From Porphyromonas crevioricanis (GTDB taxonomy: Bacteria; Bacteroidota; Bacteroidia; Bacteroidales; Porphyromonadaceae), in the NCBI RefSeq assembly GCF_900167225.1, contig NZ_FUXH01000008.1, positions 1-64,000 on the forward strand: 64,000 bases of DNA. The letters run 5' to 3'. The notes under the pieces are model-generated. The model did no database searches. It was not told the origin of the DNA and saw only the letters and a program-made list of their open reading frames with translations. Made by a program: the position numbers and the translations under genes. Positions within the stretch are counted from its first letter, which is position 1. Every line of letters begins with the position of its first letter. Shown piece after piece: positions 1-64,000 of this stretch.

Positions 1-2
1 AT

Positions 3-1058
3 GGGACAGATACAATACGCTCTTATACCGTCACTCAGCATATAGGGATGTCCCGTCTGGAGGCTCTGGGTTCTGTTGAGCATAAGATCTTTGTTGCAAT
101 GCAAGGCGGAGGCCTGCGCTACTACCAAGGAGGAGGAATATCCCATGCCCCCAGCGGAGCTGCCCCTCGCGATGCTATCGTGGATGAATCAACAGCCTTT
201 ACGGATCATCCTTTGACAAAGGGACGGCTATGGTATATAAGACACGAGATAGGGGGATGTGGCAGTAATGGGCAATTTCGGACAGATATCTATCACCTCA
301 CTGGGCAAGTCATAGAGCAGGAAGGTAAACAATACCATGTAATAGAGAGATACTTCTCCCTCGATGGCCCCGACACTCCACACAAAAACTTTTTCTACCT
401 CCGTTATGATGCAGAGCAAGGAACAGAATATCTTTCCGGAAAAAGGAAGAAACAAAAAAAACCCGACGAAAAAAAAACACTACACGACGACAAAAAAAAA
501 ACAGCAGGATCGTCTCTAAAAAACCAACCGAAAGAAGGCCAACCGCCAAGGACAACAACGCCGCCTCCCCAAAAAAACAAGGCAAAAAAAAACAAGAACA
601 GAAGACGGGACAACAAGAACAACCATAAAAAGGAGACACCTTTTTCCTGGATCGAAGGTGTCGGCTGGGACCAAGGCTTCTGGCCGTATGCTATCGGCCT
701 TTGTGGTGGTGGTCCCGACTTGCTGATCTATGCAGAGGATCAGGAGGGGCGAACTTACGGAGAGAAGAAGTTTATCAATACGGGCATTGACAATCCGGCA
801 TCACCCGATAGAGATGTCGCTCCATACAGCATCTGGCACAACGGATCGACCCTTTATGCAAAAACCTCATCGCTTGCGGGCTTTAGCAAACAAAGGATCA
901 CCCTCTACAACGCAGCCGGAGAAATACTGCGAAGCCATGATCTCGACAACAATGAGCAACAAGTATCCATCGCCTCTTCGCTCGAAAGTGGGGTATATTT
1001 CTGGCAAATCTCCGGAGAAATGCAAAAATCATGGAGCGGAAAACTGATCGTTCCATAA
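3..1058 (+). CDS. T9SS-sorted secreted protein, 5' partial, with lysine-rich low-complexity segment
   Basis: The reading frame is open from the left edge, so the first in-frame ATG (48) is probably internal and the N terminus lies outside the window. The last ~75 residues look like a type IX secretion sorting domain: a beta-rich module (NGSTLYA, RITLYNAAGEIL) ending in SGVYFWQI and a short basic tail GKLIVP. The protein is therefore inferred to be exported and anchored or released by PorU, which is also in this window. The body is not a family I recognise. Roughly bases 425-630 encode a Lys/Asn/Pro-rich stretch built on runs of 7-10 adenines (454-461, 469-477, 492-501, 571-577, 584-592), quite unlike the ordinary-composition sequence on either side. 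The frame stays open through it. Such A-runs could vary in length and switch the frame. Sure of the sorting domain, unsure of the function. Confidence 0.75.
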   Translation, partial: GTDTIRSYTVTQHIGMSRLEALGSVEHKIFVAMQGGGLRYYQGGGISHAPSGAAPRDAIVDESTAFTDHPLTKGRLWYIRHEIGGCGSNGQFRTDIYHLTGQVIEQEGKQYHVIERYFSLDGPDTPHKNFFYLRYDAEQGTEYLSGKRKKQKKPDEKKTLHDDKKKTAGSSLKNQPKEGQPPRTTTPPPQKNKAKKNKNRRRDNKNNHKKETPFSWIEGVGWDQGFWPYAIGLCGGGPDLLIYAEDQEGRTYGEKKFINTGIDNPASPDRDVAPYSIWHNGSTLYAKTSSLAGFSKQRITLYNAAGEILRSHDLDNNEQQVSIASSLESGVYFWQISGEMQKSWSGKLIVP

Positions 1059-1090
1059 ATCACAGGCGATGCCAAACCGGAAGAAAAATA

Positions 1091-1130
1091 CAGAGGGGGC
1101 TACCATTCGGCAGTTCCCTCTATGTTTTTT
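1091..1130 (+). terminator. Rho-independent terminator after the secreted protein
   Basis: An AGAGGG / CCCTCT stem, extended by two G-T pairs and one C-G pair, is followed by TATGTTTTTT. It lies 33 nt after the stop codon of the upstream gene. Confidence 0.7.
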
Positions 1131-1198
1131 ATCCCTTTGTTGGGGGAACGTTACACGTGCTTAGGACTCACGGGAAAATTTACTCCAAATAGCAAGAA

Positions 1199-1226
1199 TT
1201 CGTTTCACCGCAAAAGCGTACTTTTG
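1199..1226 (+). promoter_or_regulatory. Candidate Bacteroidetes promoter for the AspT-like transporter
   Basis: TACTTTTG (1219-1226) matches the -7 box TAnnTTTG. A weak TTCG sits 16 nt upstream in place of the -33 TTG. Predicted start of transcription is near 1233, about 50 nt before the ATG. The upstream box is poor, so this is tentative. Confidence 0.4.
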
Positions 1227-1285
1227 CAGCCACGGTGGGAAGCATAATACTTGCTTCGCACCTGTTGTTGTAATATATACTTGAT

Positions 1286-2995
1286 ATGATAGTAGACTGG
1301 TTTCGGGAGCAATTCCTCTCTCCCTCCATTACGCAAACCGTGATCGTGCTTTCCCTCGTATCGGCTTTAGGTCTGGTATTGGGAAAAATAAAGCTGGGAC
1401 GAGTGTCTCTGGGGATTACATTTGTGTTCTTCATCGGCATTGTGTTCTCCTACTTCGGTTACAAATACATACCGGGCTTCGGATTGCATGCCGATATGGT
1501 CTCCTTTGCCCAAAGCTTCGGGCTTGTACTCTTTATCTATATGCTAGGATTGGAAGTAGGCCCATCTTTCTTTCCTTCACTCAAAAGTGGAGGTATTGCC
1601 TATAATATACTGGGATTGGCTATGGTAGCCCTCACTCTTTTTCTCATGCTCGTGATACATTGGGTATTGCCCGATACGCTGATGAGCATGACAGATATAA
1701 TAGGTGTAATGAGTGGAGCCGTAACAAATACGCCCATACTCGGAGCTGCGCAAACAACACTGGCAGAGGTTGCCGGGAATAGTCCTACACTAGGTTCGGA
1801 CTTGGCAGCCATGGCGCAAGGCTGTGCCGTGGCCTACCCGATGGGCGTTGTAGGCGTTATACTTGTGCTTGGCATAATGGCTGCATTCCGTAAGCAAAAC
1901 CGACAATCCGGCGGACATGAGCAACGCAAAGCATTCTTCTCAGAATTCGGGGTGACTAACCCGGCTATCTGTGGCAAGAGAGTGCAGGATATAGTCCACT
2001 TGGTAGATCGTCGCTTTGTGATAAGCCGTATATGGCATGAGGGGGAAGTCCATATAGCTAACTCCGAGACCGTTGTATCTGCCGGAGATCACCTGCTGGT
2101 CGTTTCGGCAGAGGATGATGTACCAGTGCTGGAGGCTTTTTTCGGTAAGCTACACCGTGAGAAAGACTGGAACCGCTCCGACATAGATTGGAATGCCGTA
2201 GACAAGGAGCTATTATCCAAAGGCGTTATCGTGACCAAAAGCGAGCTGAACGGCGTAAAGCTAGGGTCATTGAGATTGCGTAACCTGTACGACATCAACA
2301 TAACCAGAATAGATCGTGCCGGCATTGAGCTTTTGCCCTCGCCTGAATTACATCTACAATTGGGCGACTGCCTTACCGTAGTGGGAGAACGCACAGCCAT
2401 AACCGAAGTGGCAAGCATATTGGGAGATCAGGTGAAAAGGCTGGATAAACCGAATTTGATCAGCTTCTTCTTCGGTATCCTTCTGGGGTGTCTAGTGGGG
2501 ATGATTCCGTTGTACTTACCCGGCGTGAGTATGCCTATCAAACTGGGTTTGGCGGGAGGTCCGGTGATTGTGGGAATACTAATGGGGGCTTTCGGGCCAC
2601 GCTACCGCATGGCGACTTATGTTACCAGTAGTGCCAACCAGATGATGAAGCAGCTCGGTATCGTATTGTATCTGGCTGGATTGGGGTTGATGAGTGGACA
2701 GGGATTTTTCGATGTTCTTTTCACCTCTACCGGCCTTACCTGGCTGGTAAGCGGTATCCTGCTTACTGTTGTACCGGCTTTGTTGATAGGCCTCATGGCA
2801 ATGCGCATATTCAAAGTCGATTTCGGAGCCTCTGCCGGGATGGTCTGTGGAGCCATGGCCAATCCGATGGCCTTGGACTATGCCGACAGTCAGGTATCGG
2901 ATGACAGCCCCTCAGTGGTCTACGCCACGGTTTACCCTCTGCTGATGTTTGTACGCATCATTACGGCACAGATATTTGTTATGTTCTTCGTATAG
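1286..2995 (+). CDS. AspT/YidE-family membrane transporter with central TrkA-C domains
   Basis: This is a 569-residue protein of the aspartate:alanine exchanger (AAE) family, which catalyses carboxylate or amino acid antiport across the inner membrane. Two blocks of hydrophobic helices (about residues 10-200 and 395-569) flank a soluble centre. The two halves share the family's duplicated motif, with GAVTNTPILGAAQ in the first and GAMANPMALDYA in the second. The centre (about 220-385) has two TrkA-C/RCK_C-like segments, each ending in a GD.L.V pattern (AGDHLLVVS and LGDCLTVVGE), which usually bind a regulatory ligand. The length is normal. The ATG at 1286 fits the start of the first membrane segment. 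The next gene follows after 29 nt and may be cotranscribed. The family is secure; the substrate cannot be read from the sequence. Confidence 0.88.
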   Translation: MIVDWFREQFLSPSITQTVIVLSLVSALGLVLGKIKLGRVSLGITFVFFIGIVFSYFGYKYIPGFGLHADMVSFAQSFGLVLFIYMLGLEVGPSFFPSLKSGGIAYNILGLAMVALTLFLMLVIHWVLPDTLMSMTDIIGVMSGAVTNTPILGAAQTTLAEVAGNSPTLGSDLAAMAQGCAVAYPMGVVGVILVLGIMAAFRKQNRQSGGHEQRKAFFSEFGVTNPAICGKRVQDIVHLVDRRFVISRIWHEGEVHIANSETVVSAGDHLLVVSAEDDVPVLEAFFGKLHREKDWNRSDIDWNAVDKELLSKGVIVTKSELNGVKLGSLRLRNLYDINITRIDRAGIELLPSPELHLQLGDCLTVVGERTAITEVASILGDQVKRLDKPNLISFFFGILLGCLVGMIPLYLPGVSMPIKLGLAGGPVIVGILMGAFGPRYRMATYVTSSANQMMKQLGIVLYLAGLGLMSGQGFFDVLFTSTGLTWLVSGILLTVVPALLIGLMAMRIFKVDFGASAGMVCGAMANPMALDYADSQVSDDSPSVVYATVYPLLMFVRIITAQIFVMFFV

Positions 2996-3024
2996 TCTAA
3001 GGCATATAGGTCTTAAAAAGAAAA

Positions 3025-3978
3025 GTGTCTCCTACTCTCCCCTGGTTGGATCACCGCTACAGCCAATTGGTGGTATTGCTCGACGGTGCCGCCGATGAGC
3101 CGCATCGTTTGCTTGACGGCCGTACACCCTACCGGGCAGCCTCCATGCCGGCTCTGAATGCTCTTCTTCCTTTGGGCCGATGCGGCACTTTTGCTTCTAT
3201 CCCGGAAGGTTGCTCACCGGGCAGCGAGGTTGCCAACCTCTGTATATTGGGTTATGCCGAAGAAGCAACGAAAGTAGACGGCCGGGCCGGCTTCGAGGCT
3301 TTAGGGTTGGGGCTTGACCTCCCTCCCGGTTCTGTTTGCTACCGCTGCGATATGCCGGGGCTACCCGACATGTCGCTTTTCCCAACCTCTATCGGTCGTC
3401 TCTGTCGGGGGGTACGGCATAGACACGTCTTCGTACCCTCTCCTTCCCTTCCCGAGAAGGAGAGCTTGGATGCTTTGCAAAACTTTATTTTGTCTTGTGG
3501 ATTGCCACCTGCCGGCCTGTGGGGTCGCTCCGTTGTGCGTGGGCTGAATTTCACCCCATTTGCACATCGCTATGGAATGCAAGGGGCTATGATTTCGGCA
3601 GTCCCCGTCATGTGGGGCATGGCCTTAGCTCTCGGGATGAAACGAACTACCGTGGAGGGAGCAACGGGGGATACGGACAGCAACTTTGCAGGCAAGGCAG
3701 CGAAAGCGTTGGAGCTATTACAAGACTTTCAGTTTGTCTATCTGCATATCGAAGCTCCAGACGAGGCCTCTCATCGCAAAGACCCTTTGGCTGTACGAGA
3801 CGTATTGGAGCGTATAGATAGCGATGTGATAACCAAAGTCAGCCGTTGGTGGCACAGTCGCTCCGGTGGCCCCAAGGCATTGACCATTATGCCCGATCAT
3901 TATACGAGCAGTACTACGGGAGAACACCTTTCCATCCCTGTACCATATTTACACCTGAGGAATGATGACAGAGCTTGA
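3025..3978 (+). CDS. apgM: ApgM-type cofactor-independent phosphoglycerate mutase homologue, short form
   Basis: This resembles the archaeal-type 2,3-bisphosphoglycerate-independent phosphoglycerate mutase (alkaline phosphatase superfamily), which interconverts 2- and 3-phosphoglycerate. The metal and nucleophile motifs are visible in order: LLDGAAD near the N terminus, PGSEVANL with the expected active-site Ser, then HIEAPDEASH, IMPDHYTSS and GEHL near the C terminus. At 317 residues it is clearly shorter than the roughly 400 usual for the family. The missing length falls between the PGSEVAN region and HVFVPS, that is, in the substrate-covering insert domain. Translation starts at a GTG. The 3' end overlaps mfd by 17 nt. 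The metal site looks complete, so it may be active with altered substrate handling; other phosphotransfer roles are possible. Confidence 0.75.
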   Translation: MSPTLPWLDHRYSQLVVLLDGAADEPHRLLDGRTPYRAASMPALNALLPLGRCGTFASIPEGCSPGSEVANLCILGYAEEATKVDGRAGFEALGLGLDLPPGSVCYRCDMPGLPDMSLFPTSIGRLCRGVRHRHVFVPSPSLPEKESLDALQNFILSCGLPPAGLWGRSVVRGLNFTPFAHRYGMQGAMISAVPVMWGMALALGMKRTTVEGATGDTDSNFAGKAAKALELLQDFQFVYLHIEAPDEASHRKDPLAVRDVLERIDSDVITKVSRWWHSRSGGPKALTIMPDHYTSSTTGEHLSIPVPYLHLRNDDRA

Positions 3979-6900
3979 ATCCTTTCTACACCGCTACGCA
4001 AAACGAGAAATCGTTGCCGGCATTCGCAAAGAGTTGGATGCCGGTCGATCTGTAAACCTGCGAGGGCTGTGTGGCTCTTCACTTGCCACTATACTGGCTT
4101 CGTTGAGCGGAAGTTCGGCTCCTCTGGTCTGTATCATGAATGATGCCGATACTGCCGGCTATCTGTATGCCGATCTGACAACTCTCTTCGGTTCGGGGCG
4201 TGCTTTGTTTTTCCCAACCAGTTACAAACGGGCAATCAAATATGGGCATATAGACCCGGCAGCCGAAGTACTGAGGGCCGAGGTATTGGCTTTTGTCGCT
4301 GGCAAAGGCAATGCCGTAGACAGTGGACAGGCAACCGGCACAGGAGCAGCCTCTCTGCCCATCATTGTGACCTATCCCTCGGCTTTGCTCGAAAAAGTAA
4401 TCGATCGAGAGAAACTGGAGCAGGAGATTTACTCCCTTCGGAAGGGAGAGAGTCCCGGACAGGAGTTCCTCCGAGATCTACTTTTAGAATGGGGGTTTGA
4501 GCGAACGGACTATGTATACGAACCCGGCCAATTTGCCATTCGAGGCAGTATTATGGACATCTTCTCCTATGCTGGAGAATTACCGTTGCGGGTAGACTTT
4601 TTCGGAGATGAGATAGAAAGTATCCGGATTTTTGAGATAGAGAGCCAGCTCTCTGTCGAGACCGTGAATGAGGTAACGCTGATGCCGGACGTAGGAGCTT
4701 CGGACAAAGCCCGAAACAGCATATTGGAGCTTTTGCCCAAAGACACCGTCTTTTTGGTCAATTCGTATCTACATCTGAGCGAACGCATCCGACAGATATA
4801 CAGCGATGTACCTCTGATAGACGATGGAGAGGGATTTGGCTCTCTCGAAGAAATGCAATCCCGGCTGGTTGTCCCTGAGACCTTTGAGCAACAATTGGCT
4901 CATTTTGTACAGATACGTATGGGAGAGGAGTCTTCTCCTCGGCTTGCCTCTTTTGTACTGCACGTGGAACCACAACCGTCTCTGCACAAGAACTTTGAGC
5001 TTTTGACAAAATTCCTTGCCCAGTGGAAAGGCCAAGGGTACACAGTCTATCTATCCACAGCCAACGAGCTGCAAGCAGAGCGCATTAGGGAGATCCTCAC
5101 AGAGCGTGGGTCGGAAGATTTGATGCCTATCCGCCTGCCACTCACCTTACACGAAGGATTTGTAGATAGCGACAATGCCACCGTATTGCTTACCGATCAT
5201 CAGATATTCGACCGTTACCACAAATACAATCTCAAGAGTGACAAAGTTCGCTCCGGAAAAGTCACCCTCTCTCTCAAAGAGCTCAATCAGTTCTCTCCCG
5301 GAGACCTGATCGTACACGTAGATCACGGCATCGGTCTATTTGGCGGACTCATCAACATCGAAGAAGGGGGCGTAAGGAAAGAGGTTATCAAGCTGATTTA
5401 CCAAAACGACGATGTAGTATTTGTCAATCTCCACAGTCTGCACAAACTGAGCAAATACCACGGAAAAGAATCTTCGCAGGTACGCCTGAGCAAAGTCGGC
5501 AGTGGAGCGTGGCAGAAACTCAAAGACCGGACTAAAAAACGAGTAAAGGATATTGCCAGAGACCTCATCCGTCTCTATGCAGCCAGACGAGAAACAAAGG
5601 GCTTTGCTTTCAGCCCAGACAGCACTCTGCAACACGAATTGGAAGCAGGCTTTCTATACGAAGACACCCCCGATCAGGCCCGGGCAACCGAAGAAGTCAA
5701 GAAGGACATGGAGCGTCCCTACCCCATGGACAGGCTGGTTTGTGGAGATGTGGGATTCGGCAAAACGGAGGTTGCCGTGCGAGCTGCATTCAAAGCAGCC
5801 AACGACCGAAAGCAGGTAGCCATATTGGTTCCTACTACTGTTTTGGCCTATCAACACTACGAAACATTCAGTCAGCGGTTCAAGGATATGCCGGTAAGGG
5901 TGGATTACCTCTCAAGAGCCCGGTCGGCAAAAGAGACTAAGGCGATTTTAGCTGATTTGGCAAGCGGAGAGATAGATGTAATCATCGGCACACACCGGTT
6001 GGTCTCTCAGGATGTAAAATTCAAAGATTTAGGTTTGCTAATCATAGATGAGGAGCAAAAGTTCGGAGTGGCAGTAAAAGAAAAACTGCGCAAGCTCCAA
6101 CTCAATGTGGATACCCTCACAATGAGTGCTACCCCGATCCCACGTACACTGCATTTCTCCCTAATGGGTGCTCGAGATTTATCCAATATCAACACTCCTC
6201 CACCCAACCGCTATCCGGTAGAAACGGCTTTGGTACGCTTCAGCCCGGATATTATTCGGGAGGCCATCAATTTTGAGATGAGCCGTTCCGGTCAAGTATT
6301 TTTCGTTCACAATCGCATACAGAATATACAGGAAATAGCAGAGCTGATCCGGCGTGAAGTGCCCGATGCAAGGGTCGGTATAGGACATGGGCAAATGAAG
6401 CCGGCCGAACTGGAGACCCTGCTCATCGACTTCAATCGCCACGAATACGATGTATTGCTCTGCACCACTATCGTGGAAAATGGAATCGATGTCCCCAATG
6501 CCAACACCATTATTATCGATGATGCTCACCGCTATGGGCTGAGCGATCTGCACCAGCTTCGAGGGCGAGTCGGGCGAAGTAAGCGGAAGGCATTTTGCTA
6601 TCTGATAAGCCCTCCGCTATCCTCTCTTACAGATGAGGCCGGCAGACGACTGCAAGCTATAGAAAGTTTCAGCGATCTCGGTTCCGGCATACGCATTGCC
6701 CTGCAAGATCTCGATATCAGAGGAGCAGGCAACGCTCTGGGGGCAGAGCAATCGGGGTTTGTGGCTGACTTGGGGTACGAAGCCTATCAAAAAGTATTCG
6801 ACGAGGCCCTGTCCGAACTCAAAACTGATGAATTCAGCGATTTCTTCAACAAAGACGAAAGCGGACAAGAACGGGCAACAGCCGAGGCCTTTGTGGCAGA

Positions 6901-7372
6901 GACACAGGTCGAAACCAACCTGCAACTCTACTTCGATGCCGAATACATCCCTCAAGATGGAGAGCGGATACTTCTCTACCGAGAGTTGGATAGCCTGAAT
7001 ACTGATGAGGAACTAAACAGCTTTGAGCAACGTCTTATCGACCGCTTCGGTCCCATACCGACCGAGGGGAAGCAGTTAATTGCGGTACCACGCCTGAGAC
7101 GGATAGGCCGCAGTCTGGGGATAGAAAAGATCGTCCTGTCTCAAGCTCGCATGAGCCTGCACCTGGTAACAGACCCCAATAGCCACTACTACCAAAGTCA
7201 AGCCTTTGCCAAGCTCTTGGCCTATGCATCGACACATACCCGGCGAACAGAGTTTAAGCAGGTAAGAGGGAAACGTATCCTAAGCGTGAGTCACATACAG
7301 TCCGTAGACGATGCCATCGCCTGTCTACATCAAGTCGAACAAATGTCTACCCAAGACATCCAGAGTATTTGA
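3962..7372 (+). CDS. mfd: Transcription-repair coupling factor Mfd
   Basis: Mfd releases RNA polymerase stalled at DNA damage and recruits UvrA. The 1136-residue length is normal. The N-terminal third is UvrB-like, including the FERTDYVYEPGQFAIRGSI segment. A CarD-like polymerase-binding module follows (FSPGDLIVHVDHGIGLFGG, about residues 440-460). The superfamily 2 translocase core carries Walker A GDVGFGKT (595-602) and the Walker B motif DEEQ (696-699), followed by TMSATPIPRTL and the LHQLRGRVGRS motif VI. The C-terminal TRCF domain ends the protein. The start overlaps the upstream gene by 17 nt; a second ATG lies immediately after the first. Identification is secure. Confidence 0.97.
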   Translation: MMTELESFLHRYAKREIVAGIRKELDAGRSVNLRGLCGSSLATILASLSGSSAPLVCIMNDADTAGYLYADLTTLFGSGRALFFPTSYKRAIKYGHIDPAAEVLRAEVLAFVAGKGNAVDSGQATGTGAASLPIIVTYPSALLEKVIDREKLEQEIYSLRKGESPGQEFLRDLLLEWGFERTDYVYEPGQFAIRGSIMDIFSYAGELPLRVDFFGDEIESIRIFEIESQLSVETVNEVTLMPDVGASDKARNSILELLPKDTVFLVNSYLHLSERIRQIYSDVPLIDDGEGFGSLEEMQSRLVVPETFEQQLAHFVQIRMGEESSPRLASFVLHVEPQPSLHKNFELLTKFLAQWKGQGYTVYLSTANELQAERIREILTERGSEDLMPIRLPLTLHEGFVDSDNATVLLTDHQIFDRYHKYNLKSDKVRSGKVTLSLKELNQFSPGDLIVHVDHGIGLFGGLINIEEGGVRKEVIKLIYQNDDVVFVNLHSLHKLSKYHGKESSQVRLSKVGSGAWQKLKDRTKKRVKDIARDLIRLYAARRETKGFAFSPDSTLQHELEAGFLYEDTPDQARATEEVKKDMERPYPMDRLVCGDVGFGKTEVAVRAAFKAANDRKQVAILVPTTVLAYQHYETFSQRFKDMPVRVDYLSRARSAKETKAILADLASGEIDVIIGTHRLVSQDVKFKDLGLLIIDEEQKFGVAVKEKLRKLQLNVDTLTMSATPIPRTLHFSLMGARDLSNINTPPPNRYPVETALVRFSPDIIREAINFEMSRSGQVFFVHNRIQNIQEIAELIRREVPDARVGIGHGQMKPAELETLLIDFNRHEYDVLLCTTIVENGIDVPNANTIIIDDAHRYGLSDLHQLRGRVGRSKRKAFCYLISPPLSSLTDEAGRRLQAIESFSDLGSGIRIALQDLDIRGAGNALGAEQSGFVADLGYEAYQKVFDEALSELKTDEFSDFFNKDESGQERATAEAFVAETQVETNLQLYFDAEYIPQDGERILLYRELDSLNTDEELNSFEQRLIDRFGPIPTEGKQLIAVPRLRRIGRSLGIEKIVLSQARMSLHLVTDPNSHYYQSQAFAKLLAYASTHTRRTEFKQVRGKRILSVSHIQSVDDAIACLHQVEQMSTQDIQSI

Positions 7373-7400
7373 GAAAAAAACAATCCTATCATATACCAAC

Positions 7401-8051
7401 ATGAAAGTAAATCAGTTAGAAAGCCAACACAGTCTCATGAGTCGCTATGTGCTGGAGATGCGCGACAAACAGATACAGCAAGACAGCCTGCGTTTCCGAC
7501 GAAACATAGAGCGCACAGGAGAATTGATTGCCTACGAGATCAGCAAAAACCTCGACTACCAATGCGTGAATGTAGAAACGCCTCTGGGCCAATCTCCGGC
7601 CTACACTCCGGAGAAACAGATTGTGCTGGGGACTATTCTCAGGGCTGGGCTACCTTTCCATCAGGGATTCTTGAATATGTTCGACCATGCCGAAAACGCA
7701 TTTGTATCGGCCTACCGTAAGTATAAAGACAAGCTCAAATTCGACATCAATATAGAGTACATTGCTGCCCCAAACATAGAGGACAAGGTCCTTATCATTG
7801 CTGATCCTATGTTGGCTACCGGCAGTTCCATGGAGCTTGCCTACCATTCGCTACTCACCCATGGTCGTCCCTCCGAAGTACATATAGCATCGGTAATAGC
7901 CAGTCGTCAAGCCATTGACTATCTAGAAGAACACCTACCGCAAGAGGTAACTCTCTGGGTTGCCGCCGTGGACGAGAAAATAAATGATCACTCTTATATC
8001 GTACCAGGTCTGGGTGACGCCGGAGACCTTTCCTACGGGAGTAAACTGTAA
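7401..8051 (+). CDS. upp: Uracil phosphoribosyltransferase
   Basis: Upp salvages uracil by condensing it with PRPP to give UMP. The ATG at 7401 gives 216 residues, the normal size; an open frame extends upstream into mfd, but the family start is near MKVNQLESQHSL. The PRPP-binding loop is visible as IIADPMLATGSS, and the uracil-binding C terminus as YIVPGLGDAGDLSYG. The gene lies 28 nt after mfd and 3 nt before the next gene, so it is probably in one transcript with them. Confidence 0.95.
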   Translation: MKVNQLESQHSLMSRYVLEMRDKQIQQDSLRFRRNIERTGELIAYEISKNLDYQCVNVETPLGQSPAYTPEKQIVLGTILRAGLPFHQGFLNMFDHAENAFVSAYRKYKDKLKFDINIEYIAAPNIEDKVLIIADPMLATGSSMELAYHSLLTHGRPSEVHIASVIASRQAIDYLEEHLPQEVTLWVAAVDEKINDHSYIVPGLGDAGDLSYGSKL

Positions 8052-8054
8052 CCA

Positions 8055-9884
8055 ATGAGAGAGCTTGAGCTACTGGCACCAGCCAAAGACAAGGAAACGG
8101 CCATAGCAGCCATTGATCACGGGGCAGATGCTGTGTACATAGGGGCACCAATGTTTGGGGCCAGAGCGGTCGCAGCCGTTTCCGTTGAGGATATAGCGGA
8201 GGTCTGCCGCTATGCTCACCTCTATCGGGCCAAAGTCTACGTAGCTCTCAATACTATATTGTATGATCACGAACTGGCAACAGCAGTCCGAATTATACAA
8301 GAGCTGAACGATGCCGGTGTAGATGCCTTGATCATACAAGACAGAGCCTTGCTGGATTTGGATCTTCCTCCCATTCCTCTCCATGCAAGTACTCAATGCG
8401 ACAATCGTCTTCCGGAGCAGGTAGCCGAATGGATTGCCCTTGGCATCAGACGAGTGGTACTGGCCCGAGAATTGACATTGGAAGAAATAGCCGAGATAGC
8501 CAAGCTGCCGGTAGAGCTGGAGGCTTTTGTACACGGAGCCCTGTGCGTATCGTACAGCGGACTGTGCTACCTGTCTCAAGCTCTGATGGGGCGTTCGGCC
8601 AATAGAGGGGAATGTGCCCAACTCTGTCGCATACCCTATACGCTTACCGATGCCAATGGACAAACAATAGGAGGAGCAGAGAAACACTGGCTCTCCCTCA
8701 AGGATATGAACCGACTCAACCTGCTCTCCGAAATGGCAGAAGCAGGAGTCACCTCTTTCAAGATAGAGGGGCGACTCAAACCCATTAGCTACGTGAAGAA
8801 TGTAACGGCAAGCTACCACCAAGCTCTTTGCTCTCTCATACAGACAGAGCCGGAGCAATACAGACGCAGCTCATTCGGACAAGTAAGCTACAGCTTCACC
8901 CCGGATGTAGAGCGCAGTTTCAATAGAGGATTTACTTCCTATCTAATGAAAGATCGCAGTCAAGACCCCATCGCCTCGCCACTTACCCCCAAGAGCCGTG
9001 GGCGATATGTTGGCCGGTTGGTAGCCGTACAAGGCTCTACGATCCGGCTGGACAGGTCTCACCAATTGAGCAATGGGGATGGACTGTTGCTTATAAGTAG
9101 GACAGGCAAAGTGGAAGGCACGCAGGTGATCGGTATCCTCGACGATCTGAGATGTCGTGTAGATCATCCCGAATACTTCTCCTCCGGCTCCGAAATCTAC
9201 TGCAACAGAGATCTCAAGTTCGAGAAACTACTCTCCAAACCCTCTGCCTCCAGACGTATTCCGGTGCGACTAAAACTCACCTCTTGCGACGGAAAGATAG
9301 CCCTCTCTATAGAAGGGCCGGAAAGCTACAATCCGGTAACAGCGAGCATAGCCTTTGTTCCCGAAAAAGCCGAACACCCCAATCCGGAGAGACTTGTCTC
9401 CGAGTTGGGGAAACTTGGGCAAACACCCCTTATCGCAACAGAAGTAAATGTAACTGAAGTGGCAGATCTTTTCATTCCCGTCTCCATCCTGTCTGCTTTG
9501 AGACGAGAAGCCACCGATTTGTTTTGCAAAAAAGCATTGGAAGATTATCCTCTCGACCGTAGTCCTCGGCAAGAAAAAATCAAACAAGTATCCCGGCAGT
9601 CCAAAGAATTGACTTATATGGGAAATGTAGCCAACAGTGTCGCCCGAAGGCACTACGAAAATTTGGGGTACCGGTATATCCAGCCGGCTTTTGAGTTAGA
9701 GCCGAAAAAAAATGCAGCTCTCATGACCTGCAAATACTGTATCAAAAGAGAACTCGGTCACTGCCCTCGGTTAGGACAAAAACCCCTGCCATACATAGAA
9801 CCGCTCTATCTAAAACATAGCAAAGGGGCATTGCAGCTCTTTTTCGACTGCAAAAACTGTCGAATGCTCCTCTATCAGGCTTGA
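8055..9884 (+). CDS. U32 peptidase-family protein (PrtC/RlhA-like)
   Basis: This is a 609-residue member of the U32 family. In P. gingivalis the founding member PrtC was described as a collagenase; in E. coli the relatives RlhA and TrhP act in hydroxylation of 23S rRNA and tRNA. The N-terminal half shows a TIM-barrel start (LELLAPAKDKETAIAAIDHGADAVY is its opening, of which the key part is HGADAVYIG), HASTQ, and the signature EAFVHGALCVSYSGLC followed by RGECAQLCRIPY, with the family's conserved cysteines. The C-terminal part holds two CxxC pairs (CKYC and CKNC) plus a further Cys, as in longer members. There is no signal peptide, which favours the intracellular RNA-modification role over a secreted protease. 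The gene follows upp by 3 nt. Confidence 0.85.
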   Translation: MRELELLAPAKDKETAIAAIDHGADAVYIGAPMFGARAVAAVSVEDIAEVCRYAHLYRAKVYVALNTILYDHELATAVRIIQELNDAGVDALIIQDRALLDLDLPPIPLHASTQCDNRLPEQVAEWIALGIRRVVLARELTLEEIAEIAKLPVELEAFVHGALCVSYSGLCYLSQALMGRSANRGECAQLCRIPYTLTDANGQTIGGAEKHWLSLKDMNRLNLLSEMAEAGVTSFKIEGRLKPISYVKNVTASYHQALCSLIQTEPEQYRRSSFGQVSYSFTPDVERSFNRGFTSYLMKDRSQDPIASPLTPKSRGRYVGRLVAVQGSTIRLDRSHQLSNGDGLLLISRTGKVEGTQVIGILDDLRCRVDHPEYFSSGSEIYCNRDLKFEKLLSKPSASRRIPVRLKLTSCDGKIALSIEGPESYNPVTASIAFVPEKAEHPNPERLVSELGKLGQTPLIATEVNVTEVADLFIPVSILSALRREATDLFCKKALEDYPLDRSPRQEKIKQVSRQSKELTYMGNVANSVARRHYENLGYRYIQPAFELEPKKNAALMTCKYCIKRELGHCPRLGQKPLPYIEPLYLKHSKGALQLFFDCKNCRMLLYQA

Positions 9885-10090
9885 CGGTCTTCCGATTGTG
9901 AGGATTGCTTTTTCTTCTTCCGTTCTCTAATCAGTTCCAGAATAAGAGAAGAAATAGCTACTCCGCAGGCAATAAAGAAAGCCTCAAGCACAGAGAACCA
10001 TCCAAACCACACCCCCATAAGAGCCACCAAAAAGATGCAGGCAGCCAACAAAAGTGTGACAATTATCAAAGCCAATGTGTGTTTACTCAT
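9875..10090 (-). CDS. Small two-helix membrane protein of unknown function
   Basis: A 71-residue protein has two hydrophobic segments (about residues 6-30 and 32-52, the first LALIIVTLLLAACIFLVAL) followed by a strongly basic tail (RERKKKK) and a polar C terminus. Its 3' end overlaps the convergent U32 gene by 10 nt. It starts 53 nt after the msrA stop and could be read from the msrA promoter. Layout (two TM helices and a charged tail) resembles small DUF-type membrane proteins common in Bacteroidales. I do not recognise a function. Confidence 0.6.
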   Translation of the reverse strand: MSKHTLALIIVTLLLAACIFLVALMGVWFGWFSVLEAFFIACGVAISSLILELIRERKKKKQSSQSEDRQA

Positions 10091-10143
10091 GTCTACAATA
10101 TCTCTAAAGCAAGTGATCTACGCATATCGGGGAAGTTTCTCTC

Positions 10144-10626
10144 TCAGAAAATCTTGCGCCTGGTGTGGCAATAAGGTTGCCCTCCTTTTTTCTCGTAATA
10201 ATTCTGGTGGTACGTCTCAGCCGGCCAAAACTTAGGAGCCGGCTCCAATAGTGTACGCACCTGATAAGTCTGTGCCCTGAGCCTGTCTATGATCGTTGAT
10301 GCCACTTGTCGTTGCTCATCATCGGTGTAGAATATTCTGGAGAGATATTGCCACCCCAAATCAGGTCCTTGCCCATCGGCTTGCTCAAAGTCATGGATCT
10401 CAAAGTAGAGCTTTAGCACATCTTCCGAAGAGACAACAGCATCATCATATTCTACCTTCACGGCCTCGAAGTGCCCGGTATTCCCTCTGCACACATCCTC
10501 GTAGGTTGGGCTTTCGGTATGCCCTCCTATATAACCCACCTCAGTAGATACAATTCCCGGCAACTTGGCCAACTGGAATTGCACGCCCCAGAAACATCCG
10601 GCGGCTAAATATATCAACTTAATCAC
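10144..10626 (-). CDS. msrA: Peptide-methionine (S)-S-oxide reductase MsrA
   Basis: MsrA repairs S-methionine sulfoxide in proteins using thioredoxin-derived electrons. The catalytic motif GCFWG is at residues 10-14 (Cys11), followed by the family's VGYIGGHTESPTYEDVC and GHFEAVKVEYDD, and the later FYTDDEQR segment. At 160 residues it is a stand-alone MsrA; no MsrB domain is fused, and none is adjacent. There is no signal peptide, so it acts in the cytoplasm. The start is at the ATG just before the IYLAAGCFWG core. The small membrane protein lies immediately downstream. Confidence 0.95.
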   Translation of the reverse strand: MIKLIYLAAGCFWGVQFQLAKLPGIVSTEVGYIGGHTESPTYEDVCRGNTGHFEAVKVEYDDAVVSSEDVLKLYFEIHDFEQADGQGPDLGWQYLSRIFYTDDEQRQVASTIIDRLRAQTYQVRTLLEPAPKFWPAETYHQNYYEKKGGQPYCHTRRKIF

Positions 10627-10655
10627 AATACTAATGCTACAATTGAGTTGTATCG

Positions 10656-10682
10656 CAAATGTACAAACCTTTCACAGACAAA
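10656..10682 (-). promoter_or_regulatory. Candidate promoter for msrA
   Basis: On the minus strand TACATTTG (10663-10656) matches the -7 box. TTTG (10682-10679) lies upstream, with a short 15-nt spacer. Predicted transcription start is about 25 nt before the msrA ATG. Confidence 0.4.
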
Positions 10683-10756
10683 AGCACAAAAAAGTCCTAG
10701 CAACACAAGCTATCGGAAGTATTCGGTAGAGGAGATTTTAGCCCCTCTCTGTCATC

Positions 10757-10787
10757 TTGCTTGTTAGAGGGAAGCAGCGTACCTTTG
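10757..10787 (+). promoter_or_regulatory. Promoter of the TonB-receptor/lipoprotein operon
   Basis: TTG (10757-10759), a 20-nt spacer and TACCTTTG (10780-10787) match the Bacteroidetes sigma-ABfr consensus. Transcription would start near 10794, giving an 85-nt leader to the receptor ATG at 10879. Confidence 0.65.
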
Positions 10788-10878
10788 CCGAGGCTCTCGT
10801 GTACAATACATTTACAGAGTGTATTCGCCATTGGTGTGTCATGAAAAACGTAATAAACATTCAGAAAATAAATTGCTT

Positions 10879-13629
10879 ATGAAGAAGCTCCTTATCGTGT
10901 TAGGTCTGAGCCTGACTCTGCTTTCTTCCCTTTCGGCTCAAGAGATCTTCTCTCGCGGGCAAGTGGTGGATGCCACGGATGGGAGAGCAGTAAGTACGGC
11001 AACGTTGGAAGTGCGAGGCCGTCAAGAAAAGATGGTAGCCGTAGACAACGAAGGCAGATACCTTATACCAGAAATGAAGCCCGGCAAGTATACGGTTACA
11101 GTATTGGCCTCCGGGTACGAAGCTCAGCAATTCTTTTGGCAAGGGAAAGAGGGAGATCTATCCATCATCAGGCTACGTCCTCTGGCAGCCAGGTTGCCGA
11201 TGCAAGATTTAAGCGAACTGCTCACCGAAGACCTTGGCACCACTACCGAAGAGGATATACAAGAGTCTTCTCCTCTGCTCACAGCCTCCAGAGATCCCTA
11301 CGCCAATGCTGCCGGCTATACTTTCGGGCCGATGCGTTTCCGCATGAGAGGTCTGGACTCTCCCTACCAGCTACAATATCTCAACGGACTGCAAATGAAT
11401 GACCTGAATACCGGCTACTCGGTGTGGTCTCTCTGGGGTGGTCTAAATGACGCCGTACGTAACCAACATTCGATACTTAACAATGAATCGGCAGACTTCA
11501 GTTTCGGAGGTGTAGGTGGTGCTACCCTGATAGACACTCGGGCCAGTGGTATCCGTGCTGGAAGCCGTCTGACCTACTCAGTTAGCAACCGCACCTACAC
11601 TAATCGCCTGATGTACACCTATGCTACCGGGCTGACAAAAAGTGGCTGGGCTTTTGCTTTCTCTGGCTCACGCAGATATGGCTCCGGAGATTATTCCTAT
11701 GTACGTGGGCAACACTATGATGCGTGGGGTTACTTCGCTTCTATCGAGAAACGTCTTGCAGGCGGTCATACATTCCTTTTCTCTCTCTTGGCAGCACCTA
11801 CCGAGCGAGGAGTAGCCAGTGGCTCAACCGAAGAGGTTTATAAACTCGTAGGGTCTAACTACTACAATCCGAATATCGGACGACAAGCCGGACAGTGGAG
11901 AAATGCCAGAGTACGCAACAACCACGAACCGGTACTCACGCTGAGCTACATATGGGAGATAAATAAGGGTACAAGATTGACAGCAGCCACAGGTTATCGC
12001 TTCGGATACAATGCTTACTCGGCCCTCAACTGGGCTAATGCACAGGATCCAAGGCCCGACTATTATCGCAATCTCCCTTCCTACTACACCTACCTAAGCG
12101 AAACACCCGATCAAGAAACGGCAGACTACTACGCCATGCTATGGCGCAGTGATGAGAATGTCCGCTATATAGATTGGGATATGCTGTATCATCTGAACAG
12201 CAACAATTATAAGGAGACATACGATGCCCAAGGGAACTTACTTGCTTCGGGAAAGAGGAGTGAATATATCCTCGAAGATAGACGTACTGACCAGAGACAA
12301 TGGTATGGCTCTCTTCTACTAAATTCTCAATTGAATGATAACTATCGTATAGACGGAGGAGTAAATTATCGAATCAACAAGACCGAAAACTTCAATGTCA
12401 TCAAAGACCTTTTGGGAGGAGAGTATTGGTATGATGTAGACAAATTCGCAGAAAACGAATTTGTCGATGCCACCAAAGCTCAAATGGATATGCGTAACCC
12501 CAACCATATTGCCCGCAAAGGAGATAAGATCGGGCACAACTACCTCTCCCACATACAAGCCATCAATTCATGGTTTGCTTTGAGAGCCAACTATACTCAT
12601 CTGGACGCATATCTGGGTGGCCAGGTATCCGTTACCTCCATGTGCCGCGAAGGGCTACAACAAAGAGGACTTTTCCCCACCAATTCTTATGGTAAATCCG
12701 AGACTCTTGATTTTGTCGATTGGGGAGCAAAAATGGGGTTCACATACAAAATCAATGGGCATCATTTCGTATCTCTCAATGCTGTGGCTATGTCGCAAGC
12801 TCCGGTTTTCCGCAATGTCTTCGTCTCTCCTCGTACTCGCAATACCCACGTAGAGGATCCTCAGAGCGAGAAGGTATTTTCCGCAGATCTGAACTACCTG
12901 CTACGTCTGCCCCTTATACGTGGTCGTGTGAGCGCATTCTATACCCGGATCAACGATCGGACTCGTAACATGAGCTTCTACGATGACGGACATAGAGCTT
13001 TCTCCAACTATATACTAAGTGGTATCGATGAGCAAAATGCTGGGATAGAAATAGGCCTTGAAGCCAAGCTCAGTCCGACATTGGTACTCAACGGGGCTTT
13101 CACTTATGGTCATTACACCTACGTATCAAATCCCAAATTCGTACAAACGGTAGACAACAGCGAAAAGGAATTGGCTCGTGAACGAGTATACTGGGATGGC
13201 TTCAACACATCCGGTACCCCTCAAACAGCGGGCACGATAGGCTTTACCTACAACTCCCCCCGCTACTGGTTCTTGAGTGCCAATGTAAACTACTTCGGCC
13301 GCAGCTTCGTAGCGATGAATCCTATACGCCGTACAGACCAAGCCAGAGAAGAGCTTGCAGCAGAATTTATCAAACGAGAAACATTCGACGGAGGCTTTAC
13401 GGTAGATGCTTCTGTAGGGAAATCGTTCCGCCTGAGTCGATCTACATTCCTCCGAATGAATCTTTCGGCCAGCAACTTACTCAACAACAGAAATCTGCGT
13501 AGTGGAGGATATGAACAACTACGCATACGCCGTGCGAAAGAAGATGGTCGCATGACTCGTCCGTTCGACTCAAAGTATTTCTATATGTACGGTACGACCT
13601 TCTTCCTCAATGCTTCTCTGCAATTCTAA
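10879..13629 (+). CDS. TonB-dependent receptor-like outer-membrane protein with carboxypeptidase-like N domain
   Basis: The 916-residue protein begins with a signal peptide (MKKLLIVLGLSLTLLSSLSAQ), then a carboxypeptidase-regulatory-like beta-sandwich (about 25-110; GQVVDATDGRAVSTATLEV, GRYLIPEMKPGKYTVTV). A plug-like segment (FRMRGLDSPYQLQYLNGLQMND) and a long outer-membrane beta-barrel follow, ending in a terminal aromatic strand (FFLNASLQF). This is the layout of Bacteroidetes TonB-dependent transporters. I see no clear TonB box. The ATG at 10879 is preferred over one 60 nt upstream because it directly starts the signal peptide. Two lipoproteins follow in the same direction, at 54 and 56 nt. 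They may be surface partners, but neither is a SusD homologue, so glycan import is not indicated. The substrate is unknown. Confidence 0.85.
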   Translation: MKKLLIVLGLSLTLLSSLSAQEIFSRGQVVDATDGRAVSTATLEVRGRQEKMVAVDNEGRYLIPEMKPGKYTVTVLASGYEAQQFFWQGKEGDLSIIRLRPLAARLPMQDLSELLTEDLGTTTEEDIQESSPLLTASRDPYANAAGYTFGPMRFRMRGLDSPYQLQYLNGLQMNDLNTGYSVWSLWGGLNDAVRNQHSILNNESADFSFGGVGGATLIDTRASGIRAGSRLTYSVSNRTYTNRLMYTYATGLTKSGWAFAFSGSRRYGSGDYSYVRGQHYDAWGYFASIEKRLAGGHTFLFSLLAAPTERGVASGSTEEVYKLVGSNYYNPNIGRQAGQWRNARVRNNHEPVLTLSYIWEINKGTRLTAATGYRFGYNAYSALNWANAQDPRPDYYRNLPSYYTYLSETPDQETADYYAMLWRSDENVRYIDWDMLYHLNSNNYKETYDAQGNLLASGKRSEYILEDRRTDQRQWYGSLLLNSQLNDNYRIDGGVNYRINKTENFNVIKDLLGGEYWYDVDKFAENEFVDATKAQMDMRNPNHIARKGDKIGHNYLSHIQAINSWFALRANYTHLDAYLGGQVSVTSMCREGLQQRGLFPTNSYGKSETLDFVDWGAKMGFTYKINGHHFVSLNAVAMSQAPVFRNVFVSPRTRNTHVEDPQSEKVFSADLNYLLRLPLIRGRVSAFYTRINDRTRNMSFYDDGHRAFSNYILSGIDEQNAGIEIGLEAKLSPTLVLNGAFTYGHYTYVSNPKFVQTVDNSEKELARERVYWDGFNTSGTPQTAGTIGFTYNSPRYWFLSANVNYFGRSFVAMNPIRRTDQAREELAAEFIKRETFDGGFTVDASVGKSFRLSRSTFLRMNLSASNLLNNRNLRSGGYEQLRIRRAKEDGRMTRPFDSKYFYMYGTTFFLNASLQF

Positions 13630-13683
13630 AATCGATCCCAACACGGGTAATCCGAGAACATCAACAGTCTAAACAAGATAGAT

Positions 13684-14493
13684 ATGAAAAGCAAAATAGG
13701 CATACTAATCGGGGTCCTCTCTCTCTTGTCTCTGCTAAGCAGCTGCAAGAAGGAGTTCGACACAGCCGGCTCCATAGCACAGGATCTCGACAATGTAAAA
13801 GTCACACATACCATTGCCGAGCTCAAACAAATGTATGAGCCGGGAGGTAGGGATATCTTTACCAATGTTGTCATTGCAGGCATTGTGAATAGCGATGACA
13901 GCGAGGGAAACCTATACCGCAGTATCGCCATACAGGATGAAACTGGAGGCATAGAGCTCAAGATGGGCATGGGTAACATGAATTTGATATACAAGCAGGG
14001 TCGTCGTGTTCTAGTTAAATGTCAAGGACTTCGCCTTGGCAAAAACTATGGAATAGTGAATCTGGGCTACAAATCTGCTGACCCGAAGTATGAAACGGGA
14101 TTTGTACCCGAAAAGATGGTTACACGAGTCATGATCCCCGGACTCCCGGCTCCTCTGCACCCAAAAAAACTCAGCATTGCAGAGATGAAAAGCGAATACG
14201 CATTCACGCTGGTACAGGTCGATGATGTGCAATTTCTGGAAAATGAACTGGGAAAAACATGGGCCGATCCGGAAAACAAACAAAAGACCGGATATGTGGA
14301 GCGTACCCTGAGAGACCGCACAGGCAATCGTCTGATCGTACGCACCAGCAGCTATGCCCGGTTTGCAGGACACAAACTACCCGAGGGTAACGGTAGTGCC
14401 GTAGGGCTTCTGTCTTTTTTCAATGACACACCACAATTAATCGTTATCCACCCTTCGGACTTTAACTTCCAAGGCAAACGTTTTGCCGAGTAA
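13684..14493 (+). CDS. DUF5689-type lipoprotein
   Basis: The 269-residue protein starts with a lipoprotein signal (LSLLSLLSSC, lipid Cys at about residue 22). It is followed by one OB-fold-like DUF5689 domain, seen as VVIAGIVNSDDSEGN, SIAIQDETGGIEL, GRRVLVKCQGL and NYGIVNLG, and a second, more diverged beta segment near the C terminus (DRTGNRLIVRTSSYA). The domain is typical of Bacteroidetes surface or periplasmic lipoproteins and its ligand is not established. Being between the receptor and a larger relative suggests a shared role in binding or processing whatever the receptor handles. Confidence 0.75.
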   Translation: MKSKIGILIGVLSLLSLLSSCKKEFDTAGSIAQDLDNVKVTHTIAELKQMYEPGGRDIFTNVVIAGIVNSDDSEGNLYRSIAIQDETGGIELKMGMGNMNLIYKQGRRVLVKCQGLRLGKNYGIVNLGYKSADPKYETGFVPEKMVTRVMIPGLPAPLHPKKLSIAEMKSEYAFTLVQVDDVQFLENELGKTWADPENKQKTGYVERTLRDRTGNRLIVRTSSYARFAGHKLPEGNGSAVGLLSFFNDTPQLIVIHPSDFNFQGKRFAE

Positions 14494-14549
14494 TCCAGGG
14501 AAAGGAGATTTATTCCATACAGTATCCAAATCAAAAAAAAGCATAGACA

Positions 14550-16298
14550 ATGAATCTGACAAACCTCAGCAATCGAGCTATCGGCATAAAACCTCTTTGG
14601 ATGATAGCTCCACTCCTTTTGTCTTTTCTGCTGATTTCGTGCAAAGACAATGACGATAAGTATGAATCGCCACAAGTGAGTGTAGAACAGCATTTTGAAA
14701 ACAATACAATCCCTTTCGACCAGAATGGAGGTGTTTCCCTGCTCACTCTCAATACCAATAGGGCTTGGCGAGTAGAGACGGCCGGTGAGTGGATCAAAGC
14801 ATCTCCCTCCAGTGGGAACGAAGGCAGGCACAATATCAACATCCTTGTACACCCGAATAGCGGAGTAGCTCGTGAAGGAGGTATCCGCATCGTTGCCTCG
14901 GGCAAGAGTTTCTTCTATACAATCACACAAAAAAGTGTAGATGGCAAGGATTATACTTTCACTCCTCTTTCTGAAATAGAAGCTCTGCTACCAAATGATA
15001 ACAGAGAAGGGATCATTATTGAAGAGGATCTTACAATACGTGCCGTAGTAGTTTCGGACTATAGAGGCAAACAATTCCAATTCCAGAACTTCCACTACAT
15101 AGTAGACACAGACGGAAATGGGATTGTCCTAACCCTCGACAAAAGTGAAAAACCGTTTGAACCGGGAGATCAGATAACCGTCAATATCAAAGGTTGCAAA
15201 CTGGTTAACTACAATGGTACGGTGCAACTCACAATCCAGAAAAACAAGGCTGTCGTAGTACCAAATAAGAAAATAGAACCCATCAATACAACCATTGCCG
15301 AGCTCAACCAGGGAAAATACCACAACGTATTGGTACGTCTGCCCAAAGTACAGTTTGAAAAATACGAAAACGAGCAGATGTACTCGGGCACGTTCTTCAT
15401 GAAGAGTCACAAGTTGCAAGATCCTACTGGGACTGCAATCGATGTGGAAGTTATGAAAAACAGTACTTTCGGCTCACAAGCCGTACCTGCCGGAAGCGGT
15501 AGCATCACGGCCATTGTGACAGTCTACAAAAAGAATGAAAGTACACCGGTGAAATACAGCCTCAAGCCCAGTCTCTACACAGATATGCAGATGAGTGGGG
15601 AGCGATTCTCGGTACAACAACCGGAGCCAAACCCGAACCCTGAACCGTCTACCGTCGAGCCATTGAGCAAGCTGATCACTATTGGTAAATCTCTCAAACC
15701 AAAAGAATTTAGGGACCTGACCGAAGCCTTCACCATTGATGTGGTAGTAACAGCAAACAACGAATCCAAGCAACTTGCGGGTGAAAACTATCACTATGTA
15801 CAAGACGAGGAAGGTACTGCCATGGCTCTGCGTACCAATCAGAATGCCGGCACTGTCTATCCGGTAGGTACACGCCTACTTATTGCAGTGAAAGGAGCCA
15901 AACTTTCCAACTACTTTGGCACAATTACTTTTGATGTGAACAAAGCCACAGTGGAAACAAAAGAAAATAAAGCTGTCGAGCCGAAAGTGATCGGAGCCAA
16001 GGAGCTGAAGATGTACCAAGACAAGTTGGTCAAGATCTCCGATGTACAACTCCAAACAGTACCGGAGGAAGGCACAAAGCTGGAGAATCCATCCGAAAAG
16101 CACTACACCAAATGGATGCTCATAGACAAAGAGGGTAATACATTCCAGTTCGAGATTAAGAAGGGTTGTAGTTTTGGCGGCAAGACGGACTTTGTAGGCA
16201 GTGGTTCTATCAGTGGCATTGTTACCGTTTTCAACGAGGTCTATTCTATCCGCCCCAGAACGGAAGGCGACATACAGCTCAAGGGAGCTCGCTTTTGA
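14550..16298 (+). CDS. Lipoprotein with BACON domain and two DUF5689-type repeats
   Basis: This 582-residue protein has a lipoprotein signal ending in LLISC (about residue 31). A BACON-like Ig domain follows (about 60-130; NTNRAWRVETAGEWIKASPS). Two copies of a DUF5689/OB-like module then occupy about 140-340 and 375-582. Each copy has the pattern 'xxYHYxxDxxGxxxxL... GxxLxxxVKGxKLxxYxGTxxxxxxK', and each ends with a GSGSI(T/S)(A/G)IVTV strand. A proline-rich spacer (PEPNPNPEPS) separates them. BACON domains are thought to bind mucin or other host glycans, but this is a family-level idea. The gene closes the operon that starts at 10879. Confidence 0.75.
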   Translation: MNLTNLSNRAIGIKPLWMIAPLLLSFLLISCKDNDDKYESPQVSVEQHFENNTIPFDQNGGVSLLTLNTNRAWRVETAGEWIKASPSSGNEGRHNINILVHPNSGVAREGGIRIVASGKSFFYTITQKSVDGKDYTFTPLSEIEALLPNDNREGIIIEEDLTIRAVVVSDYRGKQFQFQNFHYIVDTDGNGIVLTLDKSEKPFEPGDQITVNIKGCKLVNYNGTVQLTIQKNKAVVVPNKKIEPINTTIAELNQGKYHNVLVRLPKVQFEKYENEQMYSGTFFMKSHKLQDPTGTAIDVEVMKNSTFGSQAVPAGSGSITAIVTVYKKNESTPVKYSLKPSLYTDMQMSGERFSVQQPEPNPNPEPSTVEPLSKLITIGKSLKPKEFRDLTEAFTIDVVVTANNESKQLAGENYHYVQDEEGTAMALRTNQNAGTVYPVGTRLLIAVKGAKLSNYFGTITFDVNKATVETKENKAVEPKVIGAKELKMYQDKLVKISDVQLQTVPEEGTKLENPSEKHYTKWMLIDKEGNTFQFEIKKGCSFGGKTDFVGSGSISGIVTVFNEVYSIRPRTEGDIQLKGARF

Positions 16299-16331
16299 GA
16301 TAAGACCAATCGAATAAACCCATTGTTAGAT

Positions 16332-16365
16332 AGGTCGGAGCAATGATTGCTCCGACCTGTTCTTG
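16332..16365 (+). terminator. Strong hairpin terminator of the TonB-receptor operon
   Basis: A perfect 12-bp stem (AGGTCGGAGCAA / TTGCTCCGACCT) with a 3-nt loop begins 34 nt after the stop codon of the last lipoprotein. It is followed by GTTCTTGCTT, a weak T-tract. Confidence 0.7.
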
Positions 16366-16476
16366 CTTATATGAGTCCGTTGCACAATCCCTCTAAAAGA
16401 GACGATTAGCAGTCTAATACAGTGAGGACAACATTATATGCAATACTCTCTCCGTATGGCAAGCAAACTACAAACA

Positions 16477-16540
16477 GAGACCTCTGCACGATTAAGAGAA
16501 GGGGCGTCTATGTCCCTCTCCTAATTCGTACAGAGGTCTC
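16477..16540. repeat. 64-bp palindromic MITE-like element at the left edge of the island
   Basis: GAGACCTCTG (16477-16486) and CAGAGGTCTC (16531-16540) form perfect 10-bp terminal inverted repeats. The inner sequence is also largely self-complementary (ACGATTAAGAGAAGGGG against CCCTCTCCTAATTCGT), so the whole element folds as one long hairpin. Its left end GAGACCTCTGCACG differs at one base from the palindrome end at 34731-34744 on the far side of the island. I see no clear target duplication. This is best read as a miniature element or fused transposon ends, but that is inference. Confidence 0.55.
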
Positions 16541-16587
16541 AAAAATGGCTAATTGGAGGCTACCTCATGCACAGTCTTTAATTAGCC
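16541..16587 (-). terminator. Terminator at the end of the giant-gene operon
   Basis: On the minus strand GGCTAATT (16587-16580) and AATTAGCC (16554-16547) form an 8-bp stem whose loop holds a smaller GAGG/CCTC hairpin. It is followed by ATTTTTG. It lies 57 nt after the stop codon of the last gene of the operon. Confidence 0.6.
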
Positions 16588-16643
16588 GTGTTTTACTCTT
16601 GTAACTATCGAATTATTAGTTGGCTTACTTTGTGTGACAGACC

Positions 16644-17510
16644 CTACTTGGAGAGAATTTTATACACCAATCCGGATTCCTTGATTTTCTCGTAATACGC
16701 AGGAAACAGTGTTTCGATTTTCCTAAGAAGGGCCAAACAAAGGAGCTCATTCTGGCTTGCGTGTGCGCGTGCTACGTCTTTTCCTCCCCAAATATGAGTA
16801 AATGTCGTATTCTCTCGTTGATAAGGATCATCCAAAAAATGATGAATTGAGAACATTTTCTTCTTGGCACACATTACCAACATACGCTGCTCGGCAAAGA
16901 CCATCTGCGAAACCATTTCTTTGGGAAGTTCACAATTTTCCGTCATGAAATCTATCGCACAATTTGTGTAGTAATCCTTGAAAGACTGGTCTGCAAGGAA
17001 AACACAGGCTGTGTTGCAAGCAGGCTCTCCCCAATCCCATTCTGGATCAAATCGATAACCTTTCCGCACCTTGAGATATTCCTGAGGGAGGTATGTACCG
17101 GGATACAAAGGTTCGCGATGAAGAACGGAAATCGGCACCCTCTCAAGCACATCGGTAATCGGCTTCCATACAATTAGATCGGTGTCGATCATGGCTATAG
17201 GGGCCGGCTCATTTCTCAATGCAAGCAACTTTCCAGCTGCCCAAAAGATATTCTGGTCAATGTATTCAACAGTATTCTCCAAAGTTTCCGTATCAATCCC
17301 TCCATTCCACAAATCCAAAATTCCAAGGGAATCATAGTATTCCAAAGCCATCGAGTCCGTATAGAGCTTAATATTTCCATTGTCTCTTCGCCAAGTGAGA
17401 GCAGAAAGAATGGTCGTAAGAATCTCGAATTTGTCTATCCTATATTTTCTTCCCTTCTGTCTAATCTGGAATGGGAGAGTACAGTTTACATGCAAGGCGG
17501 TTATCATCAT
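16644..17510 (-). CDS. Glycosyltransferase-like protein (DUF6734-like), last gene of giant-gene operon
   Basis: The 288-residue protein resembles GT-A-fold hypothetical transferases of the DUF6734 kind. The signs are an early YRIDKFE/LTTILSALTWRR region, KLYTDSMALEYYDSLG, FWAAGKLLAL, and a DxD-type motif in MIDTDLIVWKP (about residues 106-116) that in glycosyltransferases binds the metal and sugar nucleotide. There is no membrane segment or signal. Its ATG overlaps the stop of the preceding gene by 4 nt (ATGA), so translation is probably coupled. The context suggests that it modifies, or acts on the same target as, the giant proteins upstream. Family placement is from motif recognition and is moderate; activity is not proven by the DxD alone. 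Confidence 0.6.
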   Translation of the reverse strand: MMITALHVNCTLPFQIRQKGRKYRIDKFEILTTILSALTWRRDNGNIKLYTDSMALEYYDSLGILDLWNGGIDTETLENTVEYIDQNIFWAAGKLLALRNEPAPIAMIDTDLIVWKPITDVLERVPISVLHREPLYPGTYLPQEYLKVRKGYRFDPEWDWGEPACNTACVFLADQSFKDYYTNCAIDFMTENCELPKEMVSQMVFAEQRMLVMCAKKKMFSIHHFLDDPYQRENTTFTHIWGGKDVARAHASQNELLCLALLRKIETLFPAYYEKIKESGLVYKILSK

Positions 17511-19402
17511 TTCATTTCTTTAAACTGGATGGCTTTATCATCCTCTCGTCGAACTAATTCATCAAACATCAATCCACTATTTGCCTGATAGTTGCTAATT
17601 TTTCTGGAGATTCCAGTCCATAAAAAGCTATCACCAAAGAACCAGCGTGCTCGCTGCGTTTTCAGAGATAAGGTCGTCCCATAGCCAAGAATTTCTTCCT
17701 CATTGATAACAAAGGGAATAATCTTTCTGGACTGCGAACCATCAGCGTTCTTTGAATATCTACAAGCAAGTAATTCTGTCGATGGCCGAACCGGCTGATA
17801 TTTCCCATTGAAGAATATGGGCATCTTCGATCTCCTCAACTGAATGTCTCGCAACTCACCTTGTATCTTCATGGGTAAGAAAGGGATCCAATTGATAGGA
17901 ACTCTATTTTGAAGTAAATAGTAGTACTCAGCATCTTGCTCTTCTCCAACATCGATATCAGGATCTTTTCTGGCATCAATGACAGACAATACAGTATCCG
18001 ATAAGCCTCCTCCATCCATCGTTCCACCGCATCCATCATTTATCTTCGTCTCAACACCCCAAACCATGTTAGCCATCTCATCTCGCAAGAACTCTATCTC
18101 TTCCAGTGGGTCACTCATATCGCTACGCAAAATAGTGGGAGGAAAGAGCAGACCTTTGCAAGAAGAAAAGTCGTTGGTATCATATGCATGTAATTTTGTG
18201 GTGCGGAATAGCCCCCACCTATCGGAAAACTCCACTTCCGGAGCATGATTATCAGATTCTTCTGGTGTAGTATTGATGAAAATCCTATCACCAAATGTAT
18301 CCGTCACTATTATTCCTTTTACATCAAGGATTGTCCCTGTCTCAGATTCAAGCGGAGTAAGCAACCAATCATTGCTATACATGGAAGTGTACTGCATGAT
18401 CACTGAGTTTGCCAACATAGAATAGTCTTTACCGGTGTTCTCTCCGAATCTGACTTTCCCGTATTCAAATTCCCAGAGCCGTCTTTTAGGAGCACCGGGT
18501 ATGTCTGCAGGCGTAGGCAAATAAGACAGCATCTTTTCTATCCCCACACCATCACTCTCTCTTTTCTCCTCTCCGTCGAACGAGTACCAAGACAAGGTGT
18601 CTGAGTCATAGCTTTCTGCTTTGTAATCAGTCCCATTCCCCTTCACTTCGACATCATAGCCCAGTGTTCTTTCATTCCAACAAGATGTCTCTAGATCATT
18701 CGGAAGGTACATTTTCCGGAACCAAGTGGAATATTTTTTCAGCAGTGTCTCCAGCTCCGGATGCTGCTCGTAAAATAAATTTGCATCTCTATAAAGGGTA
18801 TAACCATCGAAGATCCGCTTCTCGAAGCAGGCACTGAATTTTACCAGTGTCTTATTCGCTTCTCGTTTTAAAGTCTCGATATCTCTATCTGCATCCTTAA
18901 CAGGAGGAATAAATGTTGCAAGAGGATAATTGGAAAGAAGCTCTCCCAAATAAAAATCGATTTTTGATTGATCTGCTCCAAAATGATTCTCAAGCATTTT
19001 CTTAAAATGAGTAGCAGACGACACTCGGATGTATGGGGTGATCCTTCGATCCAACTTTTCAACTTCATACTCCAAAGGGGTATCCGTAGAATATGGAAAA
19101 ACCTCACCTCCTCTAACAATATTGGAAAGAGGAGTTCTTACAGTTGAAATTTTGGTCGTGACTATTGACCCACTGTCATTGGCTTTGAACCTGCCAAACT
19201 GCCACTGACGAGTCAATGTCCACAGTGGGTCGAAAACTTCAAATGAAAGCGCATCGGCAAAATCTTCCTTGCGAGTTCGAGGCTCGATTCTGGAAGAGAC
19301 TACAGCATTCCTCGGGAGGGCTTTATTCACTTCGTCCAAATACCCGGATAAGCCGAATTTTCTGACCAACCAGCTGCTTTCATTGTTTCTGCTTGAAGGC
19401 AT
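17507..19402 (-). CDS. Conserved large hypothetical protein with LTRQWQFG motif (operon gene 4)
   Basis: This is a 631-residue soluble protein of unknown function. Near its N terminus (about residues 36-72) lies a signature I recall from hypothetical proteins of other phyla: RIEPRTR..DF..AL..EV.DPLW.LTRQWQFG.F..NDSGS. The rest is mixed alpha/beta with no recognised domain, signal peptide or membrane helix. The start is set at the ATG at 19402 (MPSSRNNES) and not at 19558, because the longer frame would overlap the upstream gene by 131 nt and its extra 52 residues are only a shadow of that gene. This start leaves a 25-nt gap after the preceding stop. The downstream transferase overlaps by 4 nt. 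A structural or assembly role is a guess. Confidence 0.72.
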   Translation of the reverse strand: MPSSRNNESSWLVRKFGLSGYLDEVNKALPRNAVVSSRIEPRTRKEDFADALSFEVFDPLWTLTRQWQFGRFKANDSGSIVTTKISTVRTPLSNIVRGGEVFPYSTDTPLEYEVEKLDRRITPYIRVSSATHFKKMLENHFGADQSKIDFYLGELLSNYPLATFIPPVKDADRDIETLKREANKTLVKFSACFEKRIFDGYTLYRDANLFYEQHPELETLLKKYSTWFRKMYLPNDLETSCWNERTLGYDVEVKGNGTDYKAESYDSDTLSWYSFDGEEKRESDGVGIEKMLSYLPTPADIPGAPKRRLWEFEYGKVRFGENTGKDYSMLANSVIMQYTSMYSNDWLLTPLESETGTILDVKGIIVTDTFGDRIFINTTPEESDNHAPEVEFSDRWGLFRTTKLHAYDTNDFSSCKGLLFPPTILRSDMSDPLEEIEFLRDEMANMVWGVETKINDGCGGTMDGGGLSDTVLSVIDARKDPDIDVGEEQDAEYYYLLQNRVPINWIPFLPMKIQGELRDIQLRRSKMPIFFNGKYQPVRPSTELLACRYSKNADGSQSRKIIPFVINEEEILGYGTTLSLKTQRARWFFGDSFLWTGISRKISNYQANSGLMFDELVRREDDKAIQFKEMK

Positions 19403-19427
19403 ATTTAGTTCAATTTTAAATTCAACA

Positions 19428-22400
19428 TTAGTTTCTGAGAAGGTATCCACCAGGGATACAGTCAAAAATATCGACGCTCTTCCCTCCAATGAAAGACTTT
19501 CGTGGTCTGAAAGCACAACTCGAGAAGAAGGAGTGGCCGGGTAAATTTTGCAGCTCAAAATTACTCAAGAGAGGTAGGAATCGAGATAGGTAGGGATCCG
19601 AATAAATCATATCTGGATCTACAGCCCTATTCATGAGCATAAAGCGAGTCGTATCAAGCAGTCCGAGCACATCTTCCAGTCTCCAAGTGGCATCAGTTCC
19701 GATTTTGCTGAATTCTGGATGAATAGCCAACAATAAAGTCTGTGGTGCCTCATTATCCGGTTGATCACAATGGAAAGTCAAACCGGCTGTCTGCTTCTTG
19801 TAGGGGATGTATTCAATCCAAGAATCAATGATGAACCCTGCATTATAATGCCGCTCTCCTGTCCTGGTATACAGTTTGGCTGCAGAGTCAGCCCCATACA
19901 ACACGATAGAATCGACATTCTGGAGATCTCCCTCATCTTCAACTCCACAACCGAGCCATTTATCTCCGGCAATCTCTCTGCCATCCTTGACCTGTAGAAT
20001 CGAAGTATTCGGAGATCTCATCCCAAAAGCCGATCGAATCATATCCACATCATGCCAAAGCTTCATTCCGCCATATACTTCTGAGACTTCCATCTGCCAA
20101 TCTTCAAATGAATCGAAGTCCAGATTGGAATATTGGCCAATCCCGTTTCGGAGAAGAGTATCGCAAGCGATCCGATCTTTGACATCGGGGAGCATAACAT
20201 CCATTGTAAACCCGGGGAAAATTTTGAAAGAGTCCAATGTCAAAACTCTCAACGCCTTGATGTATTCAGCTGAAGAATAAATTTCTTGTACATCGGTTTT
20301 GATAATCTTTTCGGCTTTTTGGATGCGTTTTTCTACAGTGTCAGCAGCGATAGCAAAAGTCGATAGAAAATCCAACTGCTTCTGTCTCACTTTATCAAAT
20401 TCGATCCGCTGTAATACCGGATCGACTCTAAAAATTGGCTCTCCCTCAGCCTCACTGACCAAAAAGAGTTCTGGATCATAATTAGGCAGACTGTTTACAA
20501 GCCCATAGCTGACACATTTCGCCAAAAAATCCCACATTTTGGCAAGCTCCATATCCGGTATGTAGCGAGCGGACTTTAGGTTCAAGATTTGGAGAGACAT
20601 ACTCAGATGCAAGGATTTGTGGAGATCCAGAACATACTTGTAGCGAAACTTCAAGTCTTCCACATCAAGAGATTGTTCGTCATCCGGACCTGTCTCAATC
20701 ACAGTTTTTGCAGTGCTATCATCAGGAGGCATTGGAATCCAATCTTTTGCTTTCATAGCACTGCTGCGAAGTAGCAAACTTCTCAACTTCCTGATCAGGA
20801 ATTCAGCTTCAGCCAAGCTGATACCAGGTCTCTCCGTAATTGCCTCCGAGAAGTCCCAAAAGATCTTAACCTTGTCCTTCAGACAGTGATTTTTCAATCT
20901 CCATGCAGTCTCGACGAGACGGATGAAAGTGGTTTCGTATTCCGATAGATAGAGATATTCGATTGGATGCATACCAATCTCATTGAGACTACATACATGC
21001 CAAGACGGCACTCCATCCGAATGAAATCGCTGTACACAAAAAAAGATTCCGGACAGAGAGCCTATCATTTCCTCAATCCACCCATCTACGGAAGGCTCTG
21101 CAGCACAGAAAGCCGTACCAATGACATCTTTAGGATATTGCATCAAAACACCTACCCTGTGGGACACAACCACATGCTCCATTGGGGTATCAAGAATTGA
21201 TGCAGGAGGGAGATTGCCATTACCATCTACCATAAATTTTGTAATCGCAGAGAACGAATCCATATCCCCTTGAATCAGACGGTGCACACCTTCGGAAAGT
21301 AGCAAGTCATTCAAAGCATCATAAGAATCGACAAGTCGTTCGATACCCTTGAAAAGACTCATGCGATGGGAGTGTATGGCATCTATTCCTGTTTCCTCAT
21401 GCAAGACCGTGTACCAATCCAGGGTGCTGCGGTTTTTCTCCAGCCAGGAACTGACTGATTCTTGATAAGCCCATTTATCCAGAATAGAGGAGATAATAGC
21501 TTCTCCACTGATCACCTGCATGTTATAGTTGTCTGCCCGCTGATCTTGTGCTTCGATCTCTACTTTCAGAGGGAAAAGTTTCCGAAGAGGGTGGATGTAT
21601 CGATCCATTTCAGTCTCCATATACCTGCCTTCTCGGTATGCTTCGTGAAGATAACGCTCCAAATCAGCTCCCAGAATGGCAGAAGACGAAATGCCGGAAC
21701 GTACTCCTTGCAGAATCCGAAGAGCCTGCCGTGCTCGCATAGATGAGAGATTCACGCACATATGCGAATCCAGAGCACTATTCTTTGTTCGGAGATAAGC
21801 ACTCCGTAGGGCAGATGCAGAAAGGGCGTGTTGGATAGAAGGAGCAACAACGAATTCCCCTTTGTCCTTTCCGGACATCTGATAAATATTCTTGGATCCA
21901 CTGTTGTCTTCGGCTGCTATCCTCATCTTGGATATTATTTCTGAGCTGTTGTCCAGAACAGTTCGTTTATTCTCCTCTAGATTGAAAACCCAGCCGAAAG
22001 CTCCAATTTTGGGAACACGATTTCCTCTTTGGCGAAATTGTTCATTTAGGATATAGTCAAGCTCACCAGAAAACCAAGCATCAAGCCTGTATGTGAAAAG
22101 ATCCAGAAACTCTCTTGCCAACAATTCTGCATCCTCATCTGAAATTTTATCAAGGACATTCTTGACTACCGCCACAGGTTCGGCCAGATCCTCCTTTTCT
22201 GTCAGGTCGGAAATACCCCAAGGATAGAAATGACCAACTTCCTCAAGACGACTCAGATAGGAAGGTACCTTTTGATCTCCTTTGGGGAGCAAAGGGGAAT
22301 CAATCACGGTACGTCTCAGGTGAGAAATAGAATGTGGAGCTTGCCCTGCCATTTCAAGATATTTTCTGTCGGCATCAATTCCCTTGAGATCTTCCGAACT

Positions 22401-24194
22401 GATAACGCTCTCTTTGCGTAGCCTTTTCCATTCATCTGCCATGGCAACGAGAAAACCGTTCAACTCTTTGAGTAGAGGATCGGCATTACGCAAATCGTCG
22501 TCAAGTTTTAGGAAGTCTGTCACCGGGAGTATCCCATAGGGCAAGTCGTCAATTCGGAACGAAGGGATGTTACCTCTGGCACGGACATGGTTCACCACAA
22601 AATCTCCGATGACATCCAAAAGTCGGTCGAGCTGGCTGTCTTTGACTTTAACCTTATCCCGATAATGATCCCACAAAGCTCTGTAAGCCATCCTCGCCAT
22701 CTCATTCTCAGAACGTTCTGCATTCAAGACTCGCCCCCAAGTCTTCCGGTAATCATTCTCTGAAAATCCGAGTATAGAAGCAACCTTTTTGGAGTCAGAA
22801 AGGTCATAAGCAGGAATTAGATAACGGTCTTCTACTTCCGCAGCATAGCGTTGCTGCATTTCGTCTTCATGCTCCACTGGTGCATACGTTCTCCCATGCT
22901 CAACATGGTTGGTAGGAGTACCAGCCTTAAGCATTTCAATTCGGGAATAGGCATAATTATGACTATTAAAGAGGCTCTTCAGATGCTCTAAATCACCGAA
23001 TCCCGTCTGTTTGAACCCGAGTATGTAGATGTAATTAAATCGCTGAACATCACTGTCTATAGGGACAGTAATTGCCATTCCTACTCGCTCGGCCTCGTCA
23101 TAGTCAACCATCCATTTGCATTTCCCATTGACTATCAGATTCCCATTTTCGTCAATCTTGTAAGGAAGTTCAACTGTCTCATCCGTTGGATTGAAACCTA
23201 TTTCTAAATTCGAAGGGATCTGATTCCCATACCAAGTGATTACTCTCTTGGATTCAGCTTCCTCCCCAATCATCATAAACCTATTTGGTAAGATATGCGA
23301 GACCGGCATATCAGGAGCCTCCGTTTCTTTTATCCTGACTTTCGGAAAAATATCGTGCTTCGGATCACGAAGGTACATCCAGATCATCTCATTCAATGGA
23401 ATCCGGCCTTTATTCATGCGACTGATGAAATCATCCACTTCAGCACTAAAGGATCTGATCATTGTATAATCCACATCCCACAACTCCATCTGGCGTGCAT
23501 TGTCAGCGTAGTAGGGATATTTCTCATAAAAGGAAAGGAAGCCATCCAATCGCTCTCGCAAATACGCAACAGTTCCTTGGACACTGTCGTAGAGATAGTC
23601 GACAATATACTTGCACGTCAGCAATTCTCGTTCGATCAGGGAGAGTTGATTCTTGATGTCATTGATATTTTTCCGCACCTGTTTCTCAAAAATATACTCT
23701 CCCGTGTCGGGATCAATCCGATGTCTTTCATCAATATGGATAAAAGACAAATGTCTCTTGATCGACAAACACGCATTATCAATGCCTTCCAAGTTCTGAT
23801 AAGGGCGCCGATAATAAAGTTTTCCTCCTGCACGAAACAGACCTATTGTCTCCGGTCTCATTGTTCGGCAAATCCATGCTGCCCTATACAAGGGATATTT
23901 CCCGCACAGCACTTGCCATGCTTCATACTCTCGCCTGGGACTTCCACTGGCAATGAACCATTGCAACCAAAAAAACTTTCCGTCTTCGATCTCTTGCCTT
24001 GTCAATGAATCAGTCAGATAATCCAGAAAGATCTCATTCGGGAAGATTCTGACACACAATTCCTTTTGAACTTTTCTGCTGCGGAAGTGTGTTTCTATCC
24101 TAACTGGGAAAAGGAGCAACGGGGTATGGGTTGGGACGTCACTCAAAACTTTCACAAAAGCGTTTTGCTTTTCGTATTGTGTGATAGGAGCCAT
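19428..24194 (-). CDS. Giant conserved hypothetical protein, 1588 aa (operon gene 3)
   Basis: The protein opens with LLLFPVRIETHF (about 25-37) and CVRIFPNEIFLDY (about 46-58), followed by a WFIASGSPRREYEAW segment. It closes with WIEYIPYKKQTAGLTF (about 1450-1466), APQTLLLAIHPEF (about 1481-1494) and DTTRFMLMNRAVDPD (about 1510-1525). I recognise this start-and-end pattern from very large uncharacterised proteins in other bacteria. The middle is largely helical, with many Trp and aromatic residues. No signal peptide, membrane helix, catalytic motif or repeat is evident. It starts 13 nt after the preceding gene. The long open frames on the opposite strand here are shadows. Function unknown; size and operon position suggest a scaffold or part of a large complex. 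Confidence 0.75.
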   Translation of the reverse strand: MAPITQYEKQNAFVKVLSDVPTHTPLLLFPVRIETHFRSRKVQKELCVRIFPNEIFLDYLTDSLTRQEIEDGKFFWLQWFIASGSPRREYEAWQVLCGKYPLYRAAWICRTMRPETIGLFRAGGKLYYRRPYQNLEGIDNACLSIKRHLSFIHIDERHRIDPDTGEYIFEKQVRKNINDIKNQLSLIERELLTCKYIVDYLYDSVQGTVAYLRERLDGFLSFYEKYPYYADNARQMELWDVDYTMIRSFSAEVDDFISRMNKGRIPLNEMIWMYLRDPKHDIFPKVRIKETEAPDMPVSHILPNRFMMIGEEAESKRVITWYGNQIPSNLEIGFNPTDETVELPYKIDENGNLIVNGKCKWMVDYDEAERVGMAITVPIDSDVQRFNYIYILGFKQTGFGDLEHLKSLFNSHNYAYSRIEMLKAGTPTNHVEHGRTYAPVEHEDEMQQRYAAEVEDRYLIPAYDLSDSKKVASILGFSENDYRKTWGRVLNAERSENEMARMAYRALWDHYRDKVKVKDSQLDRLLDVIGDFVVNHVRARGNIPSFRIDDLPYGILPVTDFLKLDDDLRNADPLLKELNGFLVAMADEWKRLRKESVISSEDLKGIDADRKYLEMAGQAPHSISHLRRTVIDSPLLPKGDQKVPSYLSRLEEVGHFYPWGISDLTEKEDLAEPVAVVKNVLDKISDEDAELLAREFLDLFTYRLDAWFSGELDYILNEQFRQRGNRVPKIGAFGWVFNLEENKRTVLDNSSEIISKMRIAAEDNSGSKNIYQMSGKDKGEFVVAPSIQHALSASALRSAYLRTKNSALDSHMCVNLSSMRARQALRILQGVRSGISSSAILGADLERYLHEAYREGRYMETEMDRYIHPLRKLFPLKVEIEAQDQRADNYNMQVISGEAIISSILDKWAYQESVSSWLEKNRSTLDWYTVLHEETGIDAIHSHRMSLFKGIERLVDSYDALNDLLLSEGVHRLIQGDMDSFSAITKFMVDGNGNLPPASILDTPMEHVVVSHRVGVLMQYPKDVIGTAFCAAEPSVDGWIEEMIGSLSGIFFCVQRFHSDGVPSWHVCSLNEIGMHPIEYLYLSEYETTFIRLVETAWRLKNHCLKDKVKIFWDFSEAITERPGISLAEAEFLIRKLRSLLLRSSAMKAKDWIPMPPDDSTAKTVIETGPDDEQSLDVEDLKFRYKYVLDLHKSLHLSMSLQILNLKSARYIPDMELAKMWDFLAKCVSYGLVNSLPNYDPELFLVSEAEGEPIFRVDPVLQRIEFDKVRQKQLDFLSTFAIAADTVEKRIQKAEKIIKTDVQEIYSSAEYIKALRVLTLDSFKIFPGFTMDVMLPDVKDRIACDTLLRNGIGQYSNLDFDSFEDWQMEVSEVYGGMKLWHDVDMIRSAFGMRSPNTSILQVKDGREIAGDKWLGCGVEDEGDLQNVDSIVLYGADSAAKLYTRTGERHYNAGFIIDSWIEYIPYKKQTAGLTFHCDQPDNEAPQTLLLAIHPEFSKIGTDATWRLEDVLGLLDTTRFMLMNRAVDPDMIYSDPYLSRFLPLLSNFELQNLPGHSFFSSCAFRPRKSFIGGKSVDIFDCIPGGYLLRN

Positions 24195-24207
24195 GACTTT
24201 TTCTTAT

Positions 24208-27200
24208 TCAAGATGGATTGGGAATAAACAGAGATAGGTGCTTGCCGTACAGTGTCGCATCATTTTTGAGGATCATACCTGCAATGGCAGCATCCTTTGC
24301 CCGAATAAACTGTTCGGAATCAGTAGGATTTTTCTCAAAACTCAAATCCTGCACATCCTCTTCAAAGGTGAGCAAATAGCCATAATCACCTTTTGCAGGA
24401 TTACCAAGTAGTTGATCGAAATTTGCCTTGAATCCCACCACATAAATATCATCTCGCAGGAATGCTTCAGAAACCGGCCGGATAATACTTCGATCGGCCT
24501 CATCGGCGGATTCCGCAAAAGTAATAACCCCTGGCTTGAACTTATCAGCAGAGGCCTTGTGCAGATATACTTTCGTCATTGGATATTGCTTCATCAACCT
24601 GCCCTTGACAACGAAAAGTAACAGACCTGCCTTGGTAGAGGCATGATTCTCGCCAATCTTCCCAGTCCAGGTATGAAGAGGTCTAACATCGAAAAAGTTG
24701 TCATTTCGGATGTCTTCTCTACTGGTCTCCGAATCCCAGAATTTTCTAAAATACGAACCTCTCTGGTCAGTAGGATACTCCCTCCACAGCAATTCTTTCC
24801 CCATTTCAGTATTCATACCACACAGAAAGGCTTCCACAAAAGATTCGTTCGTCCGCATCAATACAACCGAATTATCCGGGAGGGCGTCTACACAAGGGAG
24901 AATAAACTTATCCGACAAAAGCCGCAGGTAGTGATAGGTCGGCTCCGGAAAAATTGGATACGCCATAACCGGGAATTTGGACCGGAGCAGTTCATTGACA
25001 TAGCTCTCACGAAGTTTCCTTCCGGAAAGAGTCTCGGCAAAAAATTCCGACATATATTCCGAAACAATTTCACGAACACGTTCCAGAATAAGATTGTCTT
25101 TGAACCCATTGTAGTTCGATTGCATCTGTCTTGTCTGTTCCTTCTTCAGTCTCTCTGCATTTTTCCGCTCCTTGATCTCGGCAGCATTTAAAGCATCTTT
25201 TCGAATCTCAATAACCTTGACACACTCGTCTAACTGTTTCCAAGCTCGCAGATAGTCGTTTGTTCCATTGTCATTGCAGTCTCGGAGAAAAACAATGTAA
25301 TCTTGGATAGAGTCAAAGCACTGCATATCCTTTTTATCATATTTGTCCAAATGCAGTGTGAACCCAATTGGAGTATTCTTGAAGTAGTCGTAGATACGCT
25401 CTCGTAAAATGTCGTACCCTTGAGAAAGACTATTGGAATTGGGGCCAAAACCCAAAAAATTCTTCCATTTCTCCATCATTTGCTTCCATTGACCCGTAAG
25501 GTTAAACCTATAATTTTCACCAGAGGCTGAACCAGACCTGGTAACAATTCCATCAATTTCTCTTTTTAATCTTCCAATCAATTCACCAGGTGTGAGTGCA
25601 ACCTCTTTAAGAGGATCTCTGAAGAACGAAGTAGCATGTTCTCGATACTGTACCTCAATCGCTTGACCGTTTTTCAACAACCTGCGAGAAAGAAAATACC
25701 AACCATCTTCGCCTCCTATTCGAGTCAGACCTTTCTCCGAACCAAAAGCTTCAGCATACAACTGATCATCAACAGCAACAATATTGGACAGAACAGTTCC
25801 ATGAAAAGGATTAGATCCTACAGAATACTTGTTCTTATAAGCTCTCGTGACTCCAAGAATTCCATGACGAGAAAACTCACCATCCAAGAATTTCCGAATA
25901 ATCTCCATGCAGAGATCTTGCTTTTCTCCACAATGCGTTCGTGTGGCCTCATAATTGAGATAGTGCCACAGATATTCTTGATTGTCTTTCGGGACAGTCG
26001 CAATTCGCAGACCGTTCTCAAAGTCCTGATCATTCCGAACCGGGTTGGTTCTCGTTTCAGCTGGGATGGTTGATTGGAAATGCCACTCGTCAATTTTCAA
26101 CCTTTGGTAATCAAAATACCCAGTGAGATACTGATCAAAAATTTCTTTGGAAAGAATAGCGAAAATGCTATTGGTATGACTGCGGAACTGATGGACACTT
26201 GGCAATTCGGGGATTTTGTAGTCCGCAAGTCTGAATATCTGTGCTTCAGCGATATTTTGCATGATGGATTTCGGATCCACAGAAGACTGGATCCTGGCCA
26301 AAGCTTCTGTCATAGACTGAAAAGAGGCTCTTGCATAAGCACGCGGAATATTCCTGTCTCGGAGAATTTCTTGAGTCTGAGGCATTCCTCGAAAATACTG
26401 CAGCATAGTACTCATATAGTCCGGATGCTTTTCTCCATTCTCCATGACAACCGAGACTTTGTTCTGAAGAGAGGTAGTCACATTAGCACTTGCCAAACGA
26501 CGGTACAGTTCGACATTCAATGCCTGAATATCTTCAACCTGTTTCCAAGCTCTATCGACAAACTCTTCCTGGAATTTTCGGACGATTTTTTTGCCAAGGC
26601 CGGCAACTGCTCGATAATGAATATCTAGATTGAGTTGAGAAAACCAGGAGGTTCCACTCTTCTGATTGTCACGCTCATCTACGGAGGTAGCAAAAATATG
26701 CTTGGCTCCATACAAGGGAGGGACGACCCAAGGATCATCATCAACACCACCAATTTCTTCCCTTTCGTTCTCCCCTGAAAGAATGTCCTTATTCTCTATG
26801 AGAACCGGGCTACCGGAAAGAAGATTTTTCAACCTGCGATAAACAGTACCTTCACGAAACGTCCCATCCGGAGCTGGGAAACACTGTTCGTCTTTTCTAT
26901 TCAAGGAGCTTACCGCAGCAGGCATCTGGATAGAACGACGTTCCGGTCGTTCATCTTCACCTAAGGTATCAAAGCTCACACCTTCACCCATCTTGGTGAT
27001 ATCAACGTCGATAAAGGTTTTGGCTTCCGTCCAAACCCTCAAATCCTCCGCCATCTTATCGAAACTATCTTGCCCAGTCACGAAAGACCACGAATGGTAC
27101 ACAGGAAAGTCGAAAGGACGAGGGTGCATGGTCTTTTGTTCTTCAAAACTCGACTCCCATGCATGCGCTTGGGCTGTGGTATCTTTCACTTTCTCCGTAT

Positions 27201-27894
27201 CAAACCCCAATCCGGCAAGCCTTCCCGTCTCAAAAGCAGGCACCAAAAAGACGACATACTCCGTGAATGGTTTCAGATCTCCTCCGGCACGTAACGCCAG
27301 CAATCGTGAGAAGACCGGAGTCTCTTTTGAAAATCCTTGAGCGTGCGCAGTCTTCCAAGAATCTTCTTGAGAAGGGAAAATGCTCTTGTATACCTCTTCT
27401 CCGGAAATACTGAATGAAACGTAGTTCAAATCCCCGGATTTTTTCTCAGCACAAAGATTTTTCTCACATACAAGCAATGCCAACCACGGTCGGATCCGAT
27501 TATCAGCATTAGGCTTAACAGGAGAAAAACGCCAAGGGAAATCCGGCTCCCAGAACTCGATATAGGGCAAATACTGGGGAGGCATTGATGTACTCAGAGG
27601 CTTAGGAGTCACCTTGGAAATAGCCTGATCTAATACCTGTGTAATGTCGCTTGGGCCAACAAACTGAATTTCCTTGGTCTTAATGATTGTAGATTTTTCT
27701 TCATCTCCGTCCTGCGAAGCAGTGTCTGTATTCAAGAAGTGAGCTTCGAGAAACAGTGCGGCCCGATGCTTTGTCAACCAAAGATCCTTCTGAATCTCAG
27801 ATGTTGTGAGCTTATCCTCCTCGGCAATCCTATTTCCCAATCCTTTCTTAACCCAAGGGAAATAGTATGTGGTTGCGTATTTTTCCATCTTCAT
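24208..27894 (-). CDS. Giant conserved hypothetical protein, 1228 aa, with RPWLALLV and GRLAGLG motifs (operon gene 2)
   Basis: The N-terminal 300 residues hold signatures I recall from uncharacterised proteins of many phyla: LPYIEFWEPDFPWRFSP (about 107-123), RPWLALLVCE (about 133-142), YVVFLVPAFETGRLAGLG (about 213-230) and AHAWESS. The remainder is mostly helical, with a charged coiled-coil-like stretch at about 905-935 (ERKNAERLKKEQTRQ). The last ~150 residues look beta-rich. There is no signal peptide or membrane segment. Translation starts at an ATG 14 nt after the DUF6603 gene; a second ATG two codons later is equally possible. Next to the 1588-residue gene, which starts 13 nt downstream, it belongs to one translational unit. 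No function can be assigned. Confidence 0.75.
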   Translation of the reverse strand: MKMEKYATTYYFPWVKKGLGNRIAEEDKLTTSEIQKDLWLTKHRAALFLEAHFLNTDTASQDGDEEKSTIIKTKEIQFVGPSDITQVLDQAISKVTPKPLSTSMPPQYLPYIEFWEPDFPWRFSPVKPNADNRIRPWLALLVCEKNLCAEKKSGDLNYVSFSISGEEVYKSIFPSQEDSWKTAHAQGFSKETPVFSRLLALRAGGDLKPFTEYVVFLVPAFETGRLAGLGFDTEKVKDTTAQAHAWESSFEEQKTMHPRPFDFPVYHSWSFVTGQDSFDKMAEDLRVWTEAKTFIDVDITKMGEGVSFDTLGEDERPERRSIQMPAAVSSLNRKDEQCFPAPDGTFREGTVYRRLKNLLSGSPVLIENKDILSGENEREEIGGVDDDPWVVPPLYGAKHIFATSVDERDNQKSGTSWFSQLNLDIHYRAVAGLGKKIVRKFQEEFVDRAWKQVEDIQALNVELYRRLASANVTTSLQNKVSVVMENGEKHPDYMSTMLQYFRGMPQTQEILRDRNIPRAYARASFQSMTEALARIQSSVDPKSIMQNIAEAQIFRLADYKIPELPSVHQFRSHTNSIFAILSKEIFDQYLTGYFDYQRLKIDEWHFQSTIPAETRTNPVRNDQDFENGLRIATVPKDNQEYLWHYLNYEATRTHCGEKQDLCMEIIRKFLDGEFSRHGILGVTRAYKNKYSVGSNPFHGTVLSNIVAVDDQLYAEAFGSEKGLTRIGGEDGWYFLSRRLLKNGQAIEVQYREHATSFFRDPLKEVALTPGELIGRLKREIDGIVTRSGSASGENYRFNLTGQWKQMMEKWKNFLGFGPNSNSLSQGYDILRERIYDYFKNTPIGFTLHLDKYDKKDMQCFDSIQDYIVFLRDCNDNGTNDYLRAWKQLDECVKVIEIRKDALNAAEIKERKNAERLKKEQTRQMQSNYNGFKDNLILERVREIVSEYMSEFFAETLSGRKLRESYVNELLRSKFPVMAYPIFPEPTYHYLRLLSDKFILPCVDALPDNSVVLMRTNESFVEAFLCGMNTEMGKELLWREYPTDQRGSYFRKFWDSETSREDIRNDNFFDVRPLHTWTGKIGENHASTKAGLLLFVVKGRLMKQYPMTKVYLHKASADKFKPGVITFAESADEADRSIIRPVSEAFLRDDIYVVGFKANFDQLLGNPAKGDYGYLLTFEEDVQDLSFEKNPTDSEQFIRAKDAAIAGMILKNDATLYGKHLSLFIPNPS

Positions 27895-27908
27895 GCAAGG
27901 ATTGTGCT

Positions 27909-30900
27909 TTATACGTTTTCGAGTTGGTCAATGAAAGTACGAGCCTTTCGCTTTAATGTGCAATCTGATTGCAGTATATATCGGCGAATGCCTTCTGCAT
28001 TCCTCCTTTGGGAAGAAGAATGTTTTCTGTTCATTATTTCTTTAGAAAATTTACGTGTTAGAGGATCAGAAGGACCGTTTACATTCCTCAAAGCAGATAT
28101 CCCCATCTTACGAGTGGATAATGCTTCCCGAGTACTCCATTCGGTTTGGGATGTCTCCACAGAATATCTCTGCCACTTAGTCCATACATCATCGTCCAAG
28201 AACTGGCAAACACGCTCTTGAGCTGGTTTGACTTCCACTCCCTCCCCTTTCTCTTCCTGCAATCCATGGGTCAGAATAAAACCAGACTTCATCTTCTGGT
28301 AAGAAGGGGCTGCCAATTTTTCCTCATCGGTCAGATCTTTGATTAGTGCGGGGGCGAAGGAAGTGGACAGGAACTCATAGTCGTCCTCCTTTGTAAGCTC
28401 TATTCCGGAAATGCAGAGCTTTTCCATCTCGATCTGACAAACATCACCGGGTTCAGCCTCACCATACTTCTCCATTCGTTCTCCGAGTGGCACACCACTT
28501 TGGCTGAAAGCGATTGTATCAGACGGCTTCGCGACCAGTCCTTCAGATTCGATTTCGGAGAAGGAAACCAGTCTATCGACCACATCGTTTGAGAAAACTT
28601 GCCAGTTGGTGTTGTCAGTAAAGCCGGCTTCAAAGATGGGGAATATAGAGATGTACTTTTTTTCGCTGCCTTCCAGAGCTCTACCCCAAGTCTTACTAAA
28701 ATGTGCACGTTTTTTGACGAATAGGATCCGGAAAGTAGCTTCTCCAGAGGCATGCCATCTTGCAGGTCCACTCAATTCCAGAGCAATACCTACTGCGAGC
28801 AATGTGATTCCACAACATTTTACCTTCACTCCCGCAGATCCTTCGACCATAAATAGGAAGGGGTTGAACTGGAACAACGCATTAAACTCAAAGAAGCCTG
28901 AGATAGAACAGATGTATAGGTTGATGTCCATTTCCATCCTTGCTCCAAACTGGACGGTATTGGACGTGACCGCAAAGTAAGTATCGAGGGAGAATTTGAG
29001 CACGGAATAATTCAACTTCATTCCGATTCTCCGCATATCACGGACATTAAAACCAGCTTCCGGCTTGTACTTAGGATGGAATCCTCCCGCCGAGAAAAGG
29101 AAGCCCTTGGTATCACCGGCCCAGTACATCCGGAAGGCCACATCGCCATAAAGGTCAATGCCTACGATGTGAGAATCAACTAGCGAAGCATCGAAGGAGA
29201 GGCCCTTGCTAAAATCAATCATCCCGAAGAAGTAGACATTGAGCGACAGAAGCCAATCCAAAGACTTCGAAAGGCCGATATGCATTCCTCCGGCGATAAT
29301 TATCACGACTGGATCAGGGGCCTGAATGAAAAGCCCTGCATCTATCTCCATAACATCTGAGAAGGTGATTCGGGTCATGAAACCGAAAAAGACTTGTTCT
29401 TCTTGAGTCGGGAAATAAGTCGTGATATTACCCAGTATCGTATCCAAATGTTGGGCAATGTCGTCTATGAAGAGTACGGCACCCAAAGTTCCATCTCGAG
29501 TAGCACTGATGAGTCTATCTTGGTCAATCCGTCTATTGATACCCAGAGATCCACCGATCTTGGTCAACTGAAAGCCCATTCCAAGTTGGATTCCCGGTTT
29601 GAAAGTCGTGCTCAGTGCAGCCATAAAAGAGAACCCCTTGCTACCATCAGGCATACGCATGCGGAAAAGAAGGAGTGCATCCACGCTACAGAGATTCAAG
29701 ACTCCGATACTAATTGCTCCCAGAAACTCCTCTTTCTCCTTACTCCATTTGATGATTCCGGCACCGGTTACAGCCTTGGTATCAATAGAAATCCCTATTC
29801 CATCGGGGAAACTGAAATGCGGTCTAATGTCGAAGTCTCCAAATCCACCTTTGTCATTAAAGACATTGACATCTATTCCAAATCCAAGATCTGCGAACGA
29901 AATGGCTATTCCATGAAAATCAGCGGTAAAAGAGGAATTGAAATCCGCAAGCAGATTGTTGCTGGGACCTCCTCCCAATTCTATCATCAAATTGTTGAAT
30001 TTCACGAAATTCAGGTCCACATTCTTGTCCAAAGGAATCTGGACAAGGTAATCACCATTGATCCGAAATCCGTCTTTAACACTATACCCGATATCCAATG
30101 ACTCCAAGCCAACTTTGATAGGCTTCTTGAATATCTTGGCAAAGAAGTCATTCATACTGGCCAAAAACAAATTCAGCTCCAAGTCGCGTAGACTTCCGAG
30201 GTACCCCGCATCAAACCCTTCGTTGTATCCAACGTAAATCTTCTGAGGGTAGTCCATGATGGAGAGTGAAGCAATGCTATCGTCTTCATCAGAAATCTTG
30301 TCAGGGTCGGGTCCAAAGATCATCAACTTGTTGTTCTCTGTCCGGGAAAACAGCAACTCGAGATAAGCCTTGAGCGAACCAGAGACTTCGTCCAGAGGGA
30401 TGATAGAAGGTAACCGGTCTCCGGGCTTTGTTGTAAGGAATACTCCCAACTTCTGCGAATCCTGAAGTTTTTTCTTGGCATCCTCATCAACGCGCTCAAA
30501 ATCGAAGTCTCCGTTCATGCTTTCGGAAGCACCAAGTTTTAGCTTATGATTGGCTCCGAGATTGATTTCTACTCCAAAATCACCGGAAATCATAGGTAGG
30601 AGATACAATCCAGCCTTATCGCTTTCTCCAATCTTCCGAGATCCTACGAATGCAATAATCTTAATGGACACATTGCCTGATATGGATGAAGAAGAGGGTT
30701 TCTGTGAAGAGGCATACTCATAAAGAGTTACACAGAGGAACTTATTTTTGACATCTAACGAATATGGAGGAAGTTTGACTGCTCCAAAATCGAAATCTGG
30801 CAAATCGACCAGCTCCCTGAAATACTTCTTCACGCTTGTGGGTACAGCCTTATAGAACTTGATCGCAAATCGGAGACCATCTTGCCAAGAATCAATCTCC

Positions 30901-33467
30901 GCAGCTTCCTGAGGAATAGCAATCAACTGTTCGGCAAACTTGAGATTTTCGGGATTGAACAACTTCTCGTACTCTCTCAAGTCCGGAATATTGGGTAGAT
31001 TCCTCCTGATACTGGCAACAGCCTTGGGCAACAACTCTTCTCTAAGCCAAGTCTTCACCGCCTTCTCAATGGCATTCTTGTACGGTTTGAGGATATTGTT
31101 GTAGAGAGATGTGAGGAGATGATCAAGATAAGCTCTGAACACATCTACAGAAAAAGATTTGAGCTTATCCGGATAGTCATCGACTGTATTGCTGACAGAC
31201 CTCAATGTACCCCTTATCTGAGAAGACTCAGTCAAGGATGTCACAGTTGATTCAACAGCTGTCAAGAACTTGTCATAATAAAGAGGTCCAAAGTCCGGCA
31301 AAATTTCTTCTATTGCGTCCCTGAAGATCTCGAAGTATCTGTAGATATTGAACCCCGAGAAGGGATTGTTCGGCAAACCTCCTTTGAGCAATTTTTCGAT
31401 TACATCTCTCCCATATTTCTCGACATCTTTGACAGAAGAGGGAATATTCTCCGTCTGCTTTTCGAATTCCTCTCCAAGATCATCAATCACACCTTTGAGT
31501 CTATTCCTCCAGACTTCCTCTTCGAAAAGTGCCCTTGCCATTTTATCCATGGATTGGAGCAATGGTCGGAAGTTATTAAGAAGAACATTGGCATCCTTTG
31601 CTCCCGAAACAACAATGGCTTTTCCCCAAGCATCAGGATCAACATTTTTAAACAACTCGTGCTCCGCTGCCTTCTCCTTTAGTATACGAATGAAAGGATC
31701 TACAAAAGCGCGCTCGAAAAATTCATTATTGATATCTAATTTCGAATCGAACAGAAGTCTTTCAATGTCAGAGCTGCCCTCTGTAATGAGGAGATCAATT
31801 TCTTTCCTGACGCCACTGGACAGAGAGTCGAACACAGATTTGGCCTCGTTCTTTGCATTCTTGTAGGCTTCTGTCAATTCCTGCCTGACAGCAGTCCCAA
31901 ACTCAGAAATGACCTTTAAGACATCAAAAATGAAATCTCGGAATTTCTCCAGATTCTTAACAGCCTCAGTATTGGATATTTGAGCTCCAAAATCTTTGAT
32001 CTTTTCGCTGATACGGATCAGGAGTTCATGCAAAAACTGTTGGATGTCCTCAATATTCGGAACCTGCGGATTGAAGGCTCGCATCACCTTCAAAACTTTT
32101 TCCATCAAATTGATGGCATCATCATAGCTTTCAATAGGGTAAATCTCCCTCAGATAATCAATAGGATCAGTGAACAAGCGTTTTAAGCGTGACCACCTAA
32201 TCACTTGGATCTCGACAGTCGGTGCGGTTGCCTTCATTTTCGCAACTGCATCAGAAAGAAGATCATTTACCTCCCTGACAGATTTCTTTGCATCAGACAA
32301 AATTGCCTGAAAGTCCTGCGAAACAAGATCTATATCTGCCCGAATGCACGAATAGGGAAGTTCGATAGAATTAGGAATGTATTTGGCAACCTTGATAGTC
32401 TCTTTATCAAAGACCTTAAGGAAATCCAACACAACATAGATCTTGTTCAGAATATTAGCGAATTGGTTGTAGTCATCAAACAATTCGTTGCCCAATTCCT
32501 CCAACCTAGCCTTGGCGGTCTTGAGTCTTGCTGTCAAATCAGAACTTACTTCCCTAACCGCTTGCAGGCCTTTTTCTTTAGCTGCTTTCGCAAGTTCTTC
32601 CGCCCTGTCACATAACTGACTTTCAAGCTCTGCTATTTCCTTTTCGAGGGCTTTGATCTCATCGACAACTTCGCTAACAGGGCGAGTTAAATGCTCCTCA
32701 ATACCTTCTCTGATATATTTAGAAATGTCTGAAGCTCCGTCGACAAGAGCACAGATATCGTCTGAGAATACGTCCTTGGCATTGCTCAGGATAGTTATGA
32801 GGATATGATCCAGAATTCGATCTGCAAATTCCTTATTGAAAAAGTTGTCATCAAGGAAATCCAGAAAACCCTCATATTCAGAAACCAGCTTCTCCCCCTC
32901 TATATCTTTGAATTTACGGACTATGTCAAAAAGATCTACAATTAGCTCCAGAAGACTGTAAATATTGCCAAGAAGCCCTTCATCTGTTGGTACTTCAGAG
33001 TCTCCCAATCCTCCCTGGTCATACAGTTTTTTGGCAGCCGTCAGAAAAGACGCTGCTTTCGATCCGGCAGAAGATGGATTGGTCAGAACCAAATCAATCT
33101 CACTCTTCCAGTCGACTGTTGTAGAGAGACTTTGCACCACATTCCCAAGTTTGACCAAAACAGCCATGCAAGATTTGACCAAATCGAACAATTCTCTATT
33201 CTTCTCAAACTGTGAGAGATCGTAACCAAGTCTATGGAAAAGGCCGTTGACATAGTCCTCAAATTTGAATTTTCCGGATTCTACTTCGGACAGGAAATCT
33301 TTGGGAGAATAATCCTCCAACTCAGATTTGTCCGGCATATATTCAGAGATATTCTGAAGCAGATCCTTCAAAAGAGCTTCTTTGCTCTTAGATAGCACAA
33401 GTCCAATTTTTGAGAGTATTCTCTCAGCTCCTTGCAGGGAGGTGGGATGAGTAGGGAGGGCACTCAT
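27909..33467 (-). CDS. DUF6603-type giant protein, 1852 aa (operon gene 1)
   Basis: This is the first and largest gene of the operon. The N-terminal half (about 1-900) is rich in charged helices, with a clear coiled-coil at about 265-325 (LEKEIAELESQL, LTARLKTAKARLEEL). From about 900 the composition turns to beta-strand with many Gly, Asp and aromatic residues. Motifs of DUF6603 appear in order: MGFQLTKIGGSLGINRR (about 1295-1311), FFGFMTRITFSD (about 1350), PDPVVIIIAGGMHIGL (about 1372-1387) and FSAGGFHPKY (about 1455-1465). The C-terminal ~200 residues are polar and may be a linker or attachment arm. There is no signal peptide, so it is probably cytosolic unless carried by an unknown route. 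DUF6603 has no established function that I know of. Confidence 0.8.
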   Translation of the reverse strand: MSALPTHPTSLQGAERILSKIGLVLSKSKEALLKDLLQNISEYMPDKSELEDYSPKDFLSEVESGKFKFEDYVNGLFHRLGYDLSQFEKNRELFDLVKSCMAVLVKLGNVVQSLSTTVDWKSEIDLVLTNPSSAGSKAASFLTAAKKLYDQGGLGDSEVPTDEGLLGNIYSLLELIVDLFDIVRKFKDIEGEKLVSEYEGFLDFLDDNFFNKEFADRILDHILITILSNAKDVFSDDICALVDGASDISKYIREGIEEHLTRPVSEVVDEIKALEKEIAELESQLCDRAEELAKAAKEKGLQAVREVSSDLTARLKTAKARLEELGNELFDDYNQFANILNKIYVVLDFLKVFDKETIKVAKYIPNSIELPYSCIRADIDLVSQDFQAILSDAKKSVREVNDLLSDAVAKMKATAPTVEIQVIRWSRLKRLFTDPIDYLREIYPIESYDDAINLMEKVLKVMRAFNPQVPNIEDIQQFLHELLIRISEKIKDFGAQISNTEAVKNLEKFRDFIFDVLKVISEFGTAVRQELTEAYKNAKNEAKSVFDSLSSGVRKEIDLLITEGSSDIERLLFDSKLDINNEFFERAFVDPFIRILKEKAAEHELFKNVDPDAWGKAIVVSGAKDANVLLNNFRPLLQSMDKMARALFEEEVWRNRLKGVIDDLGEEFEKQTENIPSSVKDVEKYGRDVIEKLLKGGLPNNPFSGFNIYRYFEIFRDAIEEILPDFGPLYYDKFLTAVESTVTSLTESSQIRGTLRSVSNTVDDYPDKLKSFSVDVFRAYLDHLLTSLYNNILKPYKNAIEKAVKTWLREELLPKAVASIRRNLPNIPDLREYEKLFNPENLKFAEQLIAIPQEAAEIDSWQDGLRFAIKFYKAVPTSVKKYFRELVDLPDFDFGAVKLPPYSLDVKNKFLCVTLYEYASSQKPSSSSISGNVSIKIIAFVGSRKIGESDKAGLYLLPMISGDFGVEINLGANHKLKLGASESMNGDFDFERVDEDAKKKLQDSQKLGVFLTTKPGDRLPSIIPLDEVSGSLKAYLELLFSRTENNKLMIFGPDPDKISDEDDSIASLSIMDYPQKIYVGYNEGFDAGYLGSLRDLELNLFLASMNDFFAKIFKKPIKVGLESLDIGYSVKDGFRINGDYLVQIPLDKNVDLNFVKFNNLMIELGGGPSNNLLADFNSSFTADFHGIAISFADLGFGIDVNVFNDKGGFGDFDIRPHFSFPDGIGISIDTKAVTGAGIIKWSKEKEEFLGAISIGVLNLCSVDALLLFRMRMPDGSKGFSFMAALSTTFKPGIQLGMGFQLTKIGGSLGINRRIDQDRLISATRDGTLGAVLFIDDIAQHLDTILGNITTYFPTQEEQVFFGFMTRITFSDVMEIDAGLFIQAPDPVVIIIAGGMHIGLSKSLDWLLSLNVYFFGMIDFSKGLSFDASLVDSHIVGIDLYGDVAFRMYWAGDTKGFLFSAGGFHPKYKPEAGFNVRDMRRIGMKLNYSVLKFSLDTYFAVTSNTVQFGARMEMDINLYICSISGFFEFNALFQFNPFLFMVEGSAGVKVKCCGITLLAVGIALELSGPARWHASGEATFRILFVKKRAHFSKTWGRALEGSEKKYISIFPIFEAGFTDNTNWQVFSNDVVDRLVSFSEIESEGLVAKPSDTIAFSQSGVPLGERMEKYGEAEPGDVCQIEMEKLCISGIELTKEDDYEFLSTSFAPALIKDLTDEEKLAAPSYQKMKSGFILTHGLQEEKGEGVEVKPAQERVCQFLDDDVWTKWQRYSVETSQTEWSTREALSTRKMGISALRNVNGPSDPLTRKFSKEIMNRKHSSSQRRNAEGIRRYILQSDCTLKRKARTFIDQLENV

Positions 33468-34065
33468 AGTTCTATAGATTTTGTCAATATCATCATCTAT
33501 TCAGGGAACACACTTTCGACACAAAACAAAACGAACAACTATCCCTTTGAATAGTAACAAAGCCTCAGTACAACAAGAAGAATCAACCTGACTCAGACAT
33601 CTGCAACTACTGCGAACTAACAACTAAAATCTCTCGTTCCCAAGAAGGAAGTCTCTCGTTAAATCCGCCAGCAGAGCCTATTTATCATTTTATGAAAAGG
33701 GAAAACTCCCTTCTCTCCTCTTCCAAGCTAAACTTAATGAAGTATCTCAAGACTCCAAATAAATCGCGAGGCTTAGGCTGGCTGGAAAGTCCCATTAAGG
33801 TATTCCTCTGTGTAGGCATAGCCATATCGTGTTATCTGCACGGTGTCACAAAGATATATTTTTTAATCCTACAAATCAAATATTGCAAAAACTGTCATCC
33901 AAAAGCAAGATTTGGCATCCAAGCTTCCACAAAAGAACTATTCGAGGTCAAATTATATATAGAAATCTTTGAAAAATAAGGAGATGTAGGAAAGAGGTAT
34001 TCTTCGGATAAAAGGAGGGAAGAATTTGGGGGGAAGCAAGGGACAAGGAATAAAATGGCTTGTAA
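33468..34065. other. Intergenic stretch upstream of the giant-gene operon
   Basis: About 600 nt separate the first operon gene from the hairpin next to the transposase remnant. The part nearest the gene (33468-33848) would be a leader of about 375 nt transcribed from the promoter at 33849-33880. I see no riboswitch or strong stem in it. A 95-codon frame on the plus strand (33692-33979) lacks a promoter, has no family resemblance and is not called. Confidence 0.5.
33849..33880 (-). promoter_or_regulatory. Promoter of the giant-gene operon
   Basis: On the minus strand TTTG (33880-33877), a 20-nt A/T-rich spacer and TATCTTTG (33856-33849) match the Bacteroidetes -33/-7 consensus exactly. Predicted transcription start is near 33842. 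It is the best promoter match in the island. Confidence 0.65.
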
Positions 34066-34108
34066 ATTACCCTTGCGGAGCTACATGAACGATCTCCGCA
34101 AGGGTAAT
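34066..34108. terminator. Perfect 15-bp hairpin beside the transposase remnant
   Basis: ATTACCCTTGCGGAG (34066-34080) and CTCCGCAAGGGTAAT (34094-34108) are perfectly complementary around a 13-nt loop. The hairpin lies just past the stop codon of the transposase remnant and upstream of the operon promoter. It may be a terminator that insulates the operon from IS transcription, though no T-tract follows on the minus strand. Confidence 0.45.
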
Positions 34109-34121
34109 AATATGTCTTATC

Positions 34122-34742
34122 CTATACACATAAGGACATAATTATCCCTGGTGTTCTGTATAGGTTAAAGGCGATGCTCTCAAGAATGTTTTGGGTATGG
34201 GTCTTTGCAAGCCCCCGGTAGCGACATCGTCCGCCATGAAACCTCCGACGAATATTGCCAAAGGCGTGTTCGATAGTAGTCCGTATCGGACTGATGGCTT
34301 TGTTTCGCTGTTTCTCTTGCTTGGTCAATGCCCTGTTGCGTTGTGCCTTGTGCATAATGCCATCTTGAAGGTGATGTGTTTGCAGGTACGAACGATTTTC
34401 TCGAGAAGCATATCCTTTGTCCGCCAGGATGGCTGTGCCTTGTGGAATGTTTATACTCTCCAATAGCGGAATAAGCTCCTTCGTATCACTGCGGTTCGCT
34501 GCAGTCGTTATCACCCTTTGAACAATGCCTTGAATATTGGTCAAACAATGCTTTTTGTATCCATAGTGATAACACTTTTGTTTGTACACCCAACGTGCTT
34601 ATTCATCCGTCCCTTTACGCTGACGGACAAGCTGTTTTTGATAATCCTCCGCCGCCTCTTTTTCCTGCTCGCTCCGATTGTCTTCCCTGTCGTCTGCGAC
34701 TTCAATCGTAATGCTTCCATTGGGTTTATAGAGACCTTTGCA
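34122..34742 (-). pseudogene. Degenerate IS5-family (IS1126/ISPg-like) transposase
   Basis: The conceptual product matches the C-terminal half of P. gingivalis IS5-family transposases (IS1031 group). It begins at PNGSITIEVADDRED, continues through YHYGYKKHCLTN and ADKGYASRENRSYL, and ends with the AISPIRTTIEHAFGNIRRRFHGG catalytic region. Two lesions are visible. The N-terminal half (DNA binding and the first catalytic Asp) is missing, the frame joining unrelated sequence at about 34730. An in-frame TAA (34599-34601) also replaces the Glu codon expected after KGTDE. The element therefore cannot transpose on its own. The join falls directly on a palindrome that looks like two fused IS ends. 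It marks the right flank of the giant-gene island. Confidence 0.85.
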
Positions 34743-34766
34743 CGGCAATTGGCCTGCAAAGGTCTC
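34731..34766. repeat. 36-bp palindrome of IS-end-like sequence at the right edge of the island
   Basis: GAGACCTTTGCA (34731-34742) and TGCAAAGGTCTC (34755-34766) form perfect 12-bp inverted repeats around CGGCAATTGGCC, itself nearly palindromic. The left end GAGACCTTTGCACG differs at one base from the element end at 16477-16490. It sits precisely at the truncation point of the transposase gene. I read it as joined terminal repeats left by a deletion or insertion; no target duplication is obvious. Confidence 0.5.
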
Positions 34767-34781
34767 AGATAATGTTTTTAC

Positions 34782-34830
34782 CGAAAAAGCCTCTAGCAAT
34801 CTCCTCATACTTAATCGAAAAAGATTGCTA
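34782..34830 (-). terminator. Terminator of the exported hypothetical protein gene
   Basis: On the minus strand TAGCAATCT (34830-34822) and AGATTGCTA (34802-34794) form a 9-bp stem, followed by GAGGCTTTTTC. It is about 50 nt after the stop codon at 34882. Confidence 0.6.
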
Positions 34831-34881
34831 AATGGCTACAAAAGTCAGGACCTTGCAACTAAGCCTAATACACAGCAAGTC

Positions 34882-36144
34882 TCAACGATAATTCACATAG
34901 AAAGGTGTTCCGAGCGAATGATAGTTATAGGCACCAAACTTACCTGCACCAGGAGACCATTTTCCTGCCATTGAACAAGGTATGGCCTGATAACGTCCAT
35001 CTGGCTTCTTCACAATCACATACCCAAATACCACCCTATAGCGACCTGTTGAATTATCCTGAATAGTCCACTCATCACTCTTAATCAACGTCTTAACTAT
35101 TTTATCATTAGGCCACTGTTTTTGCATAATCTGCTCAAAAGTTGCGACCATCTGAGGCGTATTCATTCGTCCTGCTTTTGGCATGTCGTAGACGCGATTC
35201 TTCCGCTCATTGTACTCCTCCTGTATACGTGAGATTTGCTCCTTTTTTTGCTGCTGATATCTCTCATCTATCTCTCTTCGATTCATCGGCTTGGGATAAA
35301 TATCTTGATACTCTTTATCCATTAAAGAATAAGTCTTTTTCAACGAAGCAACCAAAGTCTGAACCTGAAGATCTTCATCTCTCAATCGCCCATCATACAA
35401 GCCTTCAGTTAGCTTCTGCACCGCTGCGAACAAATAGTACTTCTTCTGATTTGGGGTCGCTTTACTGTTGATATACCCGTCTATCTTGCTGAGTAATTCT
35501 ATCAAACTCACTGAAGACCCATTCCATGACCCAGTGAAAGGAGCTAACATGATCTTATTCACAGCCCCTGTTACTCTGTCATATTCGGCAGACCAATCAT
35601 TCCAAGAAAAGTCAGCTATGCTTCTATTGCTTGGATTGTTTGAAACTGAGGAGAAATACAACAAATGTTTATTATCATCAGGCCAAGCCATATATTCAAT
35701 ATCTCGCCGTTCTACAGCCTTTTTCAACTTCAATAAATAATAGGCCAAACATTCAAACTGGGCACGGAGATCCAGCTTTTCATCAAAAGCTCCCCCATTA
35801 TCTCTTTGATAAGCCTGAGCATAAAAACTATCATCTGTTTGCTCTGCCACCTGTACTGTTTTCATTATAGATAGGGGATCGGACTCCTTCTGTAATACTT
35901 TTCCTCCCTTGGGCTTAGTAACATCTACAACCGATTGCTGAATCGGTGTTTGTACAGGATTTTTCTCCTGCTTGATCTCTGATTCAACCCCTTGCTTCAC
36001 TTCTTCCGAAACTTCTTTTGCTACTTTTACGACTTTCTCTTTCAATTTCTTACCAAAAGTGCCAAACTGCGCCTGCATTGGAGCTAAGCTGAAAAAGAGG
36101 ACCAGACTAAACCCACAAAAATTTCTAAATGATGACATTTTCAT
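34882..36144 (-). CDS. Exported protein of unknown function
   Basis: The 420-residue protein has a signal peptide (about 1-26, ending in APMQAQ), then a Lys/Glu/Val-rich amphipathic helix (KKLKEKVVKVAKEVSEEVKQG). The middle is polar and mostly helical. The beta-rich C-terminal ~100 residues (TIQDNSTGRYRVVFGYVIVKKPDGRY, of which RVVFGYVIVK is the core strand) look like a compact domain. I do not recognise the family. There is no lipobox, outer-membrane signature or T9SS sorting domain, so a periplasmic location is most likely. Two starts two codons apart (MKM) are equivalent. It is monocistronic: a terminator follows and queA lies divergently upstream, 157 nt away. Confidence 0.7.
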   Translation of the reverse strand: MKMSSFRNFCGFSLVLFFSLAPMQAQFGTFGKKLKEKVVKVAKEVSEEVKQGVESEIKQEKNPVQTPIQQSVVDVTKPKGGKVLQKESDPLSIMKTVQVAEQTDDSFYAQAYQRDNGGAFDEKLDLRAQFECLAYYLLKLKKAVERRDIEYMAWPDDNKHLLYFSSVSNNPSNRSIADFSWNDWSAEYDRVTGAVNKIMLAPFTGSWNGSSVSLIELLSKIDGYINSKATPNQKKYYLFAAVQKLTEGLYDGRLRDEDLQVQTLVASLKKTYSLMDKEYQDIYPKPMNRREIDERYQQQKKEQISRIQEEYNERKNRVYDMPKAGRMNTPQMVATFEQIMQKQWPNDKIVKTLIKSDEWTIQDNSTGRYRVVFGYVIVKKPDGRYQAIPCSMAGKWSPGAGKFGAYNYHSLGTPFYVNYR

Positions 36145-36301
36145 TACAAATACAATTTATTTGATAGATACCAGTTTTAATCTTACGCAAAATTAAGATT
36201 TTAGCCTCGAATTATCAGGTTCTAATCAAATTTCTCTGAGGTATCTAAGCATCTATTACCATAGAATGGTGTAACAATCACTAATGATTAGTTTTGCAGT
36301 C

Positions 36302-37528
36302 ATGAAAACAACAGAGATCTGTATATCGGACTATACATACGAATTGCCGGATGAGCGGATTGCCAAATATCCGTTACCCGAGCGTTCGCACTCCAAACTA
36401 CTATTCTACAACCGAGGGGGCATTTCCGATCATTTATTTGTTGACTTGCCCGATTTATTGCCTTCAGATGCCATTTTGGTGCGCAATAACACGAAGGTAA
36501 TCCGAGCCAGATTACTTTTCAGAAAAAATGGAGATGGTGCCCGTATCGAAGTCTTTTGTCTGGAGCCTCACCTCCCTGCCGGTTATGACACCAATCTAAC
36601 TACCACTGAGACGTGCAGTTGGATTTGCATGATCGGAAATGCCAAGAAGTGGCGAGGAGCTCCTTTAGAGTGCCAAATACAACATCGAGACGGTTCTCAA
36701 GTAACACTACGAGCAGAACGAACCGGAGAAAGAGAAGGAGAGGGCGAAATCGTACGCTTCTCTTGGGACAACCCACAACTATGCTTCGGAGACCTACTGG
36801 AGCTGTGCGGTGTACTTCCGATTCCTCCCTATCTGCACAGAGAGACAGAAGAGCAAGATCTGCAGACCTACCAAACGGTCTATGCCCAGGCTAAAGGGTC
36901 GGTAGCAGCTCCGACTGCAGGGCTACACTTCACTCCCAAAGTCTTCACCGATTTGGCTCGTAAACAAATACCAGTACTGGACTTGACTCTTCATGTAGGA
37001 GCCGGTACATTCCGACCGGTGAAAACAGCTACCATCGGCGAACATCACATGCATCGAGAATTAGTTGTAGCCTCCCAGTCTTTAATCAAGGAACTGGCCA
37101 CAACCGCTCGCAAACCCATTGCCGTAGGGACAACCTCGGTACGCTCACTGGAGAGTCTGTATTATTTAGCGGTTTTAATTGCCGAAAATCCTTCCATTCC
37201 CGTTTCTGAATTACAAGTCGAACAGTGGAGTCCCTATATCCGCTCCACATCTCTGCCCAACCGCACAGAAGCCTTTGCAACTCTCTTGAGGTATATGGAA
37301 AGAAATGAATTGGAGCAGCTGATTTTCCCCACTGGCATACTAATTGCTCCAGGCTACACCTATCGAGTAGTAGAGGGTATACTGACGAATTTCCATCAAC
37401 CCCAATCCACACTTATTTTGCTGGTTGCTGCTTTTGTGGGAGAGCAGTGGAGAGATATATACAGACATGCACTCGACAGAGACTATCGTTTCCTGAGCTA
37501 TGGAGACAGCTCTCTCCTGTTACGCTAA
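36302..37528 (+). CDS. queA: S-adenosylmethionine:tRNA ribosyltransferase-isomerase QueA
   Basis: QueA makes epoxyqueuosine in tRNA by transferring the ribosyl part of SAM to preQ1. The 408-residue product shows DYTYELPDERIAKYPLPERSHSKLL at the start (core: LPDERIAKYP), AAPTAGLHFT, LTLHVGAGTFRPV and the late GILTNFHQPQSTLILLVAAF motif. The ATG at 36302 is preferred because it starts the family motif; the frame extends 6 codons upstream. A TAGTTTTG box (36289-36296) lies only 5 nt before this ATG, so a leaderless transcript is possible. A fumarylacetoacetate hydrolase-family gene follows after 65 nt. Confidence 0.95.
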   Translation: MKTTEICISDYTYELPDERIAKYPLPERSHSKLLFYNRGGISDHLFVDLPDLLPSDAILVRNNTKVIRARLLFRKNGDGARIEVFCLEPHLPAGYDTNLTTTETCSWICMIGNAKKWRGAPLECQIQHRDGSQVTLRAERTGEREGEGEIVRFSWDNPQLCFGDLLELCGVLPIPPYLHRETEEQDLQTYQTVYAQAKGSVAAPTAGLHFTPKVFTDLARKQIPVLDLTLHVGAGTFRPVKTATIGEHHMHRELVVASQSLIKELATTARKPIAVGTTSVRSLESLYYLAVLIAENPSIPVSELQVEQWSPYIRSTSLPNRTEAFATLLRYMERNELEQLIFPTGILIAPGYTYRVVEGILTNFHQPQSTLILLVAAFVGEQWRDIYRHALDRDYRFLSYGDSSLLLR

Positions 37529-37593
37529 TTTGCCACAACCCCAAAAAGAAAAAGAGTTTCTCCTAATCTGCGTAAGACTTATATTTGCTCTGT

Positions 37594-38220
37594 ATGAAGA
37601 TCATAGCTGTTGCATCTAACTATAGCGATCACATCGCAGAAATGAGCACTGGTACAATCCTTTGCCAAACGAAACCGGAGTCTCCAATTTTTTTCCTCAA
37701 AGGAGATGCAGTGCACCGACTGGGTTATCCTTTTTTCTACCCGGATCTATCGAGTCAAATAGAATATGAGACGGAAATCGTTGTGCGAATAGATCGCATT
37801 GGTAAATATATAGATGAGAGATTTGCCCATCGCTATTACAGTGAACTGACAGTGGGATTGGATCTCACAGCTCGAGATCTGCAACGACAAGCCAAAGCAG
37901 CAGGCAAGCCATGGACGGCTGCCAAGGCCTTTGAAAGTTCAGCCGTAGTAGGGCAATTCTTTCCGAAAGAGCAATTCGGAGATCTCACCAATTTGGATTT
38001 CCGTTTGGAAATTGATGGGCACTGTGTGCAAAAAGGCAACACTCATGACATGCTATTTTCCATAGATCAGCTGATTGCCGCTGCCAGTCGCATTTTCCCT
38101 CTTCGAATGGGAGACCTGCTCTACTGTGGTACTCCTGCCGGGGTAGGCCCCATAGCCATAGGACAAACTCTCGTAGGGTACGTGGGAAACAATAAAGCTT
38201 TTGAGATGAGCGTTAAATAG
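37594..38220 (+). CDS. Fumarylacetoacetate hydrolase-family protein
   Basis: The 208-residue protein belongs to the FAH superfamily, whose members hydrolyse, decarboxylate or isomerise C-C bonds of oxo-acids with Mg2+ or Mn2+. Visible motifs are NYSDHIAEM, FFLKGDAV, IEYETEIVVRI with the metal-binding acidic pair, GLDLTARDLQ, KAFESSAVVG, MLFSIDQLI and DLLYCGTPAGVGPI. The likely start is the ATG at 37594; a TTG nine bases earlier is unlikely. A TATATTTG box (37580-37587) ends 6 nt before the ATG. Relatives in Bacteroidetes are of unknown substrate, so no specific activity is claimed. The porU gene follows after 65 nt. Confidence 0.88.
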   Translation: MKIIAVASNYSDHIAEMSTGTILCQTKPESPIFFLKGDAVHRLGYPFFYPDLSSQIEYETEIVVRIDRIGKYIDERFAHRYYSELTVGLDLTARDLQRQAKAAGKPWTAAKAFESSAVVGQFFPKEQFGDLTNLDFRLEIDGHCVQKGNTHDMLFSIDQLIAAASRIFPLRMGDLLYCGTPAGVGPIAIGQTLVGYVGNNKAFEMSVK

Positions 38221-38285
38221 TCGGGTATCCCTCTTGTTAGAGATACCGGAAGGCCCCCCTCTGTTTCGATTTAAGACTAAAAAAG

Positions 38286-41200
38286 ATGACCGTACATAGA
38301 TACCACCACCTCCTATCCCTACTCTGCCTCTCTCTCTTGTGTACAGTAGGATTCATTTCTTCTCCTCGGGTCCAAGCCCAATCTTTCCCTCCTCCATCTT
38401 CGGAGGCTCTTCCTTTGGCTGCTCAAACTTCGGTTATGAATTCAGGGCATTGGGTCAAAGTAGATGTTACCGAAAGTGGTGTCTATTGCATTACTGACGA
38501 AGAATTGCGTAGAGCCGGCTTCAAAGATCCCGAAAAAGTGGGAGTATATGGCTATGGAGGGGCAATGCTCCCAGAAGATCTCCGTCGTATCAAGGCTACG
38601 GACCTTCCTGCACAACCCTCTTTGAGGGAGGGGAATGCTCTCTATTTCTACTCACCCGGGACGACAACCTGGTACTACGACGGTAAGACAAAGCGTTATC
38701 AACACACGACCAATATATACAGTTCATCCGGCTATTATCTCTTGTCGGATGCAGCAGATCCTGTACGCATACAAGAGAAAACTCCTTCCGAGGCTGCACA
38801 AGGAGAGGAACGGTCTACAATAGCTGTGTTGTTACACGAAGAAGACCGCACCTCGCTTGCTTTCTCAGGGCGCAAGCTATGGGGTGAATCCTTTGCCTTT
38901 CGCACTGATTACCAATTTGAAGAGATACTCCCCCCACATGCCACAGGAGATATTCGTGCCAAGCTCCGATATGTATCTCGCAGATCTACCGAAGGGAAAA
39001 TGACAATGAGCCTGAATAACCGGCATGTGATAGAAGACATCCAAACCCGCATCGATCCTAACAACGAACGCTTTTCTTCCTATGTCCGTGGATACGACTG
39101 CATTGCCTATAGCAAGGACGCTGTACAACCGACCTCTGAAAAACTATGGGTAGAGCTCAAATATTCTCGAACCGGGCAATCTGTATATCTGGACTACTAT
39201 GAATTGAATATCGATGGCCAACTTCGTCTATCACCGGGCAAACAGTTACCTATGTACCAGCTACCTCGCCCTGAGAAAAAAGGGCAAGCATTGCGCTACA
39301 TGATAGATGGAGCCGATTCAGAAACGAGAGTTTTCTCTACATCTGAAATAGGTAACCCATATCTCTGTCCTCTTCGCCCATACAATGGAACCTACGGCTT
39401 TGTCGATGAAGCCCCGGGAGACAGAGGAGCTACTTATATCGCTTTCCGATTATCAGATGCACGGAAAGTCCAAATTACAGGACCTGTTGCCAATCAAAAT
39501 CTCAGAGGTGAAACTTGGCCGGATCTGATTATCATCACCCCGACCGGGCTCAAACCAGAAGCAGAAAGACTTGCCGAATACCACCGTTCGGCAGATGGGA
39601 TGAGAGTTGTTGTAGCTACGGATGAGCAGGTGTACAACGAATTTACCGGAGGTACACCCGATGCCACAGCCTATAGGCTTCTGGCTAAAACCTATTATGA
39701 TGGCTACCTGATAGAAAATTCCACCTCGGAAAAGCCCTGTCCAATACAGCTATTACTCTTCGGAGACGGTAGCTACGACAACCGTATGGTTACAACAGAT
39801 TGGAAACAATATCGCTCCAAGGGATACAACTTCCTGCTCACCTATCAAAGTGAAAATTCACTCAATCTAGATTCGTATACCGCAGACTCCTATTTCACTG
39901 CCCTAAATGCAAATGAATCCAACAAACCCATAGGAGCACAAAAATACACGATCGGCGTTGGGCGCATCCCGGTGCGGACACTAGCCGAAGCACATACCGT
40001 TGTAACCAAAACAATCCGCTATGCCGAAGATAGGAAACCCGGACAGTGGAAAACCAGAGCCATATTTGTTGCTGACAACCAAGACGGCTTCTCTCATTTC
40101 AGGCAAAGCAACAGAATCGCTGATGGCCTGCAAGAGCTAAACCCGTCTCTGATCGTTGATAAAGTATTGATGGATATGTACAAATTAGTCTCCGTCAATG
40201 GCAAAACCACCGTACCGGATGCAACTCGAAAGCTCATGGATGTACTCAACAAGGGAGCCTTACTGATCAACTACAATGGTCATGGAGGACCTCAGGGCTG
40301 GGCCGACGAGCAGCTACTGACCCTGCAAATGATCAAAAACTTCAAGTACAAAAACCTTCCCATCTGGATCACAGCCACTTGTGACTTTTGCAACTTCGAC
40401 CATTTCTCTACATCCGCAGGAGAAGAAGTCCTTTTCAATGAACAAAGTGGAGCTCCTGCCCTCTTTACGACATCCAGGGTGGTACTCGATGTGCCTAATT
40501 TCGAGCTTAACCAAGCCTTGACAGGAAGGCTATTCAAGCAAACTCTCAACAAACGCAGCTATCGATTGGGCTCGGTACTGTCTCAGGCCAAGAATCCCAA
40601 CGAATATGTCAGTCCCTCTGACACAATCAACAAGTTAAGCTTCTTCCTCATTGGGGATCCGGCCCTAAGCTTACGCCTACCAACCCACCAAATCAGAGTA
40701 AAGAAAATCAATGGTTTGGCAAGCGGGGGAAAAGACCTTATCCCCCTACGAGCCATGCAATCGGTGGTAATAGAGGGAGAAGTAACGGAGAGTGGGGGGG
40801 ACAATCTTGACGAACAGTACAATGGTAAACTCTATGTGTCAATCTTCGATAGTCGGCAAGAGCTAACCACTTTCCCCGACAAATCTGGGAAAACCCAAAC
40901 CATACAGGATTATCCGAGCGTTATCTATGCAGGTTTGGCCGAAGTTGTCAATGGTCGATTTGAATGTCGCTTCGTTGTTCCCAAAGATCTTATTTACACC
41001 GGAACCGAGGGACGAGCTAATTTCTACTGTTATGACGAAAAGAGAGGGTTAGAAGCCACCGGATACGACAAGTCTTTCTTCATAGACCATGGGTTGGCCC
41101 AAGATGTCGAAGACAAAGAACCTCCAGTAATCGAGCATTGCTATCTCGGTGTGGAGAAGTTCCGAAGCGGAGACAAAGTCAACGAATCGCCCCTATTTGT

Positions 41201-41774
41201 AGCCAAGCTCTTCGACAAAAGTGGGATCAACCATTCAGGATTAGGGCCAGGACACAGTATCTCTCTCTCCATCCATGGAGCAACAACAGCCGTACACGAG
41301 TTAAACAGCTACTTCACACCCTCTTCTCTTGAGAGTGGAAAGGGAGAAGTGGCGTTCGTGCTGCCAACGCTGAATGAAGGAGACCATACAGCAACTTTCA
41401 CGGTTTGGGATATTTTCAATAACGTGACAACCTATGATTTCGCCTTTAGGGTAGTACCTGGGCTTAGTCCGGTAGATGTGGCAACAACAGTAAGACCCAA
41501 TCCAGTGCGTTCCGATCAAGTGAATATAGCCATACAGACCAACCAGCCTTCTGTAGAACTGCAATGCTATGCCGAGCTCTACGATTTCACAGGGAGAGTG
41601 GTCCAACGTACTCCTCAAACGACCATCAGTAGCCAGCCGGATGCCCCGGCTATCCTGACTTTCTCAATAGATCCCGGGCTAATTGATGGGCTGTATTTAT
41701 ATCGAATCTTTATCGGCCACAACAATGATCAAATGAATCATTCCGAGGGGAAGCTGTTATTGCAAAGACAATGA
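38286..41774 (+). CDS. porU: Type IX secretion system signal peptidase PorU
   Basis: PorU is the gingipain-like (C25) surface protease that cuts off the C-terminal signal of T9SS cargo and attaches them to A-LPS. The 1162-residue length matches the P. gingivalis protein (about 1158). A signal peptide (about 1-31) is followed by a propeptide-like region. The catalytic dyad is recognisable: His666 in NYNGHGG and Cys699 in TATCDFC, spaced 33 residues apart as in P. gingivalis (His657, Cys690). The C terminus has a sorting-domain-like beta module. The gene ends at a hairpin with no porV next to it, unlike P. gingivalis. The cargo sorting domains at the left edge and at 51.6 kb are presumed substrates. 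Confidence 0.95.
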   Translation: MTVHRYHHLLSLLCLSLLCTVGFISSPRVQAQSFPPPSSEALPLAAQTSVMNSGHWVKVDVTESGVYCITDEELRRAGFKDPEKVGVYGYGGAMLPEDLRRIKATDLPAQPSLREGNALYFYSPGTTTWYYDGKTKRYQHTTNIYSSSGYYLLSDAADPVRIQEKTPSEAAQGEERSTIAVLLHEEDRTSLAFSGRKLWGESFAFRTDYQFEEILPPHATGDIRAKLRYVSRRSTEGKMTMSLNNRHVIEDIQTRIDPNNERFSSYVRGYDCIAYSKDAVQPTSEKLWVELKYSRTGQSVYLDYYELNIDGQLRLSPGKQLPMYQLPRPEKKGQALRYMIDGADSETRVFSTSEIGNPYLCPLRPYNGTYGFVDEAPGDRGATYIAFRLSDARKVQITGPVANQNLRGETWPDLIIITPTGLKPEAERLAEYHRSADGMRVVVATDEQVYNEFTGGTPDATAYRLLAKTYYDGYLIENSTSEKPCPIQLLLFGDGSYDNRMVTTDWKQYRSKGYNFLLTYQSENSLNLDSYTADSYFTALNANESNKPIGAQKYTIGVGRIPVRTLAEAHTVVTKTIRYAEDRKPGQWKTRAIFVADNQDGFSHFRQSNRIADGLQELNPSLIVDKVLMDMYKLVSVNGKTTVPDATRKLMDVLNKGALLINYNGHGGPQGWADEQLLTLQMIKNFKYKNLPIWITATCDFCNFDHFSTSAGEEVLFNEQSGAPALFTTSRVVLDVPNFELNQALTGRLFKQTLNKRSYRLGSVLSQAKNPNEYVSPSDTINKLSFFLIGDPALSLRLPTHQIRVKKINGLASGGKDLIPLRAMQSVVIEGEVTESGGDNLDEQYNGKLYVSIFDSRQELTTFPDKSGKTQTIQDYPSVIYAGLAEVVNGRFECRFVVPKDLIYTGTEGRANFYCYDEKRGLEATGYDKSFFIDHGLAQDVEDKEPPVIEHCYLGVEKFRSGDKVNESPLFVAKLFDKSGINHSGLGPGHSISLSIHGATTAVHELNSYFTPSSLESGKGEVAFVLPTLNEGDHTATFTVWDIFNNVTTYDFAFRVVPGLSPVDVATTVRPNPVRSDQVNIAIQTNQPSVELQCYAELYDFTGRVVQRTPQTTISSQPDAPAILTFSIDPGLIDGLYLYRIFIGHNNDQMNHSEGKLLLQRQ

Positions 41775-41788
41775 CAGCTTCCCTTTGT

Positions 41789-41815
41789 TACTCTCTCCAC
41801 CCAATGGAGAGAGTA
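41789..41815 (+). terminator. Hairpin terminator after porU
   Basis: TACTCTCTCCA and TGGAGAGAGTA make a perfect 11-bp stem with a 5-nt loop, 15 nt after the porU stop. No T-tract follows. Confidence 0.6.
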
Positions 41816-42345
41816 TTACAATCTATTCTCTTCCGGATTGTACAAGCTCTCCGTGTGGGTTTCCGACTGCATTTTTCTCGACTTATCTGCATTTCATAAG
41901 GCAGCCTTCCAGAGTGTTGCTTTCTATTTCTTTTTGCATCTTTTCGTTTTCGATTTAAGGGATTTCCCTTGCTCAAATTGGAGGTCTTTTACTGGGGTTT
42001 CCCACTCTTTTTTCGATATCAACAGGAGCCATTTTTTACTGACACGGGAGAGAACAAAATTCTCTCCTGAGAGAATTTTCACTAACACAGGAGAGAGCAA
42101 AATTTTTCTCAGGAGAGAATTTTGTCCCTTCCAGAACGCCCTATTCATCGGGGTTTTGAGAGGTCAAAATAAGGCACAAAAAAGACTGCTGTTTACTTGC
42201 TGACAATAGTCTCTTTTTTCTCTCTTTTTCCAATTCTTGGAGGATGAAAGAGTTTACAAAACATATACATTCAAAATGGCCGGAGGCAGGAGTTTTTGAG
42301 TGCCATGCAACAGCCTAAAAAGTCAAACCATCAAATCTTTTCTAT
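41816..42345. other. Intergenic stretch between porU and feoAB
   Basis: Apart from the palindromic repeat pair at 42040-42127, the 530-nt stretch shows no gene I can support. A 121-codon frame (41838-42203) spans the repeats and is of no recognised family. Confidence 0.5.
42040..42127. repeat. Two imperfect direct copies of a palindromic ~42-bp unit
   Basis: Two copies in tandem share the pattern ACACxGGAGAGAxCAAAATT...TCTC...GAGAGAATTTT. The first contains a perfect palindrome, AAAATTCTCTC / GAGAGAATTTT (42056-42079) with a 2-nt centre. The second (about 42081-42124) is slightly diverged. They resemble short intergenic repeats that I associate with Porphyromonas genomes, but that is from memory. 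Confidence 0.6.
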
Positions 42346-42390
42346 CAAAAAAAGAGAGTGTCTGCCCTGAAAAGAAGGGCAGACACTCTC
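42346..42390 (-). terminator. Terminator of feoAB
   Basis: GAGAGTGTCTGCCCT / AGGGCAGACACTCTC is a perfect 15-bp stem with a 7-nt loop. Seven A on the plus strand (42347-42353) give a T-run on the minus strand. It lies about 155 nt past the feoAB stop codon. Confidence 0.75.
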
Positions 42391-42545
42391 CAATGAAAAG
42401 TTGACTACAACCACAAAGGCTGTTGCATAACATGGCACTCACTGCATTGTTTTCGACATTCGAGCTTAGTCATATACGAATGTACGACAAACCCTAGTCT
42501 CAGTGCCTTGCGCTTACTGCAATCTGCGCGGACTCACCATCTGTT

Positions 42546-45104
42546 TTACCCCAGGCCGAAGAGCCTACCAAGCTGAAAAACAATAAACGACATAAGCCAA
42601 GCCAAGGCACAGCTATAAAGAGCAGAAAAGAGAGCCCAACGCCAACTACCGCTCTCCTTGCCTATGGCTGTAATCACGGCTATACAAGGGAAATAGATAA
42701 GGACAAAGACCATCAGTGAGATCGCAATCAGCGGAGTAAAAGAGAGCTCTCCTCGGCTATTGCGCTCTTCCTTAAGTCGTTCGGTCAGCCGGTTATCGGC
42801 ATCTTCCGAATTGTCTCCCATATATATAACGCCCAATGTGCTGACCACAATTTCCTTGGCAGCAGCTCCGGAGATCAGGGCCACCCCTATTTTCCAGTCA
42901 AATCCCAAAGGACGTATCACCGGCTCTATCCACTTGCCAATCCGTCCGATATAAGAGTTCTCCTGCTGTACAATCTGCTCAGCTTTCTCTCGGATCGATT
43001 CATCAGTAGTGGAAAGATTTGAGACCTCGTCTTCTATTGGTTCGATCTTTTTCTCAACGACGGCCCTTTGTTCGGCTTCTATCAAAGTCTGCTCTACATG
43101 ATCTATCTGTGCCAAAGTGCTAAAGTCTCGCTCATCATTGCGAGGGAAATAGCCCAAAAACCAGATGACAATAGAGGCAAGCAAAATGACTCCACCCATC
43201 TTGCGCAGGTATTGCTTTCCCTTTTCCCACATATGGATAAGTACCGAACGAGATGTCGGCAAACGGTATGGGGGAAGCTCCATGACAAAAGGCATATCCT
43301 CCCCTGCAAACAATGTCTTTTTGAAAAGTCGTGCCATGAAAATAGCCAACACAATCCCCAGTAAGTAGATAGAGAACAAGGCCAATCCTGCGTACTGAGG
43401 GAAAAAGGCTCCGGCTAACAACAAATACACAGGTAACCTCGCGGAACAACTCATCAAAGGCAACACAAGCATAGTGATCATTCGACTTTTGGGGCTTTCG
43501 ATTGTTCGTGTAGCCATAATTGCCGGCACATTGCAACCAAATCCCATAACAAGGGGGATGAAGGATTTTCCATGTAACCCCATCTTATGCATCAACTTAT
43601 CCATAATGAAAGCAGCTCGGCTCATATAGCCACTATCTTCCATGAGTGAGATAAAGAAGTACAAGATCAAGATATTCGGCAAAAAGACAATCACTCCCCC
43701 TACCCCTCCTATCACGCCATCGAGCAGTAGATCCTTGAACGACCCATCAGGCATTAGATTGCCTATGGCATCGCCCAACAAGGCAACACCCTGTTCTATC
43801 CAGTCCATTGGATAAGCACCGAGAACAAAAGTGGCCTCGAACATAATGAACATGAAAAGCAAAAAGATCGGGAACCCCCACACCTTATGAGCAATCCAAT
43901 GGTCAATCCGGTCTGAGAATGTATGTGCCGTTTTATGTCGTGCGATATACGTCTCACGCAAAGCTCCGGCGATAAAGCCATATCGACGATCGGTAATGAC
44001 TGTCTCGGGAGATTCTTCTCCACTCAACTCATCTTCGACATTTTTTAGAGCAAAGTTTCTCGCTGCAATCACAAAGTCAGCCTTTTTGCAACGCTTCCTA
44101 ATATAATCCTCGGTGTGGCTGTCTCCCTCCACCAATTTTATAGCCACATAACGAGGCAACAAGCCAACTGGCAAATCTCCCAGATGTTCAGCCACAGTAC
44201 GACTTAGCTTTTCAATGACCGGTTCCAAAGTACTTCCATAGTCAATACTGATAGGCCGCAAACGAGATTCCTGTGAATTGTAAACCCTTAGGATACAATC
44301 GAACAACTCTTCCAATCCTCGAGAAGTTCGACAAATAGTAGGAACCATCGGGATCCCAAGCAGTGTGGAAAGCTGCCGGTGATCGAGCCTGTCTCCACTC
44401 TTCTCGTACTCATCGTACATATTCAAGGCCATTACGATAGGCAAACCTATTTCCTTGGCCTGTACACTGAGGTAGAGATTACGTTCCAGATTTGTCGTAT
44501 CCACTACATTCAGGATAATATCCGGGCGAGAATCTCCGGTGAGATATTCCCTGATATAAAGCTCCTCCGGACTGTATGGAGACAGAGAGTAAGTACCAGG
44601 AAGATCTACAATCTCGATGCGACACCCTCGGTGTGTGAAGTGGGCTGTCTTGGCCTCTACCGTCACTCCACTATAATTCCCGACATGCTCATGTGCTCCG
44701 CTTGCTTGGTTGAATAGAGAAGTCTTGCCACAATTGGGATTTCCCAAAAGAGCTACACGTATATGCTGCCTATCCGGGTAAGGGTAAGTGATAGCATCTC
44801 TTTCGCTAGAAACGTTAATAGCCTCCTCTTCAGAAGTAATGGAGAAGGAGGATTCCACAAATTCTTGATGAGCGACTGTGGGGAGCAACTCTACCTCAAT
44901 GCGCTTAGCGTCCTCTCGGCGCAGAGACACATTATAATCCAATATCTTGTAGTAGACCGGATCTTGAAGAGGAGCTACCAATACAGCCGTTACTTCCTTG
45001 CCTTTTATAAACCCCATCTCCATGATGCGCTTATGAAAGACTCCTCTACCCCCTACCGCCTTAATAACAGCTCGCTGGCCTGTTTTTAATTCTGACAATT
45101 TCAT
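42546..45104 (-). CDS. feoB: Ferrous iron transporter FeoB with fused N-terminal FeoA domain
   Basis: The product takes up Fe2+ through the inner membrane, powered or gated by a GTPase domain. Residues 1-75 are a FeoA/SH3-like domain (KLSELKTGQRAVIKAV, MEMGFIKGKEV). An acidic linker follows, then the G domain with GNPNCGKTS (121-129), the DLPGTYSLSPYSPEE switch region and ALNMYDE. The transport part has the Gate motifs (GFGCNVPAIMATRTIE, LVLPLMSCSARLPVYLLL) and paired NFeoB-type membrane segments. The ATG at 45104 replaces a TTG 12 nt upstream. FeoA-FeoB fusion is usual in Bacteroidales. A separate upstream FeoC is absent. Gene is flanked by its own terminator. Confidence 0.95.
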   Translation of the reverse strand: MKLSELKTGQRAVIKAVGGRGVFHKRIMEMGFIKGKEVTAVLVAPLQDPVYYKILDYNVSLRREDAKRIEVELLPTVAHQEFVESSFSITSEEEAINVSSERDAITYPYPDRQHIRVALLGNPNCGKTSLFNQASGAHEHVGNYSGVTVEAKTAHFTHRGCRIEIVDLPGTYSLSPYSPEELYIREYLTGDSRPDIILNVVDTTNLERNLYLSVQAKEIGLPIVMALNMYDEYEKSGDRLDHRQLSTLLGIPMVPTICRTSRGLEELFDCILRVYNSQESRLRPISIDYGSTLEPVIEKLSRTVAEHLGDLPVGLLPRYVAIKLVEGDSHTEDYIRKRCKKADFVIAARNFALKNVEDELSGEESPETVITDRRYGFIAGALRETYIARHKTAHTFSDRIDHWIAHKVWGFPIFLLFMFIMFEATFVLGAYPMDWIEQGVALLGDAIGNLMPDGSFKDLLLDGVIGGVGGVIVFLPNILILYFFISLMEDSGYMSRAAFIMDKLMHKMGLHGKSFIPLVMGFGCNVPAIMATRTIESPKSRMITMLVLPLMSCSARLPVYLLLAGAFFPQYAGLALFSIYLLGIVLAIFMARLFKKTLFAGEDMPFVMELPPYRLPTSRSVLIHMWEKGKQYLRKMGGVILLASIVIWFLGYFPRNDERDFSTLAQIDHVEQTLIEAEQRAVVEKKIEPIEDEVSNLSTTDESIREKAEQIVQQENSYIGRIGKWIEPVIRPLGFDWKIGVALISGAAAKEIVVSTLGVIYMGDNSEDADNRLTERLKEERNSRGELSFTPLIAISLMVFVLIYFPCIAVITAIGKESGSWRWALFSALYSCALAWLMSFIVFQLGRLFGLG

Positions 45105-45198
45105 TTGTGATAGCAAAAAGAGGATTTAGGCCGACCCTTTGATAAGAACTTACAGCCTGCCGGAAAGATGCCATGCTCAAACCGAAACTCTTTGGGTC

Positions 45199-45206
45199 CA
45201 AAAGTA
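45199..45206 (-). promoter_or_regulatory. Candidate -7 box for feoAB
   Basis: TACTTTTG on the minus strand (45206-45199) matches TAnnTTTG. There is no TTG at the expected -33 distance, so only the downstream box supports this. Confidence 0.3.
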
Positions 45207-45213
45207 CGAATTT

Positions 45214-45234
45214 ATGCCCCCTGCAGAGGGGCAT
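45214..45234 (-). terminator. Weak hairpin between the MBOAT gene and feoAB
   Basis: ATGCCCC / GGGGCAT forms a 7-bp stem with a 7-nt loop, 50 nt after the MBOAT stop codon, with no T-tract. Confidence 0.3.
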
Positions 45235-45283
45235 TTATACACCAAAAAACTACCCATAAATAGGTATTTGGACAGGAGTGTTA

Positions 45284-46819
45284 TCAGAATTGGAAATAGA
45301 TAAAAGGCTGTACTTCCGCACTCTTTATTTGGAAAACAATAAAGACAGCAATCAACAGATAGAATGCTTGGAGCACAAAAGGAGAACGACTGACTACAGA
45401 GCGTATGCCCAAATCCCACTTCTTAGGGGTGAAATGAGCCAAATAGCCCAATAGCATAAGAAGAAAAACGTAGGGGTATCCAACCAACATTTGAGAGAAG
45501 ACTTGTGGCTGGAAATCATGTATGATTTGAGAGAAAATCTGGACCACAGTTTCCATATTAGCGGCCCTGAAAGGTACCCAACTGAAAGCTACAAGATGAA
45601 AAGTGAATATTACACCTAAGAATCGCCACAAAGGCTTCATATCTCCGCCCTCGGCCTTAGCACGAGGGAACAGATGCATCACAAATTTATGTACAGCCAA
45701 GGCCGTGCCATGTATGGCTCCCCACAACACAAACCTCAAAGCGGCTCCGTGCCATAGGCCTCCCAGCAACATCGTAATAAGCAAGTTGAGATAGGTACGG
45801 AACTTTCCTTTTCTATTTCCTCCAAGCGATATATAGAGATAATCTTTGAGCCAGGAAGAGAGAGAAATATGCCACCTGCGCCAGAACTCGGTAATAGTAG
45901 CCGACTGATAGGGTGCATCAAAGTTGATGTTAAAACGGAAACCCAACAAAAGAGCTATGCCAATAGCCATATCGGAATACCCGGAAAAATCGCAGTAAAT
46001 CTGCAAAGTATATCCGTAAATCCCCATTAAATTTTCAACCCCATGATAGAGCAAGGGTTGATCAAAAATGCGATCTACAAAATTCAGACTGATATAGTCA
46101 CTGATGACGGCTTTCTTGAGTAATCCGGAAATAATCAAAAACAATCCTTCGCCGAACTCACTCCTTGTAACGAGAGGCTTCTTGTAGATTTGAGGGATAA
46201 AATCCCGCGCCCGTACAATCGGGCCAGCTACCAATTGCGGGAAAAACGACACATAAAACAAATAATCAATCCAGCGATTTAGGGGCCTGATTCGACCTCT
46301 GTATATATCTATGATATAGCTCATCGTCTGAAATGTATAGAATGATATACCCACGGGCAGGAATATGTCCATGGGAGTGTATTCGATAGCTGACAACTCG
46401 GCTATTCCCCACCAGTCCCCCACATTTTGGAGAATATTGGTGGACAAATCCAACAAAAAATTGAAGTATTTGAAGTAGGCAAGAACTCCCAGATTGATAC
46501 ACATACTGAGAGCAACCCAGAGCTTTTTTCTTTTTTGATCAGCTGTTTTGAATAGCAACGATCCTATCAAAAAATCACTGCTTGCAGCTAATACCAAAAG
46601 GCCAACATATACGCCACTGCTCTTGTAATAGAAAAAGAGAGAGAAAAGGGTAACGTACATGATGCGCAACAAGGTTGTACGCCTGAGCATCATATAGATA
46701 GGGAGAAACAGAAGGAAGAGGAGAAAAAACAAGCCTCCGGAAAAGATAATAGGAGACTGTGGGTCATAGCAAAGCAGCTCCCAAACTCTCGAGAAGTCGA
46801 GCGAAGAGAAAAAATCCAT
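45284..46819 (-). CDS. MBOAT-family membrane O-acyltransferase
   Basis: The 511-residue polytopic protein belongs to the MBOAT family near AlgI and DltB, which acylate envelope polymers. Repeated membrane segments start with IIFSGGLFFLLFLLFLPIYM. The family motifs are FPQLVAGPIVRARDFIPQ, FNINFDAPYQSATITEFWRRWHISLSSW, and LLGGLWHGAALRFVLWGAIHG, where His357 is the expected catalytic residue. No partner SGNH or AlgJ-like protein is adjacent. It starts 64 nt after the MCE-family gene and may share the amidase transcript. The polymer acylated is unknown. Confidence 0.9.
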   Translation of the reverse strand: MDFFSSLDFSRVWELLCYDPQSPIIFSGGLFFLLFLLFLPIYMMLRRTTLLRIMYVTLFSLFFYYKSSGVYVGLLVLAASSDFLIGSLLFKTADQKRKKLWVALSMCINLGVLAYFKYFNFLLDLSTNILQNVGDWWGIAELSAIEYTPMDIFLPVGISFYTFQTMSYIIDIYRGRIRPLNRWIDYLFYVSFFPQLVAGPIVRARDFIPQIYKKPLVTRSEFGEGLFLIISGLLKKAVISDYISLNFVDRIFDQPLLYHGVENLMGIYGYTLQIYCDFSGYSDMAIGIALLLGFRFNINFDAPYQSATITEFWRRWHISLSSWLKDYLYISLGGNRKGKFRTYLNLLITMLLGGLWHGAALRFVLWGAIHGTALAVHKFVMHLFPRAKAEGGDMKPLWRFLGVIFTFHLVAFSWVPFRAANMETVVQIFSQIIHDFQPQVFSQMLVGYPYVFLLMLLGYLAHFTPKKWDLGIRSVVSRSPFVLQAFYLLIAVFIVFQIKSAEVQPFIYFQF

Positions 46820-46883
46820 TCAGAATTGAGATAAAGTCTCGGGCCAGAAAGATAAAAACAACAAGGGAGAGCTAAGGTTTCAA

Positions 46884-47777
46884 TCAAAAGATTGAGAAAT
46901 GTACATAGCGTTTCGGATTTTCTCGTATATCCTTCATCAACATATCCGCACTATTCGCCAGACTATCTATACGCTTGTATAATTTGTCATCATTGAGTAA
47001 TAGGCCAGCTATATTATCCGTCTTTTCAAGTTGCGCGACAGCTCGCTTCAGTTCGTGCGTCATTGCACTGAGATCCGAAAGCGTCTGATGTATACGATCC
47101 ATGTCTACCTTGGAAAGGGTTTCCGAAACTTGTTTGATGTTACCGGCTGTCTCATTCAGGTTGGCCATCATAGGGTCGAAATCTCTCCTCACAACCTGAT
47201 TGATTTGTGCCATTGATTTATTGAGTTCCTTGGCACTGAGCTCTAGACTCAGCAGGATGGTACTAAACTCCGAACTGTTTGCCAACCGAGTAAGACTTGA
47301 CAGCAGAGAGTCTGCCTTAGGAAGCAGATTTACAATGGCCGGCATAATCTTATTATTGGTCATAGCCAGAATATCTCCACTACCTGGTGATGCCAGCAAG
47401 GTATCTCCTACGGAGTGGTAGCCCTGCCCTCCCTGTTCCGGACGAGATAGATGCACCTCTGCACCGCTGAGAGCTGTTTGCTTTATAGCTACCGAAGTGC
47501 CCTTCTCGACTTTCATATCCGAGACAAGATCCAACACCAATGTGATCCCACGACCTTTCTTAAAGTCAAAAATCATATCCTTGACAATCCCCACCTTATA
47601 GCCATCTATCAACACGGGAGAAGCCTTATTGACGTTGTGAACTTCCTCGAAAGAGACATGATAAATATTTGGTTTTTTGAGCAAGTTGATTCCCTTGAGA
47701 TAATTGATACCGAAATAAACGAGTATCAAAGCAAGAATAGCGAGGATACCTATTTTGGTTTTCTCCGAAAGTTTCAT
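46884..47777 (-). CDS. MlaD/MCE-family lipid-transport protein
   Basis: The protein has a single N-terminal membrane helix (KIGILAILALILVYFGINYLKG) and one MCE domain (about 38-115; YHVSFEEVHNVNKASPVLIDGYKVGIV), the substrate-binding part of Mla-type phospholipid ABC systems. The C-terminal ~180 residues are long amphipathic helices (LSLELSAKELNKSMAQINQV, of which the heptad pattern is clear) as in needle-forming MCE proteins. The likely start is the ATG at 47777, giving 297 residues, because the extra 14 codons upstream lie in the spacer after the amidase. Permease and ATPase genes are not nearby. The amidase-then-MCE order is, as I recall, common in Bacteroidetes. Confidence 0.85.
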   Translation of the reverse strand: MKLSEKTKIGILAILALILVYFGINYLKGINLLKKPNIYHVSFEEVHNVNKASPVLIDGYKVGIVKDMIFDFKKGRGITLVLDLVSDMKVEKGTSVAIKQTALSGAEVHLSRPEQGGQGYHSVGDTLLASPGSGDILAMTNNKIMPAIVNLLPKADSLLSSLTRLANSSEFSTILLSLELSAKELNKSMAQINQVVRRDFDPMMANLNETAGNIKQVSETLSKVDMDRIHQTLSDLSAMTHELKRAVAQLEKTDNIAGLLLNDDKLYKRIDSLANSADMLMKDIRENPKRYVHFSIF

Positions 47778-47821
47778 GATTATGGTATTGAGAGATTTAG
47801 ACTGTTGTATTGCACTCAAGT

Positions 47822-49066
47822 TCAGTAGATTGCTTCTTCCCGCTTTCCATCCTTGTAACGAACGATAAAAGCGTCTTTGAAATGCTTACGCACCTTTTTT
47901 CTTAGCTGTTTGGCTTTGTCGAGGCTGTTCACAGATCCATGGATGTAAGCATAGCGCTTGCCCACCAGTTCGCAACGCACTGCGTAGCCCTTAAACTGAG
48001 GATCATTGACTTTGACCTTTTTGCTTGCCGATATGAGTTGTACCCCATAGGTTGTCCCCTGAGTTTGAGACGCCTGCTTGGGAGTTTTTTCAGAAGTCCG
48101 GACAGTCGTTTCGGGTGCAACCTCAGTGGCATTCTCATCCTTTCCTGAATCATCACCCACAACTTTTTCCTCTTTTGTTGAATCTTCGGAAACAGTCGTC
48201 TCCGAAACCGATCCGGTAAAACGACGGTAATACCTCCCAAACCCTCTAACAATGGCATCAGCCAGTTGTTTGCGTCCGGTCTGACCGGCCATAAACTGCG
48301 CCTCCGATTTATTTGTAATAAAGCCAACTTCCGTCAATACACTGGGCATCGCCACATTGCGAACAACCAACAAATCTCCAGGCCTTACACCTCGATCTGC
48401 TTTACGACCGGCACTGTGATAAGCCTCCTGAATATAAGTGCCCAGCTCCACACTCTGGTCGTAGTGTATGTTCTTGATCATGGAGAAAGCAATATAACTC
48501 TCTGTAGATGAAGGATCAAATCCATGGTAAGTCTCTCGATAGTCATCCTCGAGGGTGATTGCTTGGTTCTCTCTCATCACAACTCTCAAGTTCGTCTCGT
48601 TTACAATCTCATTTTTGTCTGCCTTGTCCGATCCCAAGACAAAGGTTTCTGTACCATAAACAGCCTTATTGGGAGCACTATTGACATGTATGCTGATGAA
48701 AAGATCGGCCTTATTGCGATTAGCAAATCCGGCTCTCTCATGGAGTTTGACAAAAACATCCTTGTCTCGAGTGTACAACACCCTGACCTGAGGGTAACGA
48801 GCCTTAATAGAGTGCCCTACCTTAAGTGCAATATCAAGAGTAATATCCTTTTCTTTGAGTCCGTTTCCACAAGTGCCGGCATCGTGTCCTCCATGTCCGG
48901 CATCTACAACCACAACAAAAGACTTCTGCGATCGTCTCTCTGCGGCAGAAGAAGAAAAGGCTATCCCCCACAGCAAAGTCAGAAGCAGAAGCAACATCCC
49001 TCGCACTCTCCCAAAGGAAATACTCAGCGGCTGCGCCATACGACCAAAATTATGCAGTGTACACAT
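47822..49066 (-). CDS. N-acetylmuramoyl-L-alanine amidase with C-terminal SPOR-like domain
   Basis: The enzyme cuts the amide bond between MurNAc and the peptide stem in septal peptidoglycan. A signal peptide lies at about 24-43 (LLLLLTLLWGIAFSSSAAE). The Amidase_3 catalytic domain (about 50-280) shows zinc-ligand motifs DAGHGGHDAG, SIHVNSAPN with its His, and the ending SVLTEVGFITNKSEA with Glu. A linker rich in Ser, Thr and Glu leads to a SPOR-like fold (YGVQLISASKK ... RCELVGKRYAYIHGS) that would bind denuded glycan. The start at 49066 is 11 nt after the predicted transcription start; an alternative is the ATG at 49039 (MAQPLS). The MCE gene lies 44 nt downstream. Confidence 0.92.
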   Translation of the reverse strand: MCTLHNFGRMAQPLSISFGRVRGMLLLLLTLLWGIAFSSSAAERRSQKSFVVVVDAGHGGHDAGTCGNGLKEKDITLDIALKVGHSIKARYPQVRVLYTRDKDVFVKLHERAGFANRNKADLFISIHVNSAPNKAVYGTETFVLGSDKADKNEIVNETNLRVVMRENQAITLEDDYRETYHGFDPSSTESYIAFSMIKNIHYDQSVELGTYIQEAYHSAGRKADRGVRPGDLLVVRNVAMPSVLTEVGFITNKSEAQFMAGQTGRKQLADAIVRGFGRYYRRFTGSVSETTVSEDSTKEEKVVGDDSGKDENATEVAPETTVRTSEKTPKQASQTQGTTYGVQLISASKKVKVNDPQFKGYAVRCELVGKRYAYIHGSVNSLDKAKQLRKKVRKHFKDAFIVRYKDGKREEAIY

Positions 49067-49083
49067 CTGTTATATACATTGGG

Positions 49084-49091
49084 CAAAGGTA
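49084..49091 (-). promoter_or_regulatory. -7 box for the amidase operon
   Basis: TACCTTTG on the minus strand (49091-49084) matches TAnnTTTG. There is no clear TTG at -33. Predicted start of transcription is near 49077. Confidence 0.4.
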
Positions 49092-49169
49092 GTCATTAAT
49101 CTCATGAAAGATCTTTCTGGTTCTTTCGTTCCTCAAGCGAAAAACAACCTTCCATCATCTCCACTTCTC

Positions 49170-49712
49170 TCAAAGGAGAGAAAAACGAGAGTGCATTTCT
49201 TCAAATCTAGCCAGACTTTCCTCTCCCCATTTACTCACAGATCTCCGGATTTGCTCGACATTCTTAGGGCCTTCCAGCTTCGTTTTGCTAAAAAAAAGAT
49301 CTGCGTAACAAATAAGCTGCTCCTCCAAACTTATCGGATAGTATATCCTATCAGGAGGAAAATCCAAACCTCGGCTTGCTATTTCTTCGGGATAAATCCC
49401 TGTACCAGTATGTCGTTCAGCCACCAAAGCATGCTCCAATAAGCCTTCTCGTCTCAACAATTCAGCACCAAGGATACCATGATAGATATATCCGGACTCT
49501 CCACTGCAGCATATGGATGGAGCATTGGTAAGGAAAATACCAATATCGTGCAACATAGCTGCTTCATAGACAAAGTCTTTGTTTGCTTCGGAGCCATATT
49601 TCTGGGCTAACCGGCAAGCATACTCAGCCACATCGGTACTGTGTTTCATCAATATCTGATACAGCTCTGTCTCAGGTCGATAGTATTTCTCTATAACTGC
49701 TATGGGATTCAT
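49170..49712 (-). CDS. HD-domain phosphohydrolase-like protein
   Basis: The 180-residue protein is a single HD domain. It shows the metal-binding pattern of this superfamily: His in ILMKHSTDVAEY, the HD pair in AAMLHDIGIFL, then YIYHGILGAELLRREG and the late ICYADLFFSK. This resembles bacterial HDIG-type hydrolases that act on phosphate esters or nucleotides. The ATG at 49712 is chosen because the upstream 24 codons run through the gdh terminator region. There is no signal peptide. It lies downstream of gdh behind a terminator and 103 nt from the amidase gene, so it is probably a separate unit. Substrate unknown. Confidence 0.85.
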   Translation of the reverse strand: MNPIAVIEKYYRPETELYQILMKHSTDVAEYACRLAQKYGSEANKDFVYEAAMLHDIGIFLTNAPSICCSGESGYIYHGILGAELLRREGLLEHALVAERHTGTGIYPEEIASRGLDFPPDRIYYPISLEEQLICYADLFFSKTKLEGPKNVEQIRRSVSKWGEESLARFEEMHSRFSLL

Positions 49713-49741
49713 TCTCTTTGTAGGGGGAGATTTAAACAGAG

Positions 49742-49782
49742 AAAAGGGGGTACTCACAAGCAACTGCGAGCCCCCCTTTTCC
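49742..49782 (-). terminator. Terminator of gdh
   Basis: A stem of AAAAGGGGG (49742-49750) with CCCCCCTTTT (49771-49780), with an inner CTC/GAG pairing, lies 35 nt after the gdh stop and runs into TTTTC on the minus strand. Confidence 0.7.
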
Positions 49783-49816
49783 ATTATTTATGATCTGAAT
49801 ATTTTCGATCCGATCA

Positions 49817-51154
49817 TCAACATACGCCCTGAGCTACCATAGCCTTGGCAACCTTCATGAAGCCGGCAATGTTGGCACCCTTTACGTAGTCGATATAGTC
49901 GCCTTGCTTACCATAAGTAACACACTGCTCATGTATATCGTTCATGATCTGGTGCAACCACTTGTCTACTTCTTCGTTGCTCCAAGAGAGGTGCATAGCA
50001 TTCTGTGTCATTTCAAGACCAGAGCAAGATACACCACCAGCGTTTACAGCCTTACCTGGAGCAAAGAGCATCTTCTGTGCTACATAGTATTCACTTGCTT
50101 CAGCTGTACAACCCATGTTAGAAGTTTCGGCAACCAGCGTTACACCATTCTTGTGCAGCATCTTGGCATCTTCGAGATTCATCTCGTTTTGAGTAGCACA
50201 AGGCATGGCGATATCTACTTTCTGCTCCCAAGGCTTCTTACCTGCGAAGAATTTAGCGTTGGGGAACTTCTTCACATAGTCAGATACAACATCATTACCG
50301 CTAGAACGAAGTTCAAGCATGCAGGCGAACTTCTCAGGAGTGTTGATACCTTCCTCATCATATACGTATCCATCAGGACCAGAAATGGTTACAACCTTGG
50401 CACCCAATTCGGTAGCCTTCATAGCTACACCCCAAGCCACATTACCGAAGCCGGAGATTGCTACAGTCTTACCCTTGAGATCGATGTTGTGAGCCTTGCA
50501 CATATTGTGTACGAAGTATACGGCACCAAAACCTGTAGACTCAGGACGGAGACGAGAGCCTCCAAATTCAAAGCCCTTACCGGTCATCGTACCTGTACAT
50601 TCGCGTGCGAGCTTCTTGTACATACCATACATATAAGCCACCTCACGACCACCTACACCTATATCACCTGCAGGAATATCCGTGTCAGGACCAATATTTT
50701 GCCACAACTCGGTCATGAAGCTTTGGCAGAAACGCATGATTTCGGCTTCACTACGTCCTTTAGGAGCGAAGTCTGAACCACCCTTTCCTCCACCCATAGG
50801 AAGTGTTGTAAGAGCATTTTTGAATGTCTGCTCAAATCCGAGGAATTTCAAGATAGAGAGGTTTACAGATGGATGGAATCGAATCCCCCCCTTGTACGGC
50901 CCAATAGCATTATTGAACTGTACACGGTAACCGATATTAACATGCACCTTACCTGCATCATCTACCCAAGGCACACGGAAAGTGAAGATACGATCGGGCT
51001 CTACAATACGCTCGATGATACCATTCTTTTCAAATTCAGGGTGCTGATTGTAAACTTCCTCAACTGAAAGAAGTACTTCACGAACTGCCTGAAGGAACTC
51101 GCTTTCGCCCGGGTGCTTGGCTTCAAGCTGGGCCATGATTTCACTAGTCTTCAT
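49817..51154 (-). CDS. gdh: Glutamate dehydrogenase, hexameric small type
   Basis: This enzyme interconverts glutamate with 2-oxoglutarate and ammonia, a central step in amino acid fermentation by asaccharolytic Porphyromonas. The 445-residue length equals that of the P. gingivalis enzyme, and the sequence looks very close. Catalytic motifs are GPYKGGIRFHP, LPMGGGKGG (catalytic Lys) and AGDIGVGGRE. The nucleotide-binding Rossmann fold opens with ISGFGNVAWG. The C terminus ends AMVAQGVC. There is no signal peptide. A good promoter lies upstream and a terminator downstream, so it is a single-gene unit. NAD versus NADP preference is not read from the sequence here. Confidence 0.96.
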   Translation of the reverse strand: MKTSEIMAQLEAKHPGESEFLQAVREVLLSVEEVYNQHPEFEKNGIIERIVEPDRIFTFRVPWVDDAGKVHVNIGYRVQFNNAIGPYKGGIRFHPSVNLSILKFLGFEQTFKNALTTLPMGGGKGGSDFAPKGRSEAEIMRFCQSFMTELWQNIGPDTDIPAGDIGVGGREVAYMYGMYKKLARECTGTMTGKGFEFGGSRLRPESTGFGAVYFVHNMCKAHNIDLKGKTVAISGFGNVAWGVAMKATELGAKVVTISGPDGYVYDEEGINTPEKFACMLELRSSGNDVVSDYVKKFPNAKFFAGKKPWEQKVDIAMPCATQNEMNLEDAKMLHKNGVTLVAETSNMGCTAEASEYYVAQKMLFAPGKAVNAGGVSCSGLEMTQNAMHLSWSNEEVDKWLHQIMNDIHEQCVTYGKQGDYIDYVKGANIAGFMKVAKAMVAQGVC

Positions 51155-51193
51155 AATAGAAACACTGTTTTAGGTTTGGAATAATCACTTCGG

Positions 51194-51224
51194 CAAAGGT
51201 AGAGCTTTGCGTTGCAATAAACAA
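51194..51224 (-). promoter_or_regulatory. Promoter of gdh
   Basis: On the minus strand TTG (51224-51222), a 20-nt spacer and TACCTTTG (51201-51194) match the consensus. Transcription would start near 51187, giving a leader of about 33 nt. Confidence 0.65.
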
Positions 51225-51485
51225 CGGTTTGAAGGAATAAAAGCTTCCGAATGAGACTGTTCAACAAACTAATGGTTCCCTGTATTCCTTCTCTAAAAAG
51301 AATTTTGCATAAGCCTCGAAATAACCATTAAAACTTACCATTTCATTGACTCTACAGGATACGGAAAATGCAAGAAATTGAAAACGAGAATAAAAAGTAT
51401 ACTTTTCGTTATGCCAAGCTCGAATATCAAAAACAACTAAGCAAGTGTCCGTGCTATGCAGCAGTCTCTTCAAGTTTCTCAGAAA
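51225..51485. other. Intergenic stretch between the gdh promoter and LRR terminator
   Basis: About 260 nt without a gene I can support. An 86-codon frame on the plus strand (51368-51628) runs into the LRR gene and its terminator and is rejected. Confidence 0.4.
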
Positions 51486-51525
51486 CGAGCATCCCACAAC
51501 TTGATAGGAGGCTGTGGGATGCTCG
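51486..51525 (-). terminator. Terminator of the LRR protein gene
   Basis: CGAGCATCCCACA / TGTGGGATGCTCG is a perfect 13-bp stem with a 14-nt loop, about 55 nt after the LRR stop codon; the minus strand then reads TTTCTG. Confidence 0.65.
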
Positions 51526-51579
51526 CATATACACTTTCCCTTCAATACGCAGGACAGCGACTAAAAAGCGTACCTACAC

Positions 51580-53244
51580 TTACTTCAATGTAACACGGAA
51601 AACCGTCTCTCCTGCAGACAATAGATAGACTCCACGAGGCAAACTAGAAACATCAAGAGTCATCTTGCCCACCACAGAACTCTCGGCGGAAAGAAGCCTT
51701 TCCCCGACAAGAGAATATACATGCACCATGGTGCCAACCGGTAAGCCCTCTATATTCAGGAAAGCTCGTGCAGGATTAGGATACAGCTTCACAGATCCCG
51801 ACTTCATATCACTTGCAACAGACAGGGGGTAACGACCTGGGAATTCCACGACATCATTCCCCTTTTGGTCATATACAATCCAACCACGCCCGTAAGGTAT
51901 CTTGATATCCTCTGGAGTACAAACATTCTTATCTCTCGGTTGAGCCTTGGTATTAATCACATACAATTCTCCTTTTTGGGGAGCAGAAGATAAATCGGGC
52001 AAATTATTAAGCATATCAACCATTTCCTCTCCTACAAGCTGATTTGAATAACAGCTTATCCTTGTGAGAGATGAATTGGGTGAGATCTTCAAGCTCGTGA
52101 GTTTATTTACACTACAATCCAAAGAAGACATTGTAGGACAAGCGGTAATATCAACACTCTTCAAGTCATTCCTATTGCAACTCAATCTTAATAAGTCTCC
52201 CTTTATCACCAGCTCTTTAGAAGTAATTACATAGGTACTATTCCAAGATGTAGCACTCTTCACCCAAGCCCCCTCAACATCAAAATCGCCTTCTACTGTT
52301 TTGATGTTGAGATTGATTACACGACCAACTTCGACAGACTCATCGAAGATCAACCGAGTTACACCATTCCCTATCGGAGCACGCCCGGGGTAAAAACCCC
52401 TCTCTCTATTTAGGACATCCCACTTGCGATTTTTTGCAATTTCCACATCTTCCACGAGGCATACATTATTATCTCCATATTGGTTTACCACTACCAATTC
52501 TCCTCGATTTTTATTATCCCGTTCGGGCAAACTATTAACGAGAGTCCTCATTCTATCCCCTTGGATAAAGTTAGTGTGCAAGGATAGTTTCTTCAAGGCT
52601 TTATTATTACTAACATCCAAGCCTTTAAGGGCATTCTCTTGAAGGCGTGCTTCTTCCAAAGATCTACAGTCCTCAAGATTTATCTCTGCTAGACTATTTT
52701 CACTGCATATCAACGATACAAGGCTTTGGCATTTAGCAAAATTTGTTTCTGATATCGTATTGTTGCTAGCATCCAACTCCTTTAGGGAAGTACAGCCAGA
52801 AACATTCAATGCTTCCAAGCGATTATTGTAGCATTTCAAACTTTCCAACTTCTCACAATTCGAAGCATCCAACTTCGTCAACTTGTTGTTGTTACATACC
52901 AAATTGACAATCGAAGTATGATTTGAGATGAAAAGAGCAGAAAGCTCTCCAAATCGACACTGGAAATCAGTTACATTCCCCTCAATCTGAATCTTGGAAT
53001 TATCAACTCTATAAACGATCTCCTTACCATTTTGGAATTTCTCAGGATCTTTTACTCCCTTGATGGTTACGCTACCCTCAGCAGAGATCTTCAATTTGAT
53101 TTCTACCCCTATCTCTTTTTTTGTTTCTATTGTAATGACATTTTTGTCAGACTGAGCAGCAACCTGCCATGGCAACAACCCAGACAATAAGATGACCAAA
53201 GCAACAAATAACCCTCCAGAGAAAAATCTTGTAATCTTTTTCAT
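51580..53244 (-). CDS. Leucine-rich-repeat T9SS-exported protein (InlJ-like)
   Basis: The 554-residue protein has a signal peptide (about 1-30; FFSGGLFVALVILLSGLLP). It has two blocks of bacterial-type LRRs, with the unit 'L..L.C..N.L..LDVS.C..L' repeated at about 95-230 (LESLKCYNNRLEALNVSGC, LVSLICSENSLAEI) and again at about 345-410. Each block ends in a shared LVNSLP/LNNLPD..KGEL.V segment of a duplicated domain. A T9SS type A sorting domain closes it (YPNPARAFLNIEGL, LPRGVYLLSA, TLK at the end). It resembles InlJ of P. gingivalis, linked to biofilm formation. The ATG at 53244 starts the signal peptide. Surface attachment through PorU is inferred. Confidence 0.9.
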   Translation of the reverse strand: MKKITRFFSGGLFVALVILLSGLLPWQVAAQSDKNVITIETKKEIGVEIKLKISAEGSVTIKGVKDPEKFQNGKEIVYRVDNSKIQIEGNVTDFQCRFGELSALFISNHTSIVNLVCNNNKLTKLDASNCEKLESLKCYNNRLEALNVSGCTSLKELDASNNTISETNFAKCQSLVSLICSENSLAEINLEDCRSLEEARLQENALKGLDVSNNKALKKLSLHTNFIQGDRMRTLVNSLPERDNKNRGELVVVNQYGDNNVCLVEDVEIAKNRKWDVLNRERGFYPGRAPIGNGVTRLIFDESVEVGRVINLNIKTVEGDFDVEGAWVKSATSWNSTYVITSKELVIKGDLLRLSCNRNDLKSVDITACPTMSSLDCSVNKLTSLKISPNSSLTRISCYSNQLVGEEMVDMLNNLPDLSSAPQKGELYVINTKAQPRDKNVCTPEDIKIPYGRGWIVYDQKGNDVVEFPGRYPLSVASDMKSGSVKLYPNPARAFLNIEGLPVGTMVHVYSLVGERLLSAESSVVGKMTLDVSSLPRGVYLLSAGETVFRVTLK

Positions 53245-53385
53245 AACTAAAACTTTATGTTTTCTACACCTAAAAAAACTTACATCTTTAGTCCTCCCTA
53301 TATATGAGCAAGAATATTTCACAAAAGGACCCCGAAAGCGCGAGGTAAATGTAGAAAAAAAATCCGTCTTTCATCTCTATCCTTC

Positions 53386-53430
53386 TAAAAAAAGAACACC
53401 CTCTACGAAACATTGCATAAAGGGTGTCCT
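53386..53430 (-). terminator. Terminator of the arginine decarboxylase gene
   Basis: A stem of GAACACCCT (53394-53402) with AGGGTGTCC (53421-53429) is followed on the minus strand by a run of T (53393-53387). It starts 26 nt after the decarboxylase stop. Confidence 0.75.
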
Positions 53431-53455
53431 GTTTTTAGTAAAAAATCAAAAAGAA

Positions 53456-54007
53456 TCAATGCTCCGGATTGACTTGTATCTCTGGTGTAATAAAGTCCAC
53501 AAAACAGAGAGCTGCCAAGGCTGTCCCATAGCGTTTCTCTATAGTGATCCCTTCCGTGATAAAATTCAGCTCACCAAGGTAATACTGAGAATATGTCTTT
53601 CGGTGCAGATCGTTGATAACACGTATCAGACGGCTTTCCAACTCTTCAATACGGTAACGACCACTTACCTCACAAACCAAACCTCCGACTTTCTCATCGA
53701 AGTTTTCGTCTTTGTACATCCAAGCATACACCACACCGGCAGAAACGAACTCATCTTGGAAACCATGAGAGACAGACATGATAGTCTTCATTTCAGATCC
53801 GAAGGGAGGTAAATCGATCTCATCCATCGTTGCCAAATGGGCAGTAGCGGGTAAGACAGAGGAGTAAGTCATGATATTAAAATCCGAAATACCGGCATCG
53901 TAGAGAGCCATATGGTATGAGCCGGCATGAAGCTCCAAATCGGATTCGCCACTTCCTTTGGTAACGAAGAACTTGTTGGGTATTACATTCGCATAGAATT
54001 TGTTCAT
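53456..54007 (-). CDS. Pyruvoyl-dependent arginine decarboxylase
   Basis: The 183-residue protein belongs to the PvlArgDC family, which decarboxylates arginine to agmatine. The proenzyme cuts itself to make a pyruvoyl cofactor; the expected cleavage site is the Ser49-Ser50 pair in TYSSVLP. Other family segments are FVTKGSGESDLELHAGSYH, LYDAGISDFNIM and VSHGFQDEFVSAGVVYAW. The length is normal. No agmatinase or antiporter gene is adjacent. The role is probably agmatine/polyamine supply or acid resistance, which is inference. It is a single-gene unit with its own terminator. Confidence 0.9.
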   Translation of the reverse strand: MNKFYANVIPNKFFVTKGSGESDLELHAGSYHMALYDAGISDFNIMTYSSVLPATAHLATMDEIDLPPFGSEMKTIMSVSHGFQDEFVSAGVVYAWMYKDENFDEKVGGLVCEVSGRYRIEELESRLIRVINDLHRKTYSQYYLGELNFITEGITIEKRYGTALAALCFVDFITPEIQVNPEH

Positions 54008-54105
54008 CTCAATCAGCTGAATACTTAAACGTTACTAAAAATATCACTTATGCCGGCTACTATGGAGCAAGACTTCAAAAGCAAACTCCCCCGAGTACAG
54101 CCTTG

Positions 54106-54113
54106 CAAAGGTA
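54106..54113 (-). promoter_or_regulatory. Candidate -7 box for the arginine decarboxylase gene
   Basis: TACCTTTG on the minus strand (54113-54106) matches TAnnTTTG, about 100 nt before the start codon. No TTG is at the -33 distance. Confidence 0.35.
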
Positions 54114-54195
54114 GCAAAGTTTCCATTTGCCATAAACACGATAGAAACTCACACTTGAGAAAGGAGATGCACCTCTCCTCCTATACCGTGCAGTG

Positions 54196-55611
54196 TCACG
54201 GAGTAGCATTCATTACGACCATTCTCAACTTCTTGGCATCGGTGCGGGTGTGGAGCCAGGATTCCAGTTTCTGACGATCTTTCTCACTCAGTTTGTTGCC
54301 GGCTTCAACGATCACTGTAAGAGTGGAATCCTGACCACTGATGTATGCCGCCGAGGGAACAAGCAAAGTAGAATTGACCGAAGGGAAAAGCTGCGAAGCC
54401 TCTTTACTCACCTGTCTTTCTATTTGAGCATATTTGGAGTAAGACGATAGTACGGCTGTCAGAGAGTCTATCTGCAAACGCTGACGTGTAATTATTCGCT
54501 CGCTGTTATCATACATATCTCTGAGCAATACCTCTCGCAACTCTTTCATATCTGCCTCCTGCTCAAAGCCCTGTTTAACAATCAGAGAGACATCATTCAA
54601 ACCATAATTCGGCATCTTGGCAGACAAATCCTCAATCTCCACATCAGACAAACTGGCTCCGAAAAGAATTACCTCCAAACGATGTCTGCCTTTCTCTTCT
54701 TTGTGCAACTGACTACCTATCACTTGTGTTTGTGGATCATTGAATTGCTCCTTCACAAAGCGTATGGCGGCGTCTTCCATATAGCTTTCACGGATCATCC
54801 CATAGCTCAGGTATATACTGGGCAAAATAGTTCCGACAGCAAAAACGGTCACTAATCGGCGCACTTTTCTCTCTTTCTCTTTGTCCACAAACACCTTACG
54901 AGGCAAGTGCAAAAGACGGGCGAAAAGGAAAGTGGCAGCTGCAATAAAAACAGAATTGATGATGTAGAGATAAAAAGCTCCGAAAAAGAACTGCATCTGC
55001 CAAGTTGCCAAGCCATAGCCGGCTGTACAAAGAGGAGGCATAAGAGCTGTAGCAATAGCCACACCCGGGATGACATTCCCTTTGCTCTTGTTACTACCGG
55101 CAATCATACCGGCGGCACCACCGACAAAAGCTATCAATACATCGTAGATGCTCGGCTGAATACGGGCCAATAATTCGGATTGAGCCTGATTAAGAGGAGA
55201 GATGAGGAAATAGATCGTAGCCGTTAGGATACTGAAAACCGTTGTCAAGGCTAAATTGCGCAAAGAGCGTTTGATTAGGGCAAAATCGGAGATTCCCAAC
55301 CCCAAACCAAAACCGATGATAGGCCCCATGAGAGGGGAAATCAACATCGCTCCTATTATTACGGCCGTAGAATTGACATTCAACCCTAACGATGCGATGA
55401 AAATAGCGCAAACAAGAATCCACAATTTAGATCCTCGAAAATCGACATCGGCCTTTATATTCTCGATAATCCACTGATCATCCTCCCGTCCCTCCTTCAG
55501 GTTGATGATATGGAGAAATCGTTCCTTTAACTCACACAGTATAGAGAAGGTACCTCTCTCCTGTTCTTCCGGTTGATTATTGGAGGTATCAGTTGTTGAA
55601 TGTTCTTCCAT
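54196..55611 (-). CDS. DUF389-family (TIGR00341) inner-membrane protein
   Basis: The 471-residue protein has a polar N terminus, then about six hydrophobic helices (residues 60-275; NSTAVIIGAMLISPLMGPIIGFGLGLGI, FVGGAAGMIAGSNK and ATALMPPLCTAGYG are the family's conserved stretches). A soluble C-terminal domain follows (about 280-471), with QTQVIGSQLHKEEKG and DSLTAVLSSYSKYA. The family occurs widely and its function is unknown. It is downstream of cdsA by 69 nt on the same strand, which hints at, but does not prove, cotranscription with the phospholipid gene. Confidence 0.85.
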   Translation of the reverse strand: MEEHSTTDTSNNQPEEQERGTFSILCELKERFLHIINLKEGREDDQWIIENIKADVDFRGSKLWILVCAIFIASLGLNVNSTAVIIGAMLISPLMGPIIGFGLGLGISDFALIKRSLRNLALTTVFSILTATIYFLISPLNQAQSELLARIQPSIYDVLIAFVGGAAGMIAGSNKSKGNVIPGVAIATALMPPLCTAGYGLATWQMQFFFGAFYLYIINSVFIAAATFLFARLLHLPRKVFVDKEKERKVRRLVTVFAVGTILPSIYLSYGMIRESYMEDAAIRFVKEQFNDPQTQVIGSQLHKEEKGRHRLEVILFGASLSDVEIEDLSAKMPNYGLNDVSLIVKQGFEQEADMKELREVLLRDMYDNSERIITRQRLQIDSLTAVLSSYSKYAQIERQVSKEASQLFPSVNSTLLVPSAAYISGQDSTLTVIVEAGNKLSEKDRQKLESWLHTRTDAKKLRMVVMNATP

Positions 55612-55680
55612 GATCCGAGCTGCTATTTATATTGTTGGACTTCACAAGAACACCTGCTGTCCCGTGGTGGCGATAATGAT

Positions 55681-56526
55681 CTACGGGATAAATACGGTGT
55701 AGACAAAAAAAGCTGCAGGCAAAGCAAAAAGAGCACTATCTATACGATCAAGCATCCCTCCATGCCCCGGGATCAAGTTTCCAGAGTCTTTGACACCAGC
55801 CAAACGCTTTAGGTTGGATTCAAACAAATCTCCCCAAGTCGAAGTCGCAGAAACAATCAGTCCGAGCAATGGCCACATCAAAAAATTCGACCCACCACCT
55901 CCTTCTATCAAGAAGCGGCCTATTAAAGTCGCTGCTATCATGCTTGCCAATACACCGCCTAAAAAACCTTCCCAAGTCTTTTTGGGAGAGACTGAGGGGA
56001 AAAGTTTCCTGCGACCAAAAGACAAGCCGGAAAGGAATGCGAAAGTATCATTGACCCAGATCAACACAAAGACAGTGAGCAACAACCCGACTCTCATATC
56101 CTGAAAAGAGGTGGTATGAGGTCCAAAGGCAATCAAATTGGCACAAAGCAAAGGCAACACAACATAAGCCTGCCCCATAAAAGTCAAGGATGTATCTCGT
56201 ACCATCTGTTCTCTATCCGAATAGATATTGCGGATCAAAGTGTACAACAGATAGAAAAGGTAGGGGAAAAAGACCTCTATCCCCATCGTGTCCGTGCAGT
56301 ATAGCAGATGCCCCATAAAAAGGTAAGCCCCAGCCAGACAATCTAATATGGTACGCAGCCAGCGTTTACGATTCAGATTTACCAATAAGGCAAACTCTCT
56401 CAAAGACAATAGGGCAATCAGGGAAAAGACTGCAACATAGAAACCCGGCAATTTGAAAAAAATGGGACAAACAAGCAGTGCCACATATACCAGGCCTGAG
56501 ATGGAGCGAATAATCAAGGTCTTCAT
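55681..56526 (-). CDS. cdsA: Phosphatidate cytidylyltransferase CdsA
   Basis: CdsA makes CDP-diacylglycerol from phosphatidic acid and CTP, feeding all phospholipid synthesis. The 281-residue integral membrane protein has about eight hydrophobic helices. The signature (SATSTWGDLFESNLKR, then GVKDSGNLIPGHGGMLDRIDS) lies at the C terminus (about 225-265) and carries the metal- and CTP-binding acidic residues. It starts 18 nt after ftsH and is followed by the DUF389 gene. The ftsH-cdsA order is familiar in Bacteroidetes. Confidence 0.95.
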   Translation of the reverse strand: MKTLIIRSISGLVYVALLVCPIFFKLPGFYVAVFSLIALLSLREFALLVNLNRKRWLRTILDCLAGAYLFMGHLLYCTDTMGIEVFFPYLFYLLYTLIRNIYSDREQMVRDTSLTFMGQAYVVLPLLCANLIAFGPHTTSFQDMRVGLLLTVFVLIWVNDTFAFLSGLSFGRRKLFPSVSPKKTWEGFLGGVLASMIAATLIGRFLIEGGGGSNFLMWPLLGLIVSATSTWGDLFESNLKRLAGVKDSGNLIPGHGGMLDRIDSALFALPAAFFVYTVFIP

Positions 56527-56544
56527 CGTGCTATAAAGTCTTTA

Positions 56545-58548
56545 TTACGATTCTTTGTCGGGCAAATGAGGATCAGACTCCTCTACCGGAGAGGGTTCGT
56601 CCTTGACAGTTACCTCCGACGAGGAAGAAAGCAACTCATCTGTACGGGACTTCCATGGACGTTTTCCGAAGATCTTTTCTACGTCTTCTGTGTAGATGAC
56701 TTCTCGCTCAAGCAGAAGGTCGGAAAGTCGGGCATGTCCCTCCTTATTTTCCTGCAAAATCCTCTTCGCCCGGTCATACTGATCATTTATAATCCGCTGC
56801 ACCTCCTCATCTATAAGCATAGCGGTAGACTCGCTGTAGGGTTTGGTAAAATTGTAGCCATCACCCTGCATGGCATAGTAATTCAGATTGGGCAACTTGG
56901 AGCTCATCCCATATATAGTCACCATGGCATAGGCCAACTGTGTCACTCGCTCAAGATCATTGGCAGCTCCGGTGGAAATACGTCCCAAGAAAAGTTCCTC
57001 TGCAGCTCGGCCTCCCAAGGTTGCACACATCTGATCCAACAAAGCCTCTGTAATGGTGATTTGTCGCTCTTCGGGGAGATACCATGCAGCCCCCAAAGCC
57101 TTACCTCGGGGAACAATCGTCACTTTCACCAGAGGATTCGCATACTCAAGCATCCAGCTAATTGTAGCATGACCACTCTCATGGATAGCAATACTTTTCT
57201 TCTCCTCTGCCGTGGTGATCCTGTTTTTCTTCTCCAGCCCTCCAACGATACGGTCTACTGCATTCATAAAGTCCTGCCAACCGACAAAAGCCTTACCCTC
57301 ACGAGCTGCAATAAGAGCAGCTTCGTTACAAACATTGGCAATATCGGCTCCGCTAAAGCCAGGTGTTTGTCGAGCCAAAAGGTCGACATTCACGGTAGCA
57401 TCGGTCTTGATAGGCTTTAAGTGAACAAGGAAGATCTCTTTTCGATCATTCAGATCAGGCAAATCCACATAGATCTGACGGTCAAAGCGCCCGGCTCTGA
57501 GCAGAGCTTTGTCCAAAATATCGGCCCTGTTCGTCGCAGCCAAGATGATCACCCCCGAGTTGGTGCCAAATCCGTCCATCTCGGTAAGCAACTGATTAAG
57601 CGTATTTTCTCGCTCATCGTTTCCTCCGAAATTACCATTCTTACCACGAGCTCGCCCCACCGCATCTATCTCATCTATAAAGATGATACAAGGGGCTTTC
57701 TCCTTGGCCTGCTTAAAAAGATCTCTTACACGAGAGGCTCCTACACCGACAAACATCTCTACAAAGTCCGATCCGGACATAGAGAAGAATGGAACATGCG
57801 CCTCTCCTGCCACTGCCTTGGCCAGCAAGGTCTTGCCCGTACCCGGAGGGCCTACCAGCAAAGCTCCTTTGGGTATCTTCCCCCCCAACTCGGTGTATTT
57901 GCTCGGATTTTTCAAGAAATGCACAATTTCCTCAACCTCCTGCTTAGCTTCTTTGAGACCGGCAACATCGGCAAAAGATACATTCACACCCGTCTTATCG
58001 TAGAGCTGGGCCTTTGACTTACCCACACTGAACACACCTCCACCACCGGCTCCTCCACCGGAATTCATGCGACGCATCATCCAGATCCAAAAGAGAATCA
58101 ACAAGAGGAATGGGCCAAAATTGAGTAAGATAGACCACAGGCTAAAACCTTTCTCTACATAGGAGATCTCCGCTTCCAAGTGGTTCTCATCGCAAAAATC
58201 GGAGAATTTATCTACCGAAGGAATAATCGTACGTACTACATATTCTCGATTCTGATTACTCACAGTTCGAGCCGGGAAATCTCCAGGTTGGAAAACACTA
58301 TCCACCATTTGAGGGCGTACAACTGCCTCCGCAGAGTTGGTTGTTCTATCCACAGATACTTTGCTGAATGCTTGCCGCTTGGCAATGGCTTGAAATTCAT
58401 TCCAACTCAACTCTTTGCTGTACCTATTCATCTCTCCGGATATAGCCCAGAAAGCAATCAAGGCAGCAAATATGCCCACGTATATCCAGATTGGATTGAA
58501 CCCCCTGCCTCCTTTTGGAGGAGATGGTTTGTTTTGTTTTTTTATCAT
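56545..58548 (-). CDS. ftsH: ATP-dependent zinc metalloprotease FtsH
   Basis: FtsH is a membrane-anchored hexameric AAA protease that degrades misfolded membrane and regulatory proteins. The 667-residue product has two membrane helices (about 15-35 and 135-157), a periplasmic domain between them, Walker A GPPGTGKT (233-240), Walker B with FIDEIDAVG, the SRH region ([20 protein letters not shown]), and the zinc site HESGH (His456, Glu457, His460) with the later [10 protein letters not shown] part. A Gly-rich stretch ([15 protein letters not shown]) precedes the AAA domain. The ATG at 58548 is chosen because the extra 14 codons upstream precede the usual N-terminal basic segment. Confidence 0.97.
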
Positions 58549-58667
58549 CAGACTCGATTGCGAATTACACTTCTTTTCCTGTAGCAACAAACAGCCGAAG
58601 TCAAAAGTTGCCCAAAAGCCGTGAGCCTTGCTACAATATCCTCACAAACCCACTCCGCACTGCCTCG

Positions 58668-58675
58668 CAAAGATA
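58668..58675 (-). promoter_or_regulatory. Candidate -7 box for ftsH
   Basis: TATCTTTG on the minus strand (58675-58668) matches TAnnTTTG, about 120 nt before the start codon. No TTG lies at the expected -33 distance. Confidence 0.35.
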
Positions 58676-58756
58676 GCCCAAACAAACCATTAGGAGGTAG
58701 TTAGCAATCTCTCTTTATGCAATAGTCTCAAAGGGAAAGCTCTCAGCTATTAGATA

Positions 58757-58797
58757 AAAAGACCACCATAAAGATCCTAAAATCTTATGGTGGTCCT
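58757..58797 (-). terminator. Terminator of the initiator tRNA gene
   Basis: On the minus strand GGACCACCATAAGAT and its near-perfect complement flank a short loop and are followed by CTTTTT. It starts 7 nt after the tRNA 3' end. Confidence 0.8.
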
Positions 58798-58804
58798 TAT
58801 TTAG

Positions 58805-58876
<72 letters not shown>

Positions 58877-58889
58877 ATCAAATGCGCTG

Positions 58890-58920
58890 CAAAGGTAGCA
58901 ATTATATTGATACTACCAAA
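58890..58920 (-). promoter_or_regulatory. Promoter of the initiator tRNA gene
   Basis: On the minus strand TTTG (58920-58917), a 19-nt spacer and TACCTTTG (58897-58890) are a perfect consensus match, ending 13 nt before the tRNA 5' end. Confidence 0.75.
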
Positions 58921-59106
58921 CTTTTGTCATCAAGTCTCACATACAAGGAGCTTTTTCAAGCTAACAAGCATCTTTCAGAGGGTAGATATTTCGGAACACT
59001 TGCCCTTCCCATACTCTTATTATTTCACCCAAACAAGGTGTCAAAGGGATCTATTACAGGATCTGCAAGATAAGAGAACAAGGCATAATGGAATTGCACA
59101 AGAGTT

Positions 59107-59781
59107 CTATTTGACCCTTTTCTTGACATCTTTATCCTCGACTACTACATCCTTATCTTTCAGATACAAGGGGCTATATTTCCCATGAGGCACATCCTTG
59201 AAGATATAGTAGTTTGCCTTTCTTGCAGCTACAATATGGTCGGTTGTTGCAGTAACAATGACGGATGCTACAAGATCTACAAAAGCACTGAATGTACTAC
59301 CTGTTCCAGAATTTTGCTGAAGATCAAGATAAAGATCACAACTACGGTCAAATAGTATTTCGTTCGTAATTGTAGACTTAATGATGTATCGAATCTTTGT
59401 TTCAATTCCCAATCCTCGCTTAGTCCAATCATCAATTTGAGAGAAAACCACTGCGTCAGCACCAAAATAGTCCCTAAACATTGTCAGTGGCTTATCTATG
59501 AAAAGTTCTGCATCATAAGCACTCTCTGACTTAAGAACATCCATTGCAAGAAGGGGTGAAATCACATAGTATCCGGCTTCCACAAGAGGACGACTTATGG
59601 ATGTATACAGCAAATCTTTGGCCTCAACATTGGAGCTATTATTAATGGGAGGCATGACAAGAATAGTTGCAGGCATATTCTCATACAAGGAGGCATATTG
59701 CGACTCGCGTGTCATCTGCTTTCCTAATCCACAGGAACTCACAAACACTGCAAGAATAATGATGGAGATTAATCTTTTCAT
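59107..59781 (-). CDS. GNA1162-family lipoprotein (DUF799)
   Basis: The 224-residue lipoprotein has a signal ending in VFVSSC (lipid Cys at about residue 17). It resembles the GNA1162/DUF799 family, known from Neisseria, seen in ILVMPPINNSSNVEAKD, PLVEAGYYVISPLLAMDVL and FGADAVVFSQIDDW. The C terminus is Lys/Asp-rich (KDKDVVVEDKDVKK). Structurally, GNA1162 resembles TolB-like and other envelope proteins. The upstream DUF4810 gene stops 1 nt before its start, and a CsgG-family gene precedes that, the same arrangement as in Neisseria (NMB1164-1162). An assembly or export role for the set is likely but not shown. Confidence 0.8.
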   Translation of the reverse strand: MKRLISIIILAVFVSSCGLGKQMTRESQYASLYENMPATILVMPPINNSSNVEAKDLLYTSISRPLVEAGYYVISPLLAMDVLKSESAYDAELFIDKPLTMFRDYFGADAVVFSQIDDWTKRGLGIETKIRYIIKSTITNEILFDRSCDLYLDLQQNSGTGSTFSAFVDLVASVIVTATTDHIVAARKANYYIFKDVPHGKYSPLYLKDKDVVVEDKDVKKRVK

Positions 59782-59782
59782 G

Positions 59783-60223
59783 TTATCTCACAAGTTTTTT
59801 GATCAATGGTCCAATGAATTTTGCAGATTCCGGATACAGCTCTATCTCCTTCTGTAGCATCTCTCTACCCCTTTCCTGAAACAGAGCATCATAATCATCG
59901 GTCTTAAAGAGGCGTTTCTGAGATGCCGTAGCATTGTTGAGAAATATAGAAGCTGTTTCCTGTTGAAGAAGAAGATACCCGTATTCAGCGCAAATACCGG
60001 GAGGAGGAACTTGCCTAACACCTCCGGGCTTTTTCACCATATTCTCATACACAGTGATAAGATTACAGATACTCTTTGGAGTCTGTTTGTCATACGACTG
60101 GTAGGCCAAGTGTTCATAGACAGTCGTTCCTCCTTGCACTCCACCCCAATAATACAGGGAGTTTGTAACACCACAAGAGGAAAGGAGTACTACTGCCAGC
60201 AAAGAGATAAACAATTGTTTCAC
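59783..60223 (-). CDS. DUF4810-family lipoprotein
   Basis: The 146-residue lipoprotein has a signal ending in VLLSSC (lipid Cys at about 17). It resembles the DUF4810 family found beside GNA1162 in Neisseria, with LYYWGG, YEHLAYQSYDKQTPKSI and VPPPGICAEYGYLL. The C-terminal part is helical (GREMLQKEIELYPES). It overlaps the preceding gene by 4 nt and is followed by the GNA1162-like gene 1 nt on, so it is in one operon. Confidence 0.78.
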   Translation of the reverse strand: MKQLFISLLAVVLLSSCGVTNSLYYWGGVQGGTTVYEHLAYQSYDKQTPKSICNLITVYENMVKKPGGVRQVPPPGICAEYGYLLLQQETASIFLNNATASQKRLFKTDDYDALFQERGREMLQKEIELYPESAKFIGPLIKKLVR

Positions 60224-60558
60224 AACTCAATCACTTTGTGTTCTTGTGTGGAAATGAAAACTCTCTTGTGATAAACTTTGGAACCTTTTGCGACAACAAT
60301 GACATCATGTTGACCGGGAGTCAAGAAGATTGTATTTCGGGCAGTCTTCTTGATGTTTCGGTCCTTGTGCCAGGCCTTGCCCTTGACAGTACTAACATTG
60401 AATGTTTTATTATCAACTGTAACGGTTATAGGTGTTTTACGAGCACTGACAAATGAGAGCATTCCCTCATCTGCCTTGCCCGAAGAAATGGAATACGAAC
60501 CTACTCCACAGCCTGTAAACAACAGAGCTACAATAGTTGCGACAATAAATTTCTTCAT
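60220..60558 (-). CDS. Small lipoprotein in the CsgG/GNA1162 operon
   Basis: The 112-residue lipoprotein has a signal ending in LLFTGC (lipid Cys at about residue 17) followed by a beta-rich domain (PITVTVDNKTFNVSTV, FLTPGQHDVIVVAKGSKVYHKRVFIS), a short PEGA-like or Ig-like sandwich. It overlaps the DUF4810 gene by 4 nt and starts 9 nt after the CsgG-like gene. I do not recall this member in the Neisseria operon, so it may be a Bacteroidetes addition. Family not recognised further. Confidence 0.7.
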   Translation of the reverse strand: MKKFIVATIVALLFTGCGVGSYSISSGKADEGMLSFVSARKTPITVTVDNKTFNVSTVKGKAWHKDRNIKKTARNTIFLTPGQHDVIVVAKGSKVYHKRVFISTQEHKVIEL

Positions 60559-60567
60559 ATACGATCC

Positions 60568-61458
60568 TTATTTGTCTGAGATATAATACTTACCAAGATT
60601 CTCAACATCTATAGCTCCCCCTTTATAAGAACAGAAAGAAATTTCCGTCTCTGGAGTTTCGCCATACGAAGAGAGCACAGAAACAACACCAACTTTTTGT
60701 CCAGGGAGTTCAACGGAGAGTCCGTTTTGAGGATTCTTAACCACTCGGCCTCTCTTATAAACATTAAAGACATCTCCGGCAGACAATCCTTGTGATATAC
60801 CACCCGAAATGATATAAGAACCTTCATCAACAGAGAGGATATATGACCTCCACGGCTTATCCATGCACTTATTGATAATGTTTTCGACCAATTGACTGAG
60901 AGCTCCAGAAATTGCTTTATCACTAAGCGTAGCATCAAAGCCGGCAGTGCCACCAATACCAAGGGTCTGCTTAGTGGTGGTCTCTGCAAATCCTTTGGCC
61001 TCATCAGAATAAACAATCAGGCCTGTTGCAACTTCTACAAGACGAACGCTTACTCCCGCTTCCACTGTTTGAGTCTTGGTTGAGGAGAAAATCTTCTGTT
61101 GTCCTTCTACCTTTCTACCATACTCCGTTATCGAACCAAGAATAATGTAATCGGCACCAATCTTGTTCATCCCCTCTCCAGCCTCTGCCACGAGGACATC
61201 AAGATCATCTCTTTCCAAAAGGACAAATTTCCCACTGGCTGCGAGTTTGGATGATAAAATATCCAAGGCCTGTTTTCGCATGGGATCATTGTCCTTGTCG
61301 TAGAAAAGCCCTTTGGAATACTGTGTCTCGTTAGAGAATCTACCTATTGCGACCTTCCTTTTGATAGTTTTCTCTTGCGCCAACGCAGAAAATGGAACTG
61401 CCAGCATGATTGCCACGGCAGAGATAAGGGAGAGCTTAGTGAATACCCTTTCAATCAT
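60568..61458 (-). CDS. CsgG/HfaB-family outer-membrane assembly protein
   Basis: The 296-residue protein has a signal peptide (about 1-27; LISAVAIMLAVPFSALA) with no lipobox. It shows the CsgG-type core: RKVAIGRFSNETQ, QALDILSSKLAASGKFVLLERDDLDVL, GADYIILGSITEYG, QTVEAGVSVRLVEVATGLIVYSDEA, and a C-terminal beta region (GGISQGLSAGDVFNVYKRG). In curli systems CsgG forms the outer-membrane pore; HfaB anchors a holdfast. Because the lipid Cys is absent it may not sit in the membrane in the same way. First gene of the four-gene operon. Confidence 0.85.
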   Translation of the reverse strand: MIERVFTKLSLISAVAIMLAVPFSALAQEKTIKRKVAIGRFSNETQYSKGLFYDKDNDPMRKQALDILSSKLAASGKFVLLERDDLDVLVAEAGEGMNKIGADYIILGSITEYGRKVEGQQKIFSSTKTQTVEAGVSVRLVEVATGLIVYSDEAKGFAETTTKQTLGIGGTAGFDATLSDKAISGALSQLVENIINKCMDKPWRSYILSVDEGSYIISGGISQGLSAGDVFNVYKRGRVVKNPQNGLSVELPGQKVGVVSVLSSYGETPETEISFCSYKGGAIDVENLGKYYISDK

Positions 61459-61572
61459 ATTCTTAACTATAAAAATTTAACCTTCAATACAAAAACACCA
61501 ATGTACTTCTCCTGATCGGAGGTTCTCGAAAACCTCGTCCATTGAAAATCCTACTAAAAACAAATTCCAACC

Positions 61573-62919
61573 CTATATTATCCCGGCTTTATGCTCCTTA
61601 GATAAGACATAGCGTAGCCAGAAGTATCCACAAATCCCCGACAAAATCGAACCAGAGAAGATACCCATTTTAGCCTCGTTGAACAACTCCGGATGGACAT
61701 CGCCAAACGACAGAGAAGCCAAGAAAAGAGCCACAGTAAAGCCGATACCTCCAAGCATGGAAAGAGCAAGCAGGTTGTGATAAGTCATTCCCTTAGGCAT
61801 ACATCCGAGACCGGATTTGATGAAAAGGGCTGTGAAAGAGAATATCCCCAAAGTCTTGCCGACAAACAAACCCAGTACGATAGCCAAGGGTACTCCAAAC
61901 ATTCCCTCTGCAGTTACGCCTCCGAGTACCACCCCTGCATTGACGAAAGCAAACAGTGGCAGAACAAAGAAGTTCACGAAGGGAGAAAAGTCCGACTCCA
62001 TTTCCTGTACCGGAGAGATAGCCTTGGCAGCCTTCTTTTTCATCGAAGAAATGATACTGATCTGGTCACGACTCAGCATAGTAACATCTCTATTGGTGCG
62101 TTCTCCATCAGGCATCAGGTTGAATAGGACTCGCATCTCTGAGCGAAGGTTGTGCATATTGACTTTTGAGTGTGCCGGGATTGTGAAAGCCAGCAAGACG
62201 CCGGCAATAGTAGCATGCACGCCACTACCGACAAAGAGAGTCCAAACGACGATTCCACAGAGATAATAGAAAGCCTTGTGTGTCACTCCCATTTTTCCCA
62301 ATACAAACATCAATACAAGTATAGCCAAAGCTACTCCCAACAGCAGGAAGGAAATATGCCCCGAATAGAAGATAGCGATCACGATGATACCCCCTATGTC
62401 ATCCACCACGGCCAAGGCCGTCAAGAATGCTTTGAGACTGGTAGGCACTCGTGCTCCCAAAGCAGCCAAAGCAGCCAAAGCAAAGGCAATATCCGTAGCC
62501 ATAGGAATAGCGGCTCCATGTATCTCATCGCCTGTATGACAAACGGAGAGGTAAAAAAGTACCGGAAAAATCATACCACCGAAGGCCCCTACAATGGGAA
62601 GGACGGCTTTGCGAAAACTACTCAGCTCCCCGACTAACATCTCTTGCTTTATCTCCAAGCCGACAACAAAGAAGAAGATTGCCATCAGGGCATCATTTAC
62701 AAACTCCAACAAGCTCATGGTCTCGCCATTATGCGAAAAAACGCTGTAGTTGCCTATTTGCAACAATACGGGATAGTTGAGCAACTCATAATAAAACCGA
62801 CTCCATGGGCTATTAGCCACAATCACTGCCAATACAGCAGCGACAAAGAGCATCAATGTAGCATTGGGCTTTCTTTTCGTAATCCGTGACAACGGATTGA
62901 TGAGCTTTCTTTTCATCAT
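61573..62919 (-). CDS. nhaA: Na+/H+ antiporter NhaA
   Basis: NhaA expels Na+ in exchange for 2 H+ and so controls pH and salt tolerance. The 448-residue product has about 12 membrane helices. Motifs are DALMAIFFFVVGLEIKQE, PMATDIAFALAALAALG with the transport Asp, and AVVDDIGGIIVIAIFYS with the paired Asp residues. It is normal for the larger bacterial NhaA. Two starts one codon apart (MM) are equivalent. The CsgG-like gene begins 114 nt downstream and is probably a separate transcript. Confidence 0.95.
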   Translation of the reverse strand: MMKRKLINPLSRITKRKPNATLMLFVAAVLAVIVANSPWSRFYYELLNYPVLLQIGNYSVFSHNGETMSLLEFVNDALMAIFFFVVGLEIKQEMLVGELSSFRKAVLPIVGAFGGMIFPVLFYLSVCHTGDEIHGAAIPMATDIAFALAALAALGARVPTSLKAFLTALAVVDDIGGIIVIAIFYSGHISFLLLGVALAILVLMFVLGKMGVTHKAFYYLCGIVVWTLFVGSGVHATIAGVLLAFTIPAHSKVNMHNLRSEMRVLFNLMPDGERTNRDVTMLSRDQISIISSMKKKAAKAISPVQEMESDFSPFVNFFVLPLFAFVNAGVVLGGVTAEGMFGVPLAIVLGLFVGKTLGIFSFTALFIKSGLGCMPKGMTYHNLLALSMLGGIGFTVALFLASLSFGDVHPELFNEAKMGIFSGSILSGICGYFWLRYVLSKEHKAGII

Positions 62920-63306
62920 AAGCTGTGTATCTTTTAATAAAAACCTAAATCACACGAAGAGACCGTTGTACAGACTCTCCCAAACTACCCAAACAGCTTC
63001 TTGCCGGGCTTTGCAGGATGATGGCAATCGCAGGGCTTTGATGCTCTCGAGGTAAGGGAAGCACTTGGGTATGAGACCAAACCTGAACGTCAATGAACAG
63101 CACAGCGACTGCCGTATTACGCAATAACCTTGCAAAGAAAGGTAGAAGAATTAATCTGCGCATATACCTTCCGGCACCATTCTTCATCCATCGTTCCTGT
63201 TGTAACAAGCGAGACTCCTCCCTCTCTGTCCGAATAAAATACGGCCCAAAAGTAGGCCTCATCTACAGTATTTATAGAGACAAGAGAGGGTTGTGTCTGC
63301 CGATAG
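62920..63306. other. Intergenic stretch between fumarase and nhaA
   Basis: About 390 nt hold no gene I can support. Overlapping frames on both strands (for example 62945-63262 minus, 105 codons) have no family resemblance, signal or start context. No strong hairpin was seen. Confidence 0.5.
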
Positions 63307-64000
63307 CTACCTTCCTATGGCACAATTGGCACAACGGCTCCGGATCTCAGCGAAAAAATCATTCCCTTTGTTATCCACAAGGATAAAGGCAGGAAAATCT
63401 TTTACCTCTATCTTCCAAATGGCCTCCATACCCAATTCGGGATATTCGAGGCATTCCACCTTTCGGATACTGTTTTCCGCCAAAACAGCTGCCGGACCGC
63501 CTATACTCCCCAAATAGAAGCCTCCGTACTTATGACAGGCATTTGTGACAACCTCAGATCGATTTCCCTTGGCTATCATAATCATCGAGCCTCCGTGAGA
63601 CTGGAAAAGATCTACATAAGAGTCCATGCGCCCTGCTGTGGTCGGGCCAAAAGAGCCGGAAGGCATCCCCTTGGGAGTCTTGGCCGGACCAGCATAATAA
63701 ATTGGGTGATTCTTGATGTAGTCCGGCAATCCTTCGCCTCGCTCTATACGCTCTCTCAGCTTGGCATGAGCAATATCTCGACCAACAATAATGGTACCAC
63801 TGAGAGAAAGACGAGTAGACACAGGATAGCGATCCAGCTCGGCCAAAATTTCACTCATCGGCCTGTTGAGATCAATCTTCACTACCTGCCCTTCCATCCC
63901 CTGTCTATATTCCTCCGGGATAAGTGCTGCCGGGTTGGTCTCCAACTTCTCGATCCATATCCCCTCCCGATTGATTTTAGCCTTGATGTTACGGTCTGCC
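63307..64000 (-). CDS. Class I (iron-sulfur) fumarate hydratase, C-terminal part
   Basis: The frame is open to the right edge, so the N-terminal [4Fe-4S] part is outside the window. The visible C-terminal domain carries the family motifs: [56 protein letters not shown] and the ending [35 protein letters not shown] (core PELGMEAIW). It interconverts fumarate and malate. An in-frame ATG at 63945 is internal and not the true start. Confidence 0.93.

Follow-up and report, generated by a model that had tools for sequence, protein, structure and literature searches.

Tc (ABC) toxin complexes consist of several giant proteins plus an enzyme. Contractile injection systems of the eCIS type are encoded by large multi-protein loci that have spread horizontally and carry varied cargo (PMC8213781, PMC8894135). 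The umbrella toxin particles of Streptomyces are large particles with an interchangeable toxic part, in which UmbA has a trypsin-like domain, all three proteins UmbA to UmbC bear Sec/Tat signals, and ALF repeats occur in UmbC (PMC11062931). In conflict systems of the MoxR-vWA, GTPase, and peptidase types, variable effectors are coupled to a conserved core, and nearly all trypsins in the effector position are inactive (PMC7159879).

The locus compared with these systems lies in a 64,000-nucleotide stretch of Porphyromonas crevioricanis DNA, referred to below as the window, and comprises five genes on the minus strand: P1 (27909-33467, 1852 aa), P2 (24208-27894, 1228 aa), P3 (19428-24194, 1588 aa), P4 (17507-19402, 631 aa from its ATG; the longest possible ORF is 683 aa with a TTG start), and P5 (16644-17510, 288 aa). 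Successive genes are spaced by 14, 13, 25, and -4 nt. The ORF coordinates confirm the strand, sizes, and gaps given by the first-pass annotation, and the signature motifs it quoted are all present in the translations. Because of their length and conservation, these ORFs do not arise by chance. The same annotation had assigned one promoter and one terminator to the operon, which we could not confirm. Two matches to a Bacteroidetes-type promoter pattern were found within the window, against 0.81 expected; one of them, at 33849-33880 on the minus strand, 382 nt upstream of P1, fits the consensus TTTG-N20-TANNTTTG and is at best a possible promoter of the P1 operon. The strongest hairpin (16329-16361, 15 bp), between the operon and its converging neighbor, is a possible terminator but is listed for the plus strand.

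Like eCIS, the module formed by P1 to P4 is large (~16 kb of coding DNA), has spread horizontally, and is combined with a varied gene, here called P0; an eCIS even adjoins four of its loci. However, the sheath, tube, spike, and terminator proteins of eCIS (AFP, PVC, MACs, and AlgoCIS) have no match in P1 to P5, which places the module outside this group, and DUF4157 is absent both from P1 to P5 and from the best 25 of the 31 families into which 50 upstream ORFs fall. The umbrella particles resemble the complex proposed for the module in joining a large particle to a swappable toxic part, but features such as the ALF repeats have no Pfam match in P1 to P5. Variable effectors on a conserved core likewise recall the conflict systems, and the module also has a small helical adaptor. 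In contrast to the NTP-dependent members of that class, P1 to P5 show no Pfam match to a MoxR/vWA, GTPase, or STAND core, which argues against membership, and the module core P2 to P4 is without named families. None of the five proteins matches known anti-phage defence systems in PADLOC-DB 2023 at E<=0.1. By analogy, Tc toxins are similar in combining several giants with an enzyme, yet P1 to P5 match no Tc or RHS family in Pfam or NCBIfam, so that at the sequence level the module does not belong to them.

Are these genes inherited together? Of 137 relatives of P4, 80 were kept as loci and 57 dropped. P3 adjoins P4 at 76 of the 80 loci and P2 comes next at 66, 13 of the 14 others ending at a contig edge; P1 is found at 46. 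The order P1-P2-P3-P4 on one strand holds save in three permuted places (L124, L139, and L140), which read P2-P3-P4-P0-P1 and still have a gene directly before P1. P4 and P2 occur in the identical 6 of 296 Bacteroidota genomes, all six of which also have DUF6603 (the domain of P1) and P3. DUF6603 is present in all 41 P4 genomes tested (chosen from the 80 loci), at 47 places, 40 of which were retrieved. Similarity matrices computed for P2 to P4 show mutual correlations of 0.91 to 0.92, a level reached in 0 of 500 permutations. It is near certain that P1 to P4 are a real, co-inherited module. The first-pass annotation had proposed a conserved module of all five genes, to be checked by their co-occurrence across genomes; co-occurrence and near-constant order sustain this for P1 to P4 but not for P5, which is present at only 7 of the 80 P4 loci, all closer relatives of the window copy, and was rejected as a core member.

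P5 matches DUF6734 (PF20508; E 2.6e-12, 47.2 bits against a cut-off of 27, profile positions 24-285 of 286), a family for which we found no paper in the open-licence PMC literature. The DxD metal motif expected of GT-A enzymes is conserved as DTD in P5 of the window and in 6/6 complete relatives, the seventh being cut at the motif, making P5, as judged from its sequence, a candidate GT-A-like glycosyltransferase.

P1 is the anchor of the module. Its N-terminal ~900 aa are helical or coiled and are followed by DUF6603 (PF20248) at aa 1152-1713, with a score of 309 bits against a curated cut-off of 27 (Pfam profile search, E 5e-92), as the early reading had recognized. For aa 940-1775 (28143-30650, minus strand), AF2 predicts ~31 long antiparallel beta-strands that are strongly amphipathic (pLDDT 78, pTM 0.54); the global shape is unsure because of this pTM. 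The best structural match of the modeled region is the beta-belt of ApoB100, likewise a long amphipathic antiparallel beta-sheet, but porins match almost equally well, the predicted shape is uncertain, and a sequence relation of ApoB100 to P1 was not found. The N terminus of P1 matches phage tape-measure PHROGs at 7e-9, probably a coiled-coil effect. Its Pfam matches to apolipoprotein A1/A4/E and similar families lie below cut-off, are typical of coiled coils, and were discarded.

P2, P3, and P4 have no Pfam family above cut-off and none in NCBIfam, PADLOC, or PHROGs. By hhalign comparison, P2 is a remote homologue of Q1 of type II operons (probability 96, E 1e-9). P4 carries the motif DPLWTLTRQWQFG, which falls on the invariant columns D58, W61, and Q66 of 66 sequences; its AF2 model (pLDDT 82.8, pTM 0.78) has no PDB match at E<=0.001 and none that is convincing. 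The first-pass annotation had suggested that the proteins may build a large intracellular assembly. In a crude hydropathy look, neither signal peptides nor membrane-spanning segments were obvious in the core proteins. P2 and P3 are each split in Rhizobium lusitanum, and P3 is split at one other locus (L046). P1, P2, P3, and P4 are separate families, which rules out that they are fragments of one larger known gene.

The first-pass account overlooked P0, the variable gene directly upstream of P1 at 39 of 51 P1 loci and lacking in the window copy. Counted where an ORF of >=250 aa on the strand of P1 precedes that gene at a distance of -320 to +150 nt, it is missing at the other 12 loci, and at one counted locus (L148) it is the front part of P1 itself. 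By our tally, ~24 of the 39 belong to an enzyme family, directly or via a blastp cluster, including S8, trypsin-like, PhoD, MBL, tyrosinase, PLD, M64, lipase_3, and DUF4135; in ~15 a recognized enzyme family is absent. Proteases are the commonest types, and a helical adaptor at the C terminus is common to two protease classes that are unrelated to each other; it is present in 11 trypsin-like P0s, 4/5 S8 P0s, and 2 stand-alone ORFs. In 25 genomes searched, the adaptor has 17 copies, every one beside P1, in 12 genomes that are the known carriers. The Ser motif GDSG[SA] is kept in 12/12 trypsin-like P0s and the His pattern that we used is matched in just 6/12. Most P0 enzymes are without an evident signal peptide. 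A crude look showed N-terminal hydrophobic stretches, possible signals, in several P0s. The 50 upstream ORFs used for the family search were hand-picked and include second-upstream genes; GH20 (L112) and DUF4954 (L133) among them are probably unrelated.

An eCIS adjoins P4 on the same strand at four loci (L028, L034, L037, and L038) from two lineages, against 0.11 expected by chance. In a sample of 50 of the 80 loci, Pvc16, the eCIS terminator, is present in 25 P4 genomes and lies beside P4 in only 4, three of them Chitinophaga. A general enrichment of eCIS in P4 genomes was rejected, Pvc16 being found in 2/6 P4 genomes versus 62/290 others in the Bacteroidota sample. The family search of ORFs following P4 that showed the adjoining eCIS covered the first two of 120-900 aa (138 of 467 flank ORFs) and the best 25 of 159 families. 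In the flanks that were clustered, gene families of an immunity or release type did not recur.

The module occurs in records labeled Bacteroidota, Cyanobacteriota, Actinomycetota, Chloroflexota, Myxococcota, Pseudomonadota, and haloarchaea. It is patchy (1/38 genomes of the family), its tree, built on 66 of 81 sequences, interleaves phyla, and it is found on archaeal and bacterial plasmids. Together with co-occurrence and near-constant order, these observations indicate that the block moved between phyla, bearing out an early suggestion. A phage origin was rejected: among 50,697 phage records P4 has one match, to a faecal scaffold that is unverified, and among viral contigs also one, short and at the end of a contig, and the tape-measure matches lie in the coiled region. 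The window copy is a Bacteroidales variant of the module, with P5 within the operon, a long helical P1 N terminus, and no P0. Neither the adaptor nor Pvc16 was found in its genome, and hence this copy is without cargo-suggesting parts.

The module and its swappable enzymes point to an undescribed molecular machine. In the reading we favor, with a probability of about 0.4, P1 to P4 would form the chassis of one large complex, a unit passed on by descent and by transfer that often carries an interchangeable enzyme, P0, as effector. The four proteins would assemble into a single large protein complex, and P0 would dock on it through adaptors, probably on P1, since P1 is the constant neighbor of P0. 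P1 may contact lipid or a membrane with its amphipathic beta-sheet, and P0 may be directed at another organism. P0 enzymes of often-secreted types would load as cargo in the producer's cytoplasm, for which reason few evident signal peptides are expected. Against this reading count the lack of both adaptor and Pvc16 in the genome of the window, the missing enrichment of Pvc16 in P4 genomes, the flanks without recurrent immunity or release genes, the P1 loci that have no P0, the P0s outside recognized enzyme families, the partial match of the His pattern, the possible signals in several P0s, and the low pTM of the P1 model. A more specific version, in which four giants including a soluble ApoB-like sheet make up a previously undescribed class of cross-domain effector particle, a carrier that engages lipid or membranes, docks enzymes via private adaptors, and works alone or with eCIS, is somewhat unlikely. 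It is rather doubtful, too, that the complex serves conflict or defence within the cell, with P1 to P4 sensing an invader and releasing or activating P0, as an effector protease, phospholipase, or other enzyme, inside the producer, in the manner of NTP-dependent conflict systems with variable effectors. Swappable effectors with a common adaptor do resemble the effector-associated domains described in PMC7159879, the distribution is patchy and mobile, and the core is without evident signal peptides; but P1 to P4 have no NTPase, nuclease, or nucleotide-sensor domain among Pfam matches above cut-off, PADLOC gave nothing, and tyrosinase, galactose-oxidase-like, and PhoD partners would be odd as intracellular suicide effectors. 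The retention of the Ser motif, if not always of the His pattern, also departs from the nearly always inactive effector trypsins reported there.

There are two further explanations. In a lipid-carrying particle or transfer device, which we consider distinctly unlikely, the P1 sheet would wrap or conduct lipid like the ApoB100 beta-belt, a match that porins nearly equal, P2 to P4 would form a shell, and P0 would act on or with the load. Least probable is that P0s are maturation proteases or chance neighbors and that P1 to P4 build a cargo-free assembly of a structural or surface kind. The prevalence of proteases, the lack of P0 at 12 P1 loci and in the window, and the annotation of P3 of one haloarchaeon with a surface domain would suit such an assembly, whereas the non-protease P0s, the position of P0 before P1 even in permuted places, the confinement of the adaptor to these operons in 25 genomes, and the start of that haloarchaeal P3, which by eye has no signal peptide, all speak against it.

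The block is spread among many phyla and haloarchaea, yet we found no paper in the open-licence PMC literature that mentions DUF6603, the only annotated domain of its core. The adaptor offers an experimental handle, since it predicts the enzymes of the system and their binding targets. The module would be a delivery platform of a new kind if the effector reading is true, and the prokaryotic equivalent of a large lipoprotein coat if the lipid reading is.

In the window, the five minus-strand genes of the operon, P1 to P5, lie at 16644-33467, with protein sizes (1852, 1228, 1588, 631, and 288 aa) and spacing (14, 13, 25, and -4 nt) as the first-pass annotation had described them. Pfam matches above the cut-off are limited to DUF6603 in P1, also named there, and DUF6734 in P5; for P2 to P4, neither Pfam nor NCBIfam gives a match above the cut-off, PADLOC gives none, and the only PHROG matches have E values of 0.05 or worse. 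The GC content of the operon is 0.438 versus 0.459 in the remaining window, no strong anomaly, in a genome of 2.05 Mb and 29 contigs. Directly upstream of P1, a front-truncated DDE transposase (34122-34589, minus strand; DDE_Tnp_1, profile positions 27-200 of 200) is possibly a scar of the block's arrival. The window also encodes a 1162-aa protein of the peptidase C25 (gingipain) family (38286-41774, plus strand), with a weak T9SS tail below the cut-off, and a leucine-rich repeat protein bearing a T9SS sorting tail (51580-53322, minus strand). Such gene content, with a C25 peptidase and T9SS tails, points to a Porphyromonas-type member of the Bacteroidales.

Relatives of P4 were sought in one genome per species (84,980 species), and 80 of 137 were kept, the window's own locus being excluded from the counts. 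P3 is present at 76, P2 at 66, and P1 at 46 of these 80 loci, always on the strand of P4 and in the order P1-P2-P3-P4, except that P1 lies behind P4 in L029 and L061. P1 is frequently beyond the 10-kb flank of P4, and DUF6603 was found in all 41 P4 genomes searched whole. At 13 of the 14 loci without P2, the module's first ORF begins <400 nt from a contig edge; the real exception is L057, which has no P3 upstream of P4 and carries P0-P1-P2-P3 (P0 being a variable gene upstream of P1) elsewhere in its genome (L128, a stretch ending inside P3). Among 296 evenly drawn Bacteroidota genomes, one of which is that of the window, six have P4; all six also encode P2 and P3, and DUF6603 occurs in these and six further genomes. 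The similarity matrices correlate at 0.92 for P4/P3 (72 sequences), 0.91 for P4/P2 (66), and 0.91 for P3/P2 (66), with 0 of 500 permutations equally high. The permuted order P2-P3-P4-P0-P1 at three places (L029/L140, L061/L124, and L139) indicates that the parts remain together despite a changed order. We are nearly certain that P1 to P4 form one module. Of the conserved five-gene module proposed earlier, four genes hold, by co-occurrence and near-constant order, and P5, directly after P4 at 7 of 80 loci, drops out.

Several individual loci deserve mention. The unverified fecal "bacteriophage" scaffold L155 (MT835531.1), probably bacterial DNA, carries P3, P4, and the end of P1, arranged as elsewhere except that an unlabeled 622-aa ORF takes the place of P2. 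P4 in L056 (8747-10030) has an N-terminal helix-hairpin-helix extension (HHH_3, below the cut-off), which the start of the P4 ORF in L025 resembles by eye.

Five of the seven P5 loci fall in the window's 8-row tree set; the other two, L010 and L015 (40 to 41% identity), were outside the sequences used for the tree. The DTD motif of P5 is kept by the window's copy and by all six complete relatives, as is a C-terminal H-x-W-G-x-K block reminiscent of GT8 enzymes. The role of P5 may be to modify the complex or to act as the effector of the window's clade.

The proposed movement between phyla is borne out for P4 by an interleaved tree, plasmid copies, and its presence in only 1 of 38 genomes of the window's family. 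Ten different phylum labels occur among 63 of the 66 sequences in the tree. The window shares a starred set of 8 with four Bacteroidota and MAGs labeled Myxococcota, Fibrobacterota, and Thermoproteota; these MAGs are among its nearest relatives, with branch support of 93 to 94 (not starred). Two starred pairs join Kribbella to Chelatococcus and Nannocystis to a Chitinophagaceae MAG; MAG labels may be wrong, and the former pair consists of named strains. P4 relatives are found on 13 plasmid records, including those of the haloarchaea Salinigranum, Natrinema, Halalkalicoccus, and Halobellus, and the Salinigranum plasmid bears the whole block: a PhoD-like P0, P1, P2, P3, and P4. Its P4 (L153:15998-18712) carries the annotation "lamin tail domain protein," which two further plasmid copies from haloarchaea share. 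A phage collection and a viral collection yielded one match each.

P0 is a variable element. Of 52 P1 loci fetched, 51 were examined (P1 of L105 did not reach the threshold; L111 and L142 represent a single place), and 39 have a same-strand P0 directly upstream of P1, defined as a stop-to-stop ORF of at least 250 aa with a gap of -320 to +150 nt. The upstream ORF in L148 is the front of P1 broken by a stop. Among the best 25 of 31 Pfam families in 50 hand-picked upstream ORFs, S8 subtilase accounts for 5, PhoD for 4, NAL1_N (the trypsin-like group) for 3, and MBL and SCO1 for 2 each; tyrosinase, PLD, M64, galactose-oxidase-like, DUF4135, and others occur singly. The upstream gene of L122 encodes a class 3 lipase. 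By our tally, with blastp clusters for the remainder, ~24 of the 39 P0s are a recognized enzyme type and ~15 are not. Tyrosinase, galactose-oxidase-like, and SCO1 genes of the P0 region (L117, 4399-7762; L115, 4025-5662; L123) encode copper-type proteins, a possible theme of this region. In a crude hydropathy look, made without a set threshold, neither the core proteins (highest-scoring N-terminal 12-mer at 1.55) nor most P0s have an evident signal peptide; a few P0s reach 1.9 to 2.0, where one is possible, and a GH20 gene in L112, probably unrelated to the module, scores 2.29.

The trypsin-like and subtilase P0s have unrelated catalytic domains and a common C-terminal domain of ~145 aa with the motif W-H-R-x-x-G-P, here called the adaptor, which appears helical from its sequence. 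It is present in 11 of 12 trypsin-like P0s and 4 of 5 subtilases and also occurs as two stand-alone ORFs in the same operons. Across 25 whole genomes, 12 of them already known carriers, it was found 17 times in those 12, always beside P1 and never away from it. A second shared piece, N-terminal and of ~330 aa, occurs in fused form in L108 and by itself in L115 and L123. The Ser motif is present in all 12 trypsin-like proteins and the His pattern in 6, so proteolytic activity is likely, though perhaps not for all; all 5 subtilases have the Asp and Ser motifs, and 4 have the His motif. Seven of the 12 trypsin-like P0s (e.g., L116, L127, L130, L134, and L138) contain runs of 3 to 5 consecutive cysteines, which perhaps bind metal.

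The six DUF6603 genomes without P4 carry another operon, type II, at seven places, composed of a DUF6603 protein, Q1 (~630 to 960 aa; some copies are in two parts), and Q3 (~1220 to 1420 aa, cut by the stretch's end at two places). In profile comparison, Q1 is linked to P2 (probability 96, E value 1e-9, 201 columns) and Q3 matches neither P3 nor P4, so that DUF6603 plus P2/Q1 is the core common to both types. In L105 (487-6913), two tandem 1060-aa paralogues lie upstream of the type II DUF6603 gene; the first has no Pfam match, and we take their C-terminal motif, by eye, to be HNH-like.

Could the module work with extracellular contractile injection systems (eCIS)? Pvc16_N, the eCIS terminator family (3 of 138 ORFs), and PIG-L are the commonest families downstream among the best 25 of 159. 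An eCIS locus starts 0.5 to 2.3 kb beyond P4, in the same orientation, in three genomes of Chitinophaga and one of Flavobacteriaceae. Its terminator was identified by Pfam, its sheath (in L037) and its tube and spike (in L028) were checked against PDB sequences (Afp, Pvc, and related chains), and the remaining parts were assigned by family membership. Chance predicts 0.11 such cases in the 50 genomes examined; the P4 tree suggests two independent lineages, giving a P value of 0.005, and counting all four cases as independent would overstate it. Three points count against adjacency as a link: eCIS are nearly universal in Chitinophaga (89%; PMC8213781), there is no such adjacency in 46 of the 50 genomes, and P4 genomes of the Bacteroidota sample show no enrichment of Pvc16 (2/6 versus 62/290).

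In the libraries searched, none of P1 to P4 belongs to a described system, and no paper naming DUF6603 or DUF6734 was found in the literature searched; hence, we judge the system to be categorically new. P1 to P4 likely form a chassis for interchangeable enzymes (probability about 0.7). Among the mechanisms considered, delivery of these enzymes to other cells would rank first, and we give the statement as a whole, chassis and delivery together, somewhat less than even odds.
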